A DNA stretch of 64,000 bases, from positions 2,914,001-2,978,000 of the forward strand of contig NZ_CP078145.1 of the NCBI RefSeq assembly GCF_019222765.1. The letters run 5' to 3'. This document shows positions 1 through 64,000 of this stretch, in pieces (positions within the stretch are counted from its first letter, which is position 1; each line of letters opens with the position of its first letter). The position numbers and the translations under genes are program-made. The notes below the pieces were generated by a model. It was given only the letters and a program-made list of their open reading frames with translations, did not search any database and had not been told where the DNA came from. Source of the stretch: Nocardia iowensis. GTDB taxonomy: Bacteria; Actinomycetota; Actinomycetes; Mycobacteriales; Mycobacteriaceae.

Positions 1-2
1 GC

Positions 3-1091
3 TCCGGCCAGGCCGGACTGCTGACGACGGTCACGCTGCTGGTTTCCGCGCTCGGCGGCGCGCTGGCCGGTGTGCTCGCCGACAAGATCGGTCGGGTCCG
101 CACCCTCCAGCTCACCGTCGCCACCTACACGCTGTTCACCGTGCTGTGCGGCTTCGCGCCGAACTTCGAAACCCTGTTGGTATTCCGGGCATTACAAGGT
201 CTCGGCTTCGGCGGCGAGTGGGCCGCGGGCGCGATTCTGGTCGCCGAATACGCCCAGACCAAGTACCGGGGCCGGGCGGTCGCCTATGTGCAGAGCTCCT
301 GGGCGGTCGGCTGGGGCTTGGCGGTGCTGGTCTACACGTTGGTCTTCCAATTCGTCAGCGAGGACCTGGCCTGGCGGGTGCTGTTCTGGACCGGTGCGCT
401 GCCCGCTCTGCTCATCGTCTGGGTCCGCCGCAATCTGACCGATTCCGAGACGGTCACCCAGCGACGCGAGTCGGCGGGCAAGCGGGCCGGATCGTTCCTG
501 ACGATCTTCCGGGGAGACCTGATCCGGACGACGCTGTTCGCCTCGCTGCTGGCCACCGGCGTCCAAGGCGGCTACTACACCCTCGCCACCTGGCTGCCCA
601 CCTTCCTGAAGAAGAGCAGGCACCTGAATGTCGTTGGCACCGGCGGTTATCTGTTCCTGCTGATCGGCGGCGCGTTCCTCGGCTACGTCACCGGTGGCAT
701 CCTCGCCGACCGGCTCGGCCGCAAACGCACCATCCAACTGTTCGCCGTGTTGTCGATGATCTTCATGGTCGGCTATATCCAGGTTCCGGAGGGGGCGAAC
801 ACCTTGGTGCTGTTCCTCGGCTTCCCGCTCGGCTTCTGCACCTCGGCCATCTTCTCCAGCTTCGGCTCGTTCCTCTCCGAGCTGTACCCGACCGCCTCGC
901 GCGGCACCGGGCAGGGCTTCACCTACAACTTCGGCCGCGCGGTCGGCGCGATATTTCCCACTGCTGTCGGCTTTTTGGCATCCACCACGCTGGGCCTGAC
1001 GGGGGCCATGATGTTCGGCGCGCTCGGCTATCTGATCGCGGTGATCGCGCTGTTCGGTCTGCCGGAAACCCGCGGTCGCGAACTAGCCTGA
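3..1091 (+). CDS. MFS transporter, 5' end outside window
   Basis: Major facilitator superfamily carrier in the cytoplasmic membrane. The frame is open from the left edge, so the N-terminus (about the first two helices) is missing. The visible part has the loop 2-3 signature (LADKIGRVRT), repeated in the second half as LADRLGRKRT, with about ten hydrophobic helices, and ends PETRGREL as in sugar/aromatic-acid:H+ symporters. Only 10 bases separate it from pxpB, so it is probably co-transcribed with the 5-oxoprolinase genes and may import 5-oxoproline or a related organic acid. The substrate is inferred from position only. Confidence 0.85.
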   Translation, partial: SGQAGLLTTVTLLVSALGGALAGVLADKIGRVRTLQLTVATYTLFTVLCGFAPNFETLLVFRALQGLGFGGEWAAGAILVAEYAQTKYRGRAVAYVQSSWAVGWGLAVLVYTLVFQFVSEDLAWRVLFWTGALPALLIVWVRRNLTDSETVTQRRESAGKRAGSFLTIFRGDLIRTTLFASLLATGVQGGYYTLATWLPTFLKKSRHLNVVGTGGYLFLLIGGAFLGYVTGGILADRLGRKRTIQLFAVLSMIFMVGYIQVPEGANTLVLFLGFPLGFCTSAIFSSFGSFLSELYPTASRGTGQGFTYNFGRAVGAIFPTAVGFLASTTLGLTGAMMFGALGYLIAVIALFGLPETRGRELA

Positions 1092-1101
1092 AGGAGAACG
1101 G

Positions 1102-1767
1102 ATGTCCGCCATCACCGTGCCGACGGCGCCGCCGCGGATCCTGCCCGCGGGGGATCGGTCGGTGCTCGTCGCCACCGATGACGACGCCGACTTGGTGGCG
1201 TTCATCGACCTGCTTCGCCACGAGTTGCCTTCGGGTGTAGACGATTTCCTGCCCGCCGCGCAGACGGTTCTGATCACGATGACCGACACGGCGGACTGTC
1301 GGGTGGTCGAGCAGCGACTGCGAGAGCTGTTCCGCAGCGCGCAGGCGTCCGGTGGGATCGGGACGGCTGCGCAACCGGACGAGATCCGCACGATTCCGGT
1401 TCGTTACGACGGTCCGGATCTGGAAAGTGTTGCGGCACAGTTGGGTATCACGGTCCGCGAGGTAATCACCGCCCACACCCGCGCGTTGTGGCGATGCGCC
1501 TTCATCGGCTTCGCGCCTGGTTTCGGCTATCTCGAAACCGCCGAACCCGGCCTGGCCGTACCGCGCCGAGCGGAAGCACGGACCTCGGTGCCCGCGGGGG
1601 CGGTCGCGTTGGCCGACGGGTACAGCGCTGTCTACCCGCGGCGATCACCCGGCGGGTGGCAGCTCATCGGCACCACGGACGTCCGCATGTGGGATCTCGG
1701 CCGAGCCGAACCGTCCCTGCTGCGGCCGGGCACCCGAGTCCGTTTCACCGAGGCGGCGCTCGAATGA
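1102..1767 (+). CDS. pxpB: 5-oxoprolinase subunit PxpB (KipI/allophanate hydrolase subunit 1-like)
   Basis: 221 residues, usual length for PxpB. With PxpA and PxpC it forms the ATP-dependent bacterial 5-oxoprolinase, which opens pyroglutamate to glutamate in the cytoplasm. The family core FIGFAPGFGYLE is present, followed by VPRR and the S-P-GGWQLIG stretch. The start has an AAGGAGA ribosome site 5 bases upstream. Its stop overlaps the next start (ATGA). PxpA (LamB/YcsF type) is not in the window and may lie left of the edge. Older annotations call this allophanate hydrolase subunit 1 or KipI. Confidence 0.9.
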   Translation: MSAITVPTAPPRILPAGDRSVLVATDDDADLVAFIDLLRHELPSGVDDFLPAAQTVLITMTDTADCRVVEQRLRELFRSAQASGGIGTAAQPDEIRTIPVRYDGPDLESVAAQLGITVREVITAHTRALWRCAFIGFAPGFGYLETAEPGLAVPRRAEARTSVPAGAVALADGYSAVYPRRSPGGWQLIGTTDVRMWDLGRAEPSLLRPGTRVRFTEAALE

Positions 1768-2642
1768 GCCGTGCCGCGCTACGCATCCTCGATCCCGGGC
1801 CGTTGAGCACCATTCAGGACCTCGGCAGGCCCGGCTGGTTCTCGATCGGTGTCGGGGTATCCGGTGCGGCCGATCGGCGTTCACTGAAACTGGCGAATCG
1901 ACTCCTCGGCAATCCCGAGGATGCTGCGGGCATCGAAATTTTGCTCGGCGGACTGGAACTCGTGGCCGAAGGGCCGGTGCTGCTCGCGGTGACCGGTGCC
2001 GATGCGCCGATCACCGTGGACGGGGTCGCCCATGCGCACGCGTCGGTCATCTCGTTGCGGGCCGGGCAGCGGCTGAAGCTCGGTATGGCCGCTGCCGGGT
2101 TGCGCGTGTACGTCGGGGTGCGTGGTGGCATCGCCGTCGATGAGATTCTCGGCTCGCGCAGCAGGGACACTCTCGCGGGTCTCGGCCCCGATCCGTTGAC
2201 CGCCGGGGTGGCGCTGGGCGTCGGCGCCGCGCAGGCGTACCCGTGGCCGAATGTCGCTGTGGCACCGGTGCCTTCGATGAACTCGGGTGTTGTCACCGTT
2301 GGAGTTCTGCTGGGTCCGCGCGACGACTGGTTCACCGATCCGCGGTCGCTGTTCACCGGTGCCTGGCAGATGAGCGACCGCGCCGATCGCGTCGGCGTGC
2401 GACTGGCCCGCGTCGGCGACGGCCCACCGCTGATACGGATCAACGACAAGGAGTTGCCGACCGAAGGCATGCCGCTCGGCGCGATCCAGGTCCAACCGAG
2501 TGGCGAGCCGGTGGTCTTCCTCGCCGACCACCCGATCACCGGCGGTTATCCGGTGATCGGCGTCGTGGTCACCCCTGACGTCGACTTGCTCGCCCAGCTA
2601 CGCCCTGGGCAGCATCTGCGGTTTCGCCCCGCACCGTCGTAA
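1764..2642 (+). CDS. pxpC: 5-oxoprolinase subunit PxpC (KipA-like biotin-dependent carboxyltransferase family)
   Basis: 292 residues. The N-terminus (LRILDPGPLSTIQDLGRPGW) and the GVSGAADRRSL, NP-DAAGIEILLGG and YVGVRGGI motifs are diagnostic of the PxpC/KipA family. It pairs with PxpB to make the catalytic unit of 5-oxoprolinase. The chosen ATG overlaps the pxpB stop by 4 bases, implying translational coupling. The frame stays open further upstream, but that part only shadows pxpB. Confidence 0.9.
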   Translation: MSRAALRILDPGPLSTIQDLGRPGWFSIGVGVSGAADRRSLKLANRLLGNPEDAAGIEILLGGLELVAEGPVLLAVTGADAPITVDGVAHAHASVISLRAGQRLKLGMAAAGLRVYVGVRGGIAVDEILGSRSRDTLAGLGPDPLTAGVALGVGAAQAYPWPNVAVAPVPSMNSGVVTVGVLLGPRDDWFTDPRSLFTGAWQMSDRADRVGVRLARVGDGPPLIRINDKELPTEGMPLGAIQVQPSGEPVVFLADHPITGGYPVIGVVVTPDVDLLAQLRPGQHLRFRPAPS

Positions 2643-2765
2643 CAGGCTGACCCGACTAGGTTCCGGGTTGAACCGCTACGCTCGGCGACACCTTAGTTAA
2701 CTACCAACGCGTTTATGCAGCTTGCACAGCGGCGGCGCGCAAATCCTGGCTAGTTGCGTAGTGAC

Positions 2766-2780
2766 ACGGCCTTCGGCCGT
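2766..2780. terminator. Short GC hairpin after pxpBC
   Basis: ACGGCC-TTC-GGCCGT, a perfect six-pair stem with a three-base loop, in the 257-base gap between pxpC and the lipase gene. There is no T-run. It could terminate the pxp operon or be a leader structure for the lipase. A separate 10-base palindrome TAGTTAACTA lies at 2694-2703. Confidence 0.35.
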
Positions 2781-2899
2781 CCTGTGCAATAGGAACTCTT
2801 CCGGTCCATCGGGCGCTCGGATGGTGTCCCGGTTGGCGGCCGCTGTTATCGGCGGCTTCTGGCTCTGCTGTCCATCAAGCCTGATGAAGGAACTGGATC

Positions 2900-4216
2900 G
2901 TGATCGGTTTTCGCTGTGCCACATTCGCTGTCGGGTTCGCTCTCGCTGCTTCGCTCACGGTTGCCGGGACGGCGACCGCCGGTCCCGACTCCGGCCCGGT
3001 GGGCGGCCAGCCCACCTGGCCGGTCCGGCCCGATGAGAACCAATTTCCGCCGCTGCCGAGCGAAACCGACATCTACCCCTTCATCCCCGTCCCGATGCCC
3101 GCGGACGACCGCTGGTACGACGATCCGGCCGACCTCGATCGCTACGCCAACGGTGACGTGATCCGCAAACGCGTGGTGACCAGCTACCTGCTCGGGGTGC
3201 CGTGGCCGCCGGTGCACACCGAACAGATCCTGTACCGCTCCACCAACAGCCATGATGAGCCGATCACCACCGCGACCACGGTGATGATCCCGGGCATTCC
3301 GTGGCTGGGACCGGGGTCGCGCCCGGTGATCTCCTATCAGGAGGCAATCGACGGTCTGGATCCCGCGTGCAACCCCTCGCATACCGTGCGCGCGGGCACC
3401 ATGAAGGAAACCCAACTGCTGCTGCAATTCCTCGGCGAGGGCATGGCGGTGTCGATCCCGGACTTCAACGGCAAAACCAGCACGACGCTGGCGCCGAGCG
3501 AGGGCCGCATGGTGCTCGACGGCGTCCGGGCGACCCGGCGCGCCGGCTTGGGCCTGGCCGACTCGGCGATCGGGTTGTGGGGATATTCCGGCGGCGGCAG
3601 CGCCAGTGCCTGGGCGGCCGAACTACACCGGAGCTACGCCCCTGAACTACCGATCAAGGGCAGCGCCCAAGGCGGCGTGCCCGGTGACAAGCACGCGATG
3701 ACCATGTTCGCTATGGACGCGGGAGCAGGCATTGCGGGGCAAGCCGATTTCGTCGGCTGGATCTGGCTGATCGGCTTGTCCAGGGAGTTCCCCGACCAGA
3801 TGCCGCTCGACAAATACCTCACCGACGACGGCATGACCATCGTCCACGATATGGAACGCCGATGCCTCTACACCGCGGCCGCCACCGGCGCATGGCGCCC
3901 ACTGAAGAACTACCTGAAGGACCCGCAAGCCTTCCTCGCCCCCGACATCCAAGCCGTCCTGCACCAAGACAGCCTCGGCTACGCCGACACCCCGGACATC
4001 CCGATCGCCATGTGGCACTCCACCACCGACCCGATCGTCCCGATCGCCGCCATCGAGCCCGTCGTCCAGCGCTACTGCGCCGCGGGCACAAACCTTCGTT
4101 TCTTCAGAATCCCGGCCTCCGAGCATATTTCGGCGGAGCTTATCGGCTACGAGCCATCGCTGCTATGGCTCACCGCCGTTTTGGCGGGCGCCGACCCGGG
4201 CCCGACCACCTGCTGA
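2900..4216 (+). CDS. Secreted LIP-family lipase/esterase
   Basis: 438 residues. An N-terminal signal peptide ends near residue 28 (TATAGP), so the enzyme is exported. The alpha/beta-hydrolase nucleophile is Ser230 in GYSGG, a lipase-type G-x-S-x-G. Late in the protein come D-I-P-I-AMWHSTTDPIVP, holding the acid, and SEHIS, holding the His. Paralogous LIP-family secretory lipases are typical of Nocardia and relatives and hydrolyse acylglycerols outside the cell. The GTG start has GAAGGA 9 bases upstream. It stands alone between the pxp operon and the convergent kynurenine operon. Confidence 0.88.
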   Translation: MIGFRCATFAVGFALAASLTVAGTATAGPDSGPVGGQPTWPVRPDENQFPPLPSETDIYPFIPVPMPADDRWYDDPADLDRYANGDVIRKRVVTSYLLGVPWPPVHTEQILYRSTNSHDEPITTATTVMIPGIPWLGPGSRPVISYQEAIDGLDPACNPSHTVRAGTMKETQLLLQFLGEGMAVSIPDFNGKTSTTLAPSEGRMVLDGVRATRRAGLGLADSAIGLWGYSGGGSASAWAAELHRSYAPELPIKGSAQGGVPGDKHAMTMFAMDAGAGIAGQADFVGWIWLIGLSREFPDQMPLDKYLTDDGMTIVHDMERRCLYTAAATGAWRPLKNYLKDPQAFLAPDIQAVLHQDSLGYADTPDIPIAMWHSTTDPIVPIAAIEPVVQRYCAAGTNLRFFRIPASEHISAELIGYEPSLLWLTAVLAGADPGPTTC

Positions 4217-4264
4217 CCGGAAAGGCGTTGGAAAGACAGCAGTTTCGGGGGGAAGTTGGTGAGC

Positions 4265-5131
4265 TCAGCCCGCCATGGTTCTGGCAATGCTCGACCGGAC
4301 CCACCGTCGGCTGGGCTCCAGACAACGCTGTTGCGCGTCCGCGAACAGGCGAACGCTGGCGGGCCCCGGCCAGTCGGCGGGGAGCATGGTCGCGGGGAGG
4401 CCGGGGTCGAGATAGGGGATGATGCGCCATTCGTCGAGCAGGGGGACGAATAGGTCGAATGCCTTTCGGTCGGTGAGGTTTTCGAGGGTGACGATGCCTC
4501 GGTGACGGTCGAGGAATGCGCGGTGCCGCCCGGCCAGGGCAGGCAGGTCCCACCACTGTGTCGCCGCTTCGCGCAGGGTGCCGGGGACCGAAAGATCGGT
4601 CGCGCGAAAGGATGTCACGTAGGCGCCGAGGCCAAGTGCCGAGACGATCGCGGACGCTTCCGCGGCCAGATATTCCGGGCAGATCCACAGGCCCGCGGAG
4701 ACCGTGCCGCAGCCGATCGAGGACAGGCGGCGTCGCAATTGGTGTCGTGCGGGGCGCTGGGATTCCGGTATCCCGAATGAAATCAGGTGCCAGGCATCGC
4801 CATCGGCCATCTGCCGGAAGCCGAAGATTCGAGGGTCGCCGCGCGAATACATCGCTTCGGCGGCGGCGGTGAGGCGGTATCCGTTGCGTCCGTCTCGCGT
4901 CTCGGCGTCGAGCACGCCCTTGCTCTTCAGCCGGGCGACGGCCGTCCTGGTGCTCTGTTCCGGCACGCCGAGCCCGGCCAGCAGGGCGCCGAAGTCGGCG
5001 ATGGCGATCCATCCGCCGAGGTCGCGAACGTAGGCGCCGAGTACGGTCCTGGCCAGCGAGGTGGCGCTGCCCGGCCGCGAATCGATGTCGTCGAGGACGG
5101 CCCCGGCGGGGTCAATCCGTGGTGAGTTCAT
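4265..5131 (-). CDS. PaaX-family transcriptional regulator, last gene of kynurenine operon
   Basis: 288 residues, typical PaaX length. The N-terminal winged helix (residues about 25-80: LARTVLGAYVRD, LGVPEQSTRTAVARLKSKG, GRNGYRLTAAA) is followed by the PaaX C-terminal region with W-L-I-F-IPESQR and LRRRLSSIGCGTVSAGLWICP. PaaX proteins are repressors that respond to CoA thioesters. This one overlaps the kynureninase 3' end by 20 bases, so it is likely a cluster-specific regulator answering to a tryptophan catabolite, possibly anthraniloyl-CoA (inference). The ATG was preferred to a GTG one codon upstream. The inverted repeat at 7246-7283 is a candidate target. Confidence 0.85.
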   Translation of the reverse strand: MNSPRIDPAGAVLDDIDSRPGSATSLARTVLGAYVRDLGGWIAIADFGALLAGLGVPEQSTRTAVARLKSKGVLDAETRDGRNGYRLTAAAEAMYSRGDPRIFGFRQMADGDAWHLISFGIPESQRPARHQLRRRLSSIGCGTVSAGLWICPEYLAAEASAIVSALGLGAYVTSFRATDLSVPGTLREAATQWWDLPALAGRHRAFLDRHRGIVTLENLTDRKAFDLFVPLLDEWRIIPYLDPGLPATMLPADWPGPASVRLFADAQQRCLEPSRRWVRSSIARTMAG

Positions 5132-6347
5132 CACGAATAGCCGACACTCCGGCGAGTACCTCGGCGAAAGTAGTGCTCAGCGGGCTCAGGCCGATCCGGA
5201 TGCCTTGCGGCGGGCGGAAGTCCGGGATGACGCCCCGTTGCCAGAGTCGCGCGGTGATCTCCTTGAATCGTGGGTGGTCGATCGTCACGTGGCCACCACG
5301 GCGGGCTGGGTCGGTGGGTGAGGATACCCGCACGCCCAACGGCACCAGCGACGACCGCGCGAGTTCGAGCGCGAATTCGGTGAGGGCGACCGACTTCGAC
5401 CGCACGGCCGCCATCCCGACCTCCTCGATCAGGTCGAGCGTGTCCTGGATCGGGAGCATGCCGATGATCGCCGGTGTGCCGCTGATGATCCGCCGGATGC
5501 CGGTGGCGGGGACGTACCCCTGCGCCATCTCGAAGGGACTCTCCCGACCCATCCAGCCCCAGATCGGCTGCGTGAAATCGGCGAGGTGCTCGGCTCGGAC
5601 ATACCCGAACGCGGGCGCACCCGGCCCGCCGTTCAGATACTTGTAGGTGCAGCCGACCGCGAAATCGACTGCCCACGAATCGAGTTCGATCTCCACCGCG
5701 CCCGCCGAATGACACAGATCGAGGAGCAGCATGGCGCCCGCGTCGTGCGTGACGGCGGAAATGGCGGCGGCGTCGAGCAGGTATCCGGATCGGTAGGCGA
5801 CGTGACTGAGCACGACGAGTGCGGTGCGCTCGCAAACAACGTCGGCGACGTCTTGTGCGGTGACGCCGCCGGTGAACTCGGGTTCGATCCAGCGCAATGT
5901 CAGATCGAGCTCGCCCGCGATCGCTTCGAGCAGGTACCGGTCGGTGGGGAAGTTGTCGCGGTCGAGCACGATCTCGGTGCGCCCTGGCCGCAGCGCGAGG
6001 GCGCCGCGGGCCAGCTTGTACAGCAGCACGGTGGTCGAGTCGCCGATCGTGGTCTGCCCGGCGGCGGCACCGAGCACCGCGGCGCCGATCCGGTCACCGA
6101 TCGTCACGGGCAGGTCGAACCACTGCTCGTCCCAGCCGCGGATGAGCCGGCCGCCCCACGCCTCGGCGACGAAGGCGGTGAGCCGCTCGGCGGTCGCCCG
6201 GGTGGGGCGCCCGAGTGAGTTGCCGTCGAGGTAGGCGACGATCTCCGGATCGTCGCTGCCCAGAAATCGGCTCGGGTATCCACGCAGCGGATCGGCCTCG
6301 TCGAGAGCGCGTGCGCGCATGGCGAAGTCGAGCGGTGTGGTCGTCAT
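5112..6347 (-). CDS. kynU: Kynureninase
   Basis: 411 residues, PLP-dependent aspartate-aminotransferase fold. It cleaves kynurenine to anthranilate and alanine. The PLP lysine is K236 in VGCTYKYLNGGPG. The substrate-pocket motif YLDGNSLGRP is near residue 40, the PLP-contact Asp is in LLLDLCHSAGA (about 206-216), and GWMGRESPFEM is also characteristic. It starts 4 bases after the TDO stop. An in-frame longer start exists but falls inside TDO. No 3-hydroxylase or 3-HAA dioxygenase is visible here, so the end product is probably anthranilate. Confidence 0.95.
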   Translation of the reverse strand: MTTTPLDFAMRARALDEADPLRGYPSRFLGSDDPEIVAYLDGNSLGRPTRATAERLTAFVAEAWGGRLIRGWDEQWFDLPVTIGDRIGAAVLGAAAGQTTIGDSTTVLLYKLARGALALRPGRTEIVLDRDNFPTDRYLLEAIAGELDLTLRWIEPEFTGGVTAQDVADVVCERTALVVLSHVAYRSGYLLDAAAISAVTHDAGAMLLLDLCHSAGAVEIELDSWAVDFAVGCTYKYLNGGPGAPAFGYVRAEHLADFTQPIWGWMGRESPFEMAQGYVPATGIRRIISGTPAIIGMLPIQDTLDLIEEVGMAAVRSKSVALTEFALELARSSLVPLGVRVSSPTDPARRGGHVTIDHPRFKEITARLWQRGVIPDFRPPQGIRIGLSPLSTTFAEVLAGVSAIRDELTTD

Positions 6348-6351
6348 GGTG

Positions 6352-7206
6352 TCAGCGTCCGATCTCCGTGCGTACGGCGAACAGTTCAGGGAAGAAGGTG
6401 AGGTCGAGCGCGCGCTGCAGGAACCCGACCCCACTGGATCCGCCGGTGCCGCGCTTCATGCCGATGGTGCGCAGCACGGTGCGCATGTGCCGGAACCGCC
6501 ACAGCTGGAAGTTCTCCTCTAGGTCCACCAGCTCTTCGAATGTCTCGTAGACCGACCAATGTTGCTGGGGCGCTTCGTAAACGGACTTGACCAAGGGGAG
6601 TAGGTCGGGATCGAGTACATAGGCCTTCGTCACGTCCCGATCCAGCGTCGAGCGCGGCACGTCGAGCCCCGTTCGCGCGGCATGGTGCCAAAACGCGTCG
6701 TAGAGGCTGGGTTCGTGCAGCAGCGTGTGCAACTCCTTGTGCGCCACGGGATCTGCTTCGAAGACCGGAAGCATGGAGGCATTCTTGTTGCCGAGAATGA
6801 ACTCGATGGCTCGATATTGCGCCGACTGGAAACCCGACGAGTTCCCGAGTACGCCACGGAATTGGGCGTACTCGGTGGGGGTCAGCGTCGCCAGCACGGA
6901 CCACTGTTCGGTGAGTGTCTTCTGGATGTGCTTCACGCGGGCAATGCATTTGAGTGCGATGCCGACGTCGTCGGCGTCGAAACCCGCACGCGCCGCCCGG
7001 GTTTCGTGCAGGACGAGTTTGAGCCACAGCTCGGTGGTCTGGTGCTGGATGATGAACAGCAACTCGTCGTGGTGCTCCGGCCTGCTGACCGGGTGTTGCG
7101 CGCTGAGCAAGGTGTTCAGGTCGAGATAGCCGCTGTAGCTCATGCGGGAGCTGAAGTCGGTGACGATGTCGTGTTCGAGGGCGCGGGTATTGTGCTCGAC
7201 GGTCAT
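6352..7206 (-). CDS. kynA: Tryptophan 2,3-dioxygenase
   Basis: 284 residues, usual bacterial TDO length. Heme enzyme opening the indole ring of L-tryptophan to N-formylkynurenine. Diagnostic motifs are SYSGYLDLNTLLSAQ, LFIIQHQTTELWLKL, SSGFQSAQYR and, near the end, LWRFRHMRTVLRTIG-KRGTGG. The ATG at 7206 has GGGGA about 6 bases upstream, whereas the ATG 12 bases earlier has no good ribosome site. First gene of a three-gene minus-strand operon, with the formamidase divergent across 87 bases. Confidence 0.95.
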   Translation of the reverse strand: MTVEHNTRALEHDIVTDFSSRMSYSGYLDLNTLLSAQHPVSRPEHHDELLFIIQHQTTELWLKLVLHETRAARAGFDADDVGIALKCIARVKHIQKTLTEQWSVLATLTPTEYAQFRGVLGNSSGFQSAQYRAIEFILGNKNASMLPVFEADPVAHKELHTLLHEPSLYDAFWHHAARTGLDVPRSTLDRDVTKAYVLDPDLLPLVKSVYEAPQQHWSVYETFEELVDLEENFQLWRFRHMRTVLRTIGMKRGTGGSSGVGFLQRALDLTFFPELFAVRTEIGR

Positions 7207-7293
7207 GAGAATCCCCATTGGTCGGGTGCTGCCTTGCTCCCACGGTATGACATTATCGTGACGTGCGCTAGGTATGTGTCATAGAATGGGGCC
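7207..7293. promoter_or_regulatory. Divergent kynA/formamidase promoter with inverted repeat
   Basis: The 87-base divergent spacer carries arms TATGACA (7246-7252) and TGTCATA (7277-7283), an exact inverted repeat 24 bases apart. Promoter-like hexamers sit in and around them: TAGAAT (7283-7288) rightward, which would put the transcript start close to the GTG, and ATGACA...GATAAT leftward. A single regulator bound here could control both halves of the pathway. The PaaX-type protein of the operon is the obvious candidate. Confidence 0.5.
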
Positions 7294-8376
7294 GTGGTGA
7301 GCGAGCTGCACGTCGTCTTCGGACCCGATGTGGTCACCCACTGGCGCACGGCCGCGGAATTGCTCGCCGAGGCGTTCGCCGTGCACGAAGTGTCCGGTGA
7401 AGTGGTGCTGACCGGGGATGCGGCCGAGTTCGCGGCCGCCGTTCGCGCCGCCGGTCCGGACGACGAATTCATTGTCGTACCCGGATCGGCCGCATTACCC
7501 GACGATGCCGCTGGACGAGTCGTCCGGGTTGACTTCGGGCGCTGCGAGCTGGACCGTTCCGCCTGCGTGCGCGTGCACATCCGCGGGCGTGGACTTGAAG
7601 GTCTCCGCTACGCCGTGGCCAGCTGGTATTTCCATCGGTTCCATCCTCCGACGGTGGTCGGCTACGGACCGCACCCCTACCAACGAGTGGACATGCGAAT
7701 CCCGTCCGGCCCCGGCCCCTTTCCGGTGGCCGTATTGATCCACGGTGGGTACTGGAAGCCGTGGTGGGATTTCGATCTGATGGACGCGATGGCGGTCGAC
7801 CTCACCTCGCGTGGCTACGCGACCTGGAACGTCGAATATCGGCGGCCCGCCGAATCCGACTGGGCCGCAACGACGGAAGACGTCGCGACCGCGTTCGCCG
7901 CGATCGCCACCGCACCGGAGGCGAGCCGGCTCGACCTGGACCGCATCGTCGTACTTGGCCACTCGGCGGGCGGACAGTTGGCTTTCCGCCTTGCCGCCGA
8001 CACCGCGCCCGCGAGCCTGCGGCCCGCGCTGGTGGTCAGTCTGGCGGGCGTGCTGGATCTCCGGGCCGCTGACCATCGCCACCTGGGCGACGGCGCGGTC
8101 GCGGCGGCCCTCGGGCAGCGCTACTCGCCCGAATCCGAGGTCTACCGGCAGGCATCGCCGATCGCGCGACTCCCGATCGGCGTCCCCCAACTGGTGGTGT
8201 GCGGTTTGCACGATGAGCCGGACATGCTGGAGATGAGCAGGCATTACACCGACCGTGCCGCGGCAGCCAACGACCGTGTCACCATGCTCGAGGCGCCCGG
8301 CGAACACTTCGCGGTGATCGACCCGGGCAGCGAGATCTGGCGTCAGATCGTGCAGTGGCTGGCGAACAACCGCTGA
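7294..8376 (+). CDS. Alpha/beta-hydrolase, probable N-formylkynurenine formamidase, with extra N-terminal domain
   Basis: 360 residues. From about residue 128 on it is a carboxylesterase-fold hydrolase with the oxyanion motif H150-GGYW154 and nucleophile S224 in GHSAG, then CGLHDEPD (acid) and PGEHFAV (His). HGGYW plus GHSAG is the pattern of eukaryotic-type kynurenine formamidases. Position, divergent from TDO and kynureninase, supports hydrolysis of N-formylkynurenine to kynurenine and formate. Residues 1-115 are extra: they resemble a degenerate type II dehydroquinase fold (start ELHVVFGPD; later VVRVDFGRCELDRSACVRVHIRGRG). GTG start; alternative GTG one codon later. Confidence 0.8.
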   Translation: MVSELHVVFGPDVVTHWRTAAELLAEAFAVHEVSGEVVLTGDAAEFAAAVRAAGPDDEFIVVPGSAALPDDAAGRVVRVDFGRCELDRSACVRVHIRGRGLEGLRYAVASWYFHRFHPPTVVGYGPHPYQRVDMRIPSGPGPFPVAVLIHGGYWKPWWDFDLMDAMAVDLTSRGYATWNVEYRRPAESDWAATTEDVATAFAAIATAPEASRLDLDRIVVLGHSAGGQLAFRLAADTAPASLRPALVVSLAGVLDLRAADHRHLGDGAVAAALGQRYSPESEVYRQASPIARLPIGVPQLVVCGLHDEPDMLEMSRHYTDRAAAANDRVTMLEAPGEHFAVIDPGSEIWRQIVQWLANNR

Positions 8377-8380
8377 ACCC

Positions 8381-8839
8381 TCAGCCCTTGGACGGCGGGG
8401 CGGCAGCGCCGTTCGCGCGCGGAGTCAAGGCGAAGAGGGGGATGGTGCGGTCGGTCTTGGTGCGGTAGTCGGCGTAGCTGGAGTAGATGGCGTCGAGTTG
8501 GGGCCAGGCGGTCTCGCGCTCGGCGGCGGACAGTTCGGTGGCGACGACGGGGATGGTTTGCTTGCCGATCTCGACTTCCGCTTCGGGGTTGGCGCGCAGG
8601 TTCAGCACCCAGGCCGGGTGGGTCGGGGCGCCACGATGCGACCCGGCGATCAGGTAGCGGTCACCGACCTGCCGGTACAGCAGCGGTGAGGTGCGGCGCT
8701 GTCCGGATTTGCGTCCGACGGTGTTCAGCAGCAGGATCGGCGCCTGCCCGACCCGGCCGCCGAGCTTCCCGCCGCTGACTCGGTACAGGGATGCGTTGAG
8801 GCGCACGAAGATTCGTTCGAGCTGTTTCTGAATCGGCAT
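8381..8839 (-). CDS. Deazaflavin (F420)-dependent nitroreductase family protein (Ddn-like)
   Basis: 152 residues, split beta-barrel of the nitroreductase/deazaflavin-dependent family found in mycobacteria and Nocardia. Family motifs are LLLNTVGRKSGQRRTSPLLYR, YLIAGSHRGAPTHPAWVLNLRANP and a C-terminal RTIPLFALTPR. Members bind reduced F420 and reduce quinones, nitroaromatics or other acceptors. The physiological substrate is unknown. The gene converges on the formamidase with only 4 bases between stops. Confidence 0.88.
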   Translation of the reverse strand: MPIQKQLERIFVRLNASLYRVSGGKLGGRVGQAPILLLNTVGRKSGQRRTSPLLYRQVGDRYLIAGSHRGAPTHPAWVLNLRANPEAEVEIGKQTIPVVATELSAAERETAWPQLDAIYSSYADYRTKTDRTIPLFALTPRANGAAAPPSKG

Positions 8840-8874
8840 ACCACCAGCCTAAGTCGTCGCCAGAGCTCGATGGG

Positions 8875-9840
8875 CTACTTGCGTTCGCGGTTCAGGTGGA
8901 TTCGCGCCACCAGGGCGCGGTGATCCGCGCCTGGTAGGCCGACTGTCTCTGTCGCTACCGCGCGTCCACCGGCGACGAGGATGTGGTCGATCCCGACCAG
9001 GGGCGGCCAGCGTTTGTCGGTCGGATAGGTGACCAGGTGTCCGGCCCCTGATTGTTCGGCGGCGTCGCCGAAACGGCCGGAGAGCATCGAGCGGTACTGC
9101 GCGTGATCGTAGGTCGCGTTGAAGTCGCCGCCGACGATCGCGGGCCTGCTCGCGGGTGATCGGTCGAGAATTTCGCGCAGGCGGGACAGCTCGTCGGCCC
9201 AGACGTGCGTGCCGTACACGGGTGGTACGGGATGGAATGCGTACACCGTGACCGGTCCGACGTCCGGAATGGCTGCCGTCGCGGAGAGCTGGTTCAGCAC
9301 GAACCCGTCGAACTCGACGGTTTCCGAGAGCGGGTAGCTGCTCCAGATCCCGGTCCCGGTCGCGGTCCTGCCCGGCGAGAGATACCGGTGCGGCAACAAC
9401 TGGTCGAGCCCGGCCCTGCCGAGATCCTCCACCCCCGCCGGTGTCAGCTCATTGACGGTCAGCAGCACGATGTTCCGCGCACGCACCTCGTCGACCAGAG
9501 CCCGCGGATCAGCTCCGTCGAACAACAGGTTGGCCTGCATCACCCGCACCGCGGGTCCGTCGCCGGAGTCGCCGGAGTCGCCGGTGTACAGCGGGGTTTG
9601 CGTCCACACCGCGGCCGCCACGACAACGATCGCGACCGCCGCACCGATCCACCGTCGCACGGCGGCAAACGCCACCGCACCGACCAGCGCAGAGCTCATC
9701 AGGTACGGCGCACCCGCCGCCACCAACACCAACAGCCGAGACGATGACTGACTGAAATGCAACGCGATCCCGGCAGCTCCGGTCAGCGTGGCAAGCCACG
9801 CGAGGACGTCGACCCCGACCCGAACCACTTTCGATCTCAC
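8875..9840 (-). CDS. Membrane-anchored endonuclease/exonuclease/phosphatase (EEP) family protein
   Basis: About 321 residues. Three hydrophobic helices fill the first 100 residues (VDVLAWLATLTGAAGIALHF and two more), then a catalytic EEP domain faces outward. Motifs in order are MQANLLF, VNELTP (metal-binding Glu), YAFHPVPP, GGDFNATYDHAQYR (Asp-Asn pair) and a terminal GADHRALVARI (catalytic His). Such proteins are surface phosphodiesterases or nucleases, and the substrate cannot be told. A short GDSGDSGDG linker separates membrane and catalytic parts. The start is uncertain: GTG at 9840 chosen, ATG at 9879 possible, and the frame continues upstream only as shadow of the next gene. Confidence 0.78.
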   Translation of the reverse strand: MRSKVVRVGVDVLAWLATLTGAAGIALHFSQSSSRLLVLVAAGAPYLMSSALVGAVAFAAVRRWIGAAVAIVVVAAAVWTQTPLYTGDSGDSGDGPAVRVMQANLLFDGADPRALVDEVRARNIVLLTVNELTPAGVEDLGRAGLDQLLPHRYLSPGRTATGTGIWSSYPLSETVEFDGFVLNQLSATAAIPDVGPVTVYAFHPVPPVYGTHVWADELSRLREILDRSPASRPAIVGGDFNATYDHAQYRSMLSGRFGDAAEQSGAGHLVTYPTDKRWPPLVGIDHILVAGGRAVATETVGLPGADHRALVARIHLNRERK

Positions 9841-10006
9841 ACCGCACAGCCAAACACGACCGCCACAACCCGTCCCCATCGGCTCGACGTGCCCGTTGAC
9901 GGCTCGCTCCGTTCGGTGACCGCAAGCGCCTGAACTGGTGCACCCTTGATCGCAGGCAGCGGTGCGCGCATTGATCGAGGCGGATTTGCCGAGGAGGATG
10001 GAATAC

Positions 10007-11284
10007 GTGGTCGGCGGTACGGATACTCGGGCGAATCCGTGGGTGGCGCTGCGTCCGGACGAGGATGCGGAGCAGGTGAGCACCGACGTGTCGGCCGCCC
10101 ACGAATCGTTTGTCGAGCGGGGTGACGCGCACGCGTCGGTGCGACAGGTGGTCCAGGCGTCCTGGTTGCGCAGCCGTGGCAATGGCATCGATCCGGACCG
10201 GCAGGTCGGCCGGACCTCGCTGACCGGAACCGAATTGGAGCGCTACCGCAGCGCCCATCCGATGTCGTCGGTGCGCCCGGTGGTGCAGACGTTGCTGGTC
10301 GAAGACGCACGAGACACCGGACTGTTGATCGCGATGAGCGACGCGCACGGCCGCTTGCTATGGGTGGAGGGCGATTCCGCGGCCAAGGACCGGGCCGCGG
10401 GGATGAACTTCGTCGACGGCGCGGACTGGAGTGAAGCCGCCGTCGGCACCAATGCGCCGGGAACGGCACTGGCACTTGATCATTGCGTGCAGATCTTCGG
10501 CGCCGAGCACTACAGCAGGCTGGTCCATCCGTGGAGTTGCGCGGCGGGCCCGGTGCACGATCCGGCGACCGGCCGGATACTCGGCGCGATCGACATCACC
10601 GGCGGTCCGCGCGTCGCCGCACCGGAAGTGCTGTCGCTCATCAAGGCGACCGTGGCCGTCGCCGAGTCCGAACTTCGGGCACATCCGGTGTCGGTCCGTA
10701 CGGCGCCGCGGGTGGAGCTGCTCGGTTCCCGGCCCGCGCTCCTGTTCGGCGCCGAGCGAATCGCTTTGTCGCGCAGGCATTCGGAGATCTTGCTCCTGCT
10801 GATGGAACACCCGGAGGGGCTGGCAACCGAGCACATCGCCGTGTTGCTGGACGAGCGGGATCTCGACGCGGTCACCGTGCGCGCCGAAATCTCGCGCCTC
10901 CGCAGGATTCTCGGCGGCACCGCGCTGGGGTCGCGGCCCTATCGGCTACTGACGGAACTCGATTCGGACGTGGGCGAGTTGCGGCGGAGTTTGCGCCGCG
11001 GCGATATCGGTGCGGCCGTGGCGTTGTACCGCGGGCAGTTGTTGCCCGCTTCGCGGGCACCTGGGGTCGGCCGGGTGCGGGAATCGCTGCGGGCGCGGAT
11101 GCGGGCGGCCGTCCTGAAGTCCAGGGACCCCGCGATTCTCGGTTGGTGGATCGCGACCGTCGACGGCCGCGACGACCGTGGCGCATGGTCGGCCTACCTC
11201 GCCTCGCTGGAGCCGGAGTCGTCGCTGTCTGCCCAAGTGGCCGCACAGATAGCCATGCTGGATCAGGAGCTTGGCCGACGGTGA
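10007..11284 (+). CDS. GAF-domain transcriptional regulator with C-terminal winged helix/bacterial activator region
   Basis: 425 residues. A GAF-type sensor region spans about 80-220 (LLIAMSDAHGRLLWVEG, GMNFVDGADWSEAAVGTNAPGTAL, GRILGAIDITGG), closely like the AcoR family input domain. There is no sigma-54 ATPase domain. Instead residues about 245-330 form an OmpR-like winged helix (RRHSEILLLLMEHPEGL, VTVRAEISRLRRILG), and the remainder is helical. It sits 80 bases upstream of the aldehyde dehydrogenase on the same strand and probably activates it. GTG 10007 is chosen because GAGGAGG lies 9 bases upstream; the ATG at 9998 abuts that site. Confidence 0.82.
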   Translation: MVGGTDTRANPWVALRPDEDAEQVSTDVSAAHESFVERGDAHASVRQVVQASWLRSRGNGIDPDRQVGRTSLTGTELERYRSAHPMSSVRPVVQTLLVEDARDTGLLIAMSDAHGRLLWVEGDSAAKDRAAGMNFVDGADWSEAAVGTNAPGTALALDHCVQIFGAEHYSRLVHPWSCAAGPVHDPATGRILGAIDITGGPRVAAPEVLSLIKATVAVAESELRAHPVSVRTAPRVELLGSRPALLFGAERIALSRRHSEILLLLMEHPEGLATEHIAVLLDERDLDAVTVRAEISRLRRILGGTALGSRPYRLLTELDSDVGELRRSLRRGDIGAAVALYRGQLLPASRAPGVGRVRESLRARMRAAVLKSRDPAILGWWIATVDGRDDRGAWSAYLASLEPESSLSAQVAAQIAMLDQELGRR

Positions 11285-11289
11285 GTCAT

Positions 11290-11314
11290 TCCCAACGGTG
11301 ATGCAACGTTGGGA
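11290..11314. promoter_or_regulatory. Inverted repeat in aldehyde dehydrogenase promoter
   Basis: TCCCAACG (11290-11297) and CGTTGGGA (11307-11314) are exact complements around a 9-base spacer. A TAGTGT -10-like hexamer follows at 11318-11323, so the dyad covers the expected -35 region of the aldehyde dehydrogenase gene. It is a likely operator for the GAF regulator directly upstream. Being only 6 bases after that gene's stop, it could also act as a weak terminator. Confidence 0.5.
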
Positions 11315-11364
11315 CTCTAGTGTCGGGGATCACAGGGGGACCGCCGTGAACACAAGGAGTTTCG

Positions 11365-12888
<1,524 letters not shown>

Positions 12889-12925
12889 TGCCGGGCGAAC
12901 ACGCACCGCGAGAACGGACGACACG

Positions 12926-13465
12926 GTGAGTGTCGCCCCGCCCCGCTTGGTCGCGACCGCGGAGGCGGCGGCGCTGTTGCGCCGCCTCCGCGAGGTGCAC
13001 GGTGCGCTGATGATGCACCAGTCCGGCGGCTGCTGCGACGGATCATCGCCGATGTGTTATCCCTTGGGGGAGTTCATCGTCGGTGATCGTGACATCCTGC
13101 TGGGCATCATCGATCTCCGCCTCGCGGTCGGCGAGGTGCCGAGCACCCTGCCGTCCGACGACCGTGACGCGGTACCGGTGTGGATATCCGGGACCCAGTT
13201 CCAAGCCTGGAAACACACCCAACTCGTCATCGACGTGGTGCCGGGGCGGGGCTCGGGCTTCAGTGTGGAAGCTCCGGAAGGATGGCGATTCCTCAGCAGG
13301 GCACGGGCATTCACCGCCGCGGAGAACGAAGCGCTCGAGTCGGCACCACCGGTACTCGGGACCGACTTCGCCGACGGCGCCCGTCCGCCGATCCCTGATG
13401 CCGCGCAAGTGGTGGCGCAGGCCGCGGACGCGTGCCCGGTTCCCGCGCCACCAAGCGCGGGGTGA
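12926..13465 (+). CDS. DUF779 domain protein
   Basis: 179 residues, GTG start. The core (residues about 20-120) is DUF779, recognisable by HQSGGCCDGSSPMC near residue 31 and by VWISGTQFQAWKHTQL. The Cys pair and nearby His and Asp could hold a metal or be redox active, but this is not established. DUF779 genes follow ExaC-type aldehyde dehydrogenases in many genomes, so a role in aldehyde oxidation or its protection is inferred. The Ala/Pro-rich tail after residue 150 is probably disordered. Confidence 0.88.
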   Translation: MSVAPPRLVATAEAAALLRRLREVHGALMMHQSGGCCDGSSPMCYPLGEFIVGDRDILLGIIDLRLAVGEVPSTLPSDDRDAVPVWISGTQFQAWKHTQLVIDVVPGRGSGFSVEAPEGWRFLSRARAFTAAENEALESAPPVLGTDFADGARPPIPDAAQVVAQAADACPVPAPPSAG

Positions 13466-13474
13466 GCGCGGCGA

Positions 13475-14482
13475 TCAACAGAAGACGCCGCTATAGGCGT
13501 TGAGGGCGGGCTGTCCACCGAGGTGGGCGTAGAGCACGGTGGAATCCGCTGGGATATCACCGTTTCGGACGAGATCGATGAGACCGGCCATGGACTTGCC
13601 CTCGTAGACGGGGTCGAGGATCATGCCCTCGAGGCGACCGGTGAGCCGGATGGCATCGAGGGTGGACTCGACTGGGATGCCGTAGCGGTCACCGGCCCAG
13701 CCGTCCAGCACGATGATCTCGTCGTCGCGCAGGTCGCGGCCGAGGCCGATGAGTTCCGCGGTGCCACGGGCGATCTTCGCCACCTGCGCATGGGTCGCGG
13801 CGAGCTTTGCCGAGGCGTCGATACCGAGGACGCGGCGGGGACGGTCCTGGCCCGCGAACCCGGCGATCATGCCGGCCTGCGTACTGCCGGTGACGCTACA
13901 GACCACGATGGTGTCGAAGAAGACGCCGAGCTCGCGCTCTTGCCGCTGCACTTCGTAGGCCCAGTTGGCGAATCCGAGACCGCCGAGGGGATGGTCGGAG
14001 GCACCCGCGGGGATCGGATACGGGGTACCGCCCGCCGCCGCAACGTCTTCCAGGGCTTGCCGCCAGCTGTCCTTGATGCCGATCCCGAATCCGGCCTGAA
14101 CCAGCCGCACATCGGCACCCATGATGCGGGACAGCAGGATATTGCCGACCTTGTCGTTGACGGGGTCCGGCCAGTCGACCCAACTCTCCTGGACCAGAAC
14201 GGCTTTCAGGCCCGCCCTGGCGGCGACCGCGGCCACCTGCCGAGTGTGGTTGGACTGCACGCCGCCGATGCTGACCAGGGTGTCCGCACCCTTGCTCAGC
14301 GCGTCGTGGACGAGATACTCCAGTTTGCGAGTCTTGTTGCCGCCGAAGGCCAAGCCGCTGTTGCAGTCTTCCCGCTTGGCCCAGAGGCGGGCGCCGCCGA
14401 GGTGGTCGCTGAGCCGATCCAGCGGGTGGACCGGGCTCGGTCCGAACAGCAGGGGGTAACGCTCGAAGGTGTCGAGAGACAT
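13475..14482 (-). CDS. acdS: 1-aminocyclopropane-1-carboxylate (ACC) deaminase
   Basis: 335 residues, fold-type II PLP enzyme. It degrades ACC, the plant ethylene precursor, to 2-oxobutyrate and ammonia. The PLP lysine is K50 in [10 protein letters not shown]. The ACC-specific pair Y293-E294 (DPVYEGKS) and the Leu in YAHLGG separate it from D-cysteine desulfhydrase. [13 protein letters not shown] and [11 protein letters not shown] are also present. It lies downstream of, and on the same strand as, a GntR regulator, 41 bases away. True AcdS suggests association with plants or ACC-producing fungi. Confidence 0.92.
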
Positions 14483-14523
14483 CGGTATTCCTCACAGTGC
14501 AGCCGGTGGGGGAGTTATTGCGT

Positions 14524-15186
14524 TCAGGGCGTGAGATTTTCGAGCAGTGGCACCAGCGTCTGCCAGTTCGCCCTGGTGCCTGCCACCGCGCCTTCGACAT
14601 CGCCTGCTTCGCACAGCGCGATGATGCGCTCGTGCTGAGTCACCGAGCTACGGCCGCTCAGCGAGGAGAAGCGCAGGCGCTCCACCCGGCGCAAGACCGG
14701 GGTGAACTGTTCGAGCACGCTGCGGATGGCGTCGTTGGCGCTGGCGGTGACCGGGATGCGATGGAAGTCGTCGTCCGCGGTGATCGCGGCATCGACATCG
14801 TTGCGGCGCAAGGCATCCGCGAAACGGGAGTTGGCTTCGCGCATGGCGGCCAGTTCGTCGGCGGACAGGTTGGGCAGTGCCTCACGGACGGCGAGTTCGT
14901 GCATGGCGGTGGTGACCGACTGGGCGGCGCGGACCGCGCGCACGTTGAGTGGGCTGACGATGGTGTAGCGGCCGGGCTTCGTCTGCACCAGACCTGCCTG
15001 TTCCAGCCGCATCAGCGCCTCGCGCACCGGTGTGCGGCTGACGCCGAGCCACTTCACCAGATCGTTGTCGTTGAGACGTTCGCCGGGGGCGAGGGTGCCG
15101 TCGACGATGGCGTCCCGGATGGCGCGGTAGGCGTTTTCCCGGAGCAGGGATCTGGCGACGAGACCTTCGTGCTGCGGGACCGGCAT
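14524..15186 (-). CDS. GntR-family (FCD) regulator, probably of acdS
   Basis: 220 residues. An N-terminal GntR winged helix (ENAYRAIRDAIVDGTLAPGERLND, LGVSRTPVREALMRLEQAGLV) is followed by an all-helical FCD ligand domain with metal-binding His (DDDFHRIPV) and a late HERIIALCEAGD. It precedes acdS on the same strand and presumably senses ACC or a related acid. The ATG at 15186 lies inside a 22-base perfect palindrome (15182-15203), pointing to autoregulation. An upstream ATG at 15222 would place the palindrome inside the gene. Confidence 0.88.
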   Translation of the reverse strand: MPVPQHEGLVARSLLRENAYRAIRDAIVDGTLAPGERLNDNDLVKWLGVSRTPVREALMRLEQAGLVQTKPGRYTIVSPLNVRAVRAAQSVTTAMHELAVREALPNLSADELAAMREANSRFADALRRNDVDAAITADDDFHRIPVTASANDAIRSVLEQFTPVLRRVERLRFSSLSGRSSVTQHERIIALCEAGDVEGAVAGTRANWQTLVPLLENLTP

Positions 15187-15203
15187 GCAATATATTGCAT
15201 GCC
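15182..15203. promoter_or_regulatory. 22-base perfect palindrome over the GntR start codon
   Basis: Two 11-base arms, GGCATGCAATA and its exact complement, meet without a spacer. The core ATGCAATATATTGCAT is AT-rich against a GC-rich background and covers the start codon of the GntR gene. Such dyads are typical GntR operators. Repressor bound here would block both its own expression and acdS transcription from this promoter. Confidence 0.75.
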
Positions 15204-15406
15204 ACAGCGACGCTGTTGTCAAGGTGACCGATCAGGTTGTTGCCCAGCGGATTCCATCGAAGATCCGGTGCGCCGAGCTGCTGACGACCAGGGTCGAGGG
15301 CTCGGATCGGGGTATTGTCCGGGAACATCCCCATAGCCGCATCACCCCGGCGGGGTAGGCGAGATCCCCTCTGGAGGTGATGATCTCGTCGGTTCGGGTG
15401 CCTACC

Positions 15407-17071
15407 ATGGCGGGCGTGACTGTCGCCCGCGCTGTTCGCTGTCGCGTCCTGCTCGTTGCGGGATTGTGGACCCTGCTCGTCTCGGCCGGGATGGCACCCG
15501 CGTTCGCCGACTCCGCCGCGGCGGGTGCGGATGTTTCGGTCGCCCAGTCCCTCGGCGATCGGGAGCTCACCATCGTGCTCCGCAGGGTGACCAGCGTGCC
15601 TGGGCCGTTGCGCGTCGACGTCGTCACCCACGCTGGCACTGCCGCAGGCGATCTCACGCTCGCCGCGACGCCGACGGGAGCGCTCGGGTCCGGCTCTCGG
15701 CTACCCGCTCCCGGTGTGCCGACCGCCGAAGCCGTTGTGCGACTCGGTGGCACACCGGGGATGTATTCGGCCACCCTCGACATGGATCGGCCCGGCCCTT
15801 GGGAACTCGCGATCGGCGACGGCGTGCGCGTGGCGCGGATTCCGTTCGTCGTGCCCGAGCAGGTAACCTCGCCGCCGGAGCGGCTGGTCTACGGGGGTTT
15901 CCTGGTGGCCGGTGCGCTGCTTCCGGTTTCGGTGCTGTTGGCGATGCGGGCTCGGCGCAGCGGGTGGGCGTTGCTTCCGGCCGGTGGGATGGTGGCGGGG
16001 ATGGCCGTGTCGGTGACCGCCGCGTTGCTCTCGGCCTCGTTGCCGCTGCCGCCGCAGCCCGGCGGTCAGCTCGATCCGACGGTGGACAACGTCACCGATC
16101 CGTATTCGGTGCCGCAGCCGATGATCTCGGACTTTTCCCGTCCGCCTGTGCTGCTCACCGTCGAGGCTGGTACGGTGCCAGCCGGACGGCCGAGCGATTT
16201 CGACCTCGTGCTGATCGATGCCGCCACCGGCGCGTTGGTGGATGACCTGCTCGTGCACGACAGCGCGCTCATGCATCTGCTGGTGGTCGGCCCGTCCGGC
16301 GGACTGTCGCACCTGCACCCGATTCGGACCGGGCCCGGCCGCTACCAAGTGCATATGACAGCGCCGGAGCCCGGTCGCTATGCGCTGTCGGCCGAGTTGG
16401 CCCGGCGCGGTGGCGGCGTCCAAATGGCGCGTGCCGCAACCGGATTAACGGTCACGCCGGGCGGTGCGTCGGCCGCGCCCCAGTCGCCCAGCGCCCCATT
16501 GCATCTCGGGAGTGGGGATACGAGCGCGTCGATGGTCGTCGACGGCAACCGCATCACCGTCAGGACCACCGCCGCAGTCGCCGGAACACCCACCACCATC
16601 ACCGCCGAAGTCGGCGACACCGCCGATCTGCAACCGTGGCTCGGCATGGTCGGCCATCTGATCATGGCGGGCCCGGTGCCGGAAGCCGACACGGATATCG
16701 CCGCGGCCGTCCACAACTCGGCCATCTGGGGACACGCCCACTCCATGGGTCCGACAACCATGCAGGCCATGGGGGATATGCCGGGGATGGGCGGCGCGCA
16801 CAACATGTCGGAAATGACCGGCACCCATGACATGTCGGGGATGGATGGCGGAAAAGCCGCCGCGGGACGCGGAGTCATGCTGATGCCGCCGATCAACGGC
16901 GAGAGTCCGCCCGATGAAACGGTGGCCGCGTACGGACCCGACGTTCCGTTCACCTTCACGTTCCCCGTCGCGGGCCGGTACCGGCTCTGGATCCAGGCCG
17001 AGCGGAACTACACCGTACTCACCATTCCGGTCGTGCTCGACGTTGCGGCGGCGCAGGGGGCCCATCGATGA
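15407..17071 (+). CDS. Exported Met/His-rich membrane protein, first gene of putative metal-handling cassette
   Basis: About 554 residues. A signal peptide ends at AFA-DS. One extracellular region is followed by two membrane helices near residues 160-210, then a long extracellular part. That part has two related modules (SALMHLLVVGPSGGLSHLHP and, later, LGMVGHLIMAG), a pattern seen in secreted heavy-metal-binding domains, followed by a Met/His-rich stretch (repeated M-x-x-M, about 16740-16850) and a beta module. Methionine- and histidine-rich segments outside the membrane suggest copper binding. Its stop overlaps the next start. The start is uncertain: GTG/ATG at 15377/15380 abut a GGAGG site, while ATG 15407 gives a cleaner signal peptide. 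Confidence 0.72.
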   Translation: MAGVTVARAVRCRVLLVAGLWTLLVSAGMAPAFADSAAAGADVSVAQSLGDRELTIVLRRVTSVPGPLRVDVVTHAGTAAGDLTLAATPTGALGSGSRLPAPGVPTAEAVVRLGGTPGMYSATLDMDRPGPWELAIGDGVRVARIPFVVPEQVTSPPERLVYGGFLVAGALLPVSVLLAMRARRSGWALLPAGGMVAGMAVSVTAALLSASLPLPPQPGGQLDPTVDNVTDPYSVPQPMISDFSRPPVLLTVEAGTVPAGRPSDFDLVLIDAATGALVDDLLVHDSALMHLLVVGPSGGLSHLHPIRTGPGRYQVHMTAPEPGRYALSAELARRGGGVQMARAATGLTVTPGGASAAPQSPSAPLHLGSGDTSASMVVDGNRITVRTTAAVAGTPTTITAEVGDTADLQPWLGMVGHLIMAGPVPEADTDIAAAVHNSAIWGHAHSMGPTTMQAMGDMPGMGGAHNMSEMTGTHDMSGMDGGKAAAGRGVMLMPPINGESPPDETVAAYGPDVPFTFTFPVAGRYRLWIQAERNYTVLTIPVVLDVAAAQGAHR

Positions 17072-17490
17072 CCGCCACCGGTCGGCGTCCGCTGCGCGTT
17101 CTCGCCATCGCAGGCGCCGTGCTCGTGCTCGTCGCCATCGGGTGGCTGGTCTGGCCGCGCTCACCCGCGCCCGTCGTACTGAATGCCGGTACGCCGCAAC
17201 ACCTCGTCACCGTCACCATCGACAGCCTTCGCATCGGCGACACTGCTGTCGATGTCACCGTCACCGACCGCGCCGGTACCCCGATCGACCATGCGGCAGT
17301 ACAGGTTCAGGCGATCCAACCGCTGATGGGCCACGCCGGGCCGCCGGTTCCCGCGAGCTCCGCCGGGTCCGGTCGCTTCCGTGCCGCGGCGGTATCGCTG
17401 ATGATGACCGGACCATGGGAGCTGCGACTGTCGATCGACGCACACCACGGCGTGGACCAACTCACGCTGCCGCTGTGGGTCGGCGGCTGA
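17068..17490 (+). CDS. YtkA/FixH-like membrane-anchored protein
   Basis: 140 residues. One N-terminal membrane anchor (VLAIAGAVLVLVAIGWLVW) is followed by an extracellular Ig-like beta domain reading VTVTIDSLRIGDTAVDVTVTDRAGTPID and GRFRAAAVSLMMTGPWELRLSID, the pattern of YtkA/FixH-like domains that occur with copper and cytochrome-oxidase assembly proteins. Methionine and histidine near the C-terminus (LMGHAG, SLMMTG, DAHHGVD) could be ligands. It overlaps the upstream gene by 4 bases and lies 66 bases before the polytopic protein. Confidence 0.68.
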   Translation: MTATGRRPLRVLAIAGAVLVLVAIGWLVWPRSPAPVVLNAGTPQHLVTVTIDSLRIGDTAVDVTVTDRAGTPIDHAAVQVQAIQPLMGHAGPPVPASSAGSGRFRAAAVSLMMTGPWELRLSIDAHHGVDQLTLPLWVGG

Positions 17491-17556
17491 GACCGGCCGA
17501 CAACCACACGCCACAGAACGAACCGCAGGAGCACGACACAGGAGGGACCGCTCGCC

Positions 17557-18705
17557 ATGAATATTTCAGCACCGTCCGACGCGACCGCAGACAGTGGCGG
17601 ACCGAAGAACGTCGAAGGCACATCCGACGACAGCACAGCGGCCCGCATCGGCGCATGGGGCGTGCTACTCGGCACCGCGGTCACGCTGGTCGGGCTCAGC
17701 TGGGATATCCAGTGGCACAACGACGTCGGCCCCGACACCTTCTTCACCCTGCCGCACCTGTTCCTGTATTCCGGTAGCGCCATATCGGGTTTCGCCAGCC
17801 TGGCCATGGTGCTCATCACCACCGCCGCGCAACGCGCGGGACGGCCGGTGCCCCGGATGGGCGGCACACCCATTCGCGTGTTCGGCAGTAACCTCACCGC
17901 ACCGCTCGGCTACATGGTCGCCGGGGCGGGGGCCGCTTTGTTCCTGCTGTACGGCCTGCTGGATATGCAGTGGCATTCGATCTACGGCTTCGACGCGGTG
18001 CTGAACACCCCGTCGCACGTGGCACTGTTCCTCTCGATCACGCTCACCATGATCGGCAGCATCATGGTCTTCGCCGCCCACCGCGACCATCGCTGGGGCC
18101 AGTTCGGCATCGTCCTGGCAATCCCGATCCTGATCACCTTCGCCCCGATCCTCGCCGAGGCGTTGAACAACCTGGAACCGCCCGTCGATCCGACCGTCCT
18201 CGGCATCGTGCTGTTCGGGCCGATGCTGCTCGTCCTCGGCGCGGCGGTGCTGGCCCGCCCGGGTGCCGCCATCGCCATCGCGGTCGCTCTCGGCGGCATG
18301 CAGGCGATCCTGTGGTGGTTCTCGCCGTGGGCCGCGGAAGCCTATGCCTCGGCGATCGGGCTGCCGCTGCGGGACGGTCTCGGGTCGCGGCCACCTTCGC
18401 TGCCCGCCCTCATGCCGATGTTCCTGATCGTCGCCGCCGTCGCCGTCGAGGGTCTGTTCTGGTTGGCCCGCACGCGCGGCTACGACGCGAACAAGATCGT
18501 GCTGGTAGCGGGTCTGGTGACCGGTGTCGTGGTCGGCCTGACCTTCCCGCTGCAACTGCACCTCACCCACGCCATGTCGAGCCTCGAGGTCAACGACGTC
18601 GTCACCGCCACCCTCGTCGGGATTCCGCTGGGTCTGCTCGCCGGGTTCCTCGGCGGCCGATTCACTCGCATGCTGCCGGTGCCCGCTAGGGAGGCCGTCC
18701 GATGA
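17557..18705 (+). CDS. Polytopic membrane protein with internally repeated QWH...H segments
   Basis: 382 residues, about nine to ten hydrophobic helices, cytoplasmic N-terminal tail of about 30 residues. Two segments match each other: SWDIQWHNDVGPDTFFTLPH near residue 50 and LLDMQWHSIYGFDAVLNTPSH near residue 135. Each has a conserved QWH and a second His some 14 residues later, placing paired histidines at the membrane surface as expected for heme or copper ligands. No family name can be given with confidence; a distant resemblance to CopD/CtaG-type proteins is possible. GGAGG precedes the start. Confidence 0.7.
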   Translation: MNISAPSDATADSGGPKNVEGTSDDSTAARIGAWGVLLGTAVTLVGLSWDIQWHNDVGPDTFFTLPHLFLYSGSAISGFASLAMVLITTAAQRAGRPVPRMGGTPIRVFGSNLTAPLGYMVAGAGAALFLLYGLLDMQWHSIYGFDAVLNTPSHVALFLSITLTMIGSIMVFAAHRDHRWGQFGIVLAIPILITFAPILAEALNNLEPPVDPTVLGIVLFGPMLLVLGAAVLARPGAAIAIAVALGGMQAILWWFSPWAAEAYASAIGLPLRDGLGSRPPSLPALMPMFLIVAAVAVEGLFWLARTRGYDANKIVLVAGLVTGVVVGLTFPLQLHLTHAMSSLEVNDVVTATLVGIPLGLLAGFLGGRFTRMLPVPAREAVR

Positions 18706-19247
18706 TCGCGCTGCGTAAGTTCGCCATCACCGTGCTCGCCACGATCACGCTGTCCCTGGTCGCGATCGCCCCGGCTTCCGCATACGCGCCGGTCGACATC
18801 GTGCACACCGAACGGGTCCAGGTCGGCCCGTACAACCTCACCGTCGGGTTCTCCACCTGGCCGATCCGCGCGATGAGGTCGTTGGACTTCACCTTCATGC
18901 CGGACGGGGGTATCGCCGACAAAACCGGGACCCTGCGGATGGTGGGTCCCGCGTTCAAGAACTGGCGCCGCAACGCGCCGTTCGTGCGCCATCCCCGCAA
19001 ACGCGACTCCTGGGGGCTGGACATCCTGGCGATCGACGATCCAGGCACCTACAGCATCCGGTTCACCCTCGACGGCCCGCTCGGGCACGGCGAGGGCGCC
19101 CTTGACGGTCTGGAAGTCCTCGACCAGCCGGGTCCACCACTGCCGCTGAGCTGGACAATCGCCAGCCTGCCGCTACTCGGTCTGCTGGCCTTCCTCGCGG
19201 TGGCCTGGCGGCGCACCCGACCCGGTCGGCAGCCATTGCCACTCTGA
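18702..19247 (+). CDS. Secreted/anchored beta-domain protein, last gene of cassette
   Basis: 181 residues. A signal peptide ends at ASA-YA, then comes an extracellular beta domain (ERVQVGPYNLTVGFSTWPIRA, LDFTFMPDGGIADKTG, DDPGTYSIRFTLDGPLG) and a C-terminal membrane helix near 145-165 with a basic tail. The overall plan resembles CopC/YtkA-like cupredoxin-type domains, although the classic CopC His ligand at the mature N-terminus is not obvious. It overlaps the preceding stop by 4 bases, so the four genes behave as one operon. Confidence 0.68.
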   Translation: MIALRKFAITVLATITLSLVAIAPASAYAPVDIVHTERVQVGPYNLTVGFSTWPIRAMRSLDFTFMPDGGIADKTGTLRMVGPAFKNWRRNAPFVRHPRKRDSWGLDILAIDDPGTYSIRFTLDGPLGHGEGALDGLEVLDQPGPPLPLSWTIASLPLLGLLAFLAVAWRRTRPGRQPLPL

Positions 19248-19277
19248 ACCGGCAACTTCACGGCTACCCTTCATTAG

Positions 19278-20039
19278 ATGATCCTGTTCCTACTGCCCGA
19301 GCGCGATTACGATCCGACCGAATCGGCGGTGCCGTGGGCGGCACTGCGCGACGCGGGCGTGCCCGTCCGGTTCGCGACGCCGGAGGGCCGGGTGGCCCTT
19401 GCCGATGAGCGGCTGGTCGAGCGGGGGTTCTCGGTGCTTTCGCCAGTGCTGATGACTCGTTCGGATGCGCTGCGGGACTACGACCGGATGCGCGAGGATG
19501 CCGATTTCCAGTCGCCCATCGCGTATTCCGACGTCGTCGACGCGGAGGTGTCGGGCGTTGTCGTGCCCGGCGGGCATGCCCCCGGGATGAAGACGATGCT
19601 CGAATCAACCGTCGCCCAGGGCATTTTCGGTCGCGCGCTGCTGGGCGGCAAGCCGGTCGCCGCCGTCTGTCACGGGGTGCTGCTCGCCGCGCGGGCCAAG
19701 GACCCGCGGACCGGCCGATCGGTGCTCTACGACCGCCGGACCACCGCTGTCACAGCAACTCTGGAATTGTCGGCGTGGAATCTGACGCGGTTGCGGCTCG
19801 GCGATTACTACCGGACCTATCCGCAGACCGTGCAATCGGAAGTCACTGCCGCACTGCGTGACCCGAGCCAGTTCGAACGGGGACCGCTACTGCCGCACCG
19901 CGATAGCGCGACTCGCCTGCACCGTGGGTTCACGGTCCGGGACCGCAACTACATTTCGGCAAGGTGGCCGGGCGACTGCCACCGGCTCGCGACCGAGTAT
20001 CGCGATCTGGTGCTGGAATACCGAAGCGCCGCACGCTGA
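19278..20039 (+). CDS. DJ-1/PfpI-family protein
   Basis: 253 residues, type 1 glutamine-amidotransferase-like fold. The nucleophile elbow is AVCHGVLLAA with Cys followed by His, as in PfpI/Hsp31-type hydrolases. GVVVPGGHAPGMK holds the oxyanion side, and an acidic residue is expected near the N-terminus. The C-terminal 60 residues extend past the usual domain. The role may be glyoxalase/deglycase or chaperone-like; the substrate is unknown. It is convergent with the ferritin-like gene, with a strong hairpin between. Confidence 0.83.
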   Translation: MILFLLPERDYDPTESAVPWAALRDAGVPVRFATPEGRVALADERLVERGFSVLSPVLMTRSDALRDYDRMREDADFQSPIAYSDVVDAEVSGVVVPGGHAPGMKTMLESTVAQGIFGRALLGGKPVAAVCHGVLLAARAKDPRTGRSVLYDRRTTAVTATLELSAWNLTRLRLGDYYRTYPQTVQSEVTAALRDPSQFERGPLLPHRDSATRLHRGFTVRDRNYISARWPGDCHRLATEYRDLVLEYRSAAR

Positions 20040-20053
20040 GCGAATCGGACAGC

Positions 20054-20091
20054 GGCATGTGCGGACGTTCCGACGAACGTCCGCACATGCC
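20054..20091. terminator. Bidirectional terminator with 17-pair stem
   Basis: GGCATGTGCGGACGTTC, loop CGAC, then its exact complement. It lies between the convergent stops at 20039 and 20137. No T-run follows on either side, as usual for hairpin terminators in high-GC actinomycetes. Confidence 0.8.
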
Positions 20092-20136
20092 CCAGTTACC
20101 TTCGCGCGCACGCCGGGGGAGCGGGCCGGTCAGACC

Positions 20137-21099
20137 TCAGTTGAGGCCGGTGACCTCCTGGGCGATCGCCGCGAGCCGAGTCTGGGCGGCCGAGACGACA
20201 CCGTGCCGGTTCTTGTTCGCTTCCTCGTACGCGACGATTGCGCGCACGTCGGCGGGGTCGGTCAATTCCCGGATCGCGGCGACGGCTTGGTTGACGTTCA
20301 GCTCGTCGTAGTCGCCGATCGGCAGCTCCCGCGGTTCCAGGACACCGGTAGCGGTGCGGACCGAATGCAAGGCGTCGGCGGCGGCGTCGGCACCTTCGCG
20401 ACGGGTCACCTGCTCGGCGGTCTGGAGCGCGGCGTCGCGGGAGGCGGTCAGCGTTTTGACCGCGACGTCACCCGCGTGCGCGCCGCGGGCGAGCAGCTCG
20501 CCGAGCGCGGGCGGGGTGGAGCGGAAGGTGTCCAGCGCCCGGTCCAGGCCGCGGGCGGACCAGGTGACCGGGATGGTCACCAGCTTCACCACCGTGCCGG
20601 TGGCTGTCTGGAGTGGGGTGTGGCGCAATGCGGCCGGGCCGCCGAGAGCCTCCTCGGCCAGGACAGTGGTCAGCCACGCCACGGTCGCCGAGTGCGCGGT
20701 GATCAACCGCTCCGCCAATGCCACCACATCGGAGCGCTGGGCGGTGGTCGCCAGTGCCTTGATGTAGCGGGCGCGGTCGAGGAGCTGGTGTTCGAGGTTG
20801 AGGTCGCCGAGCAAGGCCTCGTCGAACGGCTGGGCCTGTTCGCCCATCGCCTTGACCGTAGCGGCGGCCCGTCCCAGGAAGGGGCCGATCAGCTGCGGGA
20901 CGCCGCCCAGTTCGCGAATGGCGGCCTCGATGGCTTCGGCGCGGGCGCGAGCGTTGTCGGCGTTCTGGGACAACTCGCGGCGCACCGCCTCCGTCCGGGC
21001 CTGCGCAATGCGTGTTTCGGCGACCTGGATTTCGGTGTTGGTCAGATCGCGGACGGCGCGCAGCTGCGCCAGCAAGGTAGTGATGTCGCGTGTGCTCAT
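20137..21099 (-). CDS. Ferritin-like all-helical protein, function unknown
   Basis: 320 residues, almost entirely helical and rich in Ala, Arg and Glu. The first part (RDITTLLAQLRAVRDLTNTEIQVAE) and the E-x-x-H motif LNLEHQLLDRARYIKALA resemble ferritin-like helical bundles annotated in mycobacteria and Nocardia, but a complete set of iron ligands cannot be confirmed by eye. A loose amphipathic region (about 165-200) may touch membranes or lipid. The ATG at 21099 has AAAGGA about 12 bases upstream; the frame extends further but without support. Confidence 0.65.
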   Translation of the reverse strand: MSTRDITTLLAQLRAVRDLTNTEIQVAETRIAQARTEAVRRELSQNADNARARAEAIEAAIRELGGVPQLIGPFLGRAAATVKAMGEQAQPFDEALLGDLNLEHQLLDRARYIKALATTAQRSDVVALAERLITAHSATVAWLTTVLAEEALGGPAALRHTPLQTATGTVVKLVTIPVTWSARGLDRALDTFRSTPPALGELLARGAHAGDVAVKTLTASRDAALQTAEQVTRREGADAAADALHSVRTATGVLEPRELPIGDYDELNVNQAVAAIRELTDPADVRAIVAYEEANKNRHGVVSAAQTRLAAIAQEVTGLN

Positions 21100-21272
21100 G
21101 TGAATCTGGTCCTTTGACGTTGACGTCAGGTCGGCGCAACGCTGCACCCGCTACAGTGAGTACCCCGCATCACCGTCCGAAACATTGCGCCGCAAACGAT
21201 TTGGATCGTGTCGGTGCGAAACCGATCACCATCGCGCCCGGCAAGTCGCCCGCTAGCCCGTGTTTCGGACGT

Positions 21273-21306
21273 GGCTAGGGGGCGGGCAAGCGCCCGCCCC
21301 CTAGCC
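21273..21306 (-). terminator. Terminator of the M28 peptidase gene
   Basis: A 15-pair perfect stem (GGCTAGGGGGCGGGC and its complement) with a four-base loop AAGC. It begins 6 bases past the stop of the minus-strand aminopeptidase gene. No T-run. Confidence 0.8.
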
Positions 21307-21312
21307 TGATCC

Positions 21313-22824
21313 TTACTCGTGTGTAGGTGTTTGCTCGGACGTCGTCGCCGCGCCGCGGTTCGGCGGGTTATCGCTCGACGCATAGGTCTGCATCGCGTCG
21401 GCGATCGCACCGGTGTTCACGTTCAACGCCGTGTCGCTGATATTGGCGGTCGTATCGCAAGACCGGTGGTAGCACGGGTCGTAGGGGCGGCCCGCAGTTC
21501 CGCCGAACATCTGCTGTTCTTGGCGTGTCTTGATCCCCTCCGCACCGGTGAACAAGCCGCCGACCGGAATCCCGACCCGCATGAACGGGCCGTAATCCGA
21601 ACGTCCGTCGAGCGGTGTGCGGACGTGCGGAATGTTCCGGGAGTCGAAGTAGCGGTTGAAGTTCTGCTCGATCGCGGCGGAGCCGGCCGGGCCGCTGCTG
21701 CCGTTGTAGATCTTGTACGCGAAGTTCGACGAACCGATCATGTCGAAGTTGAGGTACAGCTTGATCTTGCTGCGCTCGGTGGCGGGCAGGTTCGACACGT
21801 AGTACCTCGAACCGATCAGGCCGAGTTCCTCGGCGCCCCACCAGGCGAAGCGGACCTTGTTCTTCGGCTGGGTGGTGGCCATCTGCAGCGCGACCTCGAG
21901 CAGTCCGGCGCTGCCGGAAGCATTGTCGTTGATGCCAGGCCCGGCGCGCACGGAGTCGAGGTGCGCTCCGGCCATCACAACCTTGTCGGCGTTGCCTTGC
22001 CTGCTTTCCGCCAGCACGTTGTGCGTCGTTGCGGGCAGGGCTTCGGTGTCGGTCTTCAGCCGGACGACCTTGTTCTTCGAGGAGGCGAGGTCCTTGCCGA
22101 CGGCGAAGCTCGTGCCGACCACCGGGATGGTGATGCCGGTCTCGTCGAGGGGCTCGGTGAAGGTGTCGGTACGGCCCTCCTGGCCCTCGTTGAAGATGAT
22201 CACGCCGGATGCCCCTGCGGCCTGGGCGTTTCGGGCCTTGTCGGCGAAGGTGCAGGTGCCGCGCTGCAGCAGGGCGATGTTGCCGCGGGTGAACTTGGCG
22301 AAGTCCGCCTTCTCGCAGCCGGAGGTCGAGGTGTTCGGCTGCGCGCCGGGCGGCAGGACGAGGTCGACGCCCTGGGCCGTCGCCCGCTTGTCGCCGGAGC
22401 CCGAGTAGGTCGCGGTGGCGAAGTCGCCGAGCTCGCTGCGGTCCGGCGGGGTCGATTTATACGTCTTGGGCCCGGCCGAGACCTCCTCCATGACCGCCGT
22501 CGTCCGTTCCCGGAACGCCTGGAAGGTGAACGCCTGCAAGGTCACTTGGTAGCCCACGCGGCGCAGTTCGCCGGCCACGTAGTCGCGGGAGGCGTCATAG
22601 CCGGGCGTGCCCGCGGCGCGAGTGCGGCCGTTGGCGTTGGCGATGGCCTGGAACCTCTCCAGGTGCTGTTTGACGTCGGGCGCTTGGCTCGAGTCGGCCG
22701 GTGGCCCGGGCGGCGCACCGGGTTCGGCATACGCTGACCCGGTCAGCGCGAGTGATAGAACGAGAGGCACAGCGGCGGCGGCCGCGATAACGTGGCCTGC
22801 CCTTGCGCGAAAGATGCGGGGCAT
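21313..22824 (-). CDS. Secreted M28-family aminopeptidase with PA domain (LpqL-like)
   Basis: 503 residues. A signal peptide ends at AYA-EP, and no lipobox cysteine is seen. A protease-associated domain (about 120-240; GCEKADFAKFTRGNIALLQRG) is inserted before the M28 catalytic core. Zinc ligands and catalytic residues lie in AGAHLDSV, GPGINDNASG, WWGAEELGLIGS and LNFDMIGS, with a late His at CYHRSCD. Di-zinc exopeptidases of this kind remove N-terminal residues from peptides outside the cell; the mycobacterial relative is LpqL. A cysteine pair CYHRSC suggests a disulfide. Monocistronic, with its own terminator. Confidence 0.9.
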   Translation of the reverse strand: MPRIFRARAGHVIAAAAAVPLVLSLALTGSAYAEPGAPPGPPADSSQAPDVKQHLERFQAIANANGRTRAAGTPGYDASRDYVAGELRRVGYQVTLQAFTFQAFRERTTAVMEEVSAGPKTYKSTPPDRSELGDFATATYSGSGDKRATAQGVDLVLPPGAQPNTSTSGCEKADFAKFTRGNIALLQRGTCTFADKARNAQAAGASGVIIFNEGQEGRTDTFTEPLDETGITIPVVGTSFAVGKDLASSKNKVVRLKTDTEALPATTHNVLAESRQGNADKVVMAGAHLDSVRAGPGINDNASGSAGLLEVALQMATTQPKNKVRFAWWGAEELGLIGSRYYVSNLPATERSKIKLYLNFDMIGSSNFAYKIYNGSSGPAGSAAIEQNFNRYFDSRNIPHVRTPLDGRSDYGPFMRVGIPVGGLFTGAEGIKTRQEQQMFGGTAGRPYDPCYHRSCDTTANISDTALNVNTGAIADAMQTYASSDNPPNRGAATTSEQTPTHE

Positions 22825-23302
22825 GTCGGCTCCTTCGAAGGGACGGAAAACTCCCGATGATCGGAGGTTAAGCCGGTGCGTCGGCTCGGTGAAACCCCAG
22901 TTGAGAGTGGGGAAAAGGGTCGCCGTGGGGGAGCGAGCTCGGTGCTGCGGGCCGCGTTCGCCGTCCGGGGGATCCGGCTCGGCGAGGCTCGGGGTCGGCG
23001 GTCGTTTTCGATCAGCGCGCGTCCGATTCCGAGATCGCCGCAGTTCGCTGAATTACTCGAAGTCGAGCAGTCAGCCGCAAGGATAAGAGTTGAGGGCCGT
23101 CCAGAGCGGACGAGCGAAGGAAGAGGAGTTTGCTTACTCCTTCCACTTTCAACATATAGCGCACCCGGGGGCTTGCGGCAAGACCCGGGTCATGCCGCAC
23201 AATTGCCCGCCTAGGGTCAGAACCTGCGGAAATGGGAGTGGTGAATGCGCGTGTGGTGGTGATCACGCGGGTTCATCGAGTCAGGATAAAAGTAAGGGGC
23301 AC
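22825..23302. other. Long spacer upstream of helR
   Basis: No gene that I can support lies in these 478 bases. The only strong signal is the rifamycin-associated element at 23168-23186, about 117 bases before the helR start, with a TAGGGT hexamer at 23212-23217. Together they suggest an inducible promoter and a leader of roughly 80 bases. Confidence 0.6.
23168..23186. promoter_or_regulatory. Rifamycin-associated element (RAE)
   Basis: The 19-base stretch GGGGCTTGCGGCAAGACCC is an imperfect inverted repeat (GGGNCTTGC / GCAAGNCCC). It matches the element known to precede rifamycin-inducible resistance genes in actinomycetes (rgt, rph, helR and others). It lies in the promoter region of the helD/helR-type gene at 23303, so rifamycin-inducible transcription of that gene is expected. 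Confidence 0.88.
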
Positions 23303-25498
23303 ATGCCAACTCAGCGGTACCAAGACGAATTGCGGTCCGAGCGTAGCTACGTGGCCGGGCTCTACACGCGGCTCGACGCCGAGCGTGCGCGAGTAAAGGG
23401 TCAGTACACCGCGGCGTTGCGGGGAAACGGCGGGACACCCATGGAGCGCGATGTCGAGGTGCGCGCGCTGGCCAGAGAGGTGAAGCGGCTGGACGTGGCG
23501 GACAACGGATTGTGTTTCGGCCGGTTGGACACCCTTTCGGGCGAACATACCTATATCGGCCGGATCGGCCTGTTCGACGAAGCGAACGAGTACGAACCGT
23601 TGTTGCTCGATTGGCGGGCACCGGCGTCGCGCGCGTTCTACGTCGCCACCGCCGCGAATCCGGAGAACATGCGTCGGCGCCGCCAGTTCCACACCCGCGG
23701 GCGGCGGGTGGTCGATTTCACCGACGAGGTGCTCGGCCGACCCGATGGCGCCGAGCGTGGGGACGCGGCCCTGCTCGCGGCGGTCAACGCACCACGCGGT
23801 GCCGGAATGCGCGACATCGTCGCGACGATCCAGGCCGAACAGGACCAGATCATCCGGCTCGACCACCCAGGCGTTCTGGTGATCGAGGGTGGTCCTGGCA
23901 CCGGGAAGACGGTGGTGGCGCTGCACCGCGTCGCATACCTGCTCTACACCCAGCGGGAGCGGATGGAACGCCAGGGTGTGCTGGTGGTCGGTCCCAACCC
24001 GGCGTTTCTGAACCACATCGCCCACGTACTGCCGTCGCTGGGCGAGACCAACGTGGTGTTCACGACCACCGGTGACCTCGTGCCCGGGCTGCACGTCAGC
24101 GCCGAGGACACTCCGGAAGCCGCGCGGCTCAAGGGTTCACTGAAGATCCTGGACGTGCTCGCGGCGGCGGTCGCCGATCGGCAGCGGCTTCCTGAGCATC
24201 CGCTGTCGATCGAACTGACCGACGTCACAGTGCGGATCGACGCCGAGACCGTGGAGTGGGCGCGAGAGGAGGCGCGCGGGAGCGGACGGCCGCACAACGA
24301 GGCTCGCGCGGTGTTCGCCGAGATCGTCACGTACGTGCTCACCGAACGGGCGATAGCCCGGATCGGACAGGGTTGGCTGACCCGGGCGGACCGGGAAGCG
24401 TGGGAGCAGTTGCGGGCCGACCTGCTCGCGGAACTCGCGGACAATGACGAGTTCACCGCCGCGCTCGATGAACTGTGGCCCATACTTACGCCGGAAACCC
24501 TACTGGCACAGCTATATACGTCCCCCGAACGGCTGCGGGCGGCAGGCGCAGACCAAGCGCTGTTGCGTGCCGATGGCGACGCGTGGACGGTGTCGGACGT
24601 GCCGCTGCTCGACGAACTGATCGATTTACTCGGCCGTGATAAGCCGGTCGATCAGGCCGCCGAGCGGGAACGGAAGGCCGAGGCCGCGTACGCCGCCGGG
24701 GTGCTGGACCTCATGGTCGGCCGCGAGGACATGATGGACGACGAGGACCACCTGTTCGCCCAGGATCTGCTCTACGGCGAGGACTTGGCGGATCGCTTCG
24801 TCGAGCGCGACACCCGGGAACTCGCCGAACGTGCTGCCGCGGACCGAGATTGGAGTTACCGGCACGTCGTGGTCGACGAGGCCCAGGAGCTGTCCGAAAT
24901 GGACTGGCGGGTGCTGATGCGGCGCTGCCCGAGCCGATCCTGCACGGTGGTCGGCGATCTCGCCCAGCGCCGGTCGCCCGCCGGAGCGACGTCGTGGGGT
25001 CAGATGCTGGAGCCGTACGTGCCCGGCCGCTGGGTCTACCGGTCGCTATCGGTGAACTACCGCACCCCGGCGGAGATCATGACCGTCGCCGCCGCGCTGC
25101 TGGCCGAGTTCGCGCCCGGGGTGCAGCCGCCGGAATCAGTCCGCGCATGTGGCGTCCAGCCGTGGTCCAGGCAGGTCACCGAGGGCGAACTAGCCACTGC
25201 CATCGAGGAATTCGTGCGAGAGGAAGCCGGTCGGGAAGGCACGAGCGTGGTGATCGGGCCACCGGGTGTGCCGGGTGCGGTGACGGCGTCGGAGACGAAG
25301 GGTCTGGAGTTCGATGCCGTCCTGGTCGTGGAGCCGGAGCGGATCCTCGCCGAAGGTCCGCGCGGCGCGGCCGAACTCTACGTCGCCCTCACCCGCGCCA
25401 CCCAGCGCCTCGGCGTTCTGCATCTGGGCCTATTGCCGCAGGCTTTGAACGGACTCACCGATATCAAAACGCCCGCCCAGGCGGGGAATCGACGGTAG
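23303..25498 (+). CDS. helR: HelR-type RNA polymerase recycling ATPase, rifamycin resistance
   Basis: 731 residues, UvrD/Rep-like SF1 ATPase of the HelD family. Walker A is GGPGTGKT at about 196-203, the Walker B region VVDEAQELS is at about 520, and motif III-like GDLAQ follows. NYRTPAEIM and ELYVALTRATQRL are the late motifs. The N-terminal coiled coil (YVAGLYTRLDAERARVKGQY) is the arm that enters the secondary channel. HelD proteins displace RNA polymerase from DNA, and HelR members also dislodge bound rifamycin. The RAE upstream makes HelR the likely subtype. The ATG has AAGGGG 5 bases upstream; the in-frame extension to 23090 crosses the RAE and is rejected. Confidence 0.9.
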   Translation: MPTQRYQDELRSERSYVAGLYTRLDAERARVKGQYTAALRGNGGTPMERDVEVRALAREVKRLDVADNGLCFGRLDTLSGEHTYIGRIGLFDEANEYEPLLLDWRAPASRAFYVATAANPENMRRRRQFHTRGRRVVDFTDEVLGRPDGAERGDAALLAAVNAPRGAGMRDIVATIQAEQDQIIRLDHPGVLVIEGGPGTGKTVVALHRVAYLLYTQRERMERQGVLVVGPNPAFLNHIAHVLPSLGETNVVFTTTGDLVPGLHVSAEDTPEAARLKGSLKILDVLAAAVADRQRLPEHPLSIELTDVTVRIDAETVEWAREEARGSGRPHNEARAVFAEIVTYVLTERAIARIGQGWLTRADREAWEQLRADLLAELADNDEFTAALDELWPILTPETLLAQLYTSPERLRAAGADQALLRADGDAWTVSDVPLLDELIDLLGRDKPVDQAAERERKAEAAYAAGVLDLMVGREDMMDDEDHLFAQDLLYGEDLADRFVERDTRELAERAAADRDWSYRHVVVDEAQELSEMDWRVLMRRCPSRSCTVVGDLAQRRSPAGATSWGQMLEPYVPGRWVYRSLSVNYRTPAEIMTVAAALLAEFAPGVQPPESVRACGVQPWSRQVTEGELATAIEEFVREEAGREGTSVVIGPPGVPGAVTASETKGLEFDAVLVVEPERILAEGPRGAAELYVALTRATQRLGVLHLGLLPQALNGLTDIKTPAQAGNRR

Positions 25499-25527
25499 GC
25501 GTATGGGTTTCGCGCGTAGCAGGGTGA

Positions 25528-26406
25528 CTAGCGCGCCTGATCGATGTCGAGAATGGTGAGGAAGGCGGACGCCGCCGGCGTCGGGCCGGACCGGCTCCAG
25601 GCGACGTACTCGACGCGGGCCGGTGCGTCGGTGACCTCGATGATGACCACGCCGGTGAGCCGGGGCACGTACGCGGCGGGCAGCATGGCGACACCGAGGC
25701 CTTGGCCGACCAGCCGGGCCAGGAAGTCCGCGTTGGTCACTTCGAAGGCGACGTCACGGTCGAGGCCAGCCGTCGCGAAGGCGTGGTCGGAATGGGCACG
25801 TCCGGCGGTGTCGGCAGGCAAGTCCACGAATACCTCGGCGGATAACCTGCGGAGGTCGACCGCCGGTTCCCCGGCGAGGGGATGATCCGGCGCGACCACG
25901 GCGACGAATCGGTCGCGGGCGAGTTCATGGACGGCGACGCCTCGGGGTCGCGCTGTTGTCGGCAGTCCGAGGAAGGCCACGTCGATCGCGCCCTGCTCGA
26001 CCTGCTCGACGAGCTCCTCGGACGGGCCGACGCGCAGGCTGATGCGGACCTGCGGGTATCGCTGGTGGAAAGCGCGCAGGGCGGCCGGAATATCGACCGC
26101 GGCCACGGTGGAGATCACGCCGACGGCGAGGCGTCCGCGCACCTCGCCGATGGCCGCGGCGACCTCGGCGGCGGCGCGCTCGGCGGCGTCCAGACACTGA
26201 CGGGCGGCGGGGAGGAACGCCGTACCTGCCGGTGTCAGCCGGACCCGGCGGCTGGTGCGTTCGAACAGTCGCGCACCCAATTCCCGTTCCAGACGCGCGA
26301 TTTGGTGGCTGAGGGCGGACTGCACCACCAGGCATCGCTCGGCCGCCCGGGTGAAGCTGTTCGTCTCGGCGACGGCGACGACGTAACGCATCTGCTGGAG
26401 CTCCAT
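25528..26406 (-). CDS. LysR-family transcriptional regulator
   Basis: 292 residues. The N-terminal helix-turn-helix (MRYVVAVAETNSFTRAAERCLVVQSALSHQIARLERELGARLF) and the periplasmic-binding-type effector domain are complete. It is divergent from the secreted propeller protein across 178 bases, with a LysR-type box just outside its start codon. It may control itself and that neighbour. The effector is unknown. Confidence 0.92.
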   Translation of the reverse strand: MELQQMRYVVAVAETNSFTRAAERCLVVQSALSHQIARLERELGARLFERTSRRVRLTPAGTAFLPAARQCLDAAERAAAEVAAAIGEVRGRLAVGVISTVAAVDIPAALRAFHQRYPQVRISLRVGPSEELVEQVEQGAIDVAFLGLPTTARPRGVAVHELARDRFVAVVAPDHPLAGEPAVDLRRLSAEVFVDLPADTAGRAHSDHAFATAGLDRDVAFEVTNADFLARLVGQGLGVAMLPAAYVPRLTGVVIIEVTDAPARVEYVAWSRSGPTPAASAFLTILDIDQAR

Positions 26407-26412
26407 GGATCA

Positions 26413-26427
26413 ATCTTGTATCGAGAT
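26413..26427. promoter_or_regulatory. Candidate LysR box (T-N11-A)
   Basis: ATCTTGTATCGAGAT contains T-N11-A inside complementary ends (ATCT/AGAT), 7 bases upstream of the LysR start codon. A second repeat, ATCAATC (26409-26415) and GATTGAT (26456-26462), overlaps it. The position fits autoregulation and control of the divergent gene. Confidence 0.5.
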
Positions 26428-26584
26428 CAGTGGGGTGACAAACATGCATTGGACTGATTGATTGCGGCGGGTGAGACTACGAGGGTGAAAGGCTCAGCAG
26501 CGCAGGTGGTTCCGCGGGGGGCCTGCGGCTGGGCGCGAGCCGGTAGCCGACTCCGGCCGACCTGACGACAGAGAGAACGATGAA

Positions 26585-27526
26585 ATGAAGCGAGTCCTCG
26601 GTATCTCGTTCGCGCTCGCCTGCCTCGTTGTGACCGTGCTGGTACCCACGGATCGGGCGAGGGCGGACGGTGCGGTGTTTCCCACCACGATCGCCCTGCC
26701 CGCCGGATTCCGGCCGGAAGGTATCGCCATCGGGGCGCTGCCGGTGGCCTATATCGGCTCCATGGCGGACGGCTCCATCTATCGCGCCAACCTGGTGACC
26801 GGACAGGGTGACATCCTGAGCCGCGGCCCGGGTACGCCAGCGCTCGGACTCCAAATCGACCACCGCGGTCGACTGTTCGTCGCCGGCGGCACCGGTGGCG
26901 ACATTCGCGTTGTGGACATCTGGACGGGTGCGGTGTTGGCGAATTACCAAGTCGGAACGGCGCCGGACACATTCGTCAACGATGTAGTGCTCACCCCGAC
27001 GGGTGCGTGGTTCACCGACTCGCGCGCGGCCGTGCTCTACCACCTGCCCATCGGCAGCGACGGTGCACTGCCTCGACTCGAGGCGGTGCAGCGACTTCCG
27101 ATGACCGGCGACATCGCCTACGTGCCAGAAGCATTCAACGCCAACGGTATCGTGCGCACACCCGACGGCACGGCCCTGATCATCGTCCAGTCGGTGACCG
27201 GCCGCCTGTTCCGCGTCGACCCCGCGACAGGCGCGACACGGCAGATCGATCTCGGCACCGAGGCCGTACCCGATGGTGACGGACTGCTATTGGACGGCAG
27301 CACACTGTATGTCGTGCAGAACCGCCGCAACGCGATCGCCATGGTCACCCTCGACCCCGAAGGCACGACCGGCACCGTCCAACGCCGAATCACCGACCCA
27401 CGCTTCGACGTACCGTCGACAGTCGCCACCTTCGGCGGCCGCATGTACCTCCCGAACGCCCGCTTCAACACCCCACCCGAGCCGACCACCCCCTACACCG
27501 CCGTCGCAATCGATCAACCCCGATGA
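26585..27526 (+). CDS. Secreted SMP-30/NHL-like beta-propeller protein
   Basis: 313 residues. A signal peptide ends at ARA-DG, followed by a chain of propeller-like repeats (GFRPEGIAIGALPVAYIGSMADGSIYRANLVTG; DRRGRLFVAGG-type; NGIVRTPDGTALIIVQS; DGLLLDGSTLYVVQN). This resembles SMP-30/gluconolactonase and related superfamily proteins described in actinobacteria as secreted. Whether it is an enzyme or a binding protein is not clear. It is divergent from a LysR regulator and convergent with a truncated gene. Confidence 0.8.
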   Translation: MKRVLGISFALACLVVTVLVPTDRARADGAVFPTTIALPAGFRPEGIAIGALPVAYIGSMADGSIYRANLVTGQGDILSRGPGTPALGLQIDHRGRLFVAGGTGGDIRVVDIWTGAVLANYQVGTAPDTFVNDVVLTPTGAWFTDSRAAVLYHLPIGSDGALPRLEAVQRLPMTGDIAYVPEAFNANGIVRTPDGTALIIVQSVTGRLFRVDPATGATRQIDLGTEAVPDGDGLLLDGSTLYVVQNRRNAIAMVTLDPEGTTGTVQRRITDPRFDVPSTVATFGGRMYLPNARFNTPPEPTTPYTAVAIDQPR

Positions 27527-27578
27527 GCGCGCCGCAGCCGCAGCCCGAGCGGCCGTCTCCTGTTGTGTAAGAACGTAA

Positions 27579-27914
27579 TCAACGGCCGCCCGGGTCCGCA
27601 AAGCCAGATCGGTGATGGTGCGGTGCCGAGCGTGGGCGGGGGAGGTCGGCTCGGATGGTGGTGAGGCGATCGATGTCGTGTTGTTCGGCAAGATTTGCCA
27701 CCGACAGCGTCTTGTGGGCCCCTTCCCGTCGCTTGAACAACATCGGACAAGTGCCACACCAATAACTCAACTCGAAAGCAGGTTGCCCATCGACCAACAA
27801 CACCCGCTGCGCAACCCGCGCCGGGCTGGGATTCGGTTCCTCACCAAAACGAAGCACGGCACGCTCCGGGTCGCTCCCCAATTCCCGAATAGCGCCACTA
27901 GTGAACATGGTCAC
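27579..27914 (-). pseudogene. Short, probably truncated protein with CGTC motif
   Basis: 111 residues. The first about 85 residues look like genuine coding sequence (SGAIRELGSDPERAVLRFGEEP, RVLLVDGQPAFELSYWCGTCPMLFKRREGA, TLSVANLAE), including a C-x-x-C. The last 25 residues (PRPRSAPHHHRSGFADPGG) do not read like the same protein. From memory, proteins starting this way are about twice as long, so I suspect a deletion or frameshift close to the stop, only 52 bases from the convergent gene. It could instead be a genuine short protein. Confidence 0.5.
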
Positions 27915-28135
27915 CTGGCAACAGTAGTCGCTCGGCGATGATGAACATTTGACGCACCGGATGTGTTGAGCCGCAACATGTCTCGTTAACAGCGCATCCA
28001 GGGGTATGACGGCTAGCGGGTTCTTTTCCAGCCGATCCCAGCGCCCGAGGCAAGATCACGGCAGTTCCGACGTTCTGCGACAACATGATCCGCATGTCCT
28101 CGACGCCGAATTTCCGAATCGGAATCATGTGCCGA

Positions 28136-29218
28136 TCAACAAGCGCGGCGGGGTTTGGGGGCGTCGGAGTGTTCGTCTGCTCGCAGGGGTGGGGTTCGGT
28201 CGAGGGTGACGGTTACTGTTCCGGCGCGGTTGATTTCGGTTCGGCGGTTGCCGCAGGGCTGGTCGACGAGGACGGTGGCGAGGTTGGGTCGTCCTGGCGG
28301 GAGTACCCGGACGGTCACCTGTCCTCGGTGGGTGTTGTCCAGTTCGCGAGTGACGACGTCGTGGATCAAGGTGCGGATGCGGGACGAGGCGACGTCGAGT
28401 CCGCCGTCGTCGAGCAGCATTACCTCGATCCCGCGCTGGCGGGCCGCGCGGGCCGCGCCGAGGACTTCAGGAGTGGACAGCTGTGGTGCGCGCAGTTCGT
28501 CGCGGAGTTCGGCTTCGAGCAGGCGGCATTCTTCCCGTTCATCGGGCCGGAACGGGACTGCCGCGGCAATGCGTTCGAGCATCGGGCGCGCGCGCCGGTC
28601 GAGCCGGTCGAGTTGGCGTTTGCGTTCGGCGTTCTGCGCGTCGAGCCTGGCGTGCTTCGCGGCGCGCGCGGTCGACTCGATCTCGAGTTCGTGCAGCGAC
28701 CGCAGGGTCGGTCGCATGATCGCGGCGAACGCCGCGGCAATGGCGACATTGACCAGCGGAACGACCGCCTGCACGTACGCGGTCGGCTCGCCGCCCGCCG
28801 CGAGCACAACGGCGAGCCAGGTCGCCGCGGTTCCCGCCCAGGCCAACACATTTCGGCCGCGCAAAACGAGCAGCGCCAGCGCACTACCTGCCATGTAAGC
28901 GGTCCACACGCTGGTGTGCGCGTGCAACTCGGCGGTCACTTGATCATGGGCGATCAAGATACCGACCGGCCCCGCGGATGCCACGAAGACGGCCGGGTAG
29001 GTGTGAATCGGTTTCCCCATGTCGAGCACGACGACAACGGTGGCGGCAACGATGAGCGCGGCGGCGGCGACCAGCGAAACCGACATCGGAATCTCGGCCC
29101 TGCGCACTGAGCGGATCATCACCGCGGCGTCGGTGGCCAGCACCACGGCGATGATCGTCAGCACGGTGGAACGCCGCCCGCTGAGCAGCCGGCTCAGGTC
29201 GCCGTTGTCAGGTCTCAT
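28136..29218 (-). CDS. Membrane sensor-like protein, degenerate histidine-kinase partner
   Basis: 360 residues. Five to six membrane helices occupy residues about 20-170, then a coiled coil (LHELEIESTARAAKHARLDAQNAERKRQL), then a cytoplasmic domain. The layout copies the neighbouring histidine kinase, but I see no phospho-acceptor His motif and no N or G boxes. The C-terminal part (LRAPQLSTPEVLGAARAARQRGIEVMLLDDGG) looks like a remnant of an ATPase-type fold. It overlaps the kinase stop by 11 bases and ends the P450 operon. It probably works with that kinase; no named family assigned. Confidence 0.72.
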   Translation of the reverse strand: MRPDNGDLSRLLSGRRSTVLTIIAVVLATDAAVMIRSVRRAEIPMSVSLVAAAALIVAATVVVVLDMGKPIHTYPAVFVASAGPVGILIAHDQVTAELHAHTSVWTAYMAGSALALLVLRGRNVLAWAGTAATWLAVVLAAGGEPTAYVQAVVPLVNVAIAAAFAAIMRPTLRSLHELEIESTARAAKHARLDAQNAERKRQLDRLDRRARPMLERIAAAVPFRPDEREECRLLEAELRDELRAPQLSTPEVLGAARAARQRGIEVMLLDDGGLDVASSRIRTLIHDVVTRELDNTHRGQVTVRVLPPGRPNLATVLVDQPCGNRRTEINRAGTVTVTLDRTPPLRADEHSDAPKPRRAC

Positions 29219-30455
29219 CGGGGGCGTTCCATTCCAGTACGACCCTGGTTCCGGCACCGGGGCAGGAATCAATGGTGGCGCGGCCGCCTGCCTCGCGCAT
29301 CCGCCCCACGATGCTGACCGTGAGGCCGAGCCGATTGGCCGCAACCTGATCCGGGTCGAAGCCGGCACCGTCGTCGCTGACGACAACGGTGATGCCGGAC
29401 TCCCGCGCCACGATGGTCAATTGCCGCGCCACGGTGCGCCCGGGTACGGCGGCGTGCCGCACGCTGTTGCGGACGGCCTCGGCGGCGGCCTGGCCGAGCG
29501 CGGCCACCGCGGCGGAGTCGATCCGCAGGTCGGCCGAGTTGCAGTCGTGCCGGACCTGAACGCGCAGTTCGGTATCGGTGGCGGCGCCCGCTTCGTGTGC
29601 GATGGCCTCGATCGCTTCGAGGTCGGTGCACAGCTCGTTGACGCGTCCGATGGCGGCGAATTGACCGAGGGCGTGATCGGCCTGCCGAGCCAGCACCGAG
29701 GGACTGCCGCCACGGGAGGTATCGAGCAGGGTGGCCAGTACTTTGTCGTGGATCACCCCCGCGAATCGCGCCCGCTCGCCGGCGCGGGCCTCCTCCGCCG
29801 CCGCGAGCGCTGCCTGGTCATGTGCTCGCGCCCGCTCCTTGTCGAGCAGGCGGGCGGCGCGCCGAGCCAGCTGGGTGATGTAGACGAAGGCGATCGTGAT
29901 CCCGATGATCCGCACCGAGGTGAGCGCGAATTCCATCCAGCCGAGGTCGCCGGTGGCCCATCCGGTCGACGATGCGGCAAGCGCCCCGACGGCGACCAGG
30001 TAGATCGCGGTCACCGGGGTCCGCCAGGCCAGCGTGGCCGCGACCCCGCCGAGCGGAACCAGCCGATAGATCCACGCCACGTCGTCGGTGATCTGTCCCG
30101 GCTGCACCGCGAATCCGGAGAGCCCGACGACCACGGCGAAAACCGTTGCGTGCGTGGCGGCTATGTTCCGCACGGTGGGCAGTGCGGCGCGCAGGGCGGT
30201 TCCGGCCAGCAGCAGAGCGGTGCCGAACACACCGGACAGGGCCAGCACGGTCCACCATGCCGGGAAGTGCCGCGACTGCCCGGCGATCTCGGCGGCGTCA
30301 CCGGCACCGAATATCCACACGCCTAGGCCGAGCGCGAAGGCGAGGATGCGATCGATCTGTTCGGCGGCGGCTCGGGCCACCGAGGAGCCCCGACCGCGTC
30401 GTCCCGACAGCGCGGCCGCCGTCCGGCTGAACAGCGACGGCGAGAGTGGGGTCAT
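29208..30455 (-). CDS. NarL-type sensor histidine kinase without adjacent response regulator
   Basis: 415 residues. Six predicted membrane helices (about 35-210) and a linker coiled coil lead to the dimerisation helix with the phospho-acceptor in RFAGVIHDKVLATLLD. The HATPase domain follows: N box AAAEAVRNSVRHA, G1 VVSDDGAGFDPDQ and G2 GLTVSIVGRMREAGG with the final GAGTRVVLEW. Its ATG overlaps the P450 stop (TCAT on the plus strand), so it is co-expressed with the P450. No response regulator lies next to it. Confidence 0.87.
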   Translation of the reverse strand: MTPLSPSLFSRTAAALSGRRGRGSSVARAAAEQIDRILAFALGLGVWIFGAGDAAEIAGQSRHFPAWWTVLALSGVFGTALLLAGTALRAALPTVRNIAATHATVFAVVVGLSGFAVQPGQITDDVAWIYRLVPLGGVAATLAWRTPVTAIYLVAVGALAASSTGWATGDLGWMEFALTSVRIIGITIAFVYITQLARRAARLLDKERARAHDQAALAAAEEARAGERARFAGVIHDKVLATLLDTSRGGSPSVLARQADHALGQFAAIGRVNELCTDLEAIEAIAHEAGAATDTELRVQVRHDCNSADLRIDSAAVAALGQAAAEAVRNSVRHAAVPGRTVARQLTIVARESGITVVVSDDGAGFDPDQVAANRLGLTVSIVGRMREAGGRATIDSCPGAGTRVVLEWNAPDET

Positions 30456-31849
30456 CGCGGTTCTCTGGCCTCGAGCCCGGACAGTTCGCGGTTCGGCGTA
30501 GCGGGTCTGGCCGTGTAGACGGCCCTTACCCGCCGCTTCGGCCGCAGGTTGATCGTCAGTTTCATCGCAACGTCGCGGTCGATGTGCAGCGTGCCGCCGC
30601 TGAGCAGCAGCGCGGTGAAGATCTGGCCCTCGAGCAACGCGAGGGCCGACCCGATGCACACATGTTCGCCCGCCCCGAAAGGCAAGTAGGACAGTCGCTC
30701 CCAGGCCCGCTCCGCCTCGGGAGCGAATCGATCGGGCACGAACGCCTCGGGATCCGGGAAGTGCCGGGCCGAACGATGCATCACGTAGGGGGCGACGAAC
30801 ACGATGGTGCCCTCGTCGATCGCGTACTTCCCGATCCGCGTCGCGCAGGCGGCCTCACGCAGGAAAGCCGGGGACGGCGGATACAAACGCATCGACTCCT
30901 TGAACACCTGCAAACAGTACGGCAGCAGCGGCAGATCGGCGGCCGTCGGCGTCGCACCGCCGAGGATGTGGTCGGCCTCGCCTCTGGCGCGGTCGGCGAT
31001 GCCGGGATGGCGAGACAGCGCATACGCCGTCCAGAACATCGCATCGGCGCTGGTCTCGTGCGCCGCCGCCCATAGGTTGATCACCTCGTCGATGAGCCGG
31101 TCCGCACTCATCGGTGCGCCGTCGCGGTCGCGTCGGGCGAGCAGGGCGGACACGATGTCGTCGCGTCCCTCGGGATCACGGCGGCGCACGTCGATCATCC
31201 GCGCGGCCCAGTCGCGCACCAGACCGAGATCGCGGATGAACTCGCGGTTGCGTTTCGTCGGAATGTTCAACGGCGCGACGATCGGTCGCGACATCGCCCG
31301 CATTTCCCAGTCGAAGATCCTGGTCGCCGCCTCGACGACCTCGGTGTGGTCATCGAGCGGCTCGTCGATGAGCAGTCCGGCGACGACGTCGTGCATCATC
31401 TCCTGCACCGCGGCCAGCAGATCCAGCTCGCCCGCCGTCTGCCATCGCGCCAGATGCGCCTGCATGCGCGTCGCCATCACGTCCACGTACTTCGGCACCC
31501 GCCGCGCGGTGAACAGCGGCGCGACCATGGCGCGCTGCGTGCGGTGTACCTCGCCCTCGGAGATGATCAATCCCTCGCCCAGTGCGGGCAACAGCGTTCC
31601 CGTCACCACCCGTGCCCGCCGGAATTCCGCGGCGCGGGAGACGAGTACCTCATGGATCTCCTCGGGCCCGGTGACCAGAACGGCCGGAAACAGGCCGATC
31701 CGAAACCCGGCCACCGGTCCCTGGTTGTCGGCCATCCGCCGCATCACCGACAGCGGATCACGGAACCATCGCATGGCTGTGCCCAACGCAAGCAAACCAC
31801 CACGTCCGTGGTCCAGTTGCGCAATTTCCCCCGCCCGATCATCGTTCAC
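30452..31849 (-). CDS. Cytochrome P450
   Basis: 465 residues, soluble bacterial class. Heme thiolate is C398 in FGAGEHVCIGS. The K-helix is KESMRLYPPSPAFLRE, and the I-helix carries AAHETSADAM in place of the usual A-G-x-D/E-T. PERF-like FVPDRF is present. The substrate cannot be predicted from sequence, although the P-P-SPAFLREA and LPLLPYC segments recall fatty-acid or terpene hydroxylases. The GTG start has GGGAGGAA 6 bases upstream. First gene of an operon with a histidine kinase and a sensor-like membrane protein; no ferredoxin nearby. Confidence 0.93.
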   Translation of the reverse strand: MNDDRAGEIAQLDHGRGGLLALGTAMRWFRDPLSVMRRMADNQGPVAGFRIGLFPAVLVTGPEEIHEVLVSRAAEFRRARVVTGTLLPALGEGLIISEGEVHRTQRAMVAPLFTARRVPKYVDVMATRMQAHLARWQTAGELDLLAAVQEMMHDVVAGLLIDEPLDDHTEVVEAATRIFDWEMRAMSRPIVAPLNIPTKRNREFIRDLGLVRDWAARMIDVRRRDPEGRDDIVSALLARRDRDGAPMSADRLIDEVINLWAAAHETSADAMFWTAYALSRHPGIADRARGEADHILGGATPTAADLPLLPYCLQVFKESMRLYPPSPAFLREAACATRIGKYAIDEGTIVFVAPYVMHRSARHFPDPEAFVPDRFAPEAERAWERLSYLPFGAGEHVCIGSALALLEGQIFTALLLSGGTLHIDRDVAMKLTINLRPKRRVRAVYTARPATPNRELSGLEAREPR

Positions 31850-32177
31850 TGACGATTCCTCCCGTGGTCGCCATCGAAGTCAGAGCGATTCGCCAGCCGA
31901 CCGCCATTCTTCAGTTATCGGGGCGCTGACGAGCAGTCTGTCTGTGCGGGATGATATTTGGGCAACGGCCCGTAGTCATGCCCGCAGAACTGGGGTGGGG
32001 GGAGCCGCCTCGACAGTGTTTGCGCAGGTCGGCGGCGTCCTTGGGCGACCTTTCAAGTCAGCCTGTTCAGGGTCGGCCGCACCGGTGGGCGTGGGTGATA
32101 GGATGATTGCTCTTAGTTTAGCTAAGCAGTTGCTGGTCTGCGTGTGTTGCCTCACCTGATGAAGGAAAAACAACTCC
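31850..32177. other. Divergent spacer between P450 operon and mannosyltransferase gene
   Basis: 328 bases containing no supportable gene. Features are a good ribosome site for the P450 at its left end, and CTTAG-TTTAG-CTAAG at 32113-32127, a short inverted repeat in an AT-richer stretch about 50 bases before the mannosyltransferase start. Both promoters presumably lie here. Confidence 0.5.
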
Positions 32178-33566
32178 ATGGCTGTCATCCCGCTCACGGG
32201 GGAACAGCGCGGTGCCGGTGCGGTCGAGAAGTCTCGTGCCCCGCGCAAGATCACGGCGCTCGGTGCCGCGGTCGTGTTCGCCTGCATTTCCGTCGGTGCC
32301 TGGCTGGAATTCATCCGGCCGAATTGGGATATGTACTGGCACCAGGTCGACCTGCAGGTTTATCTGTGGGGCGGCGCGGCGGCGGCGTTGCATCCCGAGC
32401 TGTTGTACGACGGGCGCGGCCCGCTGAATTTACCGTTTCTCTATCCCGTCTTCGCCGCGTGGATCTGCGCGGAATTGGCCAGGTTTCCGATCAACTACGT
32501 CGGCACCGGCATCGTGGTACTCACGTTGATGTCGCTCGCGGTTAGCGTGTGGAGTGCCGGCGTGCTCCAGCATCGACGGCGCGGGCTCGGTGTGGCCGCG
32601 AGGACGATTGCCGTCAGCGCCGCCGGGCTCTGGCTGGAGCCGGTGCAGCAGACGTTGCAGTTCGGACAGCTCAGCGTGATCCTGATGGCGTTGGTGCTTG
32701 CCGATCTCGCCATTCCCAAGAACCGTTGGTATCGCGGCATTCTCATCGGTATCGCGACCGGGATAAAGCTGACGCCCGCGGTTTTCGTCGTCTATCTACT
32801 CATCACTCGTCAGTTCCGGGCCGCGGCGGCGGCCGGAGCGGCGTTCGCGGCCACGGTCGCCATCGGCTTCTGGTATCGGCCGACGCAGGCAGTGCAGTTC
32901 TGGACCACGACGATGAACTCGCAGAACCGGATCGGGTTCGCCTATGTGCAGAATCAATCGCTCAACGGACTGTTCGGCCGCCTGCAATGGTCTACCTGGG
33001 AGGACAGCAGCGCCTCGCTCGTCTGCGCGGGCATTCTGGGGGTCGCCGGGATAGCGGCGGCCCGAATCGCCTATCTACGCGGCGACGAATTGCTCGGCGC
33101 GCTGCTCGCGGCCACCGCGATGCTGCTCGCCTCGCCGATCTCCTGGACGCACTACTGGGTGTGGATCGTTCCAGCGCTGATGTGGGTGGTCCATGCGCTG
33201 CGTCATCGGTCGCTCGGTATCCGGATCGCGGTTCCGGCGGTCATCTATCTGTTCGTGTTCGCATGGCCGATGCGCGTCGACCGGGTCGGCTCGTGGGATC
33301 CCGACCTACCCCTGCTGCCGCAAGGACTGGTCTGGTTCGTACCGCAGACCGATGGCCGGGAATTCCATTGGGCGCTTTGGCAATTCGTCCTCGGCGATGC
33401 GTACACCCTGTTCGCTATCGGCGCACTGCTCGCGGCGACCGGCTGGCTACTGCTGCACCGGCCCAGAAACCCGGCGACGGAATTCGGCGGTGTTTCGCCG
33501 GTCGAGCCCGAATCCGTCCGCTCACCGAGTTCACCCCGCGCGGATGAGTTCGTGGATTCCCGGTAG
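32178..33566 (+). CDS. GT87 (DUF2029) polyprenol-phosphate-mannose-dependent mannosyltransferase
   Basis: 462 residues, about nine to ten membrane helices of the GT-C superfamily. An early extracytoplasmic loop contains the acidic motif (RPNWDMYWHQVDLQVYLWGG). Later motifs typical of GT87 are YPPVF-like FLYPVFAAW, QFGQLSVILMALVLADL, GIATGIKLTPAVFVVYLL, NQSLNGLFGR and SPISWTHYWVWIVPALM. In mycolate-containing actinomycetes GT87 enzymes add alpha-1,2 mannoses to lipomannan or PIMs at the outer face of the membrane. Which step this copy performs is not decidable. AAGGA lies about 10 bases before ATG. Confidence 0.9.
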   Translation: MAVIPLTGEQRGAGAVEKSRAPRKITALGAAVVFACISVGAWLEFIRPNWDMYWHQVDLQVYLWGGAAAALHPELLYDGRGPLNLPFLYPVFAAWICAELARFPINYVGTGIVVLTLMSLAVSVWSAGVLQHRRRGLGVAARTIAVSAAGLWLEPVQQTLQFGQLSVILMALVLADLAIPKNRWYRGILIGIATGIKLTPAVFVVYLLITRQFRAAAAAGAAFAATVAIGFWYRPTQAVQFWTTTMNSQNRIGFAYVQNQSLNGLFGRLQWSTWEDSSASLVCAGILGVAGIAAARIAYLRGDELLGALLAATAMLLASPISWTHYWVWIVPALMWVVHALRHRSLGIRIAVPAVIYLFVFAWPMRVDRVGSWDPDLPLLPQGLVWFVPQTDGREFHWALWQFVLGDAYTLFAIGALLAATGWLLLHRPRNPATEFGGVSPVEPESVRSPSSPRADEFVDSR

Positions 33567-33570
33567 TGCT

Positions 33571-34119
33571 CTACCGTACGAAGGTCTTCAACTGGGCCAC
33601 CGCTTCCGCGGGATGCTGCGCCCGGATCCCCTCGCCGATGGCATCGAACTGCCAAACATTGTCCGAGCGCGTCAGTTTGCCCATCACCAGGCCGGTGTAC
33701 GACCCGCCGCCGGTCAGGTCGTAGCGGGCGATTTCGGCGCCGGATACGCCGTCGACTACCCGGCAGAACGCATTCTCGATCTGCTCGAAAGTCTGCCCCG
33801 TGTAGCAGGTCACGATGAAGAACACGGTGGTGACCTCCGGCGTCAATCTGGTCAGATCGACGGTGATGATTTCGTTGTCGCCGTCGCCTTCACCGGTGGT
33901 GCTGTCGCCGAGGTGCCGCAGCGAGCCGTCTCTGGAAGTGAGCTGTTCGTGGTAGACGACGTCCACGATGTTGTCGTCGGCGAACAACAGGGCCGCTGCG
34001 TTCAGGTCGATGTCCTTGCCACCGCCGAACCATCGGTTCTTGCGGACCGGATCCCAGCCGAGGGCCATGTTGACGTAGTCGAGTCCCACTCCGTTGTCGT
34101 CTCGCAACGTCACGAACAT
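33571..34119 (-). CDS. TerD-family stress protein
   Basis: 182 residues, TerD/TerZ calcium-binding fold. It opens MFVTLRDDNGVGLDYVNMALGWDP and carries the acidic clusters KDIDLNAAALLFAD, GDGDNEIITVDL and the aromatic SYTGLVMGKL. TerD proteins respond to tellurite and general envelope stress, and the molecular action is not settled. The ATG at 34119 is preceded by GGGGAG 6 bases upstream, whereas the longer frame has no good site. It stops 4 bases after the convergent mannosyltransferase stop. Confidence 0.88.
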   Translation of the reverse strand: MFVTLRDDNGVGLDYVNMALGWDPVRKNRWFGGGKDIDLNAAALLFADDNIVDVVYHEQLTSRDGSLRHLGDSTTGEGDGDNEIITVDLTRLTPEVTTVFFIVTCYTGQTFEQIENAFCRVVDGVSGAEIARYDLTGGGSYTGLVMGKLTRSDNVWQFDAIGEGIRAQHPAEAVAQLKTFVR

Positions 34120-34303
34120 GAAATCTCCCCACAGCCGTCCCGCCCGGCCCGCGGTCCGGGCCGGTTCGCCGACCAGACTTTTCGGCACACCTTCCCGTAA
34201 AGATGCCGTAAAAATGAACGCGAGGCAAACCGTTACTGTGTATACGCCTGACGCAGGGCGAGGTATGCCGCGATGTCGGCCGCGAGTAGCTCGGCCACGG
34301 GAA

Positions 34304-35527
34304 TCATGTTGGCTGACGGTCCCTTCGAAGGAGCGCGAGCAGGGCGGCCGCGACCAGGGCGGCCGCGATGCCGAGGGCGGCGGTCAGCCCGGCGAAGGCG
34401 GCACCGCCGACGGCGAGAGTGCCGAGCAGGGTGGTGCCGATGGCGATGCCCGCGTTCATCATCGAGTTGTTCCAGGCGACGACGGACGCGCGCTGGGTCG
34501 GGTCGGCCGAGGACAGATATGCCTGCTGGCAGGCGTAGAAGGCGCCACCGAAAACGCACCAGAGGGCCAGTGCCGCCAGCGCGACGATCAGGTGCTGCGT
34601 GCTCAACGCCACGGCGGCGCACGGCGCGAATGCCGCGGCGGTGACGACCGAGACCAACACGCCACTCGTCTCGCGCCGCTGCAGCTGATCCAGAATCGTT
34701 CCGGCACTTAATGATCCGACCAACGACGCCGCGCCGACGAGCAGTCCGACGAGGCCGAGCGTGCCGAGAGTTAAGCCGAACCGCTTGGCGAAGAGCACTC
34801 CGACGAAGGTGTACGCGCCGAGGCGGCCCGCCTGCAGGAACAGGGTCGCGATGAGTCCCAGGCTGATTCGCGGTTGCGCCCAGGGCGCGACCAGCGCCCG
34901 GTAGCCGCGCGATGTTCCGGTCGCAGGCAGGTGATCGAGCCGCACGTACAGCACCGCCGACGTCGCGATCATCAGCACGCCCACGGCGAGGAACGGCCAC
35001 CGCCAACTGGTCGACGAGGCAAGGGCGGCGCCGAGCGGGACGCCGAGGACCTGCCCGAGCGAGTAGACACTCGCCCCGAGCGAGATCACCCGTCCGCGCT
35101 GGTGTGGTGGTGTGCGTTCGGCGAGGTAGGCCCACATCGCGGGTGCCGCGATCGCCGCACCGAGGCCGGTAATGCCCCGTCCCGCAACCAACATCGGTAG
35201 CGAACCGGCCGCCGCGCAGGCCAGATTGCCCAGCATGAAGACGAGCGAACCCGAGAGGATCGACCACCGCCGCGGGTAGCGGTCGGCGAGGATGCCGAAC
35301 GGCGGTCCCGCGACGGCATAGACGAGGACGTACGCGGTGACGATGGTGGCCGACGCGGCGACCGACGCGTGCAACGATCGGGCGATATCCGGCAACATCG
35401 GTGCGACCAGATACATTTCGGCGCCCATGAGGAAGAACACGGCGTAAAGCAGGCCCCGTTTCCCGAAGAAATCTGATATTTGCCTGGCACGAAGACTTTC
35501 GGCTCTGGCGGTAGCGACTGTCGGCAT
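34304..35527 (-). CDS. MFS transporter (DHA1-type efflux)
   Basis: 407 residues, 12 predicted helices. Motif A in loop 2-3 reads GILADRYPRRWSI, and motif C-like GxxxGPxxGG is replaced by GQVLGVPLGAALAS in helix 5, placing it among drug or metabolite exporters. It is divergent from a LysR regulator with a clear LysR box between them, so expression is probably inducible. Substrate unknown. Confidence 0.87.
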   Translation of the reverse strand: MPTVATARAESLRARQISDFFGKRGLLYAVFFLMGAEMYLVAPMLPDIARSLHASVAASATIVTAYVLVYAVAGPPFGILADRYPRRWSILSGSLVFMLGNLACAAAGSLPMLVAGRGITGLGAAIAAPAMWAYLAERTPPHQRGRVISLGASVYSLGQVLGVPLGAALASSTSWRWPFLAVGVLMIATSAVLYVRLDHLPATGTSRGYRALVAPWAQPRISLGLIATLFLQAGRLGAYTFVGVLFAKRFGLTLGTLGLVGLLVGAASLVGSLSAGTILDQLQRRETSGVLVSVVTAAAFAPCAAVALSTQHLIVALAALALWCVFGGAFYACQQAYLSSADPTQRASVVAWNNSMMNAGIAIGTTLLGTLAVGGAAFAGLTAALGIAAALVAAALLALLRRDRQPT

Positions 35528-35624
35528 CGGTGCATCTTCTCGCGGTAGCGGATGTGGACTGATCGGTGGTTACAGTCTCGGGCCGCGGAGAACGGCAGGT
35601 CCAATACGTATTCGATTCGGCGTT

Positions 35625-35641
35625 GATAAGCATCTCTTATC
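35625..35641. promoter_or_regulatory. LysR operator between MFS and LysR genes
   Basis: GATAAG-CATCT-CTTATC, exact six-base arms. It contains T-N11-A, the LysR consensus, in the ATAAG/CTTAT form, 16 bases upstream of the LysR start codon and about 98 bases from the divergent transporter start. Confidence 0.75.
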
Positions 35642-35657
35642 TCGTTACGCTGCCCCC

Positions 35658-36539
35658 GTGGACGACCTGCGGCGAGTGCGCTACTTCCTAGCAGTAGCCG
35701 AGCACCGACATTTCGGGCGCGCGGCACAGGCGCTGCACATCACCCAGCCCGCTCTTTCTCAGCAGGTCAAGGCGCTCGAACGGGAACTGGGCGTCGACTT
35801 GCTGGCTCGTACGGGCCGGGGCTTCGCGCTGACACCGGCCGGTTTGGCGTTGCACGCAGGTGGCCAGCAACTTCTCTCCTCGGCCGCCGAGTTGGCACGC
35901 ACCGTCCGTGCTCGCGCCTCCGGTACGGCCGGTGAGTTGAAGGTCGCCTTCACCAGGTCGGGCTCCGACAGCGATATTTCGCAGCGCATCAGGGACTTTC
36001 GCAAGGAATTCCCGGACATCGCCGTGTCGGTGATTACCGGATGGACCGCGTGGAATCTCGACCTGCTGGAATCGGGTGAGGTCGATATCGCGTTCGTGCG
36101 TGGAAATATCACGCATCCACGCGTGCAGACGCACCTGATCGGGCTTCAGGAAGCCGCGGTGGTGGTCTCGCGGGAGCATCCACTCGCCGAAAGAGCCACC
36201 GTCGAAATCGCCGACATCGTCGACGAGCCGATAGTGCTCTGGTCGCGCCGGACAGGTCCGGACTTCTACGACGAACTCGTCGCCCATATCTGGGGCGACG
36301 GCGCCCCGAACCTGGTCGCCGAGGAATCCGACGCCGAACAGGTCCTCGACCTGGTCTCCACCGGTACCGGCATCAGCGTGCTGGACCGAAAGCGCGCGAC
36401 GCGAATCGCGCACGAAAATATCGTCGTCATCCCTTTCGGTACGAATCCGCCCGAAATCGCCATCCGAATCGCCTGGATGCGCGGATCGGACGCCCCCGCC
36501 CTCGCCCGTTTCCTCGAATGGTGGCGTTGCGGCGATTGA
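35658..36539 (+). CDS. LysR-family transcriptional regulator
   Basis: 293 residues, GTG start. The DNA-binding domain is RYFLAVAEHRHFGRAAQALHITQPALSQQVKALERELGVDLL, followed by the two-lobed effector domain (GELKVAFTRSG, VISVLDRKRA-like region). It most resembles regulators of the AlsR/CatR-like branch that respond to small aromatic or organic acids (inference). Divergent from the MFS exporter; likely its activator. Confidence 0.92.
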   Translation: MDDLRRVRYFLAVAEHRHFGRAAQALHITQPALSQQVKALERELGVDLLARTGRGFALTPAGLALHAGGQQLLSSAAELARTVRARASGTAGELKVAFTRSGSDSDISQRIRDFRKEFPDIAVSVITGWTAWNLDLLESGEVDIAFVRGNITHPRVQTHLIGLQEAAVVVSREHPLAERATVEIADIVDEPIVLWSRRTGPDFYDELVAHIWGDGAPNLVAEESDAEQVLDLVSTGTGISVLDRKRATRIAHENIVVIPFGTNPPEIAIRIAWMRGSDAPALARFLEWWRCGD

Positions 36540-36544
36540 CGGCG

Positions 36545-37372
36545 TCATCCGGCATGTTTGCGCCTGACGATGGTGATGCCGCGAACCGTGGTGAGGATCG
36601 TTATCACCATGATCGTCAGTAGTTGCATGATGTTCCAGGCAATGGGGTCGGCTGTCAGTTCGGCAGCCTCCAGACGCGTCTGCCGAGGCGGCGTCGGCAA
36701 GGGCGGAATGTCCGGAATCACCGGCGCGATCGACGGTGCCGGTGGGACGGCCGCGCTGGGAGTCGGCAGGACTGGCACGTCGGGGATCGGCTGGCCGGGA
36801 ACCGGCGGATCGAGTTGGAGCGGGAGACCCGGCGCGGGCGGCGCGCTGTCGAGCGGCCACAGCAGGCAGACCAGCGCGCTACCGGTGACGGCGCTACCGA
36901 CGGCGGCGCTGCCAAGCCCGGACGCGCTGGAGCCCAGACCTGCCGACCCCGGACGGAACCCGCTGCCGGTCGCGATGCCGAAGAGGATCAGCGCGCTGCC
37001 CACCGCGACGCCGCCGGCGCACGCCGACCGGACGCTGCCGGAGTCGAGTTCCGGCACCTGTTCGGAATCCTCCGCCACGACCTCGGCGGCCTCGTCAGCG
37101 AGCGCCGGTGCGGTATGGCCACTGCCTGTGCTGCCTGTGCCGAGGTCGCCATAGTTTTCTGTCGGAATGCTCGGACCGAGATCCAACGAGCTTCCCTCGA
37201 ACGTGCTTGCGTTCGCGGCGGAGCCCGGCGACGAACTGCCGGTGGCGATCTCGCCGAGGGGTGACCACTCCGGCGGTAACAGATCGGCGGCCGCGACATC
37301 GGGCCGTCCGGCGAGCAATGCCGCGACGAGGGGCAGCATCGTTGCGAGGGCGAGTCCTCTGGTGTGCGCCAT
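36545..37372 (-). CDS. Exported Gly/Ser- and Pro-rich surface protein
   Basis: 275 residues. Signal peptide MAHTRG...VAA-AD, then a low-complexity region rich in Gly, Ser and Thr, a small hydrophobic core (VRSACAGGVAVGSALILFGIATG), a proline-rich stretch (about 180-235, many P-x-P), and one C-terminal membrane helix ending in RRKHAG. No enzyme motif. Probably a wall- or membrane-anchored structural protein. Start at 37372 chosen because GGGAGG lies 7 bases upstream. It sits 45 bases downstream of the DUF4239 gene on the same strand. Confidence 0.7.
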   Translation of the reverse strand: MAHTRGLALATMLPLVAALLAGRPDVAAADLLPPEWSPLGEIATGSSSPGSAANASTFEGSSLDLGPSIPTENYGDLGTGSTGSGHTAPALADEAAEVVAEDSEQVPELDSGSVRSACAGGVAVGSALILFGIATGSGFRPGSAGLGSSASGLGSAAVGSAVTGSALVCLLWPLDSAPPAPGLPLQLDPPVPGQPIPDVPVLPTPSAAVPPAPSIAPVIPDIPPLPTPPRQTRLEAAELTADPIAWNIMQLLTIMVITILTTVRGITIVRRKHAG

Positions 37373-37417
37373 CCGCGAGCCTCCCATCCGTTGTCGATAT
37401 CCGGTCTGGGGGAACCG

Positions 37418-38191
37418 CTAGGTGATGTGCTGGTAGCGGGACAGCGCCAATTCGAAGGCGTCTTTCGAGACGATATTGCCACCGGAGAACGGTCGATCGA
37501 GGCCATAGATCGCGACAATCGCCGCGCCGACCACCACCCCGAGCAGGGCCATCATCAGGAGACTGCGCTTGGTCACCGGGACACCGGACAGCAGCGCGCT
37601 GAACAACAGCAGGACCGTGGTGAACCACAACGCCGTGTACAGGAAGCCCGGCATGCCGAGTTCCGCGTCCATTGCGCGGTCTTGGCGCGCCTGCGCGACC
37701 GTGTCGAGGCCGGCCAATGCGCTGGCTCGCAGGTCGGTGACGTCGGCGTCCGACGATTGGATCGCCATGACGGCATCCCGCAGGGTGTCCAGGGTGGCCT
37801 GCGTGGACTGGCTCAGCGTGCCTTCGTCGTCCATCACCGCCCACTCCGTGGTGACGACCTGTTCGGTGTAGTCGCGGACCAGGCCCTGTATCCGGTGGTG
37901 TTCGGGATCGGGCATGGCGTGCGCGGCCCAGTAGACGTCGACGAGCGCCTTGGACTCGGCGACGGTGTGGTTGTGCGCGTTGTCGTACTGCTGCCAGCAG
38001 ATCACCACGACGAACGCGGCCACGGCCATGAAGAGGGTGTTGATCAAGTCGACCACCATGGTGCCCGGCGCGTCCTCCGCCGACTGCCGCCACGATGCCG
38101 GGCGCAGCCGATCGCCGACCACCAAGACGACGACCGCCGCGACCGCGACAGCGAGGGGCACGATCAACAGTTGGATCAGCTCATTGGCCAT
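37418..38191 (-). CDS. DUF4239 (bestrophin-like) membrane protein
   Basis: 257 residues. Helices near 8-28, 48-68, 190-210 and 215-235 flank a helical soluble region (ESKALVDVYWAAHAMPDPEHHRIQGLVRDYTEQVV, ALDGLDTVAQAR-like). The E-x-x-A-L-xx-V-Y and Y-x-x-x-V-x-x-E-W pattern is that of DUF4239, a family related to bestrophin-like channels. The ATG has GAAAGG 7 bases upstream. It likely forms a two-gene unit with the exported surface protein. Function unknown. Confidence 0.8.
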   Translation of the reverse strand: MANELIQLLIVPLAVAVAAVVVLVVGDRLRPASWRQSAEDAPGTMVVDLINTLFMAVAAFVVVICWQQYDNAHNHTVAESKALVDVYWAAHAMPDPEHHRIQGLVRDYTEQVVTTEWAVMDDEGTLSQSTQATLDTLRDAVMAIQSSDADVTDLRASALAGLDTVAQARQDRAMDAELGMPGFLYTALWFTTVLLLFSALLSGVPVTKRSLLMMALLGVVVGAAIVAIYGLDRPFSGGNIVSKDAFELALSRYQHIT

Positions 38192-38510
38192 GGCGCGACC
38201 TTTCGGGACGGTCGATGGCGGAATAGGTGCAAGCAGGTCGGCAGGCGGCAAAAAGCCAGGCGCAAGATCATTCGAGCGAATGTTTCTACACGACAGCGCA
38301 TTTCGATCGATATTGATCGTAGGCCGCGGAACCCGTTGGGCGCAGCGGAAATTCGAAGATTGTTCAGTATTATTCGGATGGTTACGACACGTGTTCGATC
38401 GGGTCAACTGTGCATAACGTCTCGCGCCGAATTCCGAAAACGCGGACAGCAGGCCGACCGGTGGCTATCTTCCGCGGGCGCGGCGAGTCGTGGCGGATTA
38501 GCCTCGAGGT
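38192..38510. other. Spacer between DUF4239 and DUF2277 genes
   Basis: 319 bases of divergent intergenic DNA, less GC-rich than its flanks. I see no supported gene. It should hold the promoters of both neighbours; no strong repeat was recognised beyond a weak CGATC...GATCG dyad near 38310. Confidence 0.4.
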
Positions 38511-38780
38511 ATGTGCCGAAACATCACTGCCCTGCGGGGGCTAGAGCCCGCGGCGACGCCGGAGGAGATCCAGGCCGCCGCGCTGCAGTACGTGCGTAAG
38601 GTCGGGGGGCTGTCCAGCATCTCGGCGGCCACTCAGCCGGCGGTCGATGCCGCCGTCGCGGACATCGCGGCGGTCACGACAAGGCTGTTGGCGCAGCTGC
38701 CGGAGCGCAGGGTTCCGCCGAAGTCGGTTCCACCGTTGCGCAGGCCCGAGGTGCAGGCTCGGATACACGCCCACGATTAA
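38511..38780 (+). CDS. DUF2277 protein
   Basis: 89 residues. It starts MCRNITALRGLEPAATPEEI and continues AALQYVRKVGG, matching the short, conserved DUF2277 family almost from end to end. The members are predicted small helical proteins of unknown function, common in actinobacteria. Cysteine at position 2 is conserved. Monocistronic. Confidence 0.88.
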   Translation: MCRNITALRGLEPAATPEEIQAAALQYVRKVGGLSSISAATQPAVDAAVADIAAVTTRLLAQLPERRVPPKSVPPLRRPEVQARIHAHD

Positions 38781-38824
38781 CCGGCATCGGGTCGCCGTGC
38801 GCGGGTGAGCCGGGTCCGACCGCC

Positions 38825-38847
38825 TGCTATCTTGAACGTCGTTCAAG
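38825..38847. promoter_or_regulatory. BioQ-type operator over an extended -10
   Basis: CTTGAACG-T-CGTTCAAG (38831-38847) is a perfect dyad containing TGAAC-N3-GTTCA, the motif bound by the TetR-type biotin regulator BioQ in Corynebacterium and Mycobacterium. It overlaps TGCTATCTT (38825-38833), an extended -10 element, so bound repressor would occlude the bioY promoter. The bioY start is 24 bases further on. Confidence 0.8.
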
Positions 38848-38870
38848 CTGGTAGCGGGAGGAAGTTCGTC

Positions 38871-39455
38871 GTGGACGGTGTCGAGAACTCTCGGGGGTCG
38901 AGGGTCGCCTTTTCGGCGCGGGACATCGCGCAGGTCGCGGTGTTCGCGGCGCTGATCGCGGCGATGGGCCTGCCGGGCGCCATCACGGTCGGCTTCAGTG
39001 GCGTGCCGATCACGGTGCAGACACTCGGCGTCATCCTGGCCGGTGCGGTGCTCGGGGAGCGCAAGGGCACCGCCGCGGTAGTGGTCTTCCTGGCGCTGAC
39101 GATGATCGGTTTGCCGCTGCTGTCGGGTGGTCGGACCGGACTGACGGCAATGGCGGGACCGAGCGCCGGATATCTCGTCGGGTGGGTGCCTGCCGCGCTG
39201 GTCATCGGCTTGCTGACCGCCCGGATCCTGCCGAAGTACCCGCTGGTGCTCGGTCTGCTGATCAACGCGCTCGGCGGGATCCTGGTGATCTACCTGTTCG
39301 GCACCATCGGGCTGCTGCTACGCACCGATCTCGACTTCCGGCATGCGGTCACCACCAACTTCGCGTTCATCCCCGGTGACTTGGCGAAGGTTGTCGTCGC
39401 GTCGGTCGTTGCCAAGGGCGTGCACCGGGCGTACCCCGGACTGATTCGTGCGTAG
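38871..39455 (+). CDS. bioY: BioY, substrate-binding subunit of the biotin ECF transporter
   Basis: 194 residues, about six membrane helices. BioY motifs include PITVQTLGVILAGAVLGERKGTAAVVVFLAL and the GGRTGLTAMAGPSAGYLVGW stretch that lines the biotin site. The S-component binds biotin and works with BioM and BioN, both in this operon. The GTG at 38871 is chosen because GGGAGGAAG ends 6 bases upstream and the operator/-10 lie just before; longer in-frame starts would include the promoter. It overlaps the next gene by 8 bases. Confidence 0.93.
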   Translation: MDGVENSRGSRVAFSARDIAQVAVFAALIAAMGLPGAITVGFSGVPITVQTLGVILAGAVLGERKGTAAVVVFLALTMIGLPLLSGGRTGLTAMAGPSAGYLVGWVPAALVIGLLTARILPKYPLVLGLLINALGGILVIYLFGTIGLLLRTDLDFRHAVTTNFAFIPGDLAKVVVASVVAKGVHRAYPGLIRA

Positions 39456-40563
39456 TCCCGGACTCGGTGGCTCGGGCGATCGGCCTGCCATCGAATTCGA
39501 CGGCCGCACTTACACTTACGCTGAACTCGAGCGTGCCGTCGAGCAATGGATCGAACGGGAGAGCGCGCCGGTCTACGACGCGTCGGCACTGTCGGTCCCG
39601 GACGCGCTGATCTGCGTCTGCGCCGCGGCGCGCCGTGGTGTCCCGGTGATCGTCGAGAATCCCGACGCACGCCCCGACCGCGTGAGCATTCCGCCGTCGG
39701 CGTTTCTGCTGGTGACGACGTCGGGCTCCACCGGCCGCCCGCGACCCCTGGCGCGCACGGCAGCGTCCTGGTTCGCCAGCTTCCCCGCGTTCACCAGCAT
39801 CACCGGCGTCGAACCCACGGACCGGGTGCTGATCACCGGTCCCTTACACGCGACGATGCACCTGTTCGGTGCGTTGCACGCGCTGTGGCGCGGCGCATGC
39901 GTCACCGACGATCCGTCGCGGGCCACCGTGGTTCACGCGGTACCGGCGGTGCTTCGTGAAGTGGTGCGCAAAGCGCCGAAGTTGCGGACGGCGATCGTCG
40001 CCGGAATCGCCCTGGACGACGGTGCGCGAGCGGCCGCGGACGGCATCGAGATCATCGAGTACTACGGGTCTGCCGAGGTTTCGCTCGTCGCCGCCCGCCG
40101 GGTGCCCGAGCCGCTGCGCCTGCTGGACGGTGTCGATGCCGACATTCGTGACGGGCTGCTCTACGTCCGGACCCCGTACCGCGTGCTCGGTGCGCCCGAA
40201 TGGTTCGGCGTCGGCGATATCGCGGAACTCGGTGCGAACCGCGAGCTCACGGTCCGCGGTAGGGGCACGTCCGCGATCAATGTCGGCGGCACCACGGTGG
40301 TGGCCGAGGATGTCGAGCGCGTTCTGGAGACGCTCGACGGCGTCGCCGCGGTGGCGGTAATCGGCTCTCCACACGCGGTGTTCGGCGAAATCGTCACGGC
40401 CGCAGTACAACTCGATGGCGTCGAGATCGACGCGGTCCGTGCGCAGGCGCGCCGAGTGCTGATGAAGGAAGCCATGCCCCGTCGCTGGGTGCCGCTGCCG
40501 ACGCTGCCGAAGACCGCCAGCGGGAAGGTGGCCAGAGGTCAGCTGAAAGACTTGCTGGCATGA
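39448..40563 (+). CDS. Short AMP-dependent acyl-CoA ligase family protein in biotin operon
   Basis: 371 residues, well below the usual 500-550 of the ANL superfamily, because the N-terminal half is condensed. The P-loop is VTTSGSTGRPRPLA, the adenine motif is EYYGSAEVS, the D-motif is FGVGDIAEL, and the C-terminal Lys is in LPKTASGKVARGQL, so the adenylation chemistry looks intact. It should activate a carboxylate to the acyl-AMP and perhaps to the CoA thioester. Placement inside bioY-bioM-bioN suggests biotin, a biotin fragment or a precursor diacid as substrate (inference). GTG start; it overlaps both neighbours. Confidence 0.82.
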   Translation: MRSPGLGGSGDRPAIEFDGRTYTYAELERAVEQWIERESAPVYDASALSVPDALICVCAAARRGVPVIVENPDARPDRVSIPPSAFLLVTTSGSTGRPRPLARTAASWFASFPAFTSITGVEPTDRVLITGPLHATMHLFGALHALWRGACVTDDPSRATVVHAVPAVLREVVRKAPKLRTAIVAGIALDDGARAAADGIEIIEYYGSAEVSLVAARRVPEPLRLLDGVDADIRDGLLYVRTPYRVLGAPEWFGVGDIAELGANRELTVRGRGTSAINVGGTTVVAEDVERVLETLDGVAAVAVIGSPHAVFGEIVTAAVQLDGVEIDAVRAQARRVLMKEAMPRRWVPLPTLPKTASGKVARGQLKDLLA

Positions 40564-41687
40564 ACCCGGTCCCCGTACTGGTCGCGCCGCGTCGAACGCC
40601 GATCGGCAACGCCGAGCACGGATTCGCCGAGCTGACGACGACCGACCTGGCGGCCCCGGTGCTGCGCGAGGTGCTGTCGTCGCTGCGCGGTGCGGGCGTT
40701 ACCGCCGAAGTGGATGATGTCGTGCTCGGCAACTGCCTCGGGCCGGGTGGCGATCCGGCGCGGATCGCGGCGCTGCGGGCCGGTCTCGGCGTGCAGGTGC
40801 CCGGCGTCACCGTCGATCGTCAGTGCGGGTCCGGCCTCGACGCGGTGATGCAGGCGGCAGTGCGGGTGCGCAGCGGCGCCGACGAACTCATCCTGGCGGG
40901 CGGCGTCGAGTCGGCGAGCACCGCGCCGTGGCGGTTCTGGCCGCCGGTCGCGGACGCCGAGCCGGTCCGCTATACCCGCGCTCCCTTTGCGCCGCAAGGC
41001 TTTCCCGATCCCGACATGGGCGTGGCGGCCGACGATCTCGCGCGCGCTCGTGGCATCAGCCGGGAGCGGCAGGACGCGTATGCCGCGCGTTCGCACACCC
41101 TCGCCGCGGCCGCCGATTTCTCGGCGGAGATCGTACCGATCGGCGAGGTGCGCCGCGACGAACGGATCCGCGTCGGCATGACCGAGGCGCGGCTTGCCCG
41201 GCTGCGCCCCAGTTTCGGCGCCGACGGCACGGCGACGGCGGGCAACTCGTGCGGCATCTCGGATGGGGCGGCGGTGCTGGCGGTGACCAGCGAGTCGCTG
41301 GCCGCGGGGCTGCCCGCGTTACGGATAGTCGGCGCCGCGGTGGCCGGATCAGATCCGGCGTACCCAGGCCTCGGGCCGGTGCCCGCGATACGGAAACTGT
41401 TGCGGCGAACCGGAGTTGATCTCGCCGAGATCGGCATCATCGAGATCACCGAGGCCTTCGCGTCCGTCGTGCTCGCGGTGTCGGACGAACTGGGGCTCGA
41501 CGATGCCAAGCTGTGCCCGCAGGGTGGCGCCATCGCCATGGGGCATCCCTGGGGTGCGTCGGGCGCTATCTTGTTGGTGCGGTTGGCAAGTCAGATGCTG
41601 CGCGAAGGCGGACCGGCACTCGGGCTGGCGGCCTGTGCCATCGGCGGCGGGCAAGGGATTGCCATGCTCGTGGAGCGTATCGCGTGA
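40560..41687 (+). CDS. Thiolase-family protein in biotin operon
   Basis: 375 residues. Catalytic Cys89 is in DRQCGSGLDAV. The second-half motifs NEAFA-like ITEAFASVVLAV, GHPWGASGA and the final CAIGGGQGIA (second Cys) are all present, so it should be an active acetyl-CoA acyltransferase. Starts and stops overlap by 4 bases on both sides. No dehydrogenase or hydratase accompanies it here, so it would need partners elsewhere to complete beta-oxidation of an acyl side chain. Confidence 0.88.
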   Translation: MNPVPVLVAPRRTPIGNAEHGFAELTTTDLAAPVLREVLSSLRGAGVTAEVDDVVLGNCLGPGGDPARIAALRAGLGVQVPGVTVDRQCGSGLDAVMQAAVRVRSGADELILAGGVESASTAPWRFWPPVADAEPVRYTRAPFAPQGFPDPDMGVAADDLARARGISRERQDAYAARSHTLAAAADFSAEIVPIGEVRRDERIRVGMTEARLARLRPSFGADGTATAGNSCGISDGAAVLAVTSESLAAGLPALRIVGAAVAGSDPAYPGLGPVPAIRKLLRRTGVDLAEIGIIEITEAFASVVLAVSDELGLDDAKLCPQGGAIAMGHPWGASGAILLVRLASQMLREGGPALGLAACAIGGGQGIAMLVERIA

Positions 41688-42364
41688 GTGAGATCGTCTT
41701 TTCTTCGGTCAGTCACCGTTTCGGGGATCGAAAAGTATTGCGCGGCATCGACCTCCGTATTTCCGAACGCCGCGTCGGCATCATCGGGGCCAATGGTTCC
41801 GGCAAATCGACCTTGGCGCGCATGATCAACGGACTGCTGGCGCCGACGTCGGGCACCGTCACGGTGGACGGCGTTGACGCGGCGCGCAAGGGTGCGCAGG
41901 TGCGGCGCAAGGTCGGGTTCGTATTCACTGATCCCGACACCCAGATCGTCATGCCCACGGTCGCGGAGGATCTGGCCTTCTCGCTGCGCCGGACCGGACT
42001 GAGCAAGCAGGAGGTCGCGGCGCGGGTCGAGGAGATGCTGGTTCGGTTCCGGCTCGACGAGCACGCCGACCATCCCTCACATCTGTTGTCCGGTGGGCAG
42101 AAACAACTGCTCGCCATCGGCGCGGTCCTGATCCGCAAACCCGAGGTGGTCATCGCCGACGAGCCGACGACCCTGCTGGACCTGCGCAACGCCCGCGTGG
42201 TCGCCGACGCGCTGGACGCGCTGGACCAGCAGGTGATCGTCGTGACGCATCAGCTGGCGCTGCTGGACGGTTTCGAGCGGGTCATCGTCATCGACGACGG
42301 TCTGGTGGTGTTCGACGGCACCCCGGCCGCCGCCGTCCCGGCCTACCGGGAACTGGTCGAATGA
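41684..42364 (+). CDS. bioM: BioM, ATPase of biotin ECF transporter
   Basis: 226 residues, GTG start overlapping the thiolase stop. Walker A is GANGSGKST, the signature is LLSGGQKQLLAIG, Walker B is VVIADEPTTLLDL, the switch His is in VVTHQ, and the Q-loop is PDTQIVMPTVAEDLAF, typical of ECF-type (cobalt/biotin) ATPases. It powers biotin uptake with BioN and BioY. Confidence 0.92.
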   Translation: MSEIVFSSVSHRFGDRKVLRGIDLRISERRVGIIGANGSGKSTLARMINGLLAPTSGTVTVDGVDAARKGAQVRRKVGFVFTDPDTQIVMPTVAEDLAFSLRRTGLSKQEVAARVEEMLVRFRLDEHADHPSHLLSGGQKQLLAIGAVLIRKPEVVIADEPTTLLDLRNARVVADALDALDQQVIVVTHQLALLDGFERVIVIDDGLVVFDGTPAAAVPAYRELVE

Positions 42365-42963
42365 TCGGGCTGTACCGCCCGGGGGACTCGTTGCTGCACC
42401 GGCTGCCCGCCGGGGCGAAGCTGTTGCTACTCATCGTATCGATCGTGGCGGCAACGGTGTTCGTGCACAGCCCGATTCAGGTCGGTATCATCGGCGTGCT
42501 GGTGGCCGGACTGTTCGCGCTGGCCCGCATTCCGGTGAAAGTCGCTGTGGCGCAACTGCGTCCGGTGGTGTGGATGTTGCTGATCATCGCCGTGTTCCAG
42601 GTGCTGATCACCTCGCCCGCACGGGCGGTCGTCGTGTGCGGCGTGCTACTGATTTCGGTGGCGCTGGCGGCGCTGGTCACGCTGACCACCCGGGTGACGG
42701 ATCTGCTCGATACCGTGACGCGTGCGCTCGGACCGCTGCGCAAGCTCGGCGTCGATCCGGATCGGGTCGGCCTCGTGCTGGCGCTGGCGATCCGGTGCGT
42801 TCCGTTGCTGGCCGGGATCGTGCACGAGGTCGGCGAGGCGCGCCGGGCCCGCGGCTTGCAGTGGTCGATGACGGCGTTGGCGACGCCGGTGCTGGTGCGG
42901 GCGTTGCGCACCGCGGACGCGATGGGGGACGCCCTCGCCGCGAGAGGAGTGGACGATGAGTGA
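42361..42963 (+). CDS. bioN: BioN, transmembrane coupling subunit of biotin ECF transporter
   Basis: 200 residues, four to five helices. ECF T-component with the opening LYRPGDSLLHRLPAGAKLL and the two coupling A-R-G motifs EARRARGL and AALAARG near the C-terminus that dock with the ATPase. It overlaps bioM by 4 bases and the next ligase by 8. The transporter is complete within this operon. Confidence 0.92.
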   Translation: MIGLYRPGDSLLHRLPAGAKLLLLIVSIVAATVFVHSPIQVGIIGVLVAGLFALARIPVKVAVAQLRPVVWMLLIIAVFQVLITSPARAVVVCGVLLISVALAALVTLTTRVTDLLDTVTRALGPLRKLGVDPDRVGLVLALAIRCVPLLAGIVHEVGEARRARGLQWSMTALATPVLVRALRTADAMGDALAARGVDDE

Positions 42964-44374
42964 GCTGCTTGCCGAGCGCATTGCCCGGCGCGCTGCCGAA
43001 TATCCGGCGTCGACTGCTGTGGTGTCCGGTCGCGAGCGCGTCGCCTATGGCGAGTTCTGGTCGCGCGTCACCCGCGTCGCGGCCGGTATCGACGGCATGA
43101 ATCGCGTTGCGGTGCTGCCCACCTCGGATGTCGAATCGCTGGTCGTGGTGACGGCGGCCGCGTACGCCGGTGTGAGTGTTGTGCTGCTGCACCGGCATCT
43201 GTTGCCGAATCAGCTGACCAGGGTGCTCCAGCTCGCCGAGCCCGGTGCCGTCGTGGCTTCGGCGCAGCAACACCGCCGCTTGGCGAAAATGGGTTTCGAC
43301 GGGCCCATCCAGACGGCGGGCACGCTGGCATCGGCGGGCACGGCGGGCCGGGCGGGTCCGGACACCGAGTTGCTGGTCGGCATCACCTCCGGCACCACCG
43401 GTGAGCCAAAACTATTCGTGCGCAACCAGCGATCGTGGGCGACCACGCTGGATCGCTCCGACGCCACCTTCGATATCGGCTGTCGCGATCTCGTCTCGGT
43501 GCCCGGTGTCCTCGATCACACGCATTTCCTGTACGGCGGATTGCACGCGCTGACGCGCGGGGCGACGGTGGATCTGCGTCCGGTCGTGCAATCGCTGAAA
43601 GACGGTGCGACACATCTGTATTCGGTGCCGACGATCGCCTGGGACGTGGTTCGGTCGGGTGCCGGTCCGTTCGGCAGTGTCCGTGAGGTTTTGTCCTCGG
43701 CGGCCCGGTGGCCGCGCACGGGAAGGCAAGCGCTGCAGGAAGTTCTGCCGAACGCGTCGCTCGTGCATTTCTATGGGGCGTCGGAATTGAGTTTCGTGTC
43801 CTTCGATCGGGGACTCGGCGACACCGACCAGAATTCGGTGGGTGAACTGTTCGACGGCGTCGAAGCGGATATCCGGGACGGCCTGGTTTTCGTGCGAAGC
43901 GACATGCTCTTCGACGGCTATCTCACCGAGCACGGCTTGGCCGACGGTCCGGTCGACGGCTGGATGTCGGTGGGGGACCGTGGCGCGGTGGTCGGAAATC
44001 GACTGCGGCTCTTCGGCCGTGCCAGTGAAATGCTGATCCGGGCGGGGCTCAATGTGGAACCCGCCGCCGTCGAAGCCGCACTCACCGCGATACCGGGAAT
44101 CGCGGAGGCCGCCTGCATCGGCGTCCCCGACCCACGGATGGGCGAGGCGCCCGCCGCCGCGATCGTGGTGGACGACGACGCGCCGAGCGCCGAGGACATC
44201 TGGCGGCACCTGCGGGTGACGCTGCCGAGCCCGAGCATGCCGGTGCAGGTTCTCACGCTGGCGAGCCTGCCGCGCACGCCGCGGGGAAAGCTCGATCGCC
44301 AGGCCCTCGCCGAAGCTTTTGCCGCCCATCGGGGAGAAGGGCTACCCACCGAAGTCGCAGGGGTGCCGAAATAG
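42956..44374 (+). CDS. AMP-dependent synthetase/ligase, last gene of biotin operon
   Basis: 472 residues. ANL superfamily with P-loop GITSGTTGEPKLF, adenine motif HFYGASELS, hinge region GWMSVGDRGAVVGNRLRLFGRASEML and catalytic Lys in LPRTPRGKLDRQAL. It shares the order of motifs and phrases such as DGVEADIRDGL with the first ligase in the operon (DGVDADIRDGL), so the two are probably paralogues. Substrate unknown; operon context suggests biotin-related carboxylates. Confidence 0.86.
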   Translation: MSELLAERIARRAAEYPASTAVVSGRERVAYGEFWSRVTRVAAGIDGMNRVAVLPTSDVESLVVVTAAAYAGVSVVLLHRHLLPNQLTRVLQLAEPGAVVASAQQHRRLAKMGFDGPIQTAGTLASAGTAGRAGPDTELLVGITSGTTGEPKLFVRNQRSWATTLDRSDATFDIGCRDLVSVPGVLDHTHFLYGGLHALTRGATVDLRPVVQSLKDGATHLYSVPTIAWDVVRSGAGPFGSVREVLSSAARWPRTGRQALQEVLPNASLVHFYGASELSFVSFDRGLGDTDQNSVGELFDGVEADIRDGLVFVRSDMLFDGYLTEHGLADGPVDGWMSVGDRGAVVGNRLRLFGRASEMLIRAGLNVEPAAVEAALTAIPGIAEAACIGVPDPRMGEAPAAAIVVDDDAPSAEDIWRHLRVTLPSPSMPVQVLTLASLPRTPRGKLDRQALAEAFAAHRGEGLPTEVAGVPK

Positions 44375-44404
44375 TTGACGTACCCGCCGGAAAGGCGGAG
44401 GCGG

Positions 44405-44437
44405 GCTTGCCCCGTGTCCGCGCAACACGGGGCAAGC
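44405..44437. terminator. Bidirectional terminator, biotin operon and small peptide gene
   Basis: GCTTGCCCCGTGT, loop CCGCGCA, then the exact complement: 13 pairs. It lies 30 bases after the last ligase stop and 9 bases past the stop of the convergent small peptide gene. A second small hairpin CCGCC-GGAAA-GGCGG precedes it. Confidence 0.8.
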
Positions 44438-44446
44438 ACCGGAAAC

Positions 44447-44515
44447 TCAGAGCCCTCCGAGCAGGAGGTGCAGAACGCTTCCGACAACTTCGATCAAACC
44501 GGCGAGCAAACCCAT
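44447..44515 (-). CDS. 22-residue hydrophobic amphipathic peptide
   Basis: ATG to TGA, 22 codons: starts MGLLAGLIEVVGSV and ends HLLLGGL. One acidic residue and one His sit in an otherwise hydrophobic, glycine-punctuated helix, like small membrane-active peptides. AGGAGAG lies 6 bases upstream and a perfect terminator begins 9 bases downstream. The leader contains an 8-base inverted repeat, TCGAAGAA/TTCTTCGA (44545-44570). These signals argue for a real gene despite the size. No function can be assigned. Confidence 0.62.
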   Translation of the reverse strand: MGLLAGLIEVVGSVLHLLLGGL

Positions 44516-44929
44516 TGTTCTCTCCTCAGATCTCGATCTCGTTCTCGAAGAAGGACTTTCCATTCTTCGAAACGGAGCTTACCGGGATCGTTATTTCCAC
44601 CTGGTTACATATTGTCACGGCAAAGTTTCCAGCTAAAAGTAGCGACCGGTATGTTTTCCGACGTGAAACTTATTGGCGCAGAGCGGATTTGGTGGGCTAG
44701 GGCAGGGATTAATAGCTACCCATTTGCCGATCCGGAAATGGCTGAGCACTAAGCGCGACCGCCTACCGTCGTGAATTGTTATAGCAATAGCGCATATTCA
44801 ATAATCTCGTTCAGCCCATCGGATAGGCATTGGGCGGATCGCCGAGGTCGGTATATGCCAAGACCTGAGCGCCCGCAGATCGGTACTCTCGTCCAGGAGT
44901 TCGGCCAGCCAGTGGACAAGGAGTAACGG
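44516..44929. other. AT-richer divergent spacer
   Basis: 414 bases, clearly less GC-rich than the neighbourhood, between the 22-residue peptide gene and the alpha/beta-hydrolase. It holds the leader inverted repeat at 44545-44570 and presumably both promoters. I found no other supportable gene. Confidence 0.45.
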
Positions 44930-45697
44930 GTGCCCATCGCACGGAGCAACGGACACAAGATCGCGTATGAGGTATTCGGGGACGGACCGCCGCTGGTGCT
45001 GCACCCGGGCATGTTCCAGATCGGCGCGCACTGGACCGAAGCCGGTTACACCGCACCCTTGGCCGAGACCCACACGGTGATCGTGCTGGACCCGCTCGGC
45101 CTGGGAGCCAGTGACGCGCCGCATGATCCGGCGGCCTACGCCCTGCCGCGCCGGGCCGAATACATCACCGCCGTGCTCGACGAGGTCGGTGCCGACCGGG
45201 CGGCGTACTGGGGCTACTCGCTGGGCGCGTTGACCGGCTACGCCGTGGCCGTGCACGCCCCCGAGCGCCTCACCCGACTGGTCGCAGGCGCCTTCGACCC
45301 CATCGAGGGGTACCGCTCCGCCACCACCCTGATGCTCGAACACCTCGGCCTCCCCGCCGACGCGGATCTGTACCCCATGATCGAACAGGGCTCGATCGCT
45401 GCCATCCCGGCGCTGGCCGCGGTGATCGAGGCCGCGGACCCGGCCGCCCTGCGCGCCAACTACGCGGCGTTCTCCACCGAGCCGGGTCTGCACGCCCAGC
45501 TGGCCGACTCGGACGTCCCGATGCTCATGTACGCGGGCACGGGCGACCTCTGGTACGACGCGGTGCGAACCTTCGCCGAACGCACCGGCACCCCCTTCTT
45601 CTCCCTCCCCGACAACGACCACGTCACGACCTGGGACTGCGCCGCCGACGTACTTCCCCACGTCCTACCGTTCCTCGCCGCCGCCCATTCCGCCTGA
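44930..45697 (+). CDS. Alpha/beta-hydrolase
   Basis: 255 residues, GTG start with AAGGAG 6 bases upstream. HPGMF replaces the common HG-G oxyanion motif, the nucleophile is Ser in GYSLGA, the acid is probably in YAGTGDLWYD, and the catalytic His is in DNDHVTTW. It resembles small esterases/haloperoxidase-like hydrolases; the substrate is open. It is followed 61 bases later by ilvD but probably not functionally linked. Confidence 0.85.
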   Translation: MPIARSNGHKIAYEVFGDGPPLVLHPGMFQIGAHWTEAGYTAPLAETHTVIVLDPLGLGASDAPHDPAAYALPRRAEYITAVLDEVGADRAAYWGYSLGALTGYAVAVHAPERLTRLVAGAFDPIEGYRSATTLMLEHLGLPADADLYPMIEQGSIAAIPALAAVIEAADPAALRANYAAFSTEPGLHAQLADSDVPMLMYAGTGDLWYDAVRTFAERTGTPFFSLPDNDHVTTWDCAADVLPHVLPFLAAAHSA

Positions 45698-45758
45698 CCA
45701 CCGGCCAATGGCTGGTCGGTGGCGTGTCGCCGATCGGACCGGAGGATGATGAGCAACC

Positions 45759-47465
45759 GTGCCCAACGATTCGAACGTCCCTGACATCAAGCCCCGCAGC
45801 CGCGACGTCACCGACGGCCTCGAGAAGACCGCCGCCCGCGGCATGCTCCGGGCGGTCGGCATGGGGGACGCCGACTGGGAGAAGCCCCAGATCGGCGTGG
45901 CCTCCTCCTGGAACGAGATCACGCCGTGCAATCTCTCCCTCGCCCGGCTCGCCACGGCGAGCAAAGAGGGTGTGTTCGCGGCCGGTGGTTTCCCCATGCA
46001 GTTCGGCACCATCTCGGTGTCCGACGGCATCTCGATGGGCCACGAGGGCATGCACTTCTCGCTGGTGTCGCGCGAGGTGATCGCGGACAGTGTCGAGACG
46101 GTGATGCAGGCCGAACGGCTCGACGGTTCGGTGCTGCTCGCGGGCTGCGACAAGTCGCTGCCCGGCATGCTGATGGCGGCCGCCCGGCTGGATCTGGCGA
46201 GTGTGTTCCTGTACGCGGGTTCGATCTTGCCCGGTATCGCGAAGCTCGCCGACGGCACCGAGCGCGAGGTGACGATCATCGACGCTTTCGAGGCGGTCGG
46301 CGCGTGCTCGCGCGGACTGATGAGCCGCGAGGACGTGGACGCCATCGAACGGGCCATCTGTCCCGGCGAGGGTGCGTGCGGCGGGATGTACACCGCTAAC
46401 ACCATGGCCAGCGCCGCCGAGGCGATGGGCATGTCGCTGCCGGGCAGCGCGGCGCCGCCCGCGACCGATCGCCGCCGCGACGGCTATGCCAGGCGCAGCG
46501 GCGAGGCGGTGGTCGAACTGCTCCGGCGCGGGATCACCACCTCGGACATCTTGACCAAGGAAGCATTCGAGAACGCCATCGCCGTCGTGATGGCCTTCGG
46601 CGGCTCCACCAACGCGGTGCTGCACCTGCTGGCGATCGCGCACGAGGCGAATGTCGACCTGAAGCTGGCCGATTTCGCGCGAATCGGCCGCCGGGTACCC
46701 CACCTCGCCGACGTCAAGCCCTTCGGTCGGCATGTGATGACGGATGTGGACCGGGTCGGCGGCGTGCCGGTGATGATGAAGGCGCTGCTCGATGCCGGTC
46801 TGCTGCACGGGGATTGCCTGACCGTGACCGGACGGACCGTTGCGGAGAACCTGGCCGAGATCGCGCCGCCGGACCCCGACGGCAAGGTGGTGCGGGTGCT
46901 GACATCGCCGATCCATCCGACCGGCGGCATCACCATCCTCGAAGGTTCGCTCGCGCCCGGCGGCGCCGTGGTCAAGTCGGCGGGCTTCGACTCCGACGTA
47001 TTCACTGGCACGGCAAGGGTTTTCGACCGGGAGCGCGCCGCGATGGACGCGCTCGAGGACGGCACGATCGGCGCGGGCGATGTGGTGGTCATCCGCTACG
47101 AAGGTCCCAAGGGCGGTCCGGGGATGCGCGAAATGCTCGCCATCACCGCCGCGATCAAGGGCGCGGGCTTGGGCAAGGACGTGCTGCTGCTCACCGACGG
47201 ACGATTCTCCGGCGGCACCACCGGCCTGTGCGTAGGCCATGTCGCGCCGGAAGCGGTCGACGGCGGCCCGATCGCCTTCGTCCGCGACGGCGACCAGATC
47301 CGCCTCGACGTCGGCGCCGGCACCCTCGACCTCTTGATCGACCCCGACGAACTCACCCGCCGCGCCGAGGGCTGGAAGCCGTTGCCGCCCCGCTACACCC
47401 GCGGCGTACTCGCCAAGTATTCGAAGCTCGTCGGCTCCGCGTCCTACGGAGCCGTGTGCGGCTGA
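45759..47465 (+). CDS. ilvD: Dihydroxy-acid dehydratase
   Basis: 568 residues, full length. Fe-S dehydratase converting 2,3-dihydroxy-isovalerate and its methylvalerate homologue to the 2-oxo acids of valine and isoleucine synthesis. Cluster cysteines are in [17 protein letters not shown] and [23 protein letters not shown] and the C-terminal [21 protein letters not shown] are hallmark motifs. GTG start. Other ilv genes are not in the window. Confidence 0.95.
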
Positions 47466-47582
47466 GCCGCTCGAGCGGCGTATTGCGAAGCCTGAAAGCC
47501 GGTGCGGGGTAACTGATCGGCCCGTCCGACACGGGCGCAGCCGACCTTGTAGAGAGCGGAGATTTCGACCAGAGTCGTTGAG

Positions 47583-49292
47583 ATGGACGAGAGTACAACA
47601 GATTCGAATCCGGCCCGTACCGCACGCGGTATCGCGGACGCCTATGTCGACGCTCTGACCGAGCTCGATCCCATGGTCGCGGTTACGCTGGGACGCAACC
47701 TCGACGACGATCGACTACCCGACCTCTCCCCGGCCGGTCTCGAAGCGACTGCCGCACTTGCCCGTGCGACTCTCGCCGAGCTCGATGCCGCCGAGCCCGT
47801 CGGCGGTTTTCCGGACGCGGCCGAGCGGCGCTGTGCCACCCTGCTGCGTGAGCGCCTCACAGCTGAACTGGCCGTGTACGACGCCGGGGAACATTTCCGC
47901 GCGATCCGCAACCTGGACTCCCCGGTACACGCCGTCCGCGACATGTTCACTCTGTTGCCGACCGACACCGAGGCACAGTGGCACGCTATCGGCCGCCGAC
48001 TGAGCCGAGTTACGCTCGCACTGGCCCAGTATCGGTCCACGCTGGCCGAGGGAATCGATCGAGACCTGCTGGCCGCACCCTTGCAAGTGAGCACCATGGT
48101 TCAGCAACTAGACGAGTGGGTGGCGGGTGACAACCCGGGCGGCTGGTTCGGCGACTTCGTCGGCAAAGCCCCGGAATCGCTACGCACCGAACTGAATTCG
48201 GCCGTCCTCAGCGCCGCGACCGCCGTGGCTGAACTGCGCGACTGGCTACGAGATGTCTACGGTCCGAAGGTAATCGGTGTATCCGATGCGGTAGGTCGAG
48301 AGCGTTATCAGCGTCTGTCTCGCTATTGGAACGGCACCGACCTCGACCTCGACGAGGCGTTCACCTGGGCATGGGAGCAGTTCCACGATCTCGATGCCCA
48401 GATGCGGTCCGAGGCCGACAAGGTGCTGCCGGGCGCGACGCCGATCAAGGCCATGGAGTGGCTGGAGCTGCACGGCCCGGCGCTCGACGGCGCGGAAAAC
48501 GCCCGCAGCTACCTGCAGAACCTGATGGACCGGGCCATCGATGACCTACAGGGCACGCATTTCGATCTCGCCGAGCCGCTGCTGACGGTCGAGTCGATGA
48601 TCGCGCCGCCGGGCACCGCGGCCGCGCCCTACTACTCTCAGCCCTCGCTGGACTTCACCCGCCCGGGCCGCACCTGGTTGCCCACGCTCGGCCGGACCCG
48701 AATCCCGGTGTGGAGCTTGATCTCCACCTGGTATCACGAGGGCGTCCCCGGTCACCACCTCCAGCTCGCGCAATGGATCTACCTGGCCGACCAACTGTCG
48801 GTCTATCAGGTCAGCATCGGCGGTGTGAGCGCCAACATGGAGGGCTGGGCGCTGTACGCCGAGCGCCTGATGGACGAACTCGGCTATCTCACCGACCCCG
48901 GCCACCGACTCGGCTACCTCAATGCGCAAATGCTGCGCGTACTCCGGGTGATCTTGGACATCGGCCTGCACGTCGGCTTCGATTACCCCGACGACTCCCC
49001 GTACCGGCCCGGCGAGCCCATGCAGCCGGACAACGCGCGGGAATTCTTCGGCCGCTACTGCGGCCTGCCGCCCGAACATCTCGACAGCGAGCTCGTCCGC
49101 TACCTCGGTTGGCCCGGCCAGGCAATCGGCTACAAGCTCGGCGAGCGCGCCTGGCTGCGCGGTAGAGCGGCGGCTATGGCGGCGGCCACGGCACGCGGGG
49201 AAACCTTCGACCTGAAGAAGTGGCACATGGCCGCGCTGTCACGGGGCTCCCTCGGTCTCGACGACTTGGTCGCCGAACTCTCCGCACTCTGA
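47583..49292 (+). CDS. DUF885 zinc-peptidase-like protein
   Basis: 569 residues, usual length of DUF885. The zinc site is WYHEGVPGHHLQLA (H-E-x-x-x-H variant) near residue 385, with the third ligand in NMEGWALYAERLMDELG about 35 residues later. LGYLNAQMLRVLRVILDIGLH and a late arginine/tyrosine region follow. No signal peptide, so cytoplasmic. Related proteins are predicted metallocarboxypeptidases/oligopeptidases; the natural substrate is unknown. Confidence 0.87.
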   Translation: MDESTTDSNPARTARGIADAYVDALTELDPMVAVTLGRNLDDDRLPDLSPAGLEATAALARATLAELDAAEPVGGFPDAAERRCATLLRERLTAELAVYDAGEHFRAIRNLDSPVHAVRDMFTLLPTDTEAQWHAIGRRLSRVTLALAQYRSTLAEGIDRDLLAAPLQVSTMVQQLDEWVAGDNPGGWFGDFVGKAPESLRTELNSAVLSAATAVAELRDWLRDVYGPKVIGVSDAVGRERYQRLSRYWNGTDLDLDEAFTWAWEQFHDLDAQMRSEADKVLPGATPIKAMEWLELHGPALDGAENARSYLQNLMDRAIDDLQGTHFDLAEPLLTVESMIAPPGTAAAPYYSQPSLDFTRPGRTWLPTLGRTRIPVWSLISTWYHEGVPGHHLQLAQWIYLADQLSVYQVSIGGVSANMEGWALYAERLMDELGYLTDPGHRLGYLNAQMLRVLRVILDIGLHVGFDYPDDSPYRPGEPMQPDNAREFFGRYCGLPPEHLDSELVRYLGWPGQAIGYKLGERAWLRGRAAAMAAATARGETFDLKKWHMAALSRGSLGLDDLVAELSAL

Positions 49293-49330
49293 AAATCCTT
49301 CTGTCTCCGGCAGTTCGACGAGGAACCTGG

Positions 49331-50704
49331 TCAGGGATGGCCAGGTTGCTCCATATCGACGGACTCGGCTTTGGGCGCTGGGGAACTCGACGGGCGGGTC
49401 GGGGCGAACCAGGTCAGGTAGAACGTGATCGACAAGGCGGTGAGCATGCCGAGGAGAGCGACGCCGGAGAGCAGGGGGTGCTCGGCCATCTGCTGGGCGA
49501 GGTAGCGGGTGGACAGCAGGGTTGCCGCGAAGGTGATGATGCCAAGGGCCACAACGCGAATGCGGTACTGGCCCCAGCCGCGGTCCGGGTCGCGCAGGGC
49601 GGATTCGACGGTCAGGCACAGTGCGGCGCCCGCGATCAGGTCGACGCCGTAGTGGGCGCCGAGGCCGAGGGTGGCGATGAGGGTGCAGACGAGCCAGAAC
49701 GCGCCGCCGTAGCGCAGCCATCGCGGGCCGCGACGGGAGTGGATGAACAGCGACAGTGCCCACGCGGTGTGCAGCGAGGGCATGCAGTTGCGCGGGGTGA
49801 TGCCGTCGAAGGGCATCGGTTCGAGCGAGAACGGCAGTGGCGGAATGATATTCGGCCAGACGTCGGCGAGTTCCATGCCGTGCCCCTGCGGGCCGAACGC
49901 GAGGATCGGGCCGACCACGGGGAAGATCACGTACCAGAGCGGCCCGATCAAGCCGAGCGCCAAGAACGTTCGCACCAGGTGGTGGCGTGGCCACGGACCG
50001 GTGGTCACGCCGCGCAGCTGCCAGACGGCAACGACGATGGCGGCGACCGGCAGCTCGAAGTACACCCAGCGCACCACACTCAGCGGCACCGGTCCCGCCA
50101 CCTCCAGTGCGTGCCCCACGAACCACGCCGGGTTGCCGAGCGCGTGATCGGCTAGTTGCGCATACGGGTCGAGCACCATCGGCCGGGCCCACGCGGTGAC
50201 GTCCAGCCAGATCTCGCCGACTTTCGTCGCGAGGATCAGCAGCGCGCCGAAAGCGATGGCGCGCAGTGCCGTTCGACGCCGTTCCCCGGTCCAGCGCCAA
50301 GCGGCGAGCACCGCGAGCGCGGTGAGCACGATGGTCGGGCCGTTACCGACGGTGAACAGCCTGCCTTCGATCGCACGAATGACCACGAAGATCAGGTCGA
50401 TGCCGATCGCCGTGGCGAGGGCGATCACCCGGACCCGGGTCGTAACGCCGACCAGCGCGAGCAGGAACCCCGCCCACGAGGTGCTCGCCGACTTCGGTCT
50501 GCCGACATAGTCGCGGAACAGACTTGTCAGTGGCCCGAGGGCGTTGATGTGGGCGGCCACGAGTTCGCCGGCGACGAGCACGAGCACCACACCGGTAATT
50601 CCGCACCAGATAGTCGACGGTCGAACGCGACGTTCCTGGAGTCGCGCCACACCCGCTCGCTCCGCGGGTGGGGGCTGACTTCCTGGCGCGTCGTGAATAA
50701 GCAT
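49331..50704 (-). CDS. PAP2-superfamily integral membrane protein
   Basis: 457 residues, about ten helices. The phosphatase signature is split as in inositolphosphotransferase/AUR1-like PAP2 proteins: an early conserved region, then MPSLHTAWALSLFIHSRRG and LGLGAHYGVDLIAGAAL, holding the catalytic His residues. Such enzymes act on lipid phosphates or transfer phospho-inositol groups at the outer membrane face, plausible for the PIM/LM-rich actinomycete envelope. The ATG has no strong ribosome site and the N-terminus is uncertain. It is convergent with the DUF885 gene. Confidence 0.83.
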   Translation of the reverse strand: MLIHDAPGSQPPPAERAGVARLQERRVRPSTIWCGITGVVLVLVAGELVAAHINALGPLTSLFRDYVGRPKSASTSWAGFLLALVGVTTRVRVIALATAIGIDLIFVVIRAIEGRLFTVGNGPTIVLTALAVLAAWRWTGERRRTALRAIAFGALLILATKVGEIWLDVTAWARPMVLDPYAQLADHALGNPAWFVGHALEVAGPVPLSVVRWVYFELPVAAIVVAVWQLRGVTTGPWPRHHLVRTFLALGLIGPLWYVIFPVVGPILAFGPQGHGMELADVWPNIIPPLPFSLEPMPFDGITPRNCMPSLHTAWALSLFIHSRRGPRWLRYGGAFWLVCTLIATLGLGAHYGVDLIAGAALCLTVESALRDPDRGWGQYRIRVVALGIITFAATLLSTRYLAQQMAEHPLLSGVALLGMLTALSITFYLTWFAPTRPSSSPAPKAESVDMEQPGHP

Positions 50705-50777
50705 TCGGACATCGTAAACACGATGTGAACACGACCATGCGGGCCGGTGAACCGAAGCCGGTGGCGCGCCTAGTCGG

Positions 50778-50951
50778 TCATAGCACGAGAACCAGCGCCA
50801 AGATGATGCCGAGGCCCGCGGTCGTGGTTGCCCCGACCGAATTGATGATGACCACCCCGGCGGTGAGGACCGCACAGACCAGCGATCCGAGCCATGCTGT
50901 GCCCCGATCGAAACGCGACTCCTTGGCGCGATGTGTCGTTCTCACAGTCAT
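50778..50951 (-). CDS. Small two-helix membrane protein
   Basis: 57 residues. Basic N-terminus (MTVRTTHRAKESRFDR), then helices WLGSLVCAVLTAGVVIINSV and TTTAGLGIILALVLVL ending at the stop. The strand and composition fit a real gene: GGCGGGGG lies just upstream, and codon third positions are G/C-rich. It lies 73 bases upstream of the PAP2 gene on the same strand, so a shared transcript is likely. Function unknown. Confidence 0.6.
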   Translation of the reverse strand: MTVRTTHRAKESRFDRGTAWLGSLVCAVLTAGVVIINSVGATTTAGLGIILALVLVL

Positions 50952-51071
50952 GGCCCCCGCCTACCCTCCGGTTTCGGCATCAAACAGCGCCGCGCCGTTC
51001 GGTTCTCACAGAACGTCCATACGGTTCACCGGGCCGGTAGCTCCTGTGCGGCGTAGGCAAGCGCTGTGGGT

Positions 51072-51830
51072 TCACACCCGCCGGACGGTGACGCCGAGGG
51101 CCGCGAGCGCGGCGGTGTCCTCGGTCGCGGCGGATTCGTCGGTGACGACGGCGTGCAATGCGGCGGCGGGGGCAACGAACGCGAGGGCGGTGCGGGACAG
51201 TTTGGCCGCCTCCGCGACGGCGATGACCCGACGCGACGAGGCGATCGCGGTGCGTTTCACGGCGGCATCGTCGAGGTCGTAGGCGGTGAGGCCGTCGGCT
51301 GCGGTCAGTCCGCAGCAGCCGAGGATCGCGGTGTCGAACCGCAGCGCGGTCAGCGACGCGAGGGTCAGTGGGCCGGTCAGCGCGAGTTCGCCCGCCCGCG
51401 GCGTCCCACCGGGTACCAACAGCGTCAGTAGCGGTGCGCCGGTGAGCGCGTTCACCGCGTGCAGCGACACGGGGAGCACGGTCAGTCGGCGGTGCACCAG
51501 GGCGCGGGCCACCTCGAGACAGGTGGTGCCGCTATCGAGAACGACGGACTCACCATCGGCGATCAATCCGGCGACCTCGGCGGCGATGCGTCGCTTGATG
51601 TCCAGTCCCTCGCGGGCGCGCATGGCGAAGGGCGGCTCGTCGCCGCGCAGCAGCAGGCTTCGCGCGCCGCCACGATAACGCTCCAGCACGCCCTGACCGG
51701 CCAAGGTCTCCAGGTCGCGGCGGATGGTCATCTCCGATGCGCCGGTGCGCTCGGCCAATTCCGCCACCCCCAGTTGGCCCGCTTCGCGCACGGCATCGGT
51801 GATCTGCTTCAGTCGATCTACGCTCGCCAC
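51072..51830 (-). CDS. DeoR-family transcriptional regulator
   Basis: 252 residues from GTG 51830. DeoR helix-turn-helix (DRLKQITDAVREAGQLGVAELAERTGASEMTIRRDLETLAGQG) and a DeoRC sugar-phosphate sensor domain (IADGESVVLDSGTTCLEVARAL, ILGCCGLTAADGLTAYD, RVIAVAEAAKLSRTALAFV). Divergent from an MFS carrier, so it probably represses sugar or polyol uptake. An ATG at 51878 is in frame but would leave only a few bases to the divergent start and include the operator-like dyad; there is no ribosome site for either. Confidence 0.88.
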   Translation of the reverse strand: MASVDRLKQITDAVREAGQLGVAELAERTGASEMTIRRDLETLAGQGVLERYRGGARSLLLRGDEPPFAMRAREGLDIKRRIAAEVAGLIADGESVVLDSGTTCLEVARALVHRRLTVLPVSLHAVNALTGAPLLTLLVPGGTPRAGELALTGPLTLASLTALRFDTAILGCCGLTAADGLTAYDLDDAAVKRTAIASSRRVIAVAEAAKLSRTALAFVAPAAALHAVVTDESAATEDTAALAALGVTVRRV

Positions 51831-51852
51831 ATGGGCAATTGGACATTCTCTG

Positions 51853-51877
51853 TGTTCGAAAGTCAATATTACGAACA
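51853..51877. promoter_or_regulatory. Operator-like inverted repeat between DeoR and MFS genes
   Basis: TGTTCG (51853-51858) and CGAACA (51872-51877) are complementary, 13 bases apart, in an AT-rich stretch. A further ATGTTC follows at 51892-51897. DeoR-family proteins bind such repeated hexamers. The site covers the expected promoter of the transporter. Confidence 0.5.
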
Positions 51878-51883
51878 TGAATC

Positions 51884-53113
51884 ATGTCCGATATGTTCAG
51901 AGGCATGCAGAGATCGTTGCGGGCCGCTCGACTGGCCACCTTCGCCTTTTTCGCGCTGAACGGCTTCCTGATGGGGATGTGGGTCGTCCACATCCCCGCC
52001 GTCGAACACCGGGTGGGGATCGGTCATGCGACGCTCGGCTGGCTGTTGCTGCTGCTCGGCGCGGGTGCTTTCACCGGTATGCGGCTGGTGGGTCCGCTCG
52101 CCGATCGCTACGGTGCGCGCGTCGTTGTACCGGTCAGTGCGGCACTGTGCGCTGCCGCCGTGATCCTGCCGGGGCTGTCGCCGAATGCCTGGACGCTTGG
52201 CATCGCGCTGCTCGCGCTCGGTTTCGGCAACGGATGTCTGGACGTCGCGATGAACGCCCACGCCGTCCAGGTCGAACATCGTTACCAGCGGTCGGTGATG
52301 TCGGCGTTCCATGCCACCTACTCGCTCGGCGGTGTCCTCGCCGCACTCGTCGGCGCCCGCACCCTCAGCTGGGGTTGGACTCCGGCGGCGGCGCTCGGTG
52401 CGGCGGCGCTGCTCGGCCTCGCCGGTGCCGCTTTGGCCGGTCCGGCGCTGCTGCGGCCCGAAAGTCCCCGTCCCGCCGAGGTTTTCCCGGCGGGGCAGCG
52501 ACGGGCGACCCCGCGACGAATCTGGTTGCTCGCCGGTCTCGCGCTGCTGCTGATGCTCTGTGAAGGCGTGGCCAACGACTGGAGTGCGCTGCATCTGCGA
52601 GATGTGCTGTCCGCGTCGGCCGCCACGGCCGCCTTGGCCTACGGCGCTTTCGCCACCGCCATGACGGTCGGCAGATTGCTCGCCGACCGTGTCGCCACCC
52701 GCTTCGGGCCGGTGGCGGTCCTGCGTTACGGGGCCGCCGTTGCCGCGCTGGGTTTGACGGCAGCGGCACTGTCGCCCTGGATTCCGCTGGCATTGGCGGG
52801 CTGGACCGTGTTCGGCGCCGGGCTGTCCGGATGCGTGCCGCAACTGTTCAGCGCGGCGGGCCATGCCGACCGAAATGCCGCGGGAGCCAACGTCGCCCGC
52901 GTCGCCGGACTCGGCTACCTCGGCGTGCTCGCCGGACCCGCCATCATCGGACCGCTGACCCACCTCGTTCCGCTCAACGTCACCCTCTTGTTGCCCGTTG
53001 CGTTCTGCGTTGTCGCCGCGGGCGCGGCCAACGTCCTACGCGCACAGCCGCCGTCGGCTGTCCCGCCCACCTCGCCATCGAACGCCGCGGGCCCATTCCA
53101 GCCGACGCGCTGA
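51884..53113 (+). CDS. MFS transporter (YbjJ/FucP-like)
   Basis: 409 residues, 12 helices. The start region ATFAFFALNGFLMGMWVVHIPAVEHRVGIGHATLGWLLL and LGFGNGCLDVAMNAHAVQVEHRYQRSVMSAFHATYSLGG are typical of the YbjJ branch, linked to sugars or sugar-derived compounds. The C-terminal tail is Pro/Ser-rich. Divergent DeoR regulator suggests substrate-inducible expression. Starts at 51893 and 51905 are also possible. Confidence 0.86.
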   Translation: MSDMFRGMQRSLRAARLATFAFFALNGFLMGMWVVHIPAVEHRVGIGHATLGWLLLLLGAGAFTGMRLVGPLADRYGARVVVPVSAALCAAAVILPGLSPNAWTLGIALLALGFGNGCLDVAMNAHAVQVEHRYQRSVMSAFHATYSLGGVLAALVGARTLSWGWTPAAALGAAALLGLAGAALAGPALLRPESPRPAEVFPAGQRRATPRRIWLLAGLALLLMLCEGVANDWSALHLRDVLSASAATAALAYGAFATAMTVGRLLADRVATRFGPVAVLRYGAAVAALGLTAAALSPWIPLALAGWTVFGAGLSGCVPQLFSAAGHADRNAAGANVARVAGLGYLGVLAGPAIIGPLTHLVPLNVTLLLPVAFCVVAAGAANVLRAQPPSAVPPTSPSNAAGPFQPTR

Positions 53114-53158
53114 TCGGGGCCGGCTGAATACCTTCTGACGCTGACTGTTTTGCCGAAT

Positions 53159-53181
53159 TCTCCCCACTCGCACTGGGGAGA
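53159..53181. terminator. Terminator after the MFS gene
   Basis: TCTCCCCA, loop CTCGCAC, TGGGGAGA: eight pairs, 45 bases after the transporter stop. No T-run. The rest of the 292-base gap up to 53405 shows no supportable gene. Confidence 0.6.
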
Positions 53182-53405
53182 GGCAGGCGATGGCATTCAT
53201 GCCATCATTCAGTCAGTTGTTCAGAAAATTGGCGGCGGCCCCTCTGGTCGTCGGCTGAGACACATACTCGCACAACAGTTCTCGCTCCTCGTTCGGTCAT
53301 GCCCTGCGGCGTCCGCGCGCGGCGAGCAAGCGGAATGTCTGCCGCAGCCAGCGTCAGCAGGACAGCCTGCCTACCCCCGCTCGACTGCTCCGAAATGAGG
53401 TTCCC

Positions 53406-54362
53406 GTGAACCGTAAGTATTGTCTGCCCGTAGTAACCGCCTGCCTGGTGCTGTCGTTGGGGCCCGGTTCCGTGGCAATGGCGGCTCCCGTGCCGAGCAT
53501 CGCCGATGTCGTGCCCGCCCAAACCGCCGCGCCCTTCTGCTACGAGGAGCCCTCCCAGCCGACCGCCGATATCAGCGACCTGAAAGCGCGCTTCTCCAGC
53601 CGGAACTGGATGCAGACCCTGCAAGCCATGTACCAACGGCGCTGGCCGAGCGGGCAGCAGTTGGCGATCGCCCAGGCCAAGGACCCGTACTGGAACCAGT
53701 TCGTGGAGACGAGCAGTTTCGAGGCGTTCGCCGAATCGATGATGGTGGCGATCCACGAGGAAACCCACATGTGGGACCTCGACGGGTCGCGGACCGAATG
53801 GGACAAGTACACCGCGTCGTGGATCAATGCGACGCAAAAGATCACGGGCATACCGCTGCACGGTGGTTTCCCACGCAAGGAAATCCTGCCACTGATCAAG
53901 GACCGACTCAGTCAGGACATGGACAACATCTACCTGCGGGACCGGCAGCAAGGCGACTACCGGCTGCAGGGCGTGCTCGCCGAGCTGAACGCGGGCCTGA
54001 TGGGGCTCCCCGCCGTCACCGTGGTGCAGGAGTACATCAAGGGGATCGGCGCCAGCAACTCCCGCGATATCGCCGCCACCAACCTCAGGTACCTGTTGCT
54101 GTACTTGCGCGTGGCCAAGGACCGGCACCCCGACTACTGGGCCAAGATCAAGAACGAGCCCAGGGTGCGCGAGCTGGTCCTCATCCAGTTCCTGCGGACC
54201 GCCTACTGGCTGGAAAAGTCCGCTCCCTACAGCGGCAAACTCGGCAGCCCGAACGCCGACAAGATCACCGAAAAGAACTACGCCCCGGAGAACATCGCCA
54301 TCCTCGAGGAGTTCACCGGCCGCAAGGTCCGCGTCGACGCCCAGAAGAACTGCACCACCTGA
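53406..54362 (+). CDS. Secreted protein with HExxH motif, putative zinc metallopeptidase of unknown family
   Basis: 318 residues. A signal peptide ends at AMA-AP. Residues 117-121 read H-E-E-T-H in the helix MMVAIHEETHMWDLDG, a classical zinc-protease site with Glu118 as base. Glu193 in LAELNAGLMG, about 75 residues later, could be the third ligand as in gluzincins. Cys45 and the Cys four residues from the end may form a disulfide. I do not recognise the overall family. The GTG start has TGAGGT 5 bases upstream. Stands alone, convergent with a LuxR regulator. Confidence 0.72.
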   Translation: MNRKYCLPVVTACLVLSLGPGSVAMAAPVPSIADVVPAQTAAPFCYEEPSQPTADISDLKARFSSRNWMQTLQAMYQRRWPSGQQLAIAQAKDPYWNQFVETSSFEAFAESMMVAIHEETHMWDLDGSRTEWDKYTASWINATQKITGIPLHGGFPRKEILPLIKDRLSQDMDNIYLRDRQQGDYRLQGVLAELNAGLMGLPAVTVVQEYIKGIGASNSRDIAATNLRYLLLYLRVAKDRHPDYWAKIKNEPRVRELVLIQFLRTAYWLEKSAPYSGKLGSPNADKITEKNYAPENIAILEEFTGRKVRVDAQKNCTT

Positions 54363-54392
54363 CATTCCGCCGGGGCGCAGAGCTGACGGCGA

Positions 54393-55490
54393 TCAGCGCA
54401 GGAACCAACCGGTGCCGCCGATCGGCACCTCGTTCTCGATGCGGGGCAGGTGCTGGTCGAAGAAGAGTTTGGCGGTCAGTTCGGCCCGGCTGCGGACTTC
54501 GAGTTTGCCGAAGACCCGCTTGATGTGGTCGTCGACGGTGTAGGCGGAAACCGTTAGCAGCCGGGCTATCTCGGTGCGGGCGAAGCCTCTGGCGATTAGC
54601 CCGACGACGTCGCGTTCCCTGCTGGTGAGGCGGTAGGTGTCGGCGATGAGGGCGGCGATTTCGACCGGACGGGCGGCTTCGATGATGATCGACACCTGGT
54701 CGTCGGCACCGGCGAGCTGTTCGGCGTGCAGGGTGAGCCAGCGGCCGGTGCGGGAACGGATCCGAGTGCGGGCGGGGCCTGGACGTGACCACGCCTGGTG
54801 GGCCAGCGTCAGTACGCAGAAGGGCAGTTCGCGGTGCGGGTCGATACCGTCATCGACCTGGGTGAGCCACCGCGCGGCGGCCGAGGACATGGTGGTCGGG
54901 TGCAGGTCGCGGTCCAGCAGAACCAGGCCGGGTCCGGCGGCGGTGTCGTCGGCGGTGATCTCGGTGAGGACCATCTCCCTGCGGATCGCGGTTGCCACCG
55001 AAATGGTGGCATCGCCGATCAGTTGGGCGTCGGCGTCGGCGAAATCCGGCGCGTCCGCGCCGCGAAACAGCACCAACGCACCCCACACACTGGCATTGTC
55101 ACCGAACAGCACGCGCATCTCCCGCGTCATGCCCGCGGGCACCAGGATCTCCCGATAATGCCTGCTGCGCTCCGGCTGTCCGCCGGTGGCCGCGGTCAAG
55201 GTCATCGCTCGCCGACAGCTGCGGGCCATGGTGGACAGCGCGAGGGCGTCCTGCCCACCTGCCTCGATCTCGAGCATCGGATTCATGTACTCGAGCGGCA
55301 AACCCTCGCGATGCCAACCGCCGGTCGGCAGGACCGAACCCGGATCGACGGTCAGTGCGCACCAGGCGTCGAAGGGCACGGCCTCGCGCAAGCTCGCGCA
55401 GACAGCGCGTTCGAGTTCGACGGCACCGGAGACGGTGCGACAGGCACGCTCGACGCCCGCAGTCACCTGGTCCAGCGTTTTGGCCCGCAT
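54393..55490 (-). CDS. LuxR-type regulator with GAF-like sensor
   Basis: 365 residues. A GAF/PAS-like region spans about 15-280 (VPFDAWCALTVDPGSVLPTG, VWGALVLFRGADAPDFADADAQLI, a second LLDRDLHPTTMSSAAARWL), and the C-terminal LuxR helix-turn-helix is YRLTSRERDVVGLIARGFARTEIARLLTVSAYTVDDHIKRVFGKLEVRSRAEL. No ATPase domain and no receiver. Ligand unknown. ATG at 55490 chosen; the longer frame has no site. Confidence 0.87.
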   Translation of the reverse strand: MRAKTLDQVTAGVERACRTVSGAVELERAVCASLREAVPFDAWCALTVDPGSVLPTGGWHREGLPLEYMNPMLEIEAGGQDALALSTMARSCRRAMTLTAATGGQPERSRHYREILVPAGMTREMRVLFGDNASVWGALVLFRGADAPDFADADAQLIGDATISVATAIRREMVLTEITADDTAAGPGLVLLDRDLHPTTMSSAAARWLTQVDDGIDPHRELPFCVLTLAHQAWSRPGPARTRIRSRTGRWLTLHAEQLAGADDQVSIIIEAARPVEIAALIADTYRLTSRERDVVGLIARGFARTEIARLLTVSAYTVDDHIKRVFGKLEVRSRAELTAKLFFDQHLPRIENEVPIGGTGWFLR

Positions 55491-55813
55491 GCAACCAAGT
55501 ATCGTCCGCGGCGGCGTCGTCGGCGGCCGATTCGGCTGGCTGGCCAACATTGCTGGGGCACAACGTTATCGGGCTCGCATGACGTGGCAAGCATTGCGGC
55601 CCTGGCACATTGGTGCGGCCCGCCCGATCATCGCTTGATCGAGGGGTCCGAGGGTCGCCCGGCGGCTCGGCGTCGGGCCGTGGAGTGTCGGTTAGCTCAC
55701 ATACGGCGGTATTCGATAGGGATTCCGGCCGATCCGTGACATGGTTGTCCAGTGAGATCAGGCTTATCGAAGTGATTTGCTTGGCTCATCTACAGAAAAG
55801 ATGAAGTAAAAAC
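55491..55813. other. Divergent spacer before cold-shock gene
   Basis: 323 bases. No gene supported. The right part is AT-richer and should contain the cold-shock promoter and its untranslated leader; the left part should hold the LuxR promoter. Confidence 0.4.
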
Positions 55814-56017
55814 ATGGCTCAAGGCAGTGTGAAGTGGTTCAACAGCGAAAAGGGCTTCGGCTTTATCGCACAAGACGGTGGCGGCGCTGACGTGTTCGTT
55901 CATTACTCCGCCGTGTCCGGCTCGGGATTCAAGTCCCTTGAAGAAGGACAGCGTGTGGAGTTCGAGGTCGGCCAAGGACAGAAGGGCCCGCAGGCCCAGG
56001 ACGTCCGCGCCATCTGA
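55814..56017 (+). CDS. Cold-shock protein (CspA family)
   Basis: 67 residues, single OB-fold nucleic-acid chaperone. RNP1 KGFGFI and RNP2 VFVHYSAV are intact, and the start [21 protein letters not shown] is typical of actinobacterial CspA. It binds single-stranded RNA/DNA and eases translation at low temperature. Followed by a textbook intrinsic terminator. Confidence 0.95.
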
Positions 56018-56035
56018 TCGACGCAGCTTGGTAAG

Positions 56036-56066
56036 GCCCCGCACCCTCTGGGTGCGGGGCTTTTGC
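56036..56066 (+). terminator. Intrinsic terminator of cold-shock gene
   Basis: GCCCCGCACCC, loop TCT, GGGTGCGGGGC, then TTTTGCGTTTTT: 11 pairs plus T-tract, 18 bases after the stop. The only classical T-tailed terminator seen in the window. Confidence 0.92.
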
Positions 56067-56177
56067 GTTTTTCTGGTAGTCGTACCGATTTGCGTCCGCG
56101 CCCAGCAGTGCGCCGGTATCGTCCGTCACCTGAGGCAATGCCTCTGCGGAACTACTGTCACTGCCGAGGAGGTCGCG

Positions 56178-56378
56178 ATGCGGCGACACATCTCACTTCG
56201 CCCGCTATGGCGCCACCTGCTGCGTGGCCTGATCCTGTGCGGTGCGTGTGCGGGCGGGTCGGCCAGCTCCTACTTCGAGTGGTCTCGGGCCAATCCCGCC
56301 AAACCTGCTGATCCGCCGGAGGAGTGCTGGGACTGGTCTGTGCCACACCAGTGGTACGACATGGCGCACCGCCGCTGA
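56178..56378 (+). CDS. Small membrane-associated protein, unknown
   Basis: 66 residues. Basic N-terminus with Arg/His repeats (MRRHISLRPLWRHLLRGL), one short hydrophobic segment (LILCGACAGGSASSY) and an acidic, Trp/Pro-rich C-terminus (PEECWDWSVPHQWYDMAHRR). GAGGAGGT lies 5 bases before ATG, the best argument for a real gene. The two Cys in the hydrophobic segment and one in the tail are notable. No family recognised. Its stop lies 28 bases from the convergent phospholipase stop. Confidence 0.55.
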   Translation: MRRHISLRPLWRHLLRGLILCGACAGGSASSYFEWSRANPAKPADPPEECWDWSVPHQWYDMAHRR

Positions 56379-56406
56379 GTTACGCCGTCGATGGGCGCGT
56401 GGCTCA

Positions 56407-58461
56407 TCAGCCGGTGACGCTCGGGTGGCCGTTCTCGATGTGCCCCCGGAAGTGCCGCTGATAGCTCGGGTCGACGTCCACGGTCAGTGAGAGGTCATAC
56501 CAGCCTCTGCCGTAGCGGAGCGCGTTCCAGGTATCGGTAGTGGTCTGCCCGGGCGCGATCGTGAAGGTCCACGGACCGTCGGTGCGGTAGCTGTTGGCCC
56601 GCACGGTGACGGTGGCCTGCGCCTTGCCCTTGTTCGTCATCGACAGGTGCAGTTTGAGGTCGGGGGTGTAGGAGGCGGTCACCTCCAGTGGCGACGTCGA
56701 GGTTCCGGCGAGCCGCCACAGGAACCGGTTGGGTCCGTGTACCGCGATGCCGTACTTCTTGTCGGCGTAGTTCTGGACGCTCCAGGTATCGGTGACGGTG
56801 GCTCCCGACTGCACGTCGTAGCGCCACGGCCCGTCGGTGCGCCCATCGGCCCGATACGCCGCCAACTGCACATCGGCTGCGCCGGTGTTGCGGAACGTCG
56901 TGGTCAGTGCGCCATCCGGGCCGAGGATTCCGTTCACCACCGGGGCGTAGGGCAGCGGCCGGGCCGGCCTGGTCCCTGATTCCTGCTCCGGCGGCCGCTG
57001 GCTGCCCGCAGCGGGAGGGGCGGGTTTGGGCAGCGAACTCTGCGTCGCATCAGCTTGTGCCCGAAGGGCATTGGCATCGGGCAGCAGCGGGATGGTGGTG
57101 TCGGCGGCGCTGAAATCGAAACACCCGGTGAGGTCGCCGCAGATGGAGCGGCGCCAGGCGGAAATGTTGGGTTCGTCAACTCCGGTCCACTTCTCCAGGA
57201 AACGGATCACCGAGGTGTGATCGTGCACTTGCGAATTCACCCAGCCGCCGCGACTCCACGGTGAGATCACCAGCATGGGCACCCGGGGTCCGAGACCGAT
57301 GGGCTGGCCGTTGACGTATTCGCCCGGGGTACCCGGCGGTGCCATCGGCGGCGGCACATGATCGAAGAACCCGTCGTTCTCGTCGAAGTTGATCAGCAGG
57401 GCGGTCGAGTTCCAGAGATTCTGATTCCCCCACAACGCTTTCAGCACGGCGTGGGTGTAGGCGGCACCATCGGCGGGGCGGGCGGCGGGATGTTCGGAGT
57501 ACCCATAAGGAGCGACCACCCAGGAGACCTGGGGAAGTCGCCCGGCGGAGCAGTCGGCGATGAAATCCGACAGCACGTGCGCGACATTTTTGCCCTGGCC
57601 GGAATCGGGCTTCCAGTTCTGTGCACCGAATACCTTTGCCCGCGAGGCGAGTTCGGTGTTCTTCGGGTCGTGGTATGCATCGAACAGCCACAGCGGGTTG
57701 TCGCCGTAGTCGCCGACGAAGGGGTGGCGACCGGAGTCGTCGCCTACCTCGTCGTTGGCGTAGACCTTCCAGGTGATCCCCTTGTCCTGCAAACGTTCCG
57801 GATAGGTGGTCCAGCGATAGACAGGGTTGTAGTTGGCCGGATTGCTGGTCGCGGGGCCGCCGTATTGTCCTGCGGCATCTATGGTTCCGGTCCACTGATA
57901 GAGCCGGTTGGGTGTGGTGGGTCCGAGGACCGAGCAGAAGTAGTGGTCGCAGACGGTGAACGTGTCGGCCAGTGCGCGGTGAAAGGGTATGTCGGCGGCG
58001 GTGAAGTAGCTCATTGTCATCTCGCCTTTGGCCGCGGTCCAGTCGTCGTTCCAGCCGCCGCGCACCGCTCGATGCTGATCGCCCCAGCCGTGCGGCAGGT
58101 CTCCGATGTCCTGGCCGTCGACGACGGCGGTATCGAGATGAAAGGGCAGCAGGTAGCCGCCGTCGGACCGACCCGAATCCGGTTGAAAGTAGACATTGCG
58201 GCCGTCCGGCTTGACGACGGCGGTCGCGTCGCCGAACCCGCGCACCCCGCGCATCGTGCCGAAATAGTGGTCGAACGAACGGTTCTCCTGCATCAGGATC
58301 ACCACATGCTCGACGTCACTCAAGGTCCCCTTCCGGCTCGGCGCCGCGAGCGCCTCGGCCATACCCGACGGCAGCACCTGCATCCCGCCGGTCAACGCGG
58401 CCGCGCCGAGCGCGCTCCCGATGAATCGCCTTCTGGGGAAACCCGAACCTACCTGGGGCAC
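56407..58461 (-). CDS. Phosphocholine-specific phospholipase C, Tat-exported
   Basis: 684 residues. Twin-arginine signal (PRRRFIGSALGAAALTGG) for folded export. The catalytic alkaline-phosphatase-like domain starts VEHVVILMQENRSFDHYFGTM, with further metal-site segments NFDENDGFFDHVPPP and VHDHTSVIRFLE. Two C-terminal DUF756-type beta repeats (about 515-600 and 605-680) carry the paired RTDGPWRYDV / RTDGPWTFTI motif. It hydrolyses phosphatidylcholine/sphingomyelin outside the cell, and homologues are virulence factors in mycobacteria and Pseudomonas. GTG start. Confidence 0.93.
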   Translation of the reverse strand: MPQVGSGFPRRRFIGSALGAAALTGGMQVLPSGMAEALAAPSRKGTLSDVEHVVILMQENRSFDHYFGTMRGVRGFGDATAVVKPDGRNVYFQPDSGRSDGGYLLPFHLDTAVVDGQDIGDLPHGWGDQHRAVRGGWNDDWTAAKGEMTMSYFTAADIPFHRALADTFTVCDHYFCSVLGPTTPNRLYQWTGTIDAAGQYGGPATSNPANYNPVYRWTTYPERLQDKGITWKVYANDEVGDDSGRHPFVGDYGDNPLWLFDAYHDPKNTELASRAKVFGAQNWKPDSGQGKNVAHVLSDFIADCSAGRLPQVSWVVAPYGYSEHPAARPADGAAYTHAVLKALWGNQNLWNSTALLINFDENDGFFDHVPPPMAPPGTPGEYVNGQPIGLGPRVPMLVISPWSRGGWVNSQVHDHTSVIRFLEKWTGVDEPNISAWRRSICGDLTGCFDFSAADTTIPLLPDANALRAQADATQSSLPKPAPPAAGSQRPPEQESGTRPARPLPYAPVVNGILGPDGALTTTFRNTGAADVQLAAYRADGRTDGPWRYDVQSGATVTDTWSVQNYADKKYGIAVHGPNRFLWRLAGTSTSPLEVTASYTPDLKLHLSMTNKGKAQATVTVRANSYRTDGPWTFTIAPGQTTTDTWNALRYGRGWYDLSLTVDVDPSYQRHFRGHIENGHPSVTG

Positions 58462-58660
58462 AGCATTCCTCTCGATCCGACATGGGATTGGCGTGCAGAG
58501 CAGAGAATGTGCGAGAACTCTTCCGCGATGGTCTCGGTTGAAAATAGATTCGCGGTGAACGCCCTGTGGCGCGAAACGGAACGAGCGGGGGATAAGCCAG
58601 TTAGGGCAAAGTCCTGGTTAATTGTCGACGGATAGAGATGGAACTCTTCTGCCGATTCTG

Positions 58661-58679
58661 CCGTACCCGTGAGGTACGG
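58661..58679. terminator. Hairpin downstream of the RiPP-type operon
   Basis: CCGTACC-CGTGA-GGTACGG, seven exact pairs, 42 bases past the stop of the glycosyltransferase (minus strand). Probably the operon terminator; no T-run. Confidence 0.5.
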
Positions 58680-58721
58680 GTGGCGTTCTTTGGGGAAGCC
58701 GCCCGCGCGAGTGCCCTGCGG

Positions 58722-60575
58722 CTACCGCAGCTGCACGACCTGATCGAGGGCGAAGCGCCGGAGCAGTTCCGGTACGGCGGTCGGCGGCGCATCGTGCGCA
58801 CGCGCGGCGATATCGGTGATTTCCTCGACGGTTCGTGTCCCGTCGCACAGCTGCAGCAGCTCACGGGTCGCCGGTGTCAGCCGGAATACGCGTCCCCGCA
58901 GGCTTGGGCGCTTGTGGAACGCGCACACCGATGGCTCGCTGTCGACGATCTCGCCGCGAGCCGTCAACGCATCCACGTCGAGAGCGAACTCGGCTATCCG
59001 GAGCAGCGCGCTGCAAACCGGCCGCAACTGGCCGAAGTCTGGTTGTCGCCGAGCAACCGCCGAGCGGGGAAAGGCAGGATCGACCGCATCATGGTCCGCG
59101 TCGACCGCGAGCCAGAGGCGATGCTGCTCGAAGCGGACAACTTCGCGAATGGTGTCGGGGGGATATTCCAGCTCGACGTCGTCATCGATCGATTCGGCCA
59201 GCATTGTCGCGAAATCCTGCACCCCGACGGGAGCGACCCGGCTCAGTAGCCGCTCGGCTCGTCCGTTCAGTAGGGCCATCGTCATCGGCATGTGCCGACG
59301 CAGCAATGGCAGCACCGCGTCGTCCGCGGACTGGGCCGGACCACCGTGCACGACGGCGTCGAACATCGCCGCATACGCGGCACCCAGTTCGTCATCGTCC
59401 GCCACCGGAAGCTGTTTGCTACTCTGCCGCCCGAATTCGACAGCAGCCGCCGGATCCGCGATCACCTCGGCGAGCACCTTCGCCAATCCGTCGATATCGC
59501 GGGGATCTTCGACTACCCGCGCACTGGACCGCAACTCCGGCCAATGAGGTTGGGTACGAACCACTTCCGCGGACAGCACCGCGCAGGTGCCGCAGCTGAG
59601 CAGTTCCATCGGAAGCCCCGGCCGGTGCACTTCTACCGGAAAATTCCGCTCCAAACCGCACACCGCTGTGCACGCCCGCAACACCTCGGGCACTCGCCAA
59701 GGTGGCAGGAATGGAAGTGTCCACGTCACCTCGGTGAGCCCGAGTTCGTCTACCGCCGTGAGGAACTTCTCGCGCTCGGTACCGCCCGCCATGACGAGGA
59801 AGTTGAACCGCAGCCCGCGTCCGCGCAGTCGCGCAAGCGCTTCGATCAGGTCGTACGATCCTTTGACGACGCCGAGTTTGCCGTAGACACCGATGGTGGC
59901 GACGGCCGGGTCGAGCGGGGAAGTGTTGCGCACCCAGGCCGATTCACGCAACCGCGCGACGAGGGCGGTCAGGTCGGCCGCCGGACCATCCGGCGTGAAC
60001 TCCGGCGGCAGCGAAGCCTTCGGCATGGGTGCGATCCGGTGCGGCGGAATGCCGAGGCCGGTCAGATTTCGGTCGCCGACGACAAGATCCGCGCGCCGCA
60101 ACACTTCCCGGTAGGCCTGACCCAGCTCCGGGTGATCGAGTAATCGGGTCCGGTCGCTGCCCGCGTGTTGGACGACGTGTGGAACACCGGTCCACGACGC
60201 GGCCAGATGCGCGCTCAGCCCATAGGGTTCCAGATAGGCGGAGAACACCAGATCCGCGCCGTGCAGCCGAATTTCCTCGGTGGCCAGTGCGGCGAGCTTG
60301 GTGGCGAACGGATTCGCCGCGGGAATGTACGCGCGGGCGCGCTCCCACTGTCCGGACGCGATCACCCGCACCGCACCGCCATTGGGAAAGGTCGCTGCCA
60401 AACGCTGAAAGTCGCTGTCGTCGAACCAGATCCGATAGTCGTCCTCGACCTCGTCGGCATTGGTCACGACATCCACCTGATGGCCGCGTTCGGCGAGCGC
60501 CCGAGCCATTCGGTAGCAGTGCGCGCTCACCCCACCCTGGATCGGCGGATACTTCATCACCGCGCAGATTCGCAT
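58722..60575 (-). CDS. GT4-type glycosyltransferase with C-terminal partner/RRE-like domain, RiPP operon
   Basis: 617 residues. Residues 1-about 390 form a GT-B glycosyltransferase: MRICAVMKYPPIQGGVSAHCYRMARALAERGH at the start, GVYGKLGVVKGSYDLIEALARL in the middle and a donor-site region FPVEVHRPGLPMELLSCG with the two Glu of the E-x7-E type pattern. The last about 190 residues are extra and end in a PqqD-like module (RVFRLTPATRELLQLCDGTRTVEEI). Segments there echo the partner protein next door (VRFEQHRLWLAVDAD, LRIAEFALDV), suggesting that both bind the same peptide. Start overlaps the partner stop by 1 base. Probably glycosylates the modified peptide or an intermediate (inference). Confidence 0.82.
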   Translation of the reverse strand: MRICAVMKYPPIQGGVSAHCYRMARALAERGHQVDVVTNADEVEDDYRIWFDDSDFQRLAATFPNGGAVRVIASGQWERARAYIPAANPFATKLAALATEEIRLHGADLVFSAYLEPYGLSAHLAASWTGVPHVVQHAGSDRTRLLDHPELGQAYREVLRRADLVVGDRNLTGLGIPPHRIAPMPKASLPPEFTPDGPAADLTALVARLRESAWVRNTSPLDPAVATIGVYGKLGVVKGSYDLIEALARLRGRGLRFNFLVMAGGTEREKFLTAVDELGLTEVTWTLPFLPPWRVPEVLRACTAVCGLERNFPVEVHRPGLPMELLSCGTCAVLSAEVVRTQPHWPELRSSARVVEDPRDIDGLAKVLAEVIADPAAAVEFGRQSSKQLPVADDDELGAAYAAMFDAVVHGGPAQSADDAVLPLLRRHMPMTMALLNGRAERLLSRVAPVGVQDFATMLAESIDDDVELEYPPDTIREVVRFEQHRLWLAVDADHDAVDPAFPRSAVARRQPDFGQLRPVCSALLRIAEFALDVDALTARGEIVDSEPSVCAFHKRPSLRGRVFRLTPATRELLQLCDGTRTVEEITDIAARAHDAPPTAVPELLRRFALDQVVQLR

Positions 60576-61321
60576 CAGCCCGTCCCCTCGAACAGCCGTT
60601 CCTGCCGGGCGAACCGCACCACCGCCTCGGCCTCGGGCGGAAACGGCGCGCCCGACCGCAGTACGCGAAAGGCCGTGTCGCCCAGGCGATAGCACGCCAG
60701 TGCCGACCGCCCGGCGATCTTCACCAAGGCGATTCGAATCGGATCCCCCAGTATGCCGTCGGGCATGACGCCACTGCGCAGCCACTCGTTGTGCTGGGTC
60801 ACCACGTCACTGTCGAACTCGGCGAGCCGCACATGCGCGCCCAGCACCGATCCGCCCAGCGTGACGTCCGCCTGTTCGGCCGCGACGGTGGCCGCCGGGT
60901 CGAACAACAACTCCAGGCGCAGCACCTCGTATCTCGCGAGGTCGGCCATATCGTCTCGGCCACTGGTCACGAGATAGTCGAGAAACCTCGTCCCCTCGGC
61001 CAGCACTCGCTTGTGGTTCTGCTGTCCATCGACATGGGTCGGCGGGTATCGACGGATGAACTCGTCGAGGAAGTCGTGCTCGTGCGCCGCCGCCGACAGG
61101 GTCGCGGGCAGACACCGCGCCAGCATGTCCAGCCGCTTGTTGGTCACCGAGCGGACGTTGACGTCCAGCTGAGTCCGGTCGGCCGCGGCGAGCAGGTCCA
61201 GCTCGGCCCTGGAGAGCGCGAACCGGGCGGCGAGCTCAGCGGGCCGCTCAGCCAACATGGTCCGCGCGTTTCCGGCGGTGAGCAGCTCGGCCAACGCTCG
61301 CTGGAAACCGCTGCCGCTCAC
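60575..61321 (-). CDS. Partner protein of the MNIO enzyme
   Basis: 248 residues, soluble. The N-terminal half is helical (FQRALAELLTAGNARTMLAERPAELAARFALSRAELDLLAAADR), the middle carries HDFLDEFIRRYPPTH, and the C-terminus (ACYRLGDTAFRVLRSGAPFP) looks like a PqqD/RRE-type winged helix. In described MNIO pathways a helper protein follows the DUF692 enzyme and delivers the precursor; this gene occupies that position, overlapping the enzyme stop by 4 bases. I do not recognise a Pfam name with certainty (DUF2063-like at most). Confidence 0.72.
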   Translation of the reverse strand: MSGSGFQRALAELLTAGNARTMLAERPAELAARFALSRAELDLLAAADRTQLDVNVRSVTNKRLDMLARCLPATLSAAAHEHDFLDEFIRRYPPTHVDGQQNHKRVLAEGTRFLDYLVTSGRDDMADLARYEVLRLELLFDPAATVAAEQADVTLGGSVLGAHVRLAEFDSDVVTQHNEWLRSGVMPDGILGDPIRIALVKIAGRSALACYRLGDTAFRVLRSGAPFPPEAEAVVRFARQERLFEGTG

Positions 61322-62160
61322 CCGCCCATCACCACCGAACCGATCGCCGCCCTGGCCCGGCGCAGGTCGGCGGTGAGTTCATCGAAGTCGTCCGGAAACT
61401 CCTGGTCGCGTTCGAGAATGACGCAGCGTACCGCGGGCGCGCGCCCGGCCAGGTAATCCAGCAGCTCCCACACCTCGCCGGGTACGGGCGCGGAATGCGA
61501 GTCGAGCAGCGTGCCGTCCGACCAGTACCCGCCCGCGAGGTGCAGCTGCACTACCCGTTCCAGCGGAATGGAATTCAGGAACTCGATCGGGTCGTACCGG
61601 TGATTGACCGAGTTGATGAAGACGTTCGTGAGATCGAGAAGCAGTCCGCAGCCCGCCTTTTCGACCACATGCGTGATGAACTCGGCCTCGGACAACTCGG
61701 CCGGGAAGTCCAGGTGATAGGTGATGTTTTCCAGCAGGAACGGCGTGCCGACGCGCTCCTGCACCTGTCGGGCTTTGCCCGCGATCTCGTCGGCCATTCC
61801 CCGCGTGCGCAGCAGCGGTGTCAGCTGTCCGATCGAGACGCCACCGGCCCGCGTGAACGACAGATGGTCGCTGCACCACGGTGCGTCGACCCGGGCCACC
61901 AGGTCCGCGAGATCGTCCAGATAGCCGGTGTCGAGCGGCCCTTCGGTGCCGATCGACATCTCGACCCCGTGCGGTGTCAACGGGAACCGGTCCCGCAGTA
62001 GGTCCAGTGGACCGCCTACCGGCGTCTCGAGGAAGTTCTCGGTGATGATCTCGAGGCAGTCGATCGACTCCTGGTTCGCCATGATCGCGGCGTCCAGTTC
62101 CCTGCGATATCCGAGACCGACTCCGAGCGCCGGCAGGCTGCCGAGGTCGAACTCACGCAT
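61318..62160 (-). CDS. DUF692/MNIO multinuclear iron-dependent oxidative enzyme
   Basis: 280 residues, TIM-barrel of the DUF692 family (MbnB, TglH, BufB). Hallmarks are GLGYRRELDAAIMANQESIDCLEIITENFLETP, VEMSIGTEGPLD, APWCSDHLSFTRAGG, PFLLENITYHLDFP, GCGLLLDLTNVFINSVNH, VVQLHLAGGYW and CVILERDQEFPDDF, which carry the His/Glu/Asp iron ligands. Members oxidise cysteine or aspartate residues of ribosomal peptides with O2. The gene overlaps the cysteine-rich precursor by 8 bases. ATG at 62160; a longer frame runs through the precursor and is rejected. Confidence 0.93.
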   Translation of the reverse strand: MREFDLGSLPALGVGLGYRRELDAAIMANQESIDCLEIITENFLETPVGGPLDLLRDRFPLTPHGVEMSIGTEGPLDTGYLDDLADLVARVDAPWCSDHLSFTRAGGVSIGQLTPLLRTRGMADEIAGKARQVQERVGTPFLLENITYHLDFPAELSEAEFITHVVEKAGCGLLLDLTNVFINSVNHRYDPIEFLNSIPLERVVQLHLAGGYWSDGTLLDSHSAPVPGEVWELLDYLAGRAPAVRCVILERDQEFPDDFDELTADLRRARAAIGSVVMGG

Positions 62161-62293
62161 AGCAGCGGCAGCAGGCGCCGCAACTGCAGCACGGCAGTAC
62201 GCCCATGACACGGTCCGCGGTTGCGCCCTCGTCCTCCACCAGCGCGACCCGCTCGAAGAGATATGGATCCTTGATTTCCATTGTGACCGACAC
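62153..62293 (-). CDS. Cysteine-rich RiPP precursor peptide
   Basis: 46 residues, GTG start with GAAAGG 8 bases upstream (ATG four codons later possible). The leader MEIKDPYLFERVALVEDEG has the amphipathic, acidic character expected of a recognition sequence. A GV-L-P stretch precedes the tail CCSCGACCRCYA: six cysteines in ten residues (Cys35, 36, 38, 41, 42, 44). It is immediately followed, with 8-base overlap, by the MNIO gene. Composition and position make it the substrate of that enzyme. The mature product and any cleavage site are unknown. Confidence 0.88.
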   Translation of the reverse strand: MSVTMEIKDPYLFERVALVEDEGATADRVMGVLPCCSCGACCRCYA

Positions 62294-62598
62294 TGTTCTC
62301 ACCTTTCGTCAGGTTTCCAGTAGTCAGCATGTGCCGGTCACCGATGGTCGACCAGGGAGTACGGCCCCTGGTGACCCGGGAATTCTTCCCGACCCGTCGG
62401 GAAGAGCATGGTGCGACCTATTTGTACCGAATGGTCGGTCGAGAGCCGCAGGGGGCCAGTCGATTTCGGGTTCGGTCAGCGGTCCGAAAACTTCCCCTTC
62501 GGGCCCTGCCCAGGGCATTCTCAGGCAGCTGAGAGATCCGCTCATTCGGTGCACGGAACCGGGATCCAGCAGAGGCCTGTGCCAGGGGGTGATGAACT
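62294..62598. promoter_or_regulatory. Divergent control region of the RiPP operon with two long dyads
   Basis: 305 bases between the precursor gene and the NarL-type regulator. TCTTCCCGAC-CC-GTCGGGAAGA (62384-62405) is a perfect ten-base inverted repeat. ACCAGGG (62351-62357) and CCCTGGT (62366-62372) form a second. They lie 58-112 bases upstream of the precursor start, suitable for an operator pair or a leader hairpin. No other gene supported here. Confidence 0.6.
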
Positions 62599-63324
62599 GT
62601 GCTGTCCAAGTCCGCTTGTCAGCAGCGAACCTTGGGGTCCGATATTTCGGTACTCGACGATATCGGCTCGCCACTGTCCGAAATATGCCGGCTGACCGTG
62701 GTGCTCGCCGATGACCACGCGGTCGTCCGGGCGGGGTTGCGGTCGCTGCTCAGTTCCGTCGACTGGATCTCCGTCGTCGCCGAGACCAGCACCGACGGTG
62801 CGGTGCGTGAGGCGGTGCTGCACCGGCCGGACGTGCTGATCCTCGGTCAGTGGCGGCAACCCGAAAGTGGTTCCGTCATCGGCGAACTGGTGCGGTCCGC
62901 GCCGGGCGTCGCGATACTCGTGTTCAGCATGGCCGAGGACGACGAGTCGGTATTCGCCGCTATCCGTGCTGGAGCGGGCGGCTACCTCCGCAACGCCGCG
63001 GAGCGCGACGACATCCTGCGCGCGATCTGTGCGGTGTCGGCCGGGTGGGTGATTTTCAGTCCGCAGATCGGCAGCAGACTCGCCACCATGCTGTCCGGCT
63101 CCACCGTCCAGGCTCGCCCTTTCCCGGACTTGACCGCCCGGGAATTCGACGTGCTGACCCTGGTCGCCGCGGGACTGCCGAACGCCTCGATCGCCGCCGA
63201 ACTGAACCTGGCGCCGAAAACGATCAGCAACTACCTCTCCCGCATCTTCGCGAAGCTCGGCGTGGCGGACCGGGCGAACGCGATCGTCCGGGCGAGAGAC
63301 GCGGGCCTCGGCAGCTCGCCATGA
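62599..63324 (+). CDS. NarL/LuxR-type regulator with degenerate receiver
   Basis: 241 residues. The receiver domain starts near residue 32 (LTVVLADDHAVVRAGLRSLL) and keeps the acidic pair, but the phospho-acceptor position is Gly83 (DVLILGQWRQPES, normally L-L-D or M-D), and the conserved Lys is replaced (GGYLRNAAERDD). The C-terminal LuxR helix-turn-helix is complete (LTAREFDVLTLVAAGLPNASIAAELNLAPKTISNYLSRIFAKLGVADRANAIV). It is divergent from the RiPP operon and is its likely regulator, working without phosphorylation. GTG start with AGGGGGT 8 bases upstream. Confidence 0.87.
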   Translation: MLSKSACQQRTLGSDISVLDDIGSPLSEICRLTVVLADDHAVVRAGLRSLLSSVDWISVVAETSTDGAVREAVLHRPDVLILGQWRQPESGSVIGELVRSAPGVAILVFSMAEDDESVFAAIRAGAGGYLRNAAERDDILRAICAVSAGWVIFSPQIGSRLATMLSGSTVQARPFPDLTAREFDVLTLVAAGLPNASIAAELNLAPKTISNYLSRIFAKLGVADRANAIVRARDAGLGSSP

Positions 63325-63653
63325 ACAATCCGGCACGTGCCGAATCCGGCTGCCGCATATTCAGTATCTTCGTCGACTTACCGAGTGCCGACGATGATCA
63401 TGATCTAGATATAGGGCAATCGTCCAGTTCGAGCGATCAGAAAATAGCAGCGCAGCGGTCTACGCTAGCTATGACCTGTGGGAACGGGCAATTGTGACTA
63501 CCGTGCTGCGATACCGGTTGCCATACATGAGATTCCATCAGCAAATGCGGAAATCGATCTTTGCTCGTCCCATTGACGGGGTAGAGTCCAACTACTTTCC
63601 TCGGGTCCCGAAGCGCGGCTCGCTCCGTACGGATGTTGACTCTGGAGGAATAC
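63325..63653. other. Spacer upstream of small helical protein
   Basis: 329 bases, AT-richer in the middle (63390-63440). No supported gene; reading frames on both strands here lack ribosome sites and codon bias. It should contain the promoter of the gene at 63654. Confidence 0.4.
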
Positions 63654-63935
63654 ATGCCTCTTCCCGACCGTCGTGCAGCGATCCGTCTCTTGGCGCCGCC
63701 GGCGAGCAGGCCAGATAAAAGCGCACCGGATCTGGTGTGGCAGTGGGCGAAAACGATGACCGCCGGTCGGATGACCGCGCAGCGGCTCAGCGCGGAATTC
63801 CCGACGGTGCCGCAGGCGGTGATCCACGCCGCCGTCGCGCAGGCGCACGCCGAACTGCACCCGCTGTTGGCCGACTCGCTGACCGAAATGACCGAATTGC
63901 TTGCGCGCGAACGAATCCGGCGGATCGTGGGCTGA
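63654..63935 (+). CDS. Small helical protein, unknown
   Basis: 93 residues from ATG 63654, with GGAGG 6 bases upstream. Ala/Leu-rich helices: RRAAIRLLAPPASRPDKS, then LVWQWAKTMTAGRMTAQRLSAEFPTVPQAVIHAAVAQAHAELHPLLADSLTEMTELLARERIRRIVG. The middle (TAQRLSAEFPTVPQAVIHAAV) resembles a helix-turn-helix or UBA-like small domain, but no family is assigned. Convergent with the Lsr2-like gene at the window edge. Confidence 0.62.
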   Translation: MPLPDRRAAIRLLAPPASRPDKSAPDLVWQWAKTMTAGRMTAQRLSAEFPTVPQAVIHAAVAQAHAELHPLLADSLTEMTELLARERIRRIVG

Positions 63936-63948
63936 GACTTGCCGGGAC

Positions 63949-64000
63949 TTACCGGCTTGCCTTCTGGTACGCCTCGACGACCTCGGCCGAAATCCGTCCC
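63949..64000 (-). CDS. lsr2: C-terminus of Lsr2-family nucleoid protein, partial
   Basis: Only the last 16 codons are inside the window: GRISAEVVEAYQKASR then TAA. The R-G-R-I-x-A-x-V-x-x-A-Y pattern is the AT-hook-like end of Lsr2, the xenogeneic silencer of actinobacteria. The remainder lies beyond the right edge. Confidence 0.75.
   Translation of the reverse strand, partial: GRISAEVVEAYQKASR

Follow-up and report, generated by a model that had tools for sequence, protein, structure and literature searches.

A candidate RiPP operon of Nocardia iowensis that pairs an MNIO enzyme with a glycosyltransferase bearing a partner-like domain

Operon layout and upstream region

In Nocardia iowensis, four overlapping genes on the minus strand, spanning positions 62293-58722 of the window (the whole stretch of 64,000 nucleotides analysed here), encode, in this order, a small peptide, an MNIO (DUF692) enzyme, a partner protein and a GT4-type glycosyltransferase. 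The MNIO gene overlaps the precursor gene by 8 nt, the partner gene overlaps the MNIO gene by 4 nt, and the glycosyltransferase gene overlaps the partner gene by 1 nt; these positions and overlaps, proposed earlier in a sequence-only reading, were confirmed for all four genes. The features of the region are as follows:

62153..62293, minus strand: gene of the putative 46-aa precursor, starting at GTG; DPYLFERV lies in the leader and GVLPCCSCGACCRCYA forms the core
61318..62160, minus strand: MNIO of 280 aa (PF05114); among curated models it comes closest to BufB and HvfB, well short of either cut-off
60575..61321, minus strand: putative partner protein of the MNIO, 248 aa; its position and weak matches to the HvfC profile give it a PME-type-2-like character
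58722..60575, minus strand: glycosyltransferase, 617 aa, ATG at 60575; GT4-type over about residues 1-400, partner-like / PqqD-like over about residues 410-617
62384..62405, no strand: perfect inverted repeat of 10 nt lying between the operon and the regulator gene, a possible operator
62599..63324, plus strand: divergent response regulator with a LuxR-type HTH (Response_reg, GerE)

The MNIO of this operon is the only one encoded in the N. iowensis genome (8.95 Mb, one contig), and none of the three enzymes matched a defence system in PADLOC. As the sequence-only reading had stated, the window's operon contains no protease or exporter gene. The Pseudonocardiaceae-type locus L076 differs in that an ABC transporter gene overlaps the end of the glycosyltransferase gene, which makes export plausible there.

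N. colli and N. altamirensis also have the divergent response regulator next to their operons, and it probably controls operon expression. The inverted repeat is only partly kept in relatives and is at most a possible operator. With up to 2 mismatches allowed, the window contains 7 occurrences of its pattern (4.5 expected), and the sole exact copy is located at 62386-62403. No structured RNA of Rfam was matched within positions 55000-64000, while the promoter and terminator scans found 0 and 1 candidates, against 0.6 and 2.2 expected from shuffles, respectively.

The precursor peptide and its distribution

Translated from its GTG codon, the precursor is a 46-residue peptide, VSVTMEIKDPYLFERVALVEDEGATADRVMGVLPCCSCGACCRCYA, with the C-terminal end PCCSCGACCRCYA; six cysteines lie within its last 12 residues, in agreement with the six-cysteine core described earlier. 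The sequence GAAAGG is found just 5′ of the start in the four aligned Nocardia loci (4/4), which supports the start call, and in the other three an ATG occupies the position of the window's GTG. The peptide matched no Pfam or NCBIfam family. Its conservation next to DUF692 had been set beforehand as the test of the sequence-only reading, and the precursor was found beside an MNIO gene in three other sampled Nocardia genomes and, with the leader kept and the core changed, in Actinosynnema; one further database cluster also holds it. In Actinosynnema, the leader retains DPYLFERV and the core differs (PMPCGGCG). A profile of the Nocardia precursors, compared with 2145 ORFs of 13 loci, matched the Actinosynnema ORF with an E of 1.6e-6, and, apart from two Nocardia copies, no other ORF fell under E 0.2. 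The dN/dS values of the precursor, about 0.05-0.43 (6 pairs, 4 sequences), correspond to purifying selection.

One core motif, C-x-[G/A]-C, is shared by five divergent precursor groups (that of the window's clade, that of Actinosynnema, that of G904 and two in G702), which makes a rule for the modified residue directly testable. This motif, which was picked after the sequences were seen and which shuffled Nocardia cores carry about 40% of the time, is present in 8/8 cores scanned and, by reading, in P0006, that is, in all nine assigned precursors. The cores end in CYA, CGGCG, CSGCR or GCSM. Two small peptides upstream of the MNIO of G116 (locus L067; 6513-6623 and 6853-7002) lack the core motif, and thus no precursor was assigned in that genome.

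Of the nine other genomes with a homolog of the glycosyltransferase among the matches listed, six have it next to an MNIO (G077, G121, G116, G702, G904 and G906). G094 is consistent with the same adjacency, its contigs breaking within the partner gene, and the complete genome G419 encodes the glycosyltransferase (38%) and no MNIO at all; thus, this type of glycosyltransferase can serve something else. At least 5 of 148 Nocardia genomes encode the enzyme, each together with the window-type MNIO and not with the TIGR04222-associated type. Glycosyltransferase and MNIO genes are adjacent in at least five separate lineages, the window's included. Two further lineages combine the same three enzymes with other small cysteine peptides, and a fourth locus combines an MNIO bearing an extension with the glycosyltransferase. 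The glycosyltransferase-associated MNIOs do not form a single clade, with at least two changes on the tree, where locus L056 (G432), read over 1.5 kb on each side, joins the window's MNIO group. Absences of the glycosyltransferase are not proof, because the samples drawn at genus, order, class, family and phylum level share genomes, and the searches, at cut-offs of 1e-40 to 1e-60, scored no more than 3 to 8 candidates per genome. A plasmid collection compared with the Actinosynnema glycosyltransferase gave no match at 1e-40.

The enzymes and the partner-like tail

The iron ligands of MNIO enzymes are conserved His, Asp, Glu and Asn residues. The window protein is assigned to these enzymes by its whole-domain match to PF05114 over the curated cut-off (E 3.1e-76, 256.6 bits against a cut-off of 25, profile positions 1-261 of 263). 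It contains the corresponding motifs PHGV, SDHL, LLEN, LLDLTN, QLHLAG, DSH and ERD, which align with solved relatives; the same patterns did not pick out motifs in all relatives. Against the models of individual families, it scored 218.4 bits for BufB (cut-off 310), 202.8 for HvfB (cut-off 360), 110.4 for ApyH (cut-off 400) and 44.3 for MbnB (cut-off 325).

No Pfam family was found for the partner protein at E 1, and its match to the NCBIfam model HvfC was weak (E 0.054). It presents the features of PME-type 2 as given in the accessible text of PMC12452194, namely, it is encoded after the MNIO and lacks the DUF2063 signature. As to a fold akin to NGO1945 / TglI, the HvfC matches were weak, and PDB profile searches with two versions of the partner profile found neither an MNIO partner nor an RRE.

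The glycosyltransferase exceeded the cut-offs of Glyco_trans_4_4 (47.5 bits, cut-off 29.7), Glyco_transf_4 (46.6, cut-off 28.5) and Glycos_transf_1 (35.3, cut-off 26.4), and PF00535 (GT2) gave no match at E 1. GT4 glycosyltransferases are marked by an E-x7-E motif, the first Glu of which is not retained here; the motif LER-x-F-x4-H-x-P-x4-E, present in 14/14 enzymes, corresponds to E-x14-E and H-x6-E, not to E-x7-E.

The presence of a glycosyltransferase had been called unusual in such operons, and the unusual character extends to its architecture, as its C-terminal third is homologous to the MNIO partner, which is matched over its helical part and RRE-like end. The comparison with the partner profile gave a score of 69.6 (probability 96.4%), against 14.8 for the reversed profile and 15.0 for the enzyme's own N-terminal part; the best of 100 column shuffles reached 19.1, compared with about 70 for the real alignment. 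When only the closest sequences were used on both sides, the score fell to 30.3 (probability 21%, E 0.001). In hhalign, the tail and the partner were aligned with a probability of 96.6% (E 6.2e-10 for one comparison). The NCBIfam ApyI profile matched the tail in 10/10 glycosyltransferases scanned, with E values from 1.3e-8 to 0.039, all far under the cut-off. PF05402 (PqqD-like) scored 23.1 bits in the window enzyme, just under its cut-off of 23.4, and matched 8 of 9 further glycosyltransferases, all below the cut-off; a PqqD-like domain is also annotated in the database for P0017 and P0024. PDB profile searches with the whole enzyme or the tail did not find an MNIO partner or RRE, and the tail's top-ranked hits were designed helical proteins (E 6e-4). 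Because the tail is homologous to the MNIO partner and resembles ApyI, the glycosyltransferase probably captures the same precursor.

Comparison with known systems and proposed pathway

In the accessible text of PMC12668002 and PMC12452194, captophorins and bufferins (BufB, HvfB, FonB, DUF2063 partners) likewise combine a Cys-containing precursor with an MNIO followed by a partner, and the window MNIO scores best with the BufB and HvfB models. However, the window operon lacks the DUF2063 signature, the EGKCG repeat and a DUF2282 match and has an extra glycosyltransferase; membership was rejected on the missed BufB and HvfB cut-offs and the missing partner signature, as was methanobactin on the missed MbnB cut-off. 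The aminopyruvatide system (ApyH, ApyI) also includes an MNIO and an RRE-bearing partner, according to the accessible text of PMC10635010, and ApyI is the NCBIfam model most like the glycosyltransferase tail. In contrast, the four genes of the window's operon encode neither a P450 nor a radical SAM enzyme nor a methyltransferase; this system was rejected, as the ApyH cut-off was missed and the precursor ends in CYA, with no C-terminal Asp. TIGR04222 membrane proteins, described beside Actinomycetota MNIOs in the accessible text of PMC12452194, occur in the same genus, and their tails, such as CSGCGGCGGCGG, share C-x-G-C. They are, however, large membrane proteins whose MNIOs form a separate tree group, and no partner-like glycosyltransferase was found beside them; the window precursor has no TIGR04222 match, while the positive control, an ORF of L019, matches at E 2e-21. 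Chryseobasin membership was rejected on missed cut-offs or absent defining features. Thus, none of the product families tested fits, consistent with the earlier statement that the core is unlike those of known MNIO families.

A fusion of a peptide-recognition domain to a glycosyltransferase has been foreseen for RRE-fused enzymes of RiPP clusters (PF00535, GT2-type) in the accessible text of PMC12710340; the window enzyme differs in being GT4-type, with a tail that matches the helical part of an MNIO partner together with its RRE-like end. In the open-licence PMC literature, we found no description of this operon, of a glycosyltransferase fused to a domain like the MNIO partner or of an MNIO cluster with a glycosyltransferase (Fig. 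5b of PMC12452194, which gives Pfam names in MNIO clusters, may name one), nor of a sugar-bearing MNIO product, the reported ones being oxidised, rearranged, cross-linked or methylated.

The RiPP interpretation of the sequence-only reading is supported, and we infer its chemistry, together with the identity of the substrate, the order of the steps and both reactions, as follows. The partner protein would bind the 46-residue peptide through its leader (DPYLFERV region), and the MNIO would oxidise one or more cysteines of the C-x-[G/A]-C core; the probable outcome is a heterocycle bearing a thiol, of either the 5-thiooxazole or the oxazolone/thioamide type (5-thiooxazole peptides bear free mercaptans, according to the accessible text of PMC12668002). 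The partner-like domain inside the glycosyltransferase would then capture the same precursor a second time, and the enzyme would add a sugar, most likely on sulfur, either at a cysteine thiol or at the MNIO-made thiol, because no side-chain acceptor other than Cys recurs in every assigned core. For a sugar on Cys, the closest product type would be the glycocins, S-glycosylated peptides such as sublancin that are made by GT2-type enzymes; glycocin clusters are not known to contain an MNIO. Expression would be governed by the divergent response regulator, and genes elsewhere would handle leader removal and export.

Not all parts of this pathway are equally secure. The peptide is very likely the substrate of the MNIO and, with less assurance, likely that of the glycosyltransferase; Cys is probably the residue that the MNIO modifies. 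The four-gene unit as a whole is, on balance, best read as a RiPP operon for leader-guided oxidation of core cysteines followed by leader-guided glycosylation, while the attachment of the sugar to sulfur itself falls slightly short of an even chance. More tentatively, the operon might represent a new Actinomycetota RiPP class in which the MNIO makes a mercapto-heterocycle from a C-x-[G/A]-C cysteine and a GT4 enzyme with a copy of the partner domain re-binds the leader and caps the thiol, which would leave a metal-binding thiol in protected and perhaps releasable form; in that case, the partner fold would serve as a general docking module for precursors, moving between unrelated enzymes.

The alternative that survives best, although unlikely, is that the glycosyltransferase acts on another residue (core Tyr, Arg or Ser, or the leader), giving an O- or N-glycosylated MNIO RiPP. 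Tyr is conserved in five Nocardia cores and another directly precedes the Actinosynnema core; however, the last 16 residues of the G904 core and of both G702 cores lack Tyr, and over this length neither Ser, Thr, Asn nor Arg is common to all cores, a pattern that fits this alternative only if acceptors differ between loci, as they may. Somewhat less probable is that the MNIO modifies a non-Cys residue, as ApyH, BipE and StdE do, with the cysteines serving as metal ligands or recognition elements. Such enzymes exist, since ApyHI modifies Asp and requires an unmodified Cys (accessible text of PMC10635010), and the glycosyltransferase tail resembles ApyI; nevertheless, Cys and a neighbouring small residue are common to the cores, and Asp is absent from the last 12 residues in Nocardia, Actinosynnema and G904.

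We consider it distinctly improbable that the operon makes a bufferin-kind thiol peptide for copper or oxidative stress, with the glycosyltransferase as a passenger acting on another substrate. The closeness of the BufB and HvfB models, the occurrence of the glycosyltransferase in the MNIO-free G419, and the Micromonospora-like locus L061, which has no glycosyltransferase and lies beside what we take to be copper P-type ATPase and chaperone genes, agree with such a role. It is opposed by the missed cut-offs of both models, the lack of a DUF2063 match and, by eye, of a signal peptide-like N-terminus in the 46-residue peptide, the recurrent glycosyltransferase-MNIO adjacency across lineages and the partner-like domain of the glycosyltransferase itself. 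Finally, a chance or regulatory ORF, which the short length and lack of a family-model match might suggest, is highly improbable given dN/dS below 0.5 in 6/6 pairs, the conserved ribosome-binding site and the leader kept in Actinosynnema.

If the operon works as read, with leader-guided oxidation and then leader-guided glycosylation, glycosylation would join MNIO chemistry, and the MNIO partner would appear to act as a portable docking module for precursors, able to fuse with further enzymes. The combination of a GT4 enzyme with a partner-like tail would also provide a search handle for further small-peptide clusters in Actinomycetota.

The operon and its precursor peptide

The operon consists of four minus-strand genes and is followed, 260 nt downstream, by a phospholipase gene:

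62293-62153, minus strand: precursor gene
62160-61318, minus strand: MNIO gene
61321-60575, minus strand: partner gene
60575-58722, minus strand: glycosyltransferase gene
56407-58461, minus strand: phospholipase C-type phosphoesterase (PF04185, PF05506)

The chain of overlapping genes described in the sequence-only reading was confirmed: successive genes share 8, 4 and 1 nt, and these overlaps suggest that their translation is coupled. The MNIO is the only one in this genome. Among database matches of the partner that carry a species name, the closest (90%) belongs to N. brasiliensis. Next to the operon lies a divergently oriented response regulator gene with a LuxR-type helix-turn-helix, which probably controls it; the operons of N. 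colli and N. altamirensis have the regulator beside them as well (79% and 70%, respectively), whereas it was not found at the Actinosynnema locus. The phospholipase gene is kept in N. colli (87%) and was not found on the 12.6-kb contig of N. altamirensis, although the regulator is present there.

The precursor ORF is real. Its expected conservation next to DUF692 in relatives was borne out in three more sampled Nocardia genomes (G077, G121 and G094), where the peptide adjoins the MNIO, and the protein database holds one additional cluster, P0006. All five Nocardia-type precursors, P0006 included, share the C-terminus GVLPCC-x-CG-[A/G]-CC-x-CYA; dN/dS ranges from 0.05 to 0.43 in the six pairs formed by four of them, and a GAAAGG ribosome-binding site is conserved at 4/4 loci. 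In Actinosynnema sp. ALI-1.44, an ORF of uncertain start position ahead of the MNIO terminates in DDPYLFERVEFVTEEEPAPASLVYPMPCGGCG and is matched by the Nocardia peptide profile (E 1.6e-6, 2145 ORFs searched); the leader is therefore conserved and the core altered, the pattern that a RiPP precursor should show.

A glycosyltransferase with a partner-like tail

Residues 1-400 of the glycosyltransferase are GT4-type by Pfam. Four signature stretches are conserved in the 14 homologs read, and in all of them the usual GT4 motif, E-x7-E, is replaced by LER-x-F-x4-H-x-P-x4-E. From approximately residue 410, hhalign aligns the enzyme with the family of MNIO partners over 155 columns, at a score of 69.6 and a probability of 96.4%; the controls gave 14.8 for the reversed profile, 15.0 for the enzyme's own N-terminal part, 12.6 for the reversed partner and at best 19.1 over 100 column shuffles. 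The score falls to 54.3 (93.6%) when the glycosyltransferase side is limited to database sequences and to 30.3 (21%, E 0.001) when both sides are; the homology therefore depends partly on divergent family members. A second profile comparison of tail and partner gave 96.6% (E 6.2e-10).

ApyI has been described as an RRE-bearing MNIO partner (PMC10635010). The NCBIfam ApyI model matches the tail in 10/10 glycosyltransferases scanned (E 1.3e-8 to 0.039), all far under the model cut-off of 200 bits, and the best match covers residues 438-627 of the database protein P0025 on model positions 83-258 of 260. PqqD matches at the extreme C-terminus are slightly under the Pfam cut-off. Counting against the link, PDB profile searches with the partner or the tail returned no MNIO partner among their matches. 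RREs fused to glycosyltransferases of the GT2 type are mentioned in PMC12710340.

Related loci and the MNIO tree

Homologs of the glycosyltransferase occur in nine other sampled genomes. By sample, they were found in 5/148 genomes of the genus, 2/348 of the order, 2/394 of the class, 2/326 of the phylum and 2/249 of the family of G263; these samples overlap, and the counts include the genome of the window where it was sampled, which excludes the last figure. The glycosyltransferase adjoins an MNIO in six of the nine (G077, G121, G116, G702, G904 and G906), and in G094 the contigs end inside the gene for the partner, as an identical gene order would allow. G419, a complete single-contig genome, lacks an MNIO altogether, and none was found in G1295, which is 83% complete and has its homolog on a 3.9-kb contig. 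In G419 (locus L036, 1-17001; homolog 38%), the neighbours read by eye are lysine-2,3-aminomutase-like, ATP-grasp-like and sulfotransferase-like, with a small DE[A/L]WH-type protein that also adjoins the homolog in locus L077. The 398-residue database protein P0019 joins an MNIO start (~39 residues) to a glycosyltransferase from about residue 258, a structure that reflects either a deletion in nature or faulty assembly.

The Actinosynnema locus (G906) has the gene order of the window (identity: MNIO 68%, partner 42%, glycosyltransferase 54%), and its glycosyltransferase is identical to database protein P0027. At the G904 locus (52%, 30% and 40%, respectively), the peptide ends ITRFCSGCR and an ABC transporter gene follows the glycosyltransferase; past the ABC transporter genes, 4 kb downstream from the MNIO and glycosyltransferase, there is a lantibiotic dehydratase (14689-17622, Lant_dehydr_N E 1e-126). 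G702, from another family of the class, carries Cys peptides containing ASCNGCNTCS and SSCGGCNGCMGCSM, followed by an asparagine-synthase-like enzyme, the partner (identified solely from a weak profile hit of 18.5 bits and an ApyI match, E 8e-4), the MNIO (46%), the glycosyltransferase (38%) and a second asparagine-synthase-like enzyme bearing a methyltransferase domain. Two Cys peptides, both asparagine-synthase-like enzymes and a NodU-type carbamoyltransferase surround the MNIO, partner and glycosyltransferase genes (693-2408 and 4115-13337). In G116, the glycosyltransferase gene follows an MNIO (7114-8862) whose 300-residue C-terminal extension may be a fused partner, with a very weak match to the partner profile (9.3 bits); no precursor was assignable at this locus.

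The MNIO of the window stays below the cut-offs of the BufB (218 bits), HvfB (203), ApyH (110), ChrH (51) and MbnB (44) models. In a midpoint-rooted tree of 35 rows (one gene twice, several long branches), a branch with 100/100 support separates nine glycosyltransferase-associated rows plus L061, L062 and L056 from 23 rows that include seven other Nocardia MNIOs; within their side, the associated rows do not form one clade (2 changes). No such glycosyltransferase was found in the 19 kb read at L061 and L062. At L062 (3163-11234), an MNIO 50% identical to that of the window lies with a partner in a cluster that is YcaO/SagB-like by eye, with a small peptide ending VPMCGVTQSSNVQCNYPMCA; at L061 (5063-10673), the MNIO (52%) and partner follow a methyltransferase-like gene and adjoin genes read by eye as a copper ATPase and chaperone.

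Core cysteines and the proposed modification

The motif C-x-[G/A]-C, chosen after the sequences were inspected, is present in 8/8 scanned cores and, by reading, in P0006. When cores are shuffled, it arises at a frequency of ~0.40 for each Nocardia core, but of 0.05 in the Actinosynnema core and 0.015 in that of G904; the G702 peptides give 0.07 and 0.18. Proteins encoded next to other MNIOs of Nocardia also have the motif in their tails, CSGCGGCGGCGG being one example: 10 of 25 such loci passed a strict filter requiring the motif, 15 gave no such ORF, and the one passing ORF searched against families matched TIGR04222 (E 2e-21).

Cysteine is the sole possible acceptor side chain common to all assigned cores (last 16 residues counted), and thiooxazole products are reported to carry an exposed mercaptan (PMC12668002); from these two points, we infer that sulfur is the likeliest sugar site. 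The captophorin enzyme FonBC is described in the same source as favouring a small residue after Cys and being blocked by a charged one; compared with this preference, the Cys-Gly, Cys-Ser and Cys-Asn steps of the present cores would fit, whereas Cys-Arg would not.

Our searches of open-licence PMC papers found no MNIO cluster with a glycosyltransferase. PMC12452194 covers MNIO precursors, partners and the TIGR04222 group, and its main text, one figure aside, contains neither "glycosyl" nor "Nocardia". As the likeliest mechanism, we propose that the leader would direct the partner and MNIO to the core cysteines, and that the glycosyltransferase would bind the same precursor through its own partner-like tail and attach a sugar. 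The operon might represent a distinct, S-glycosylated class, although we consider this less likely than not.
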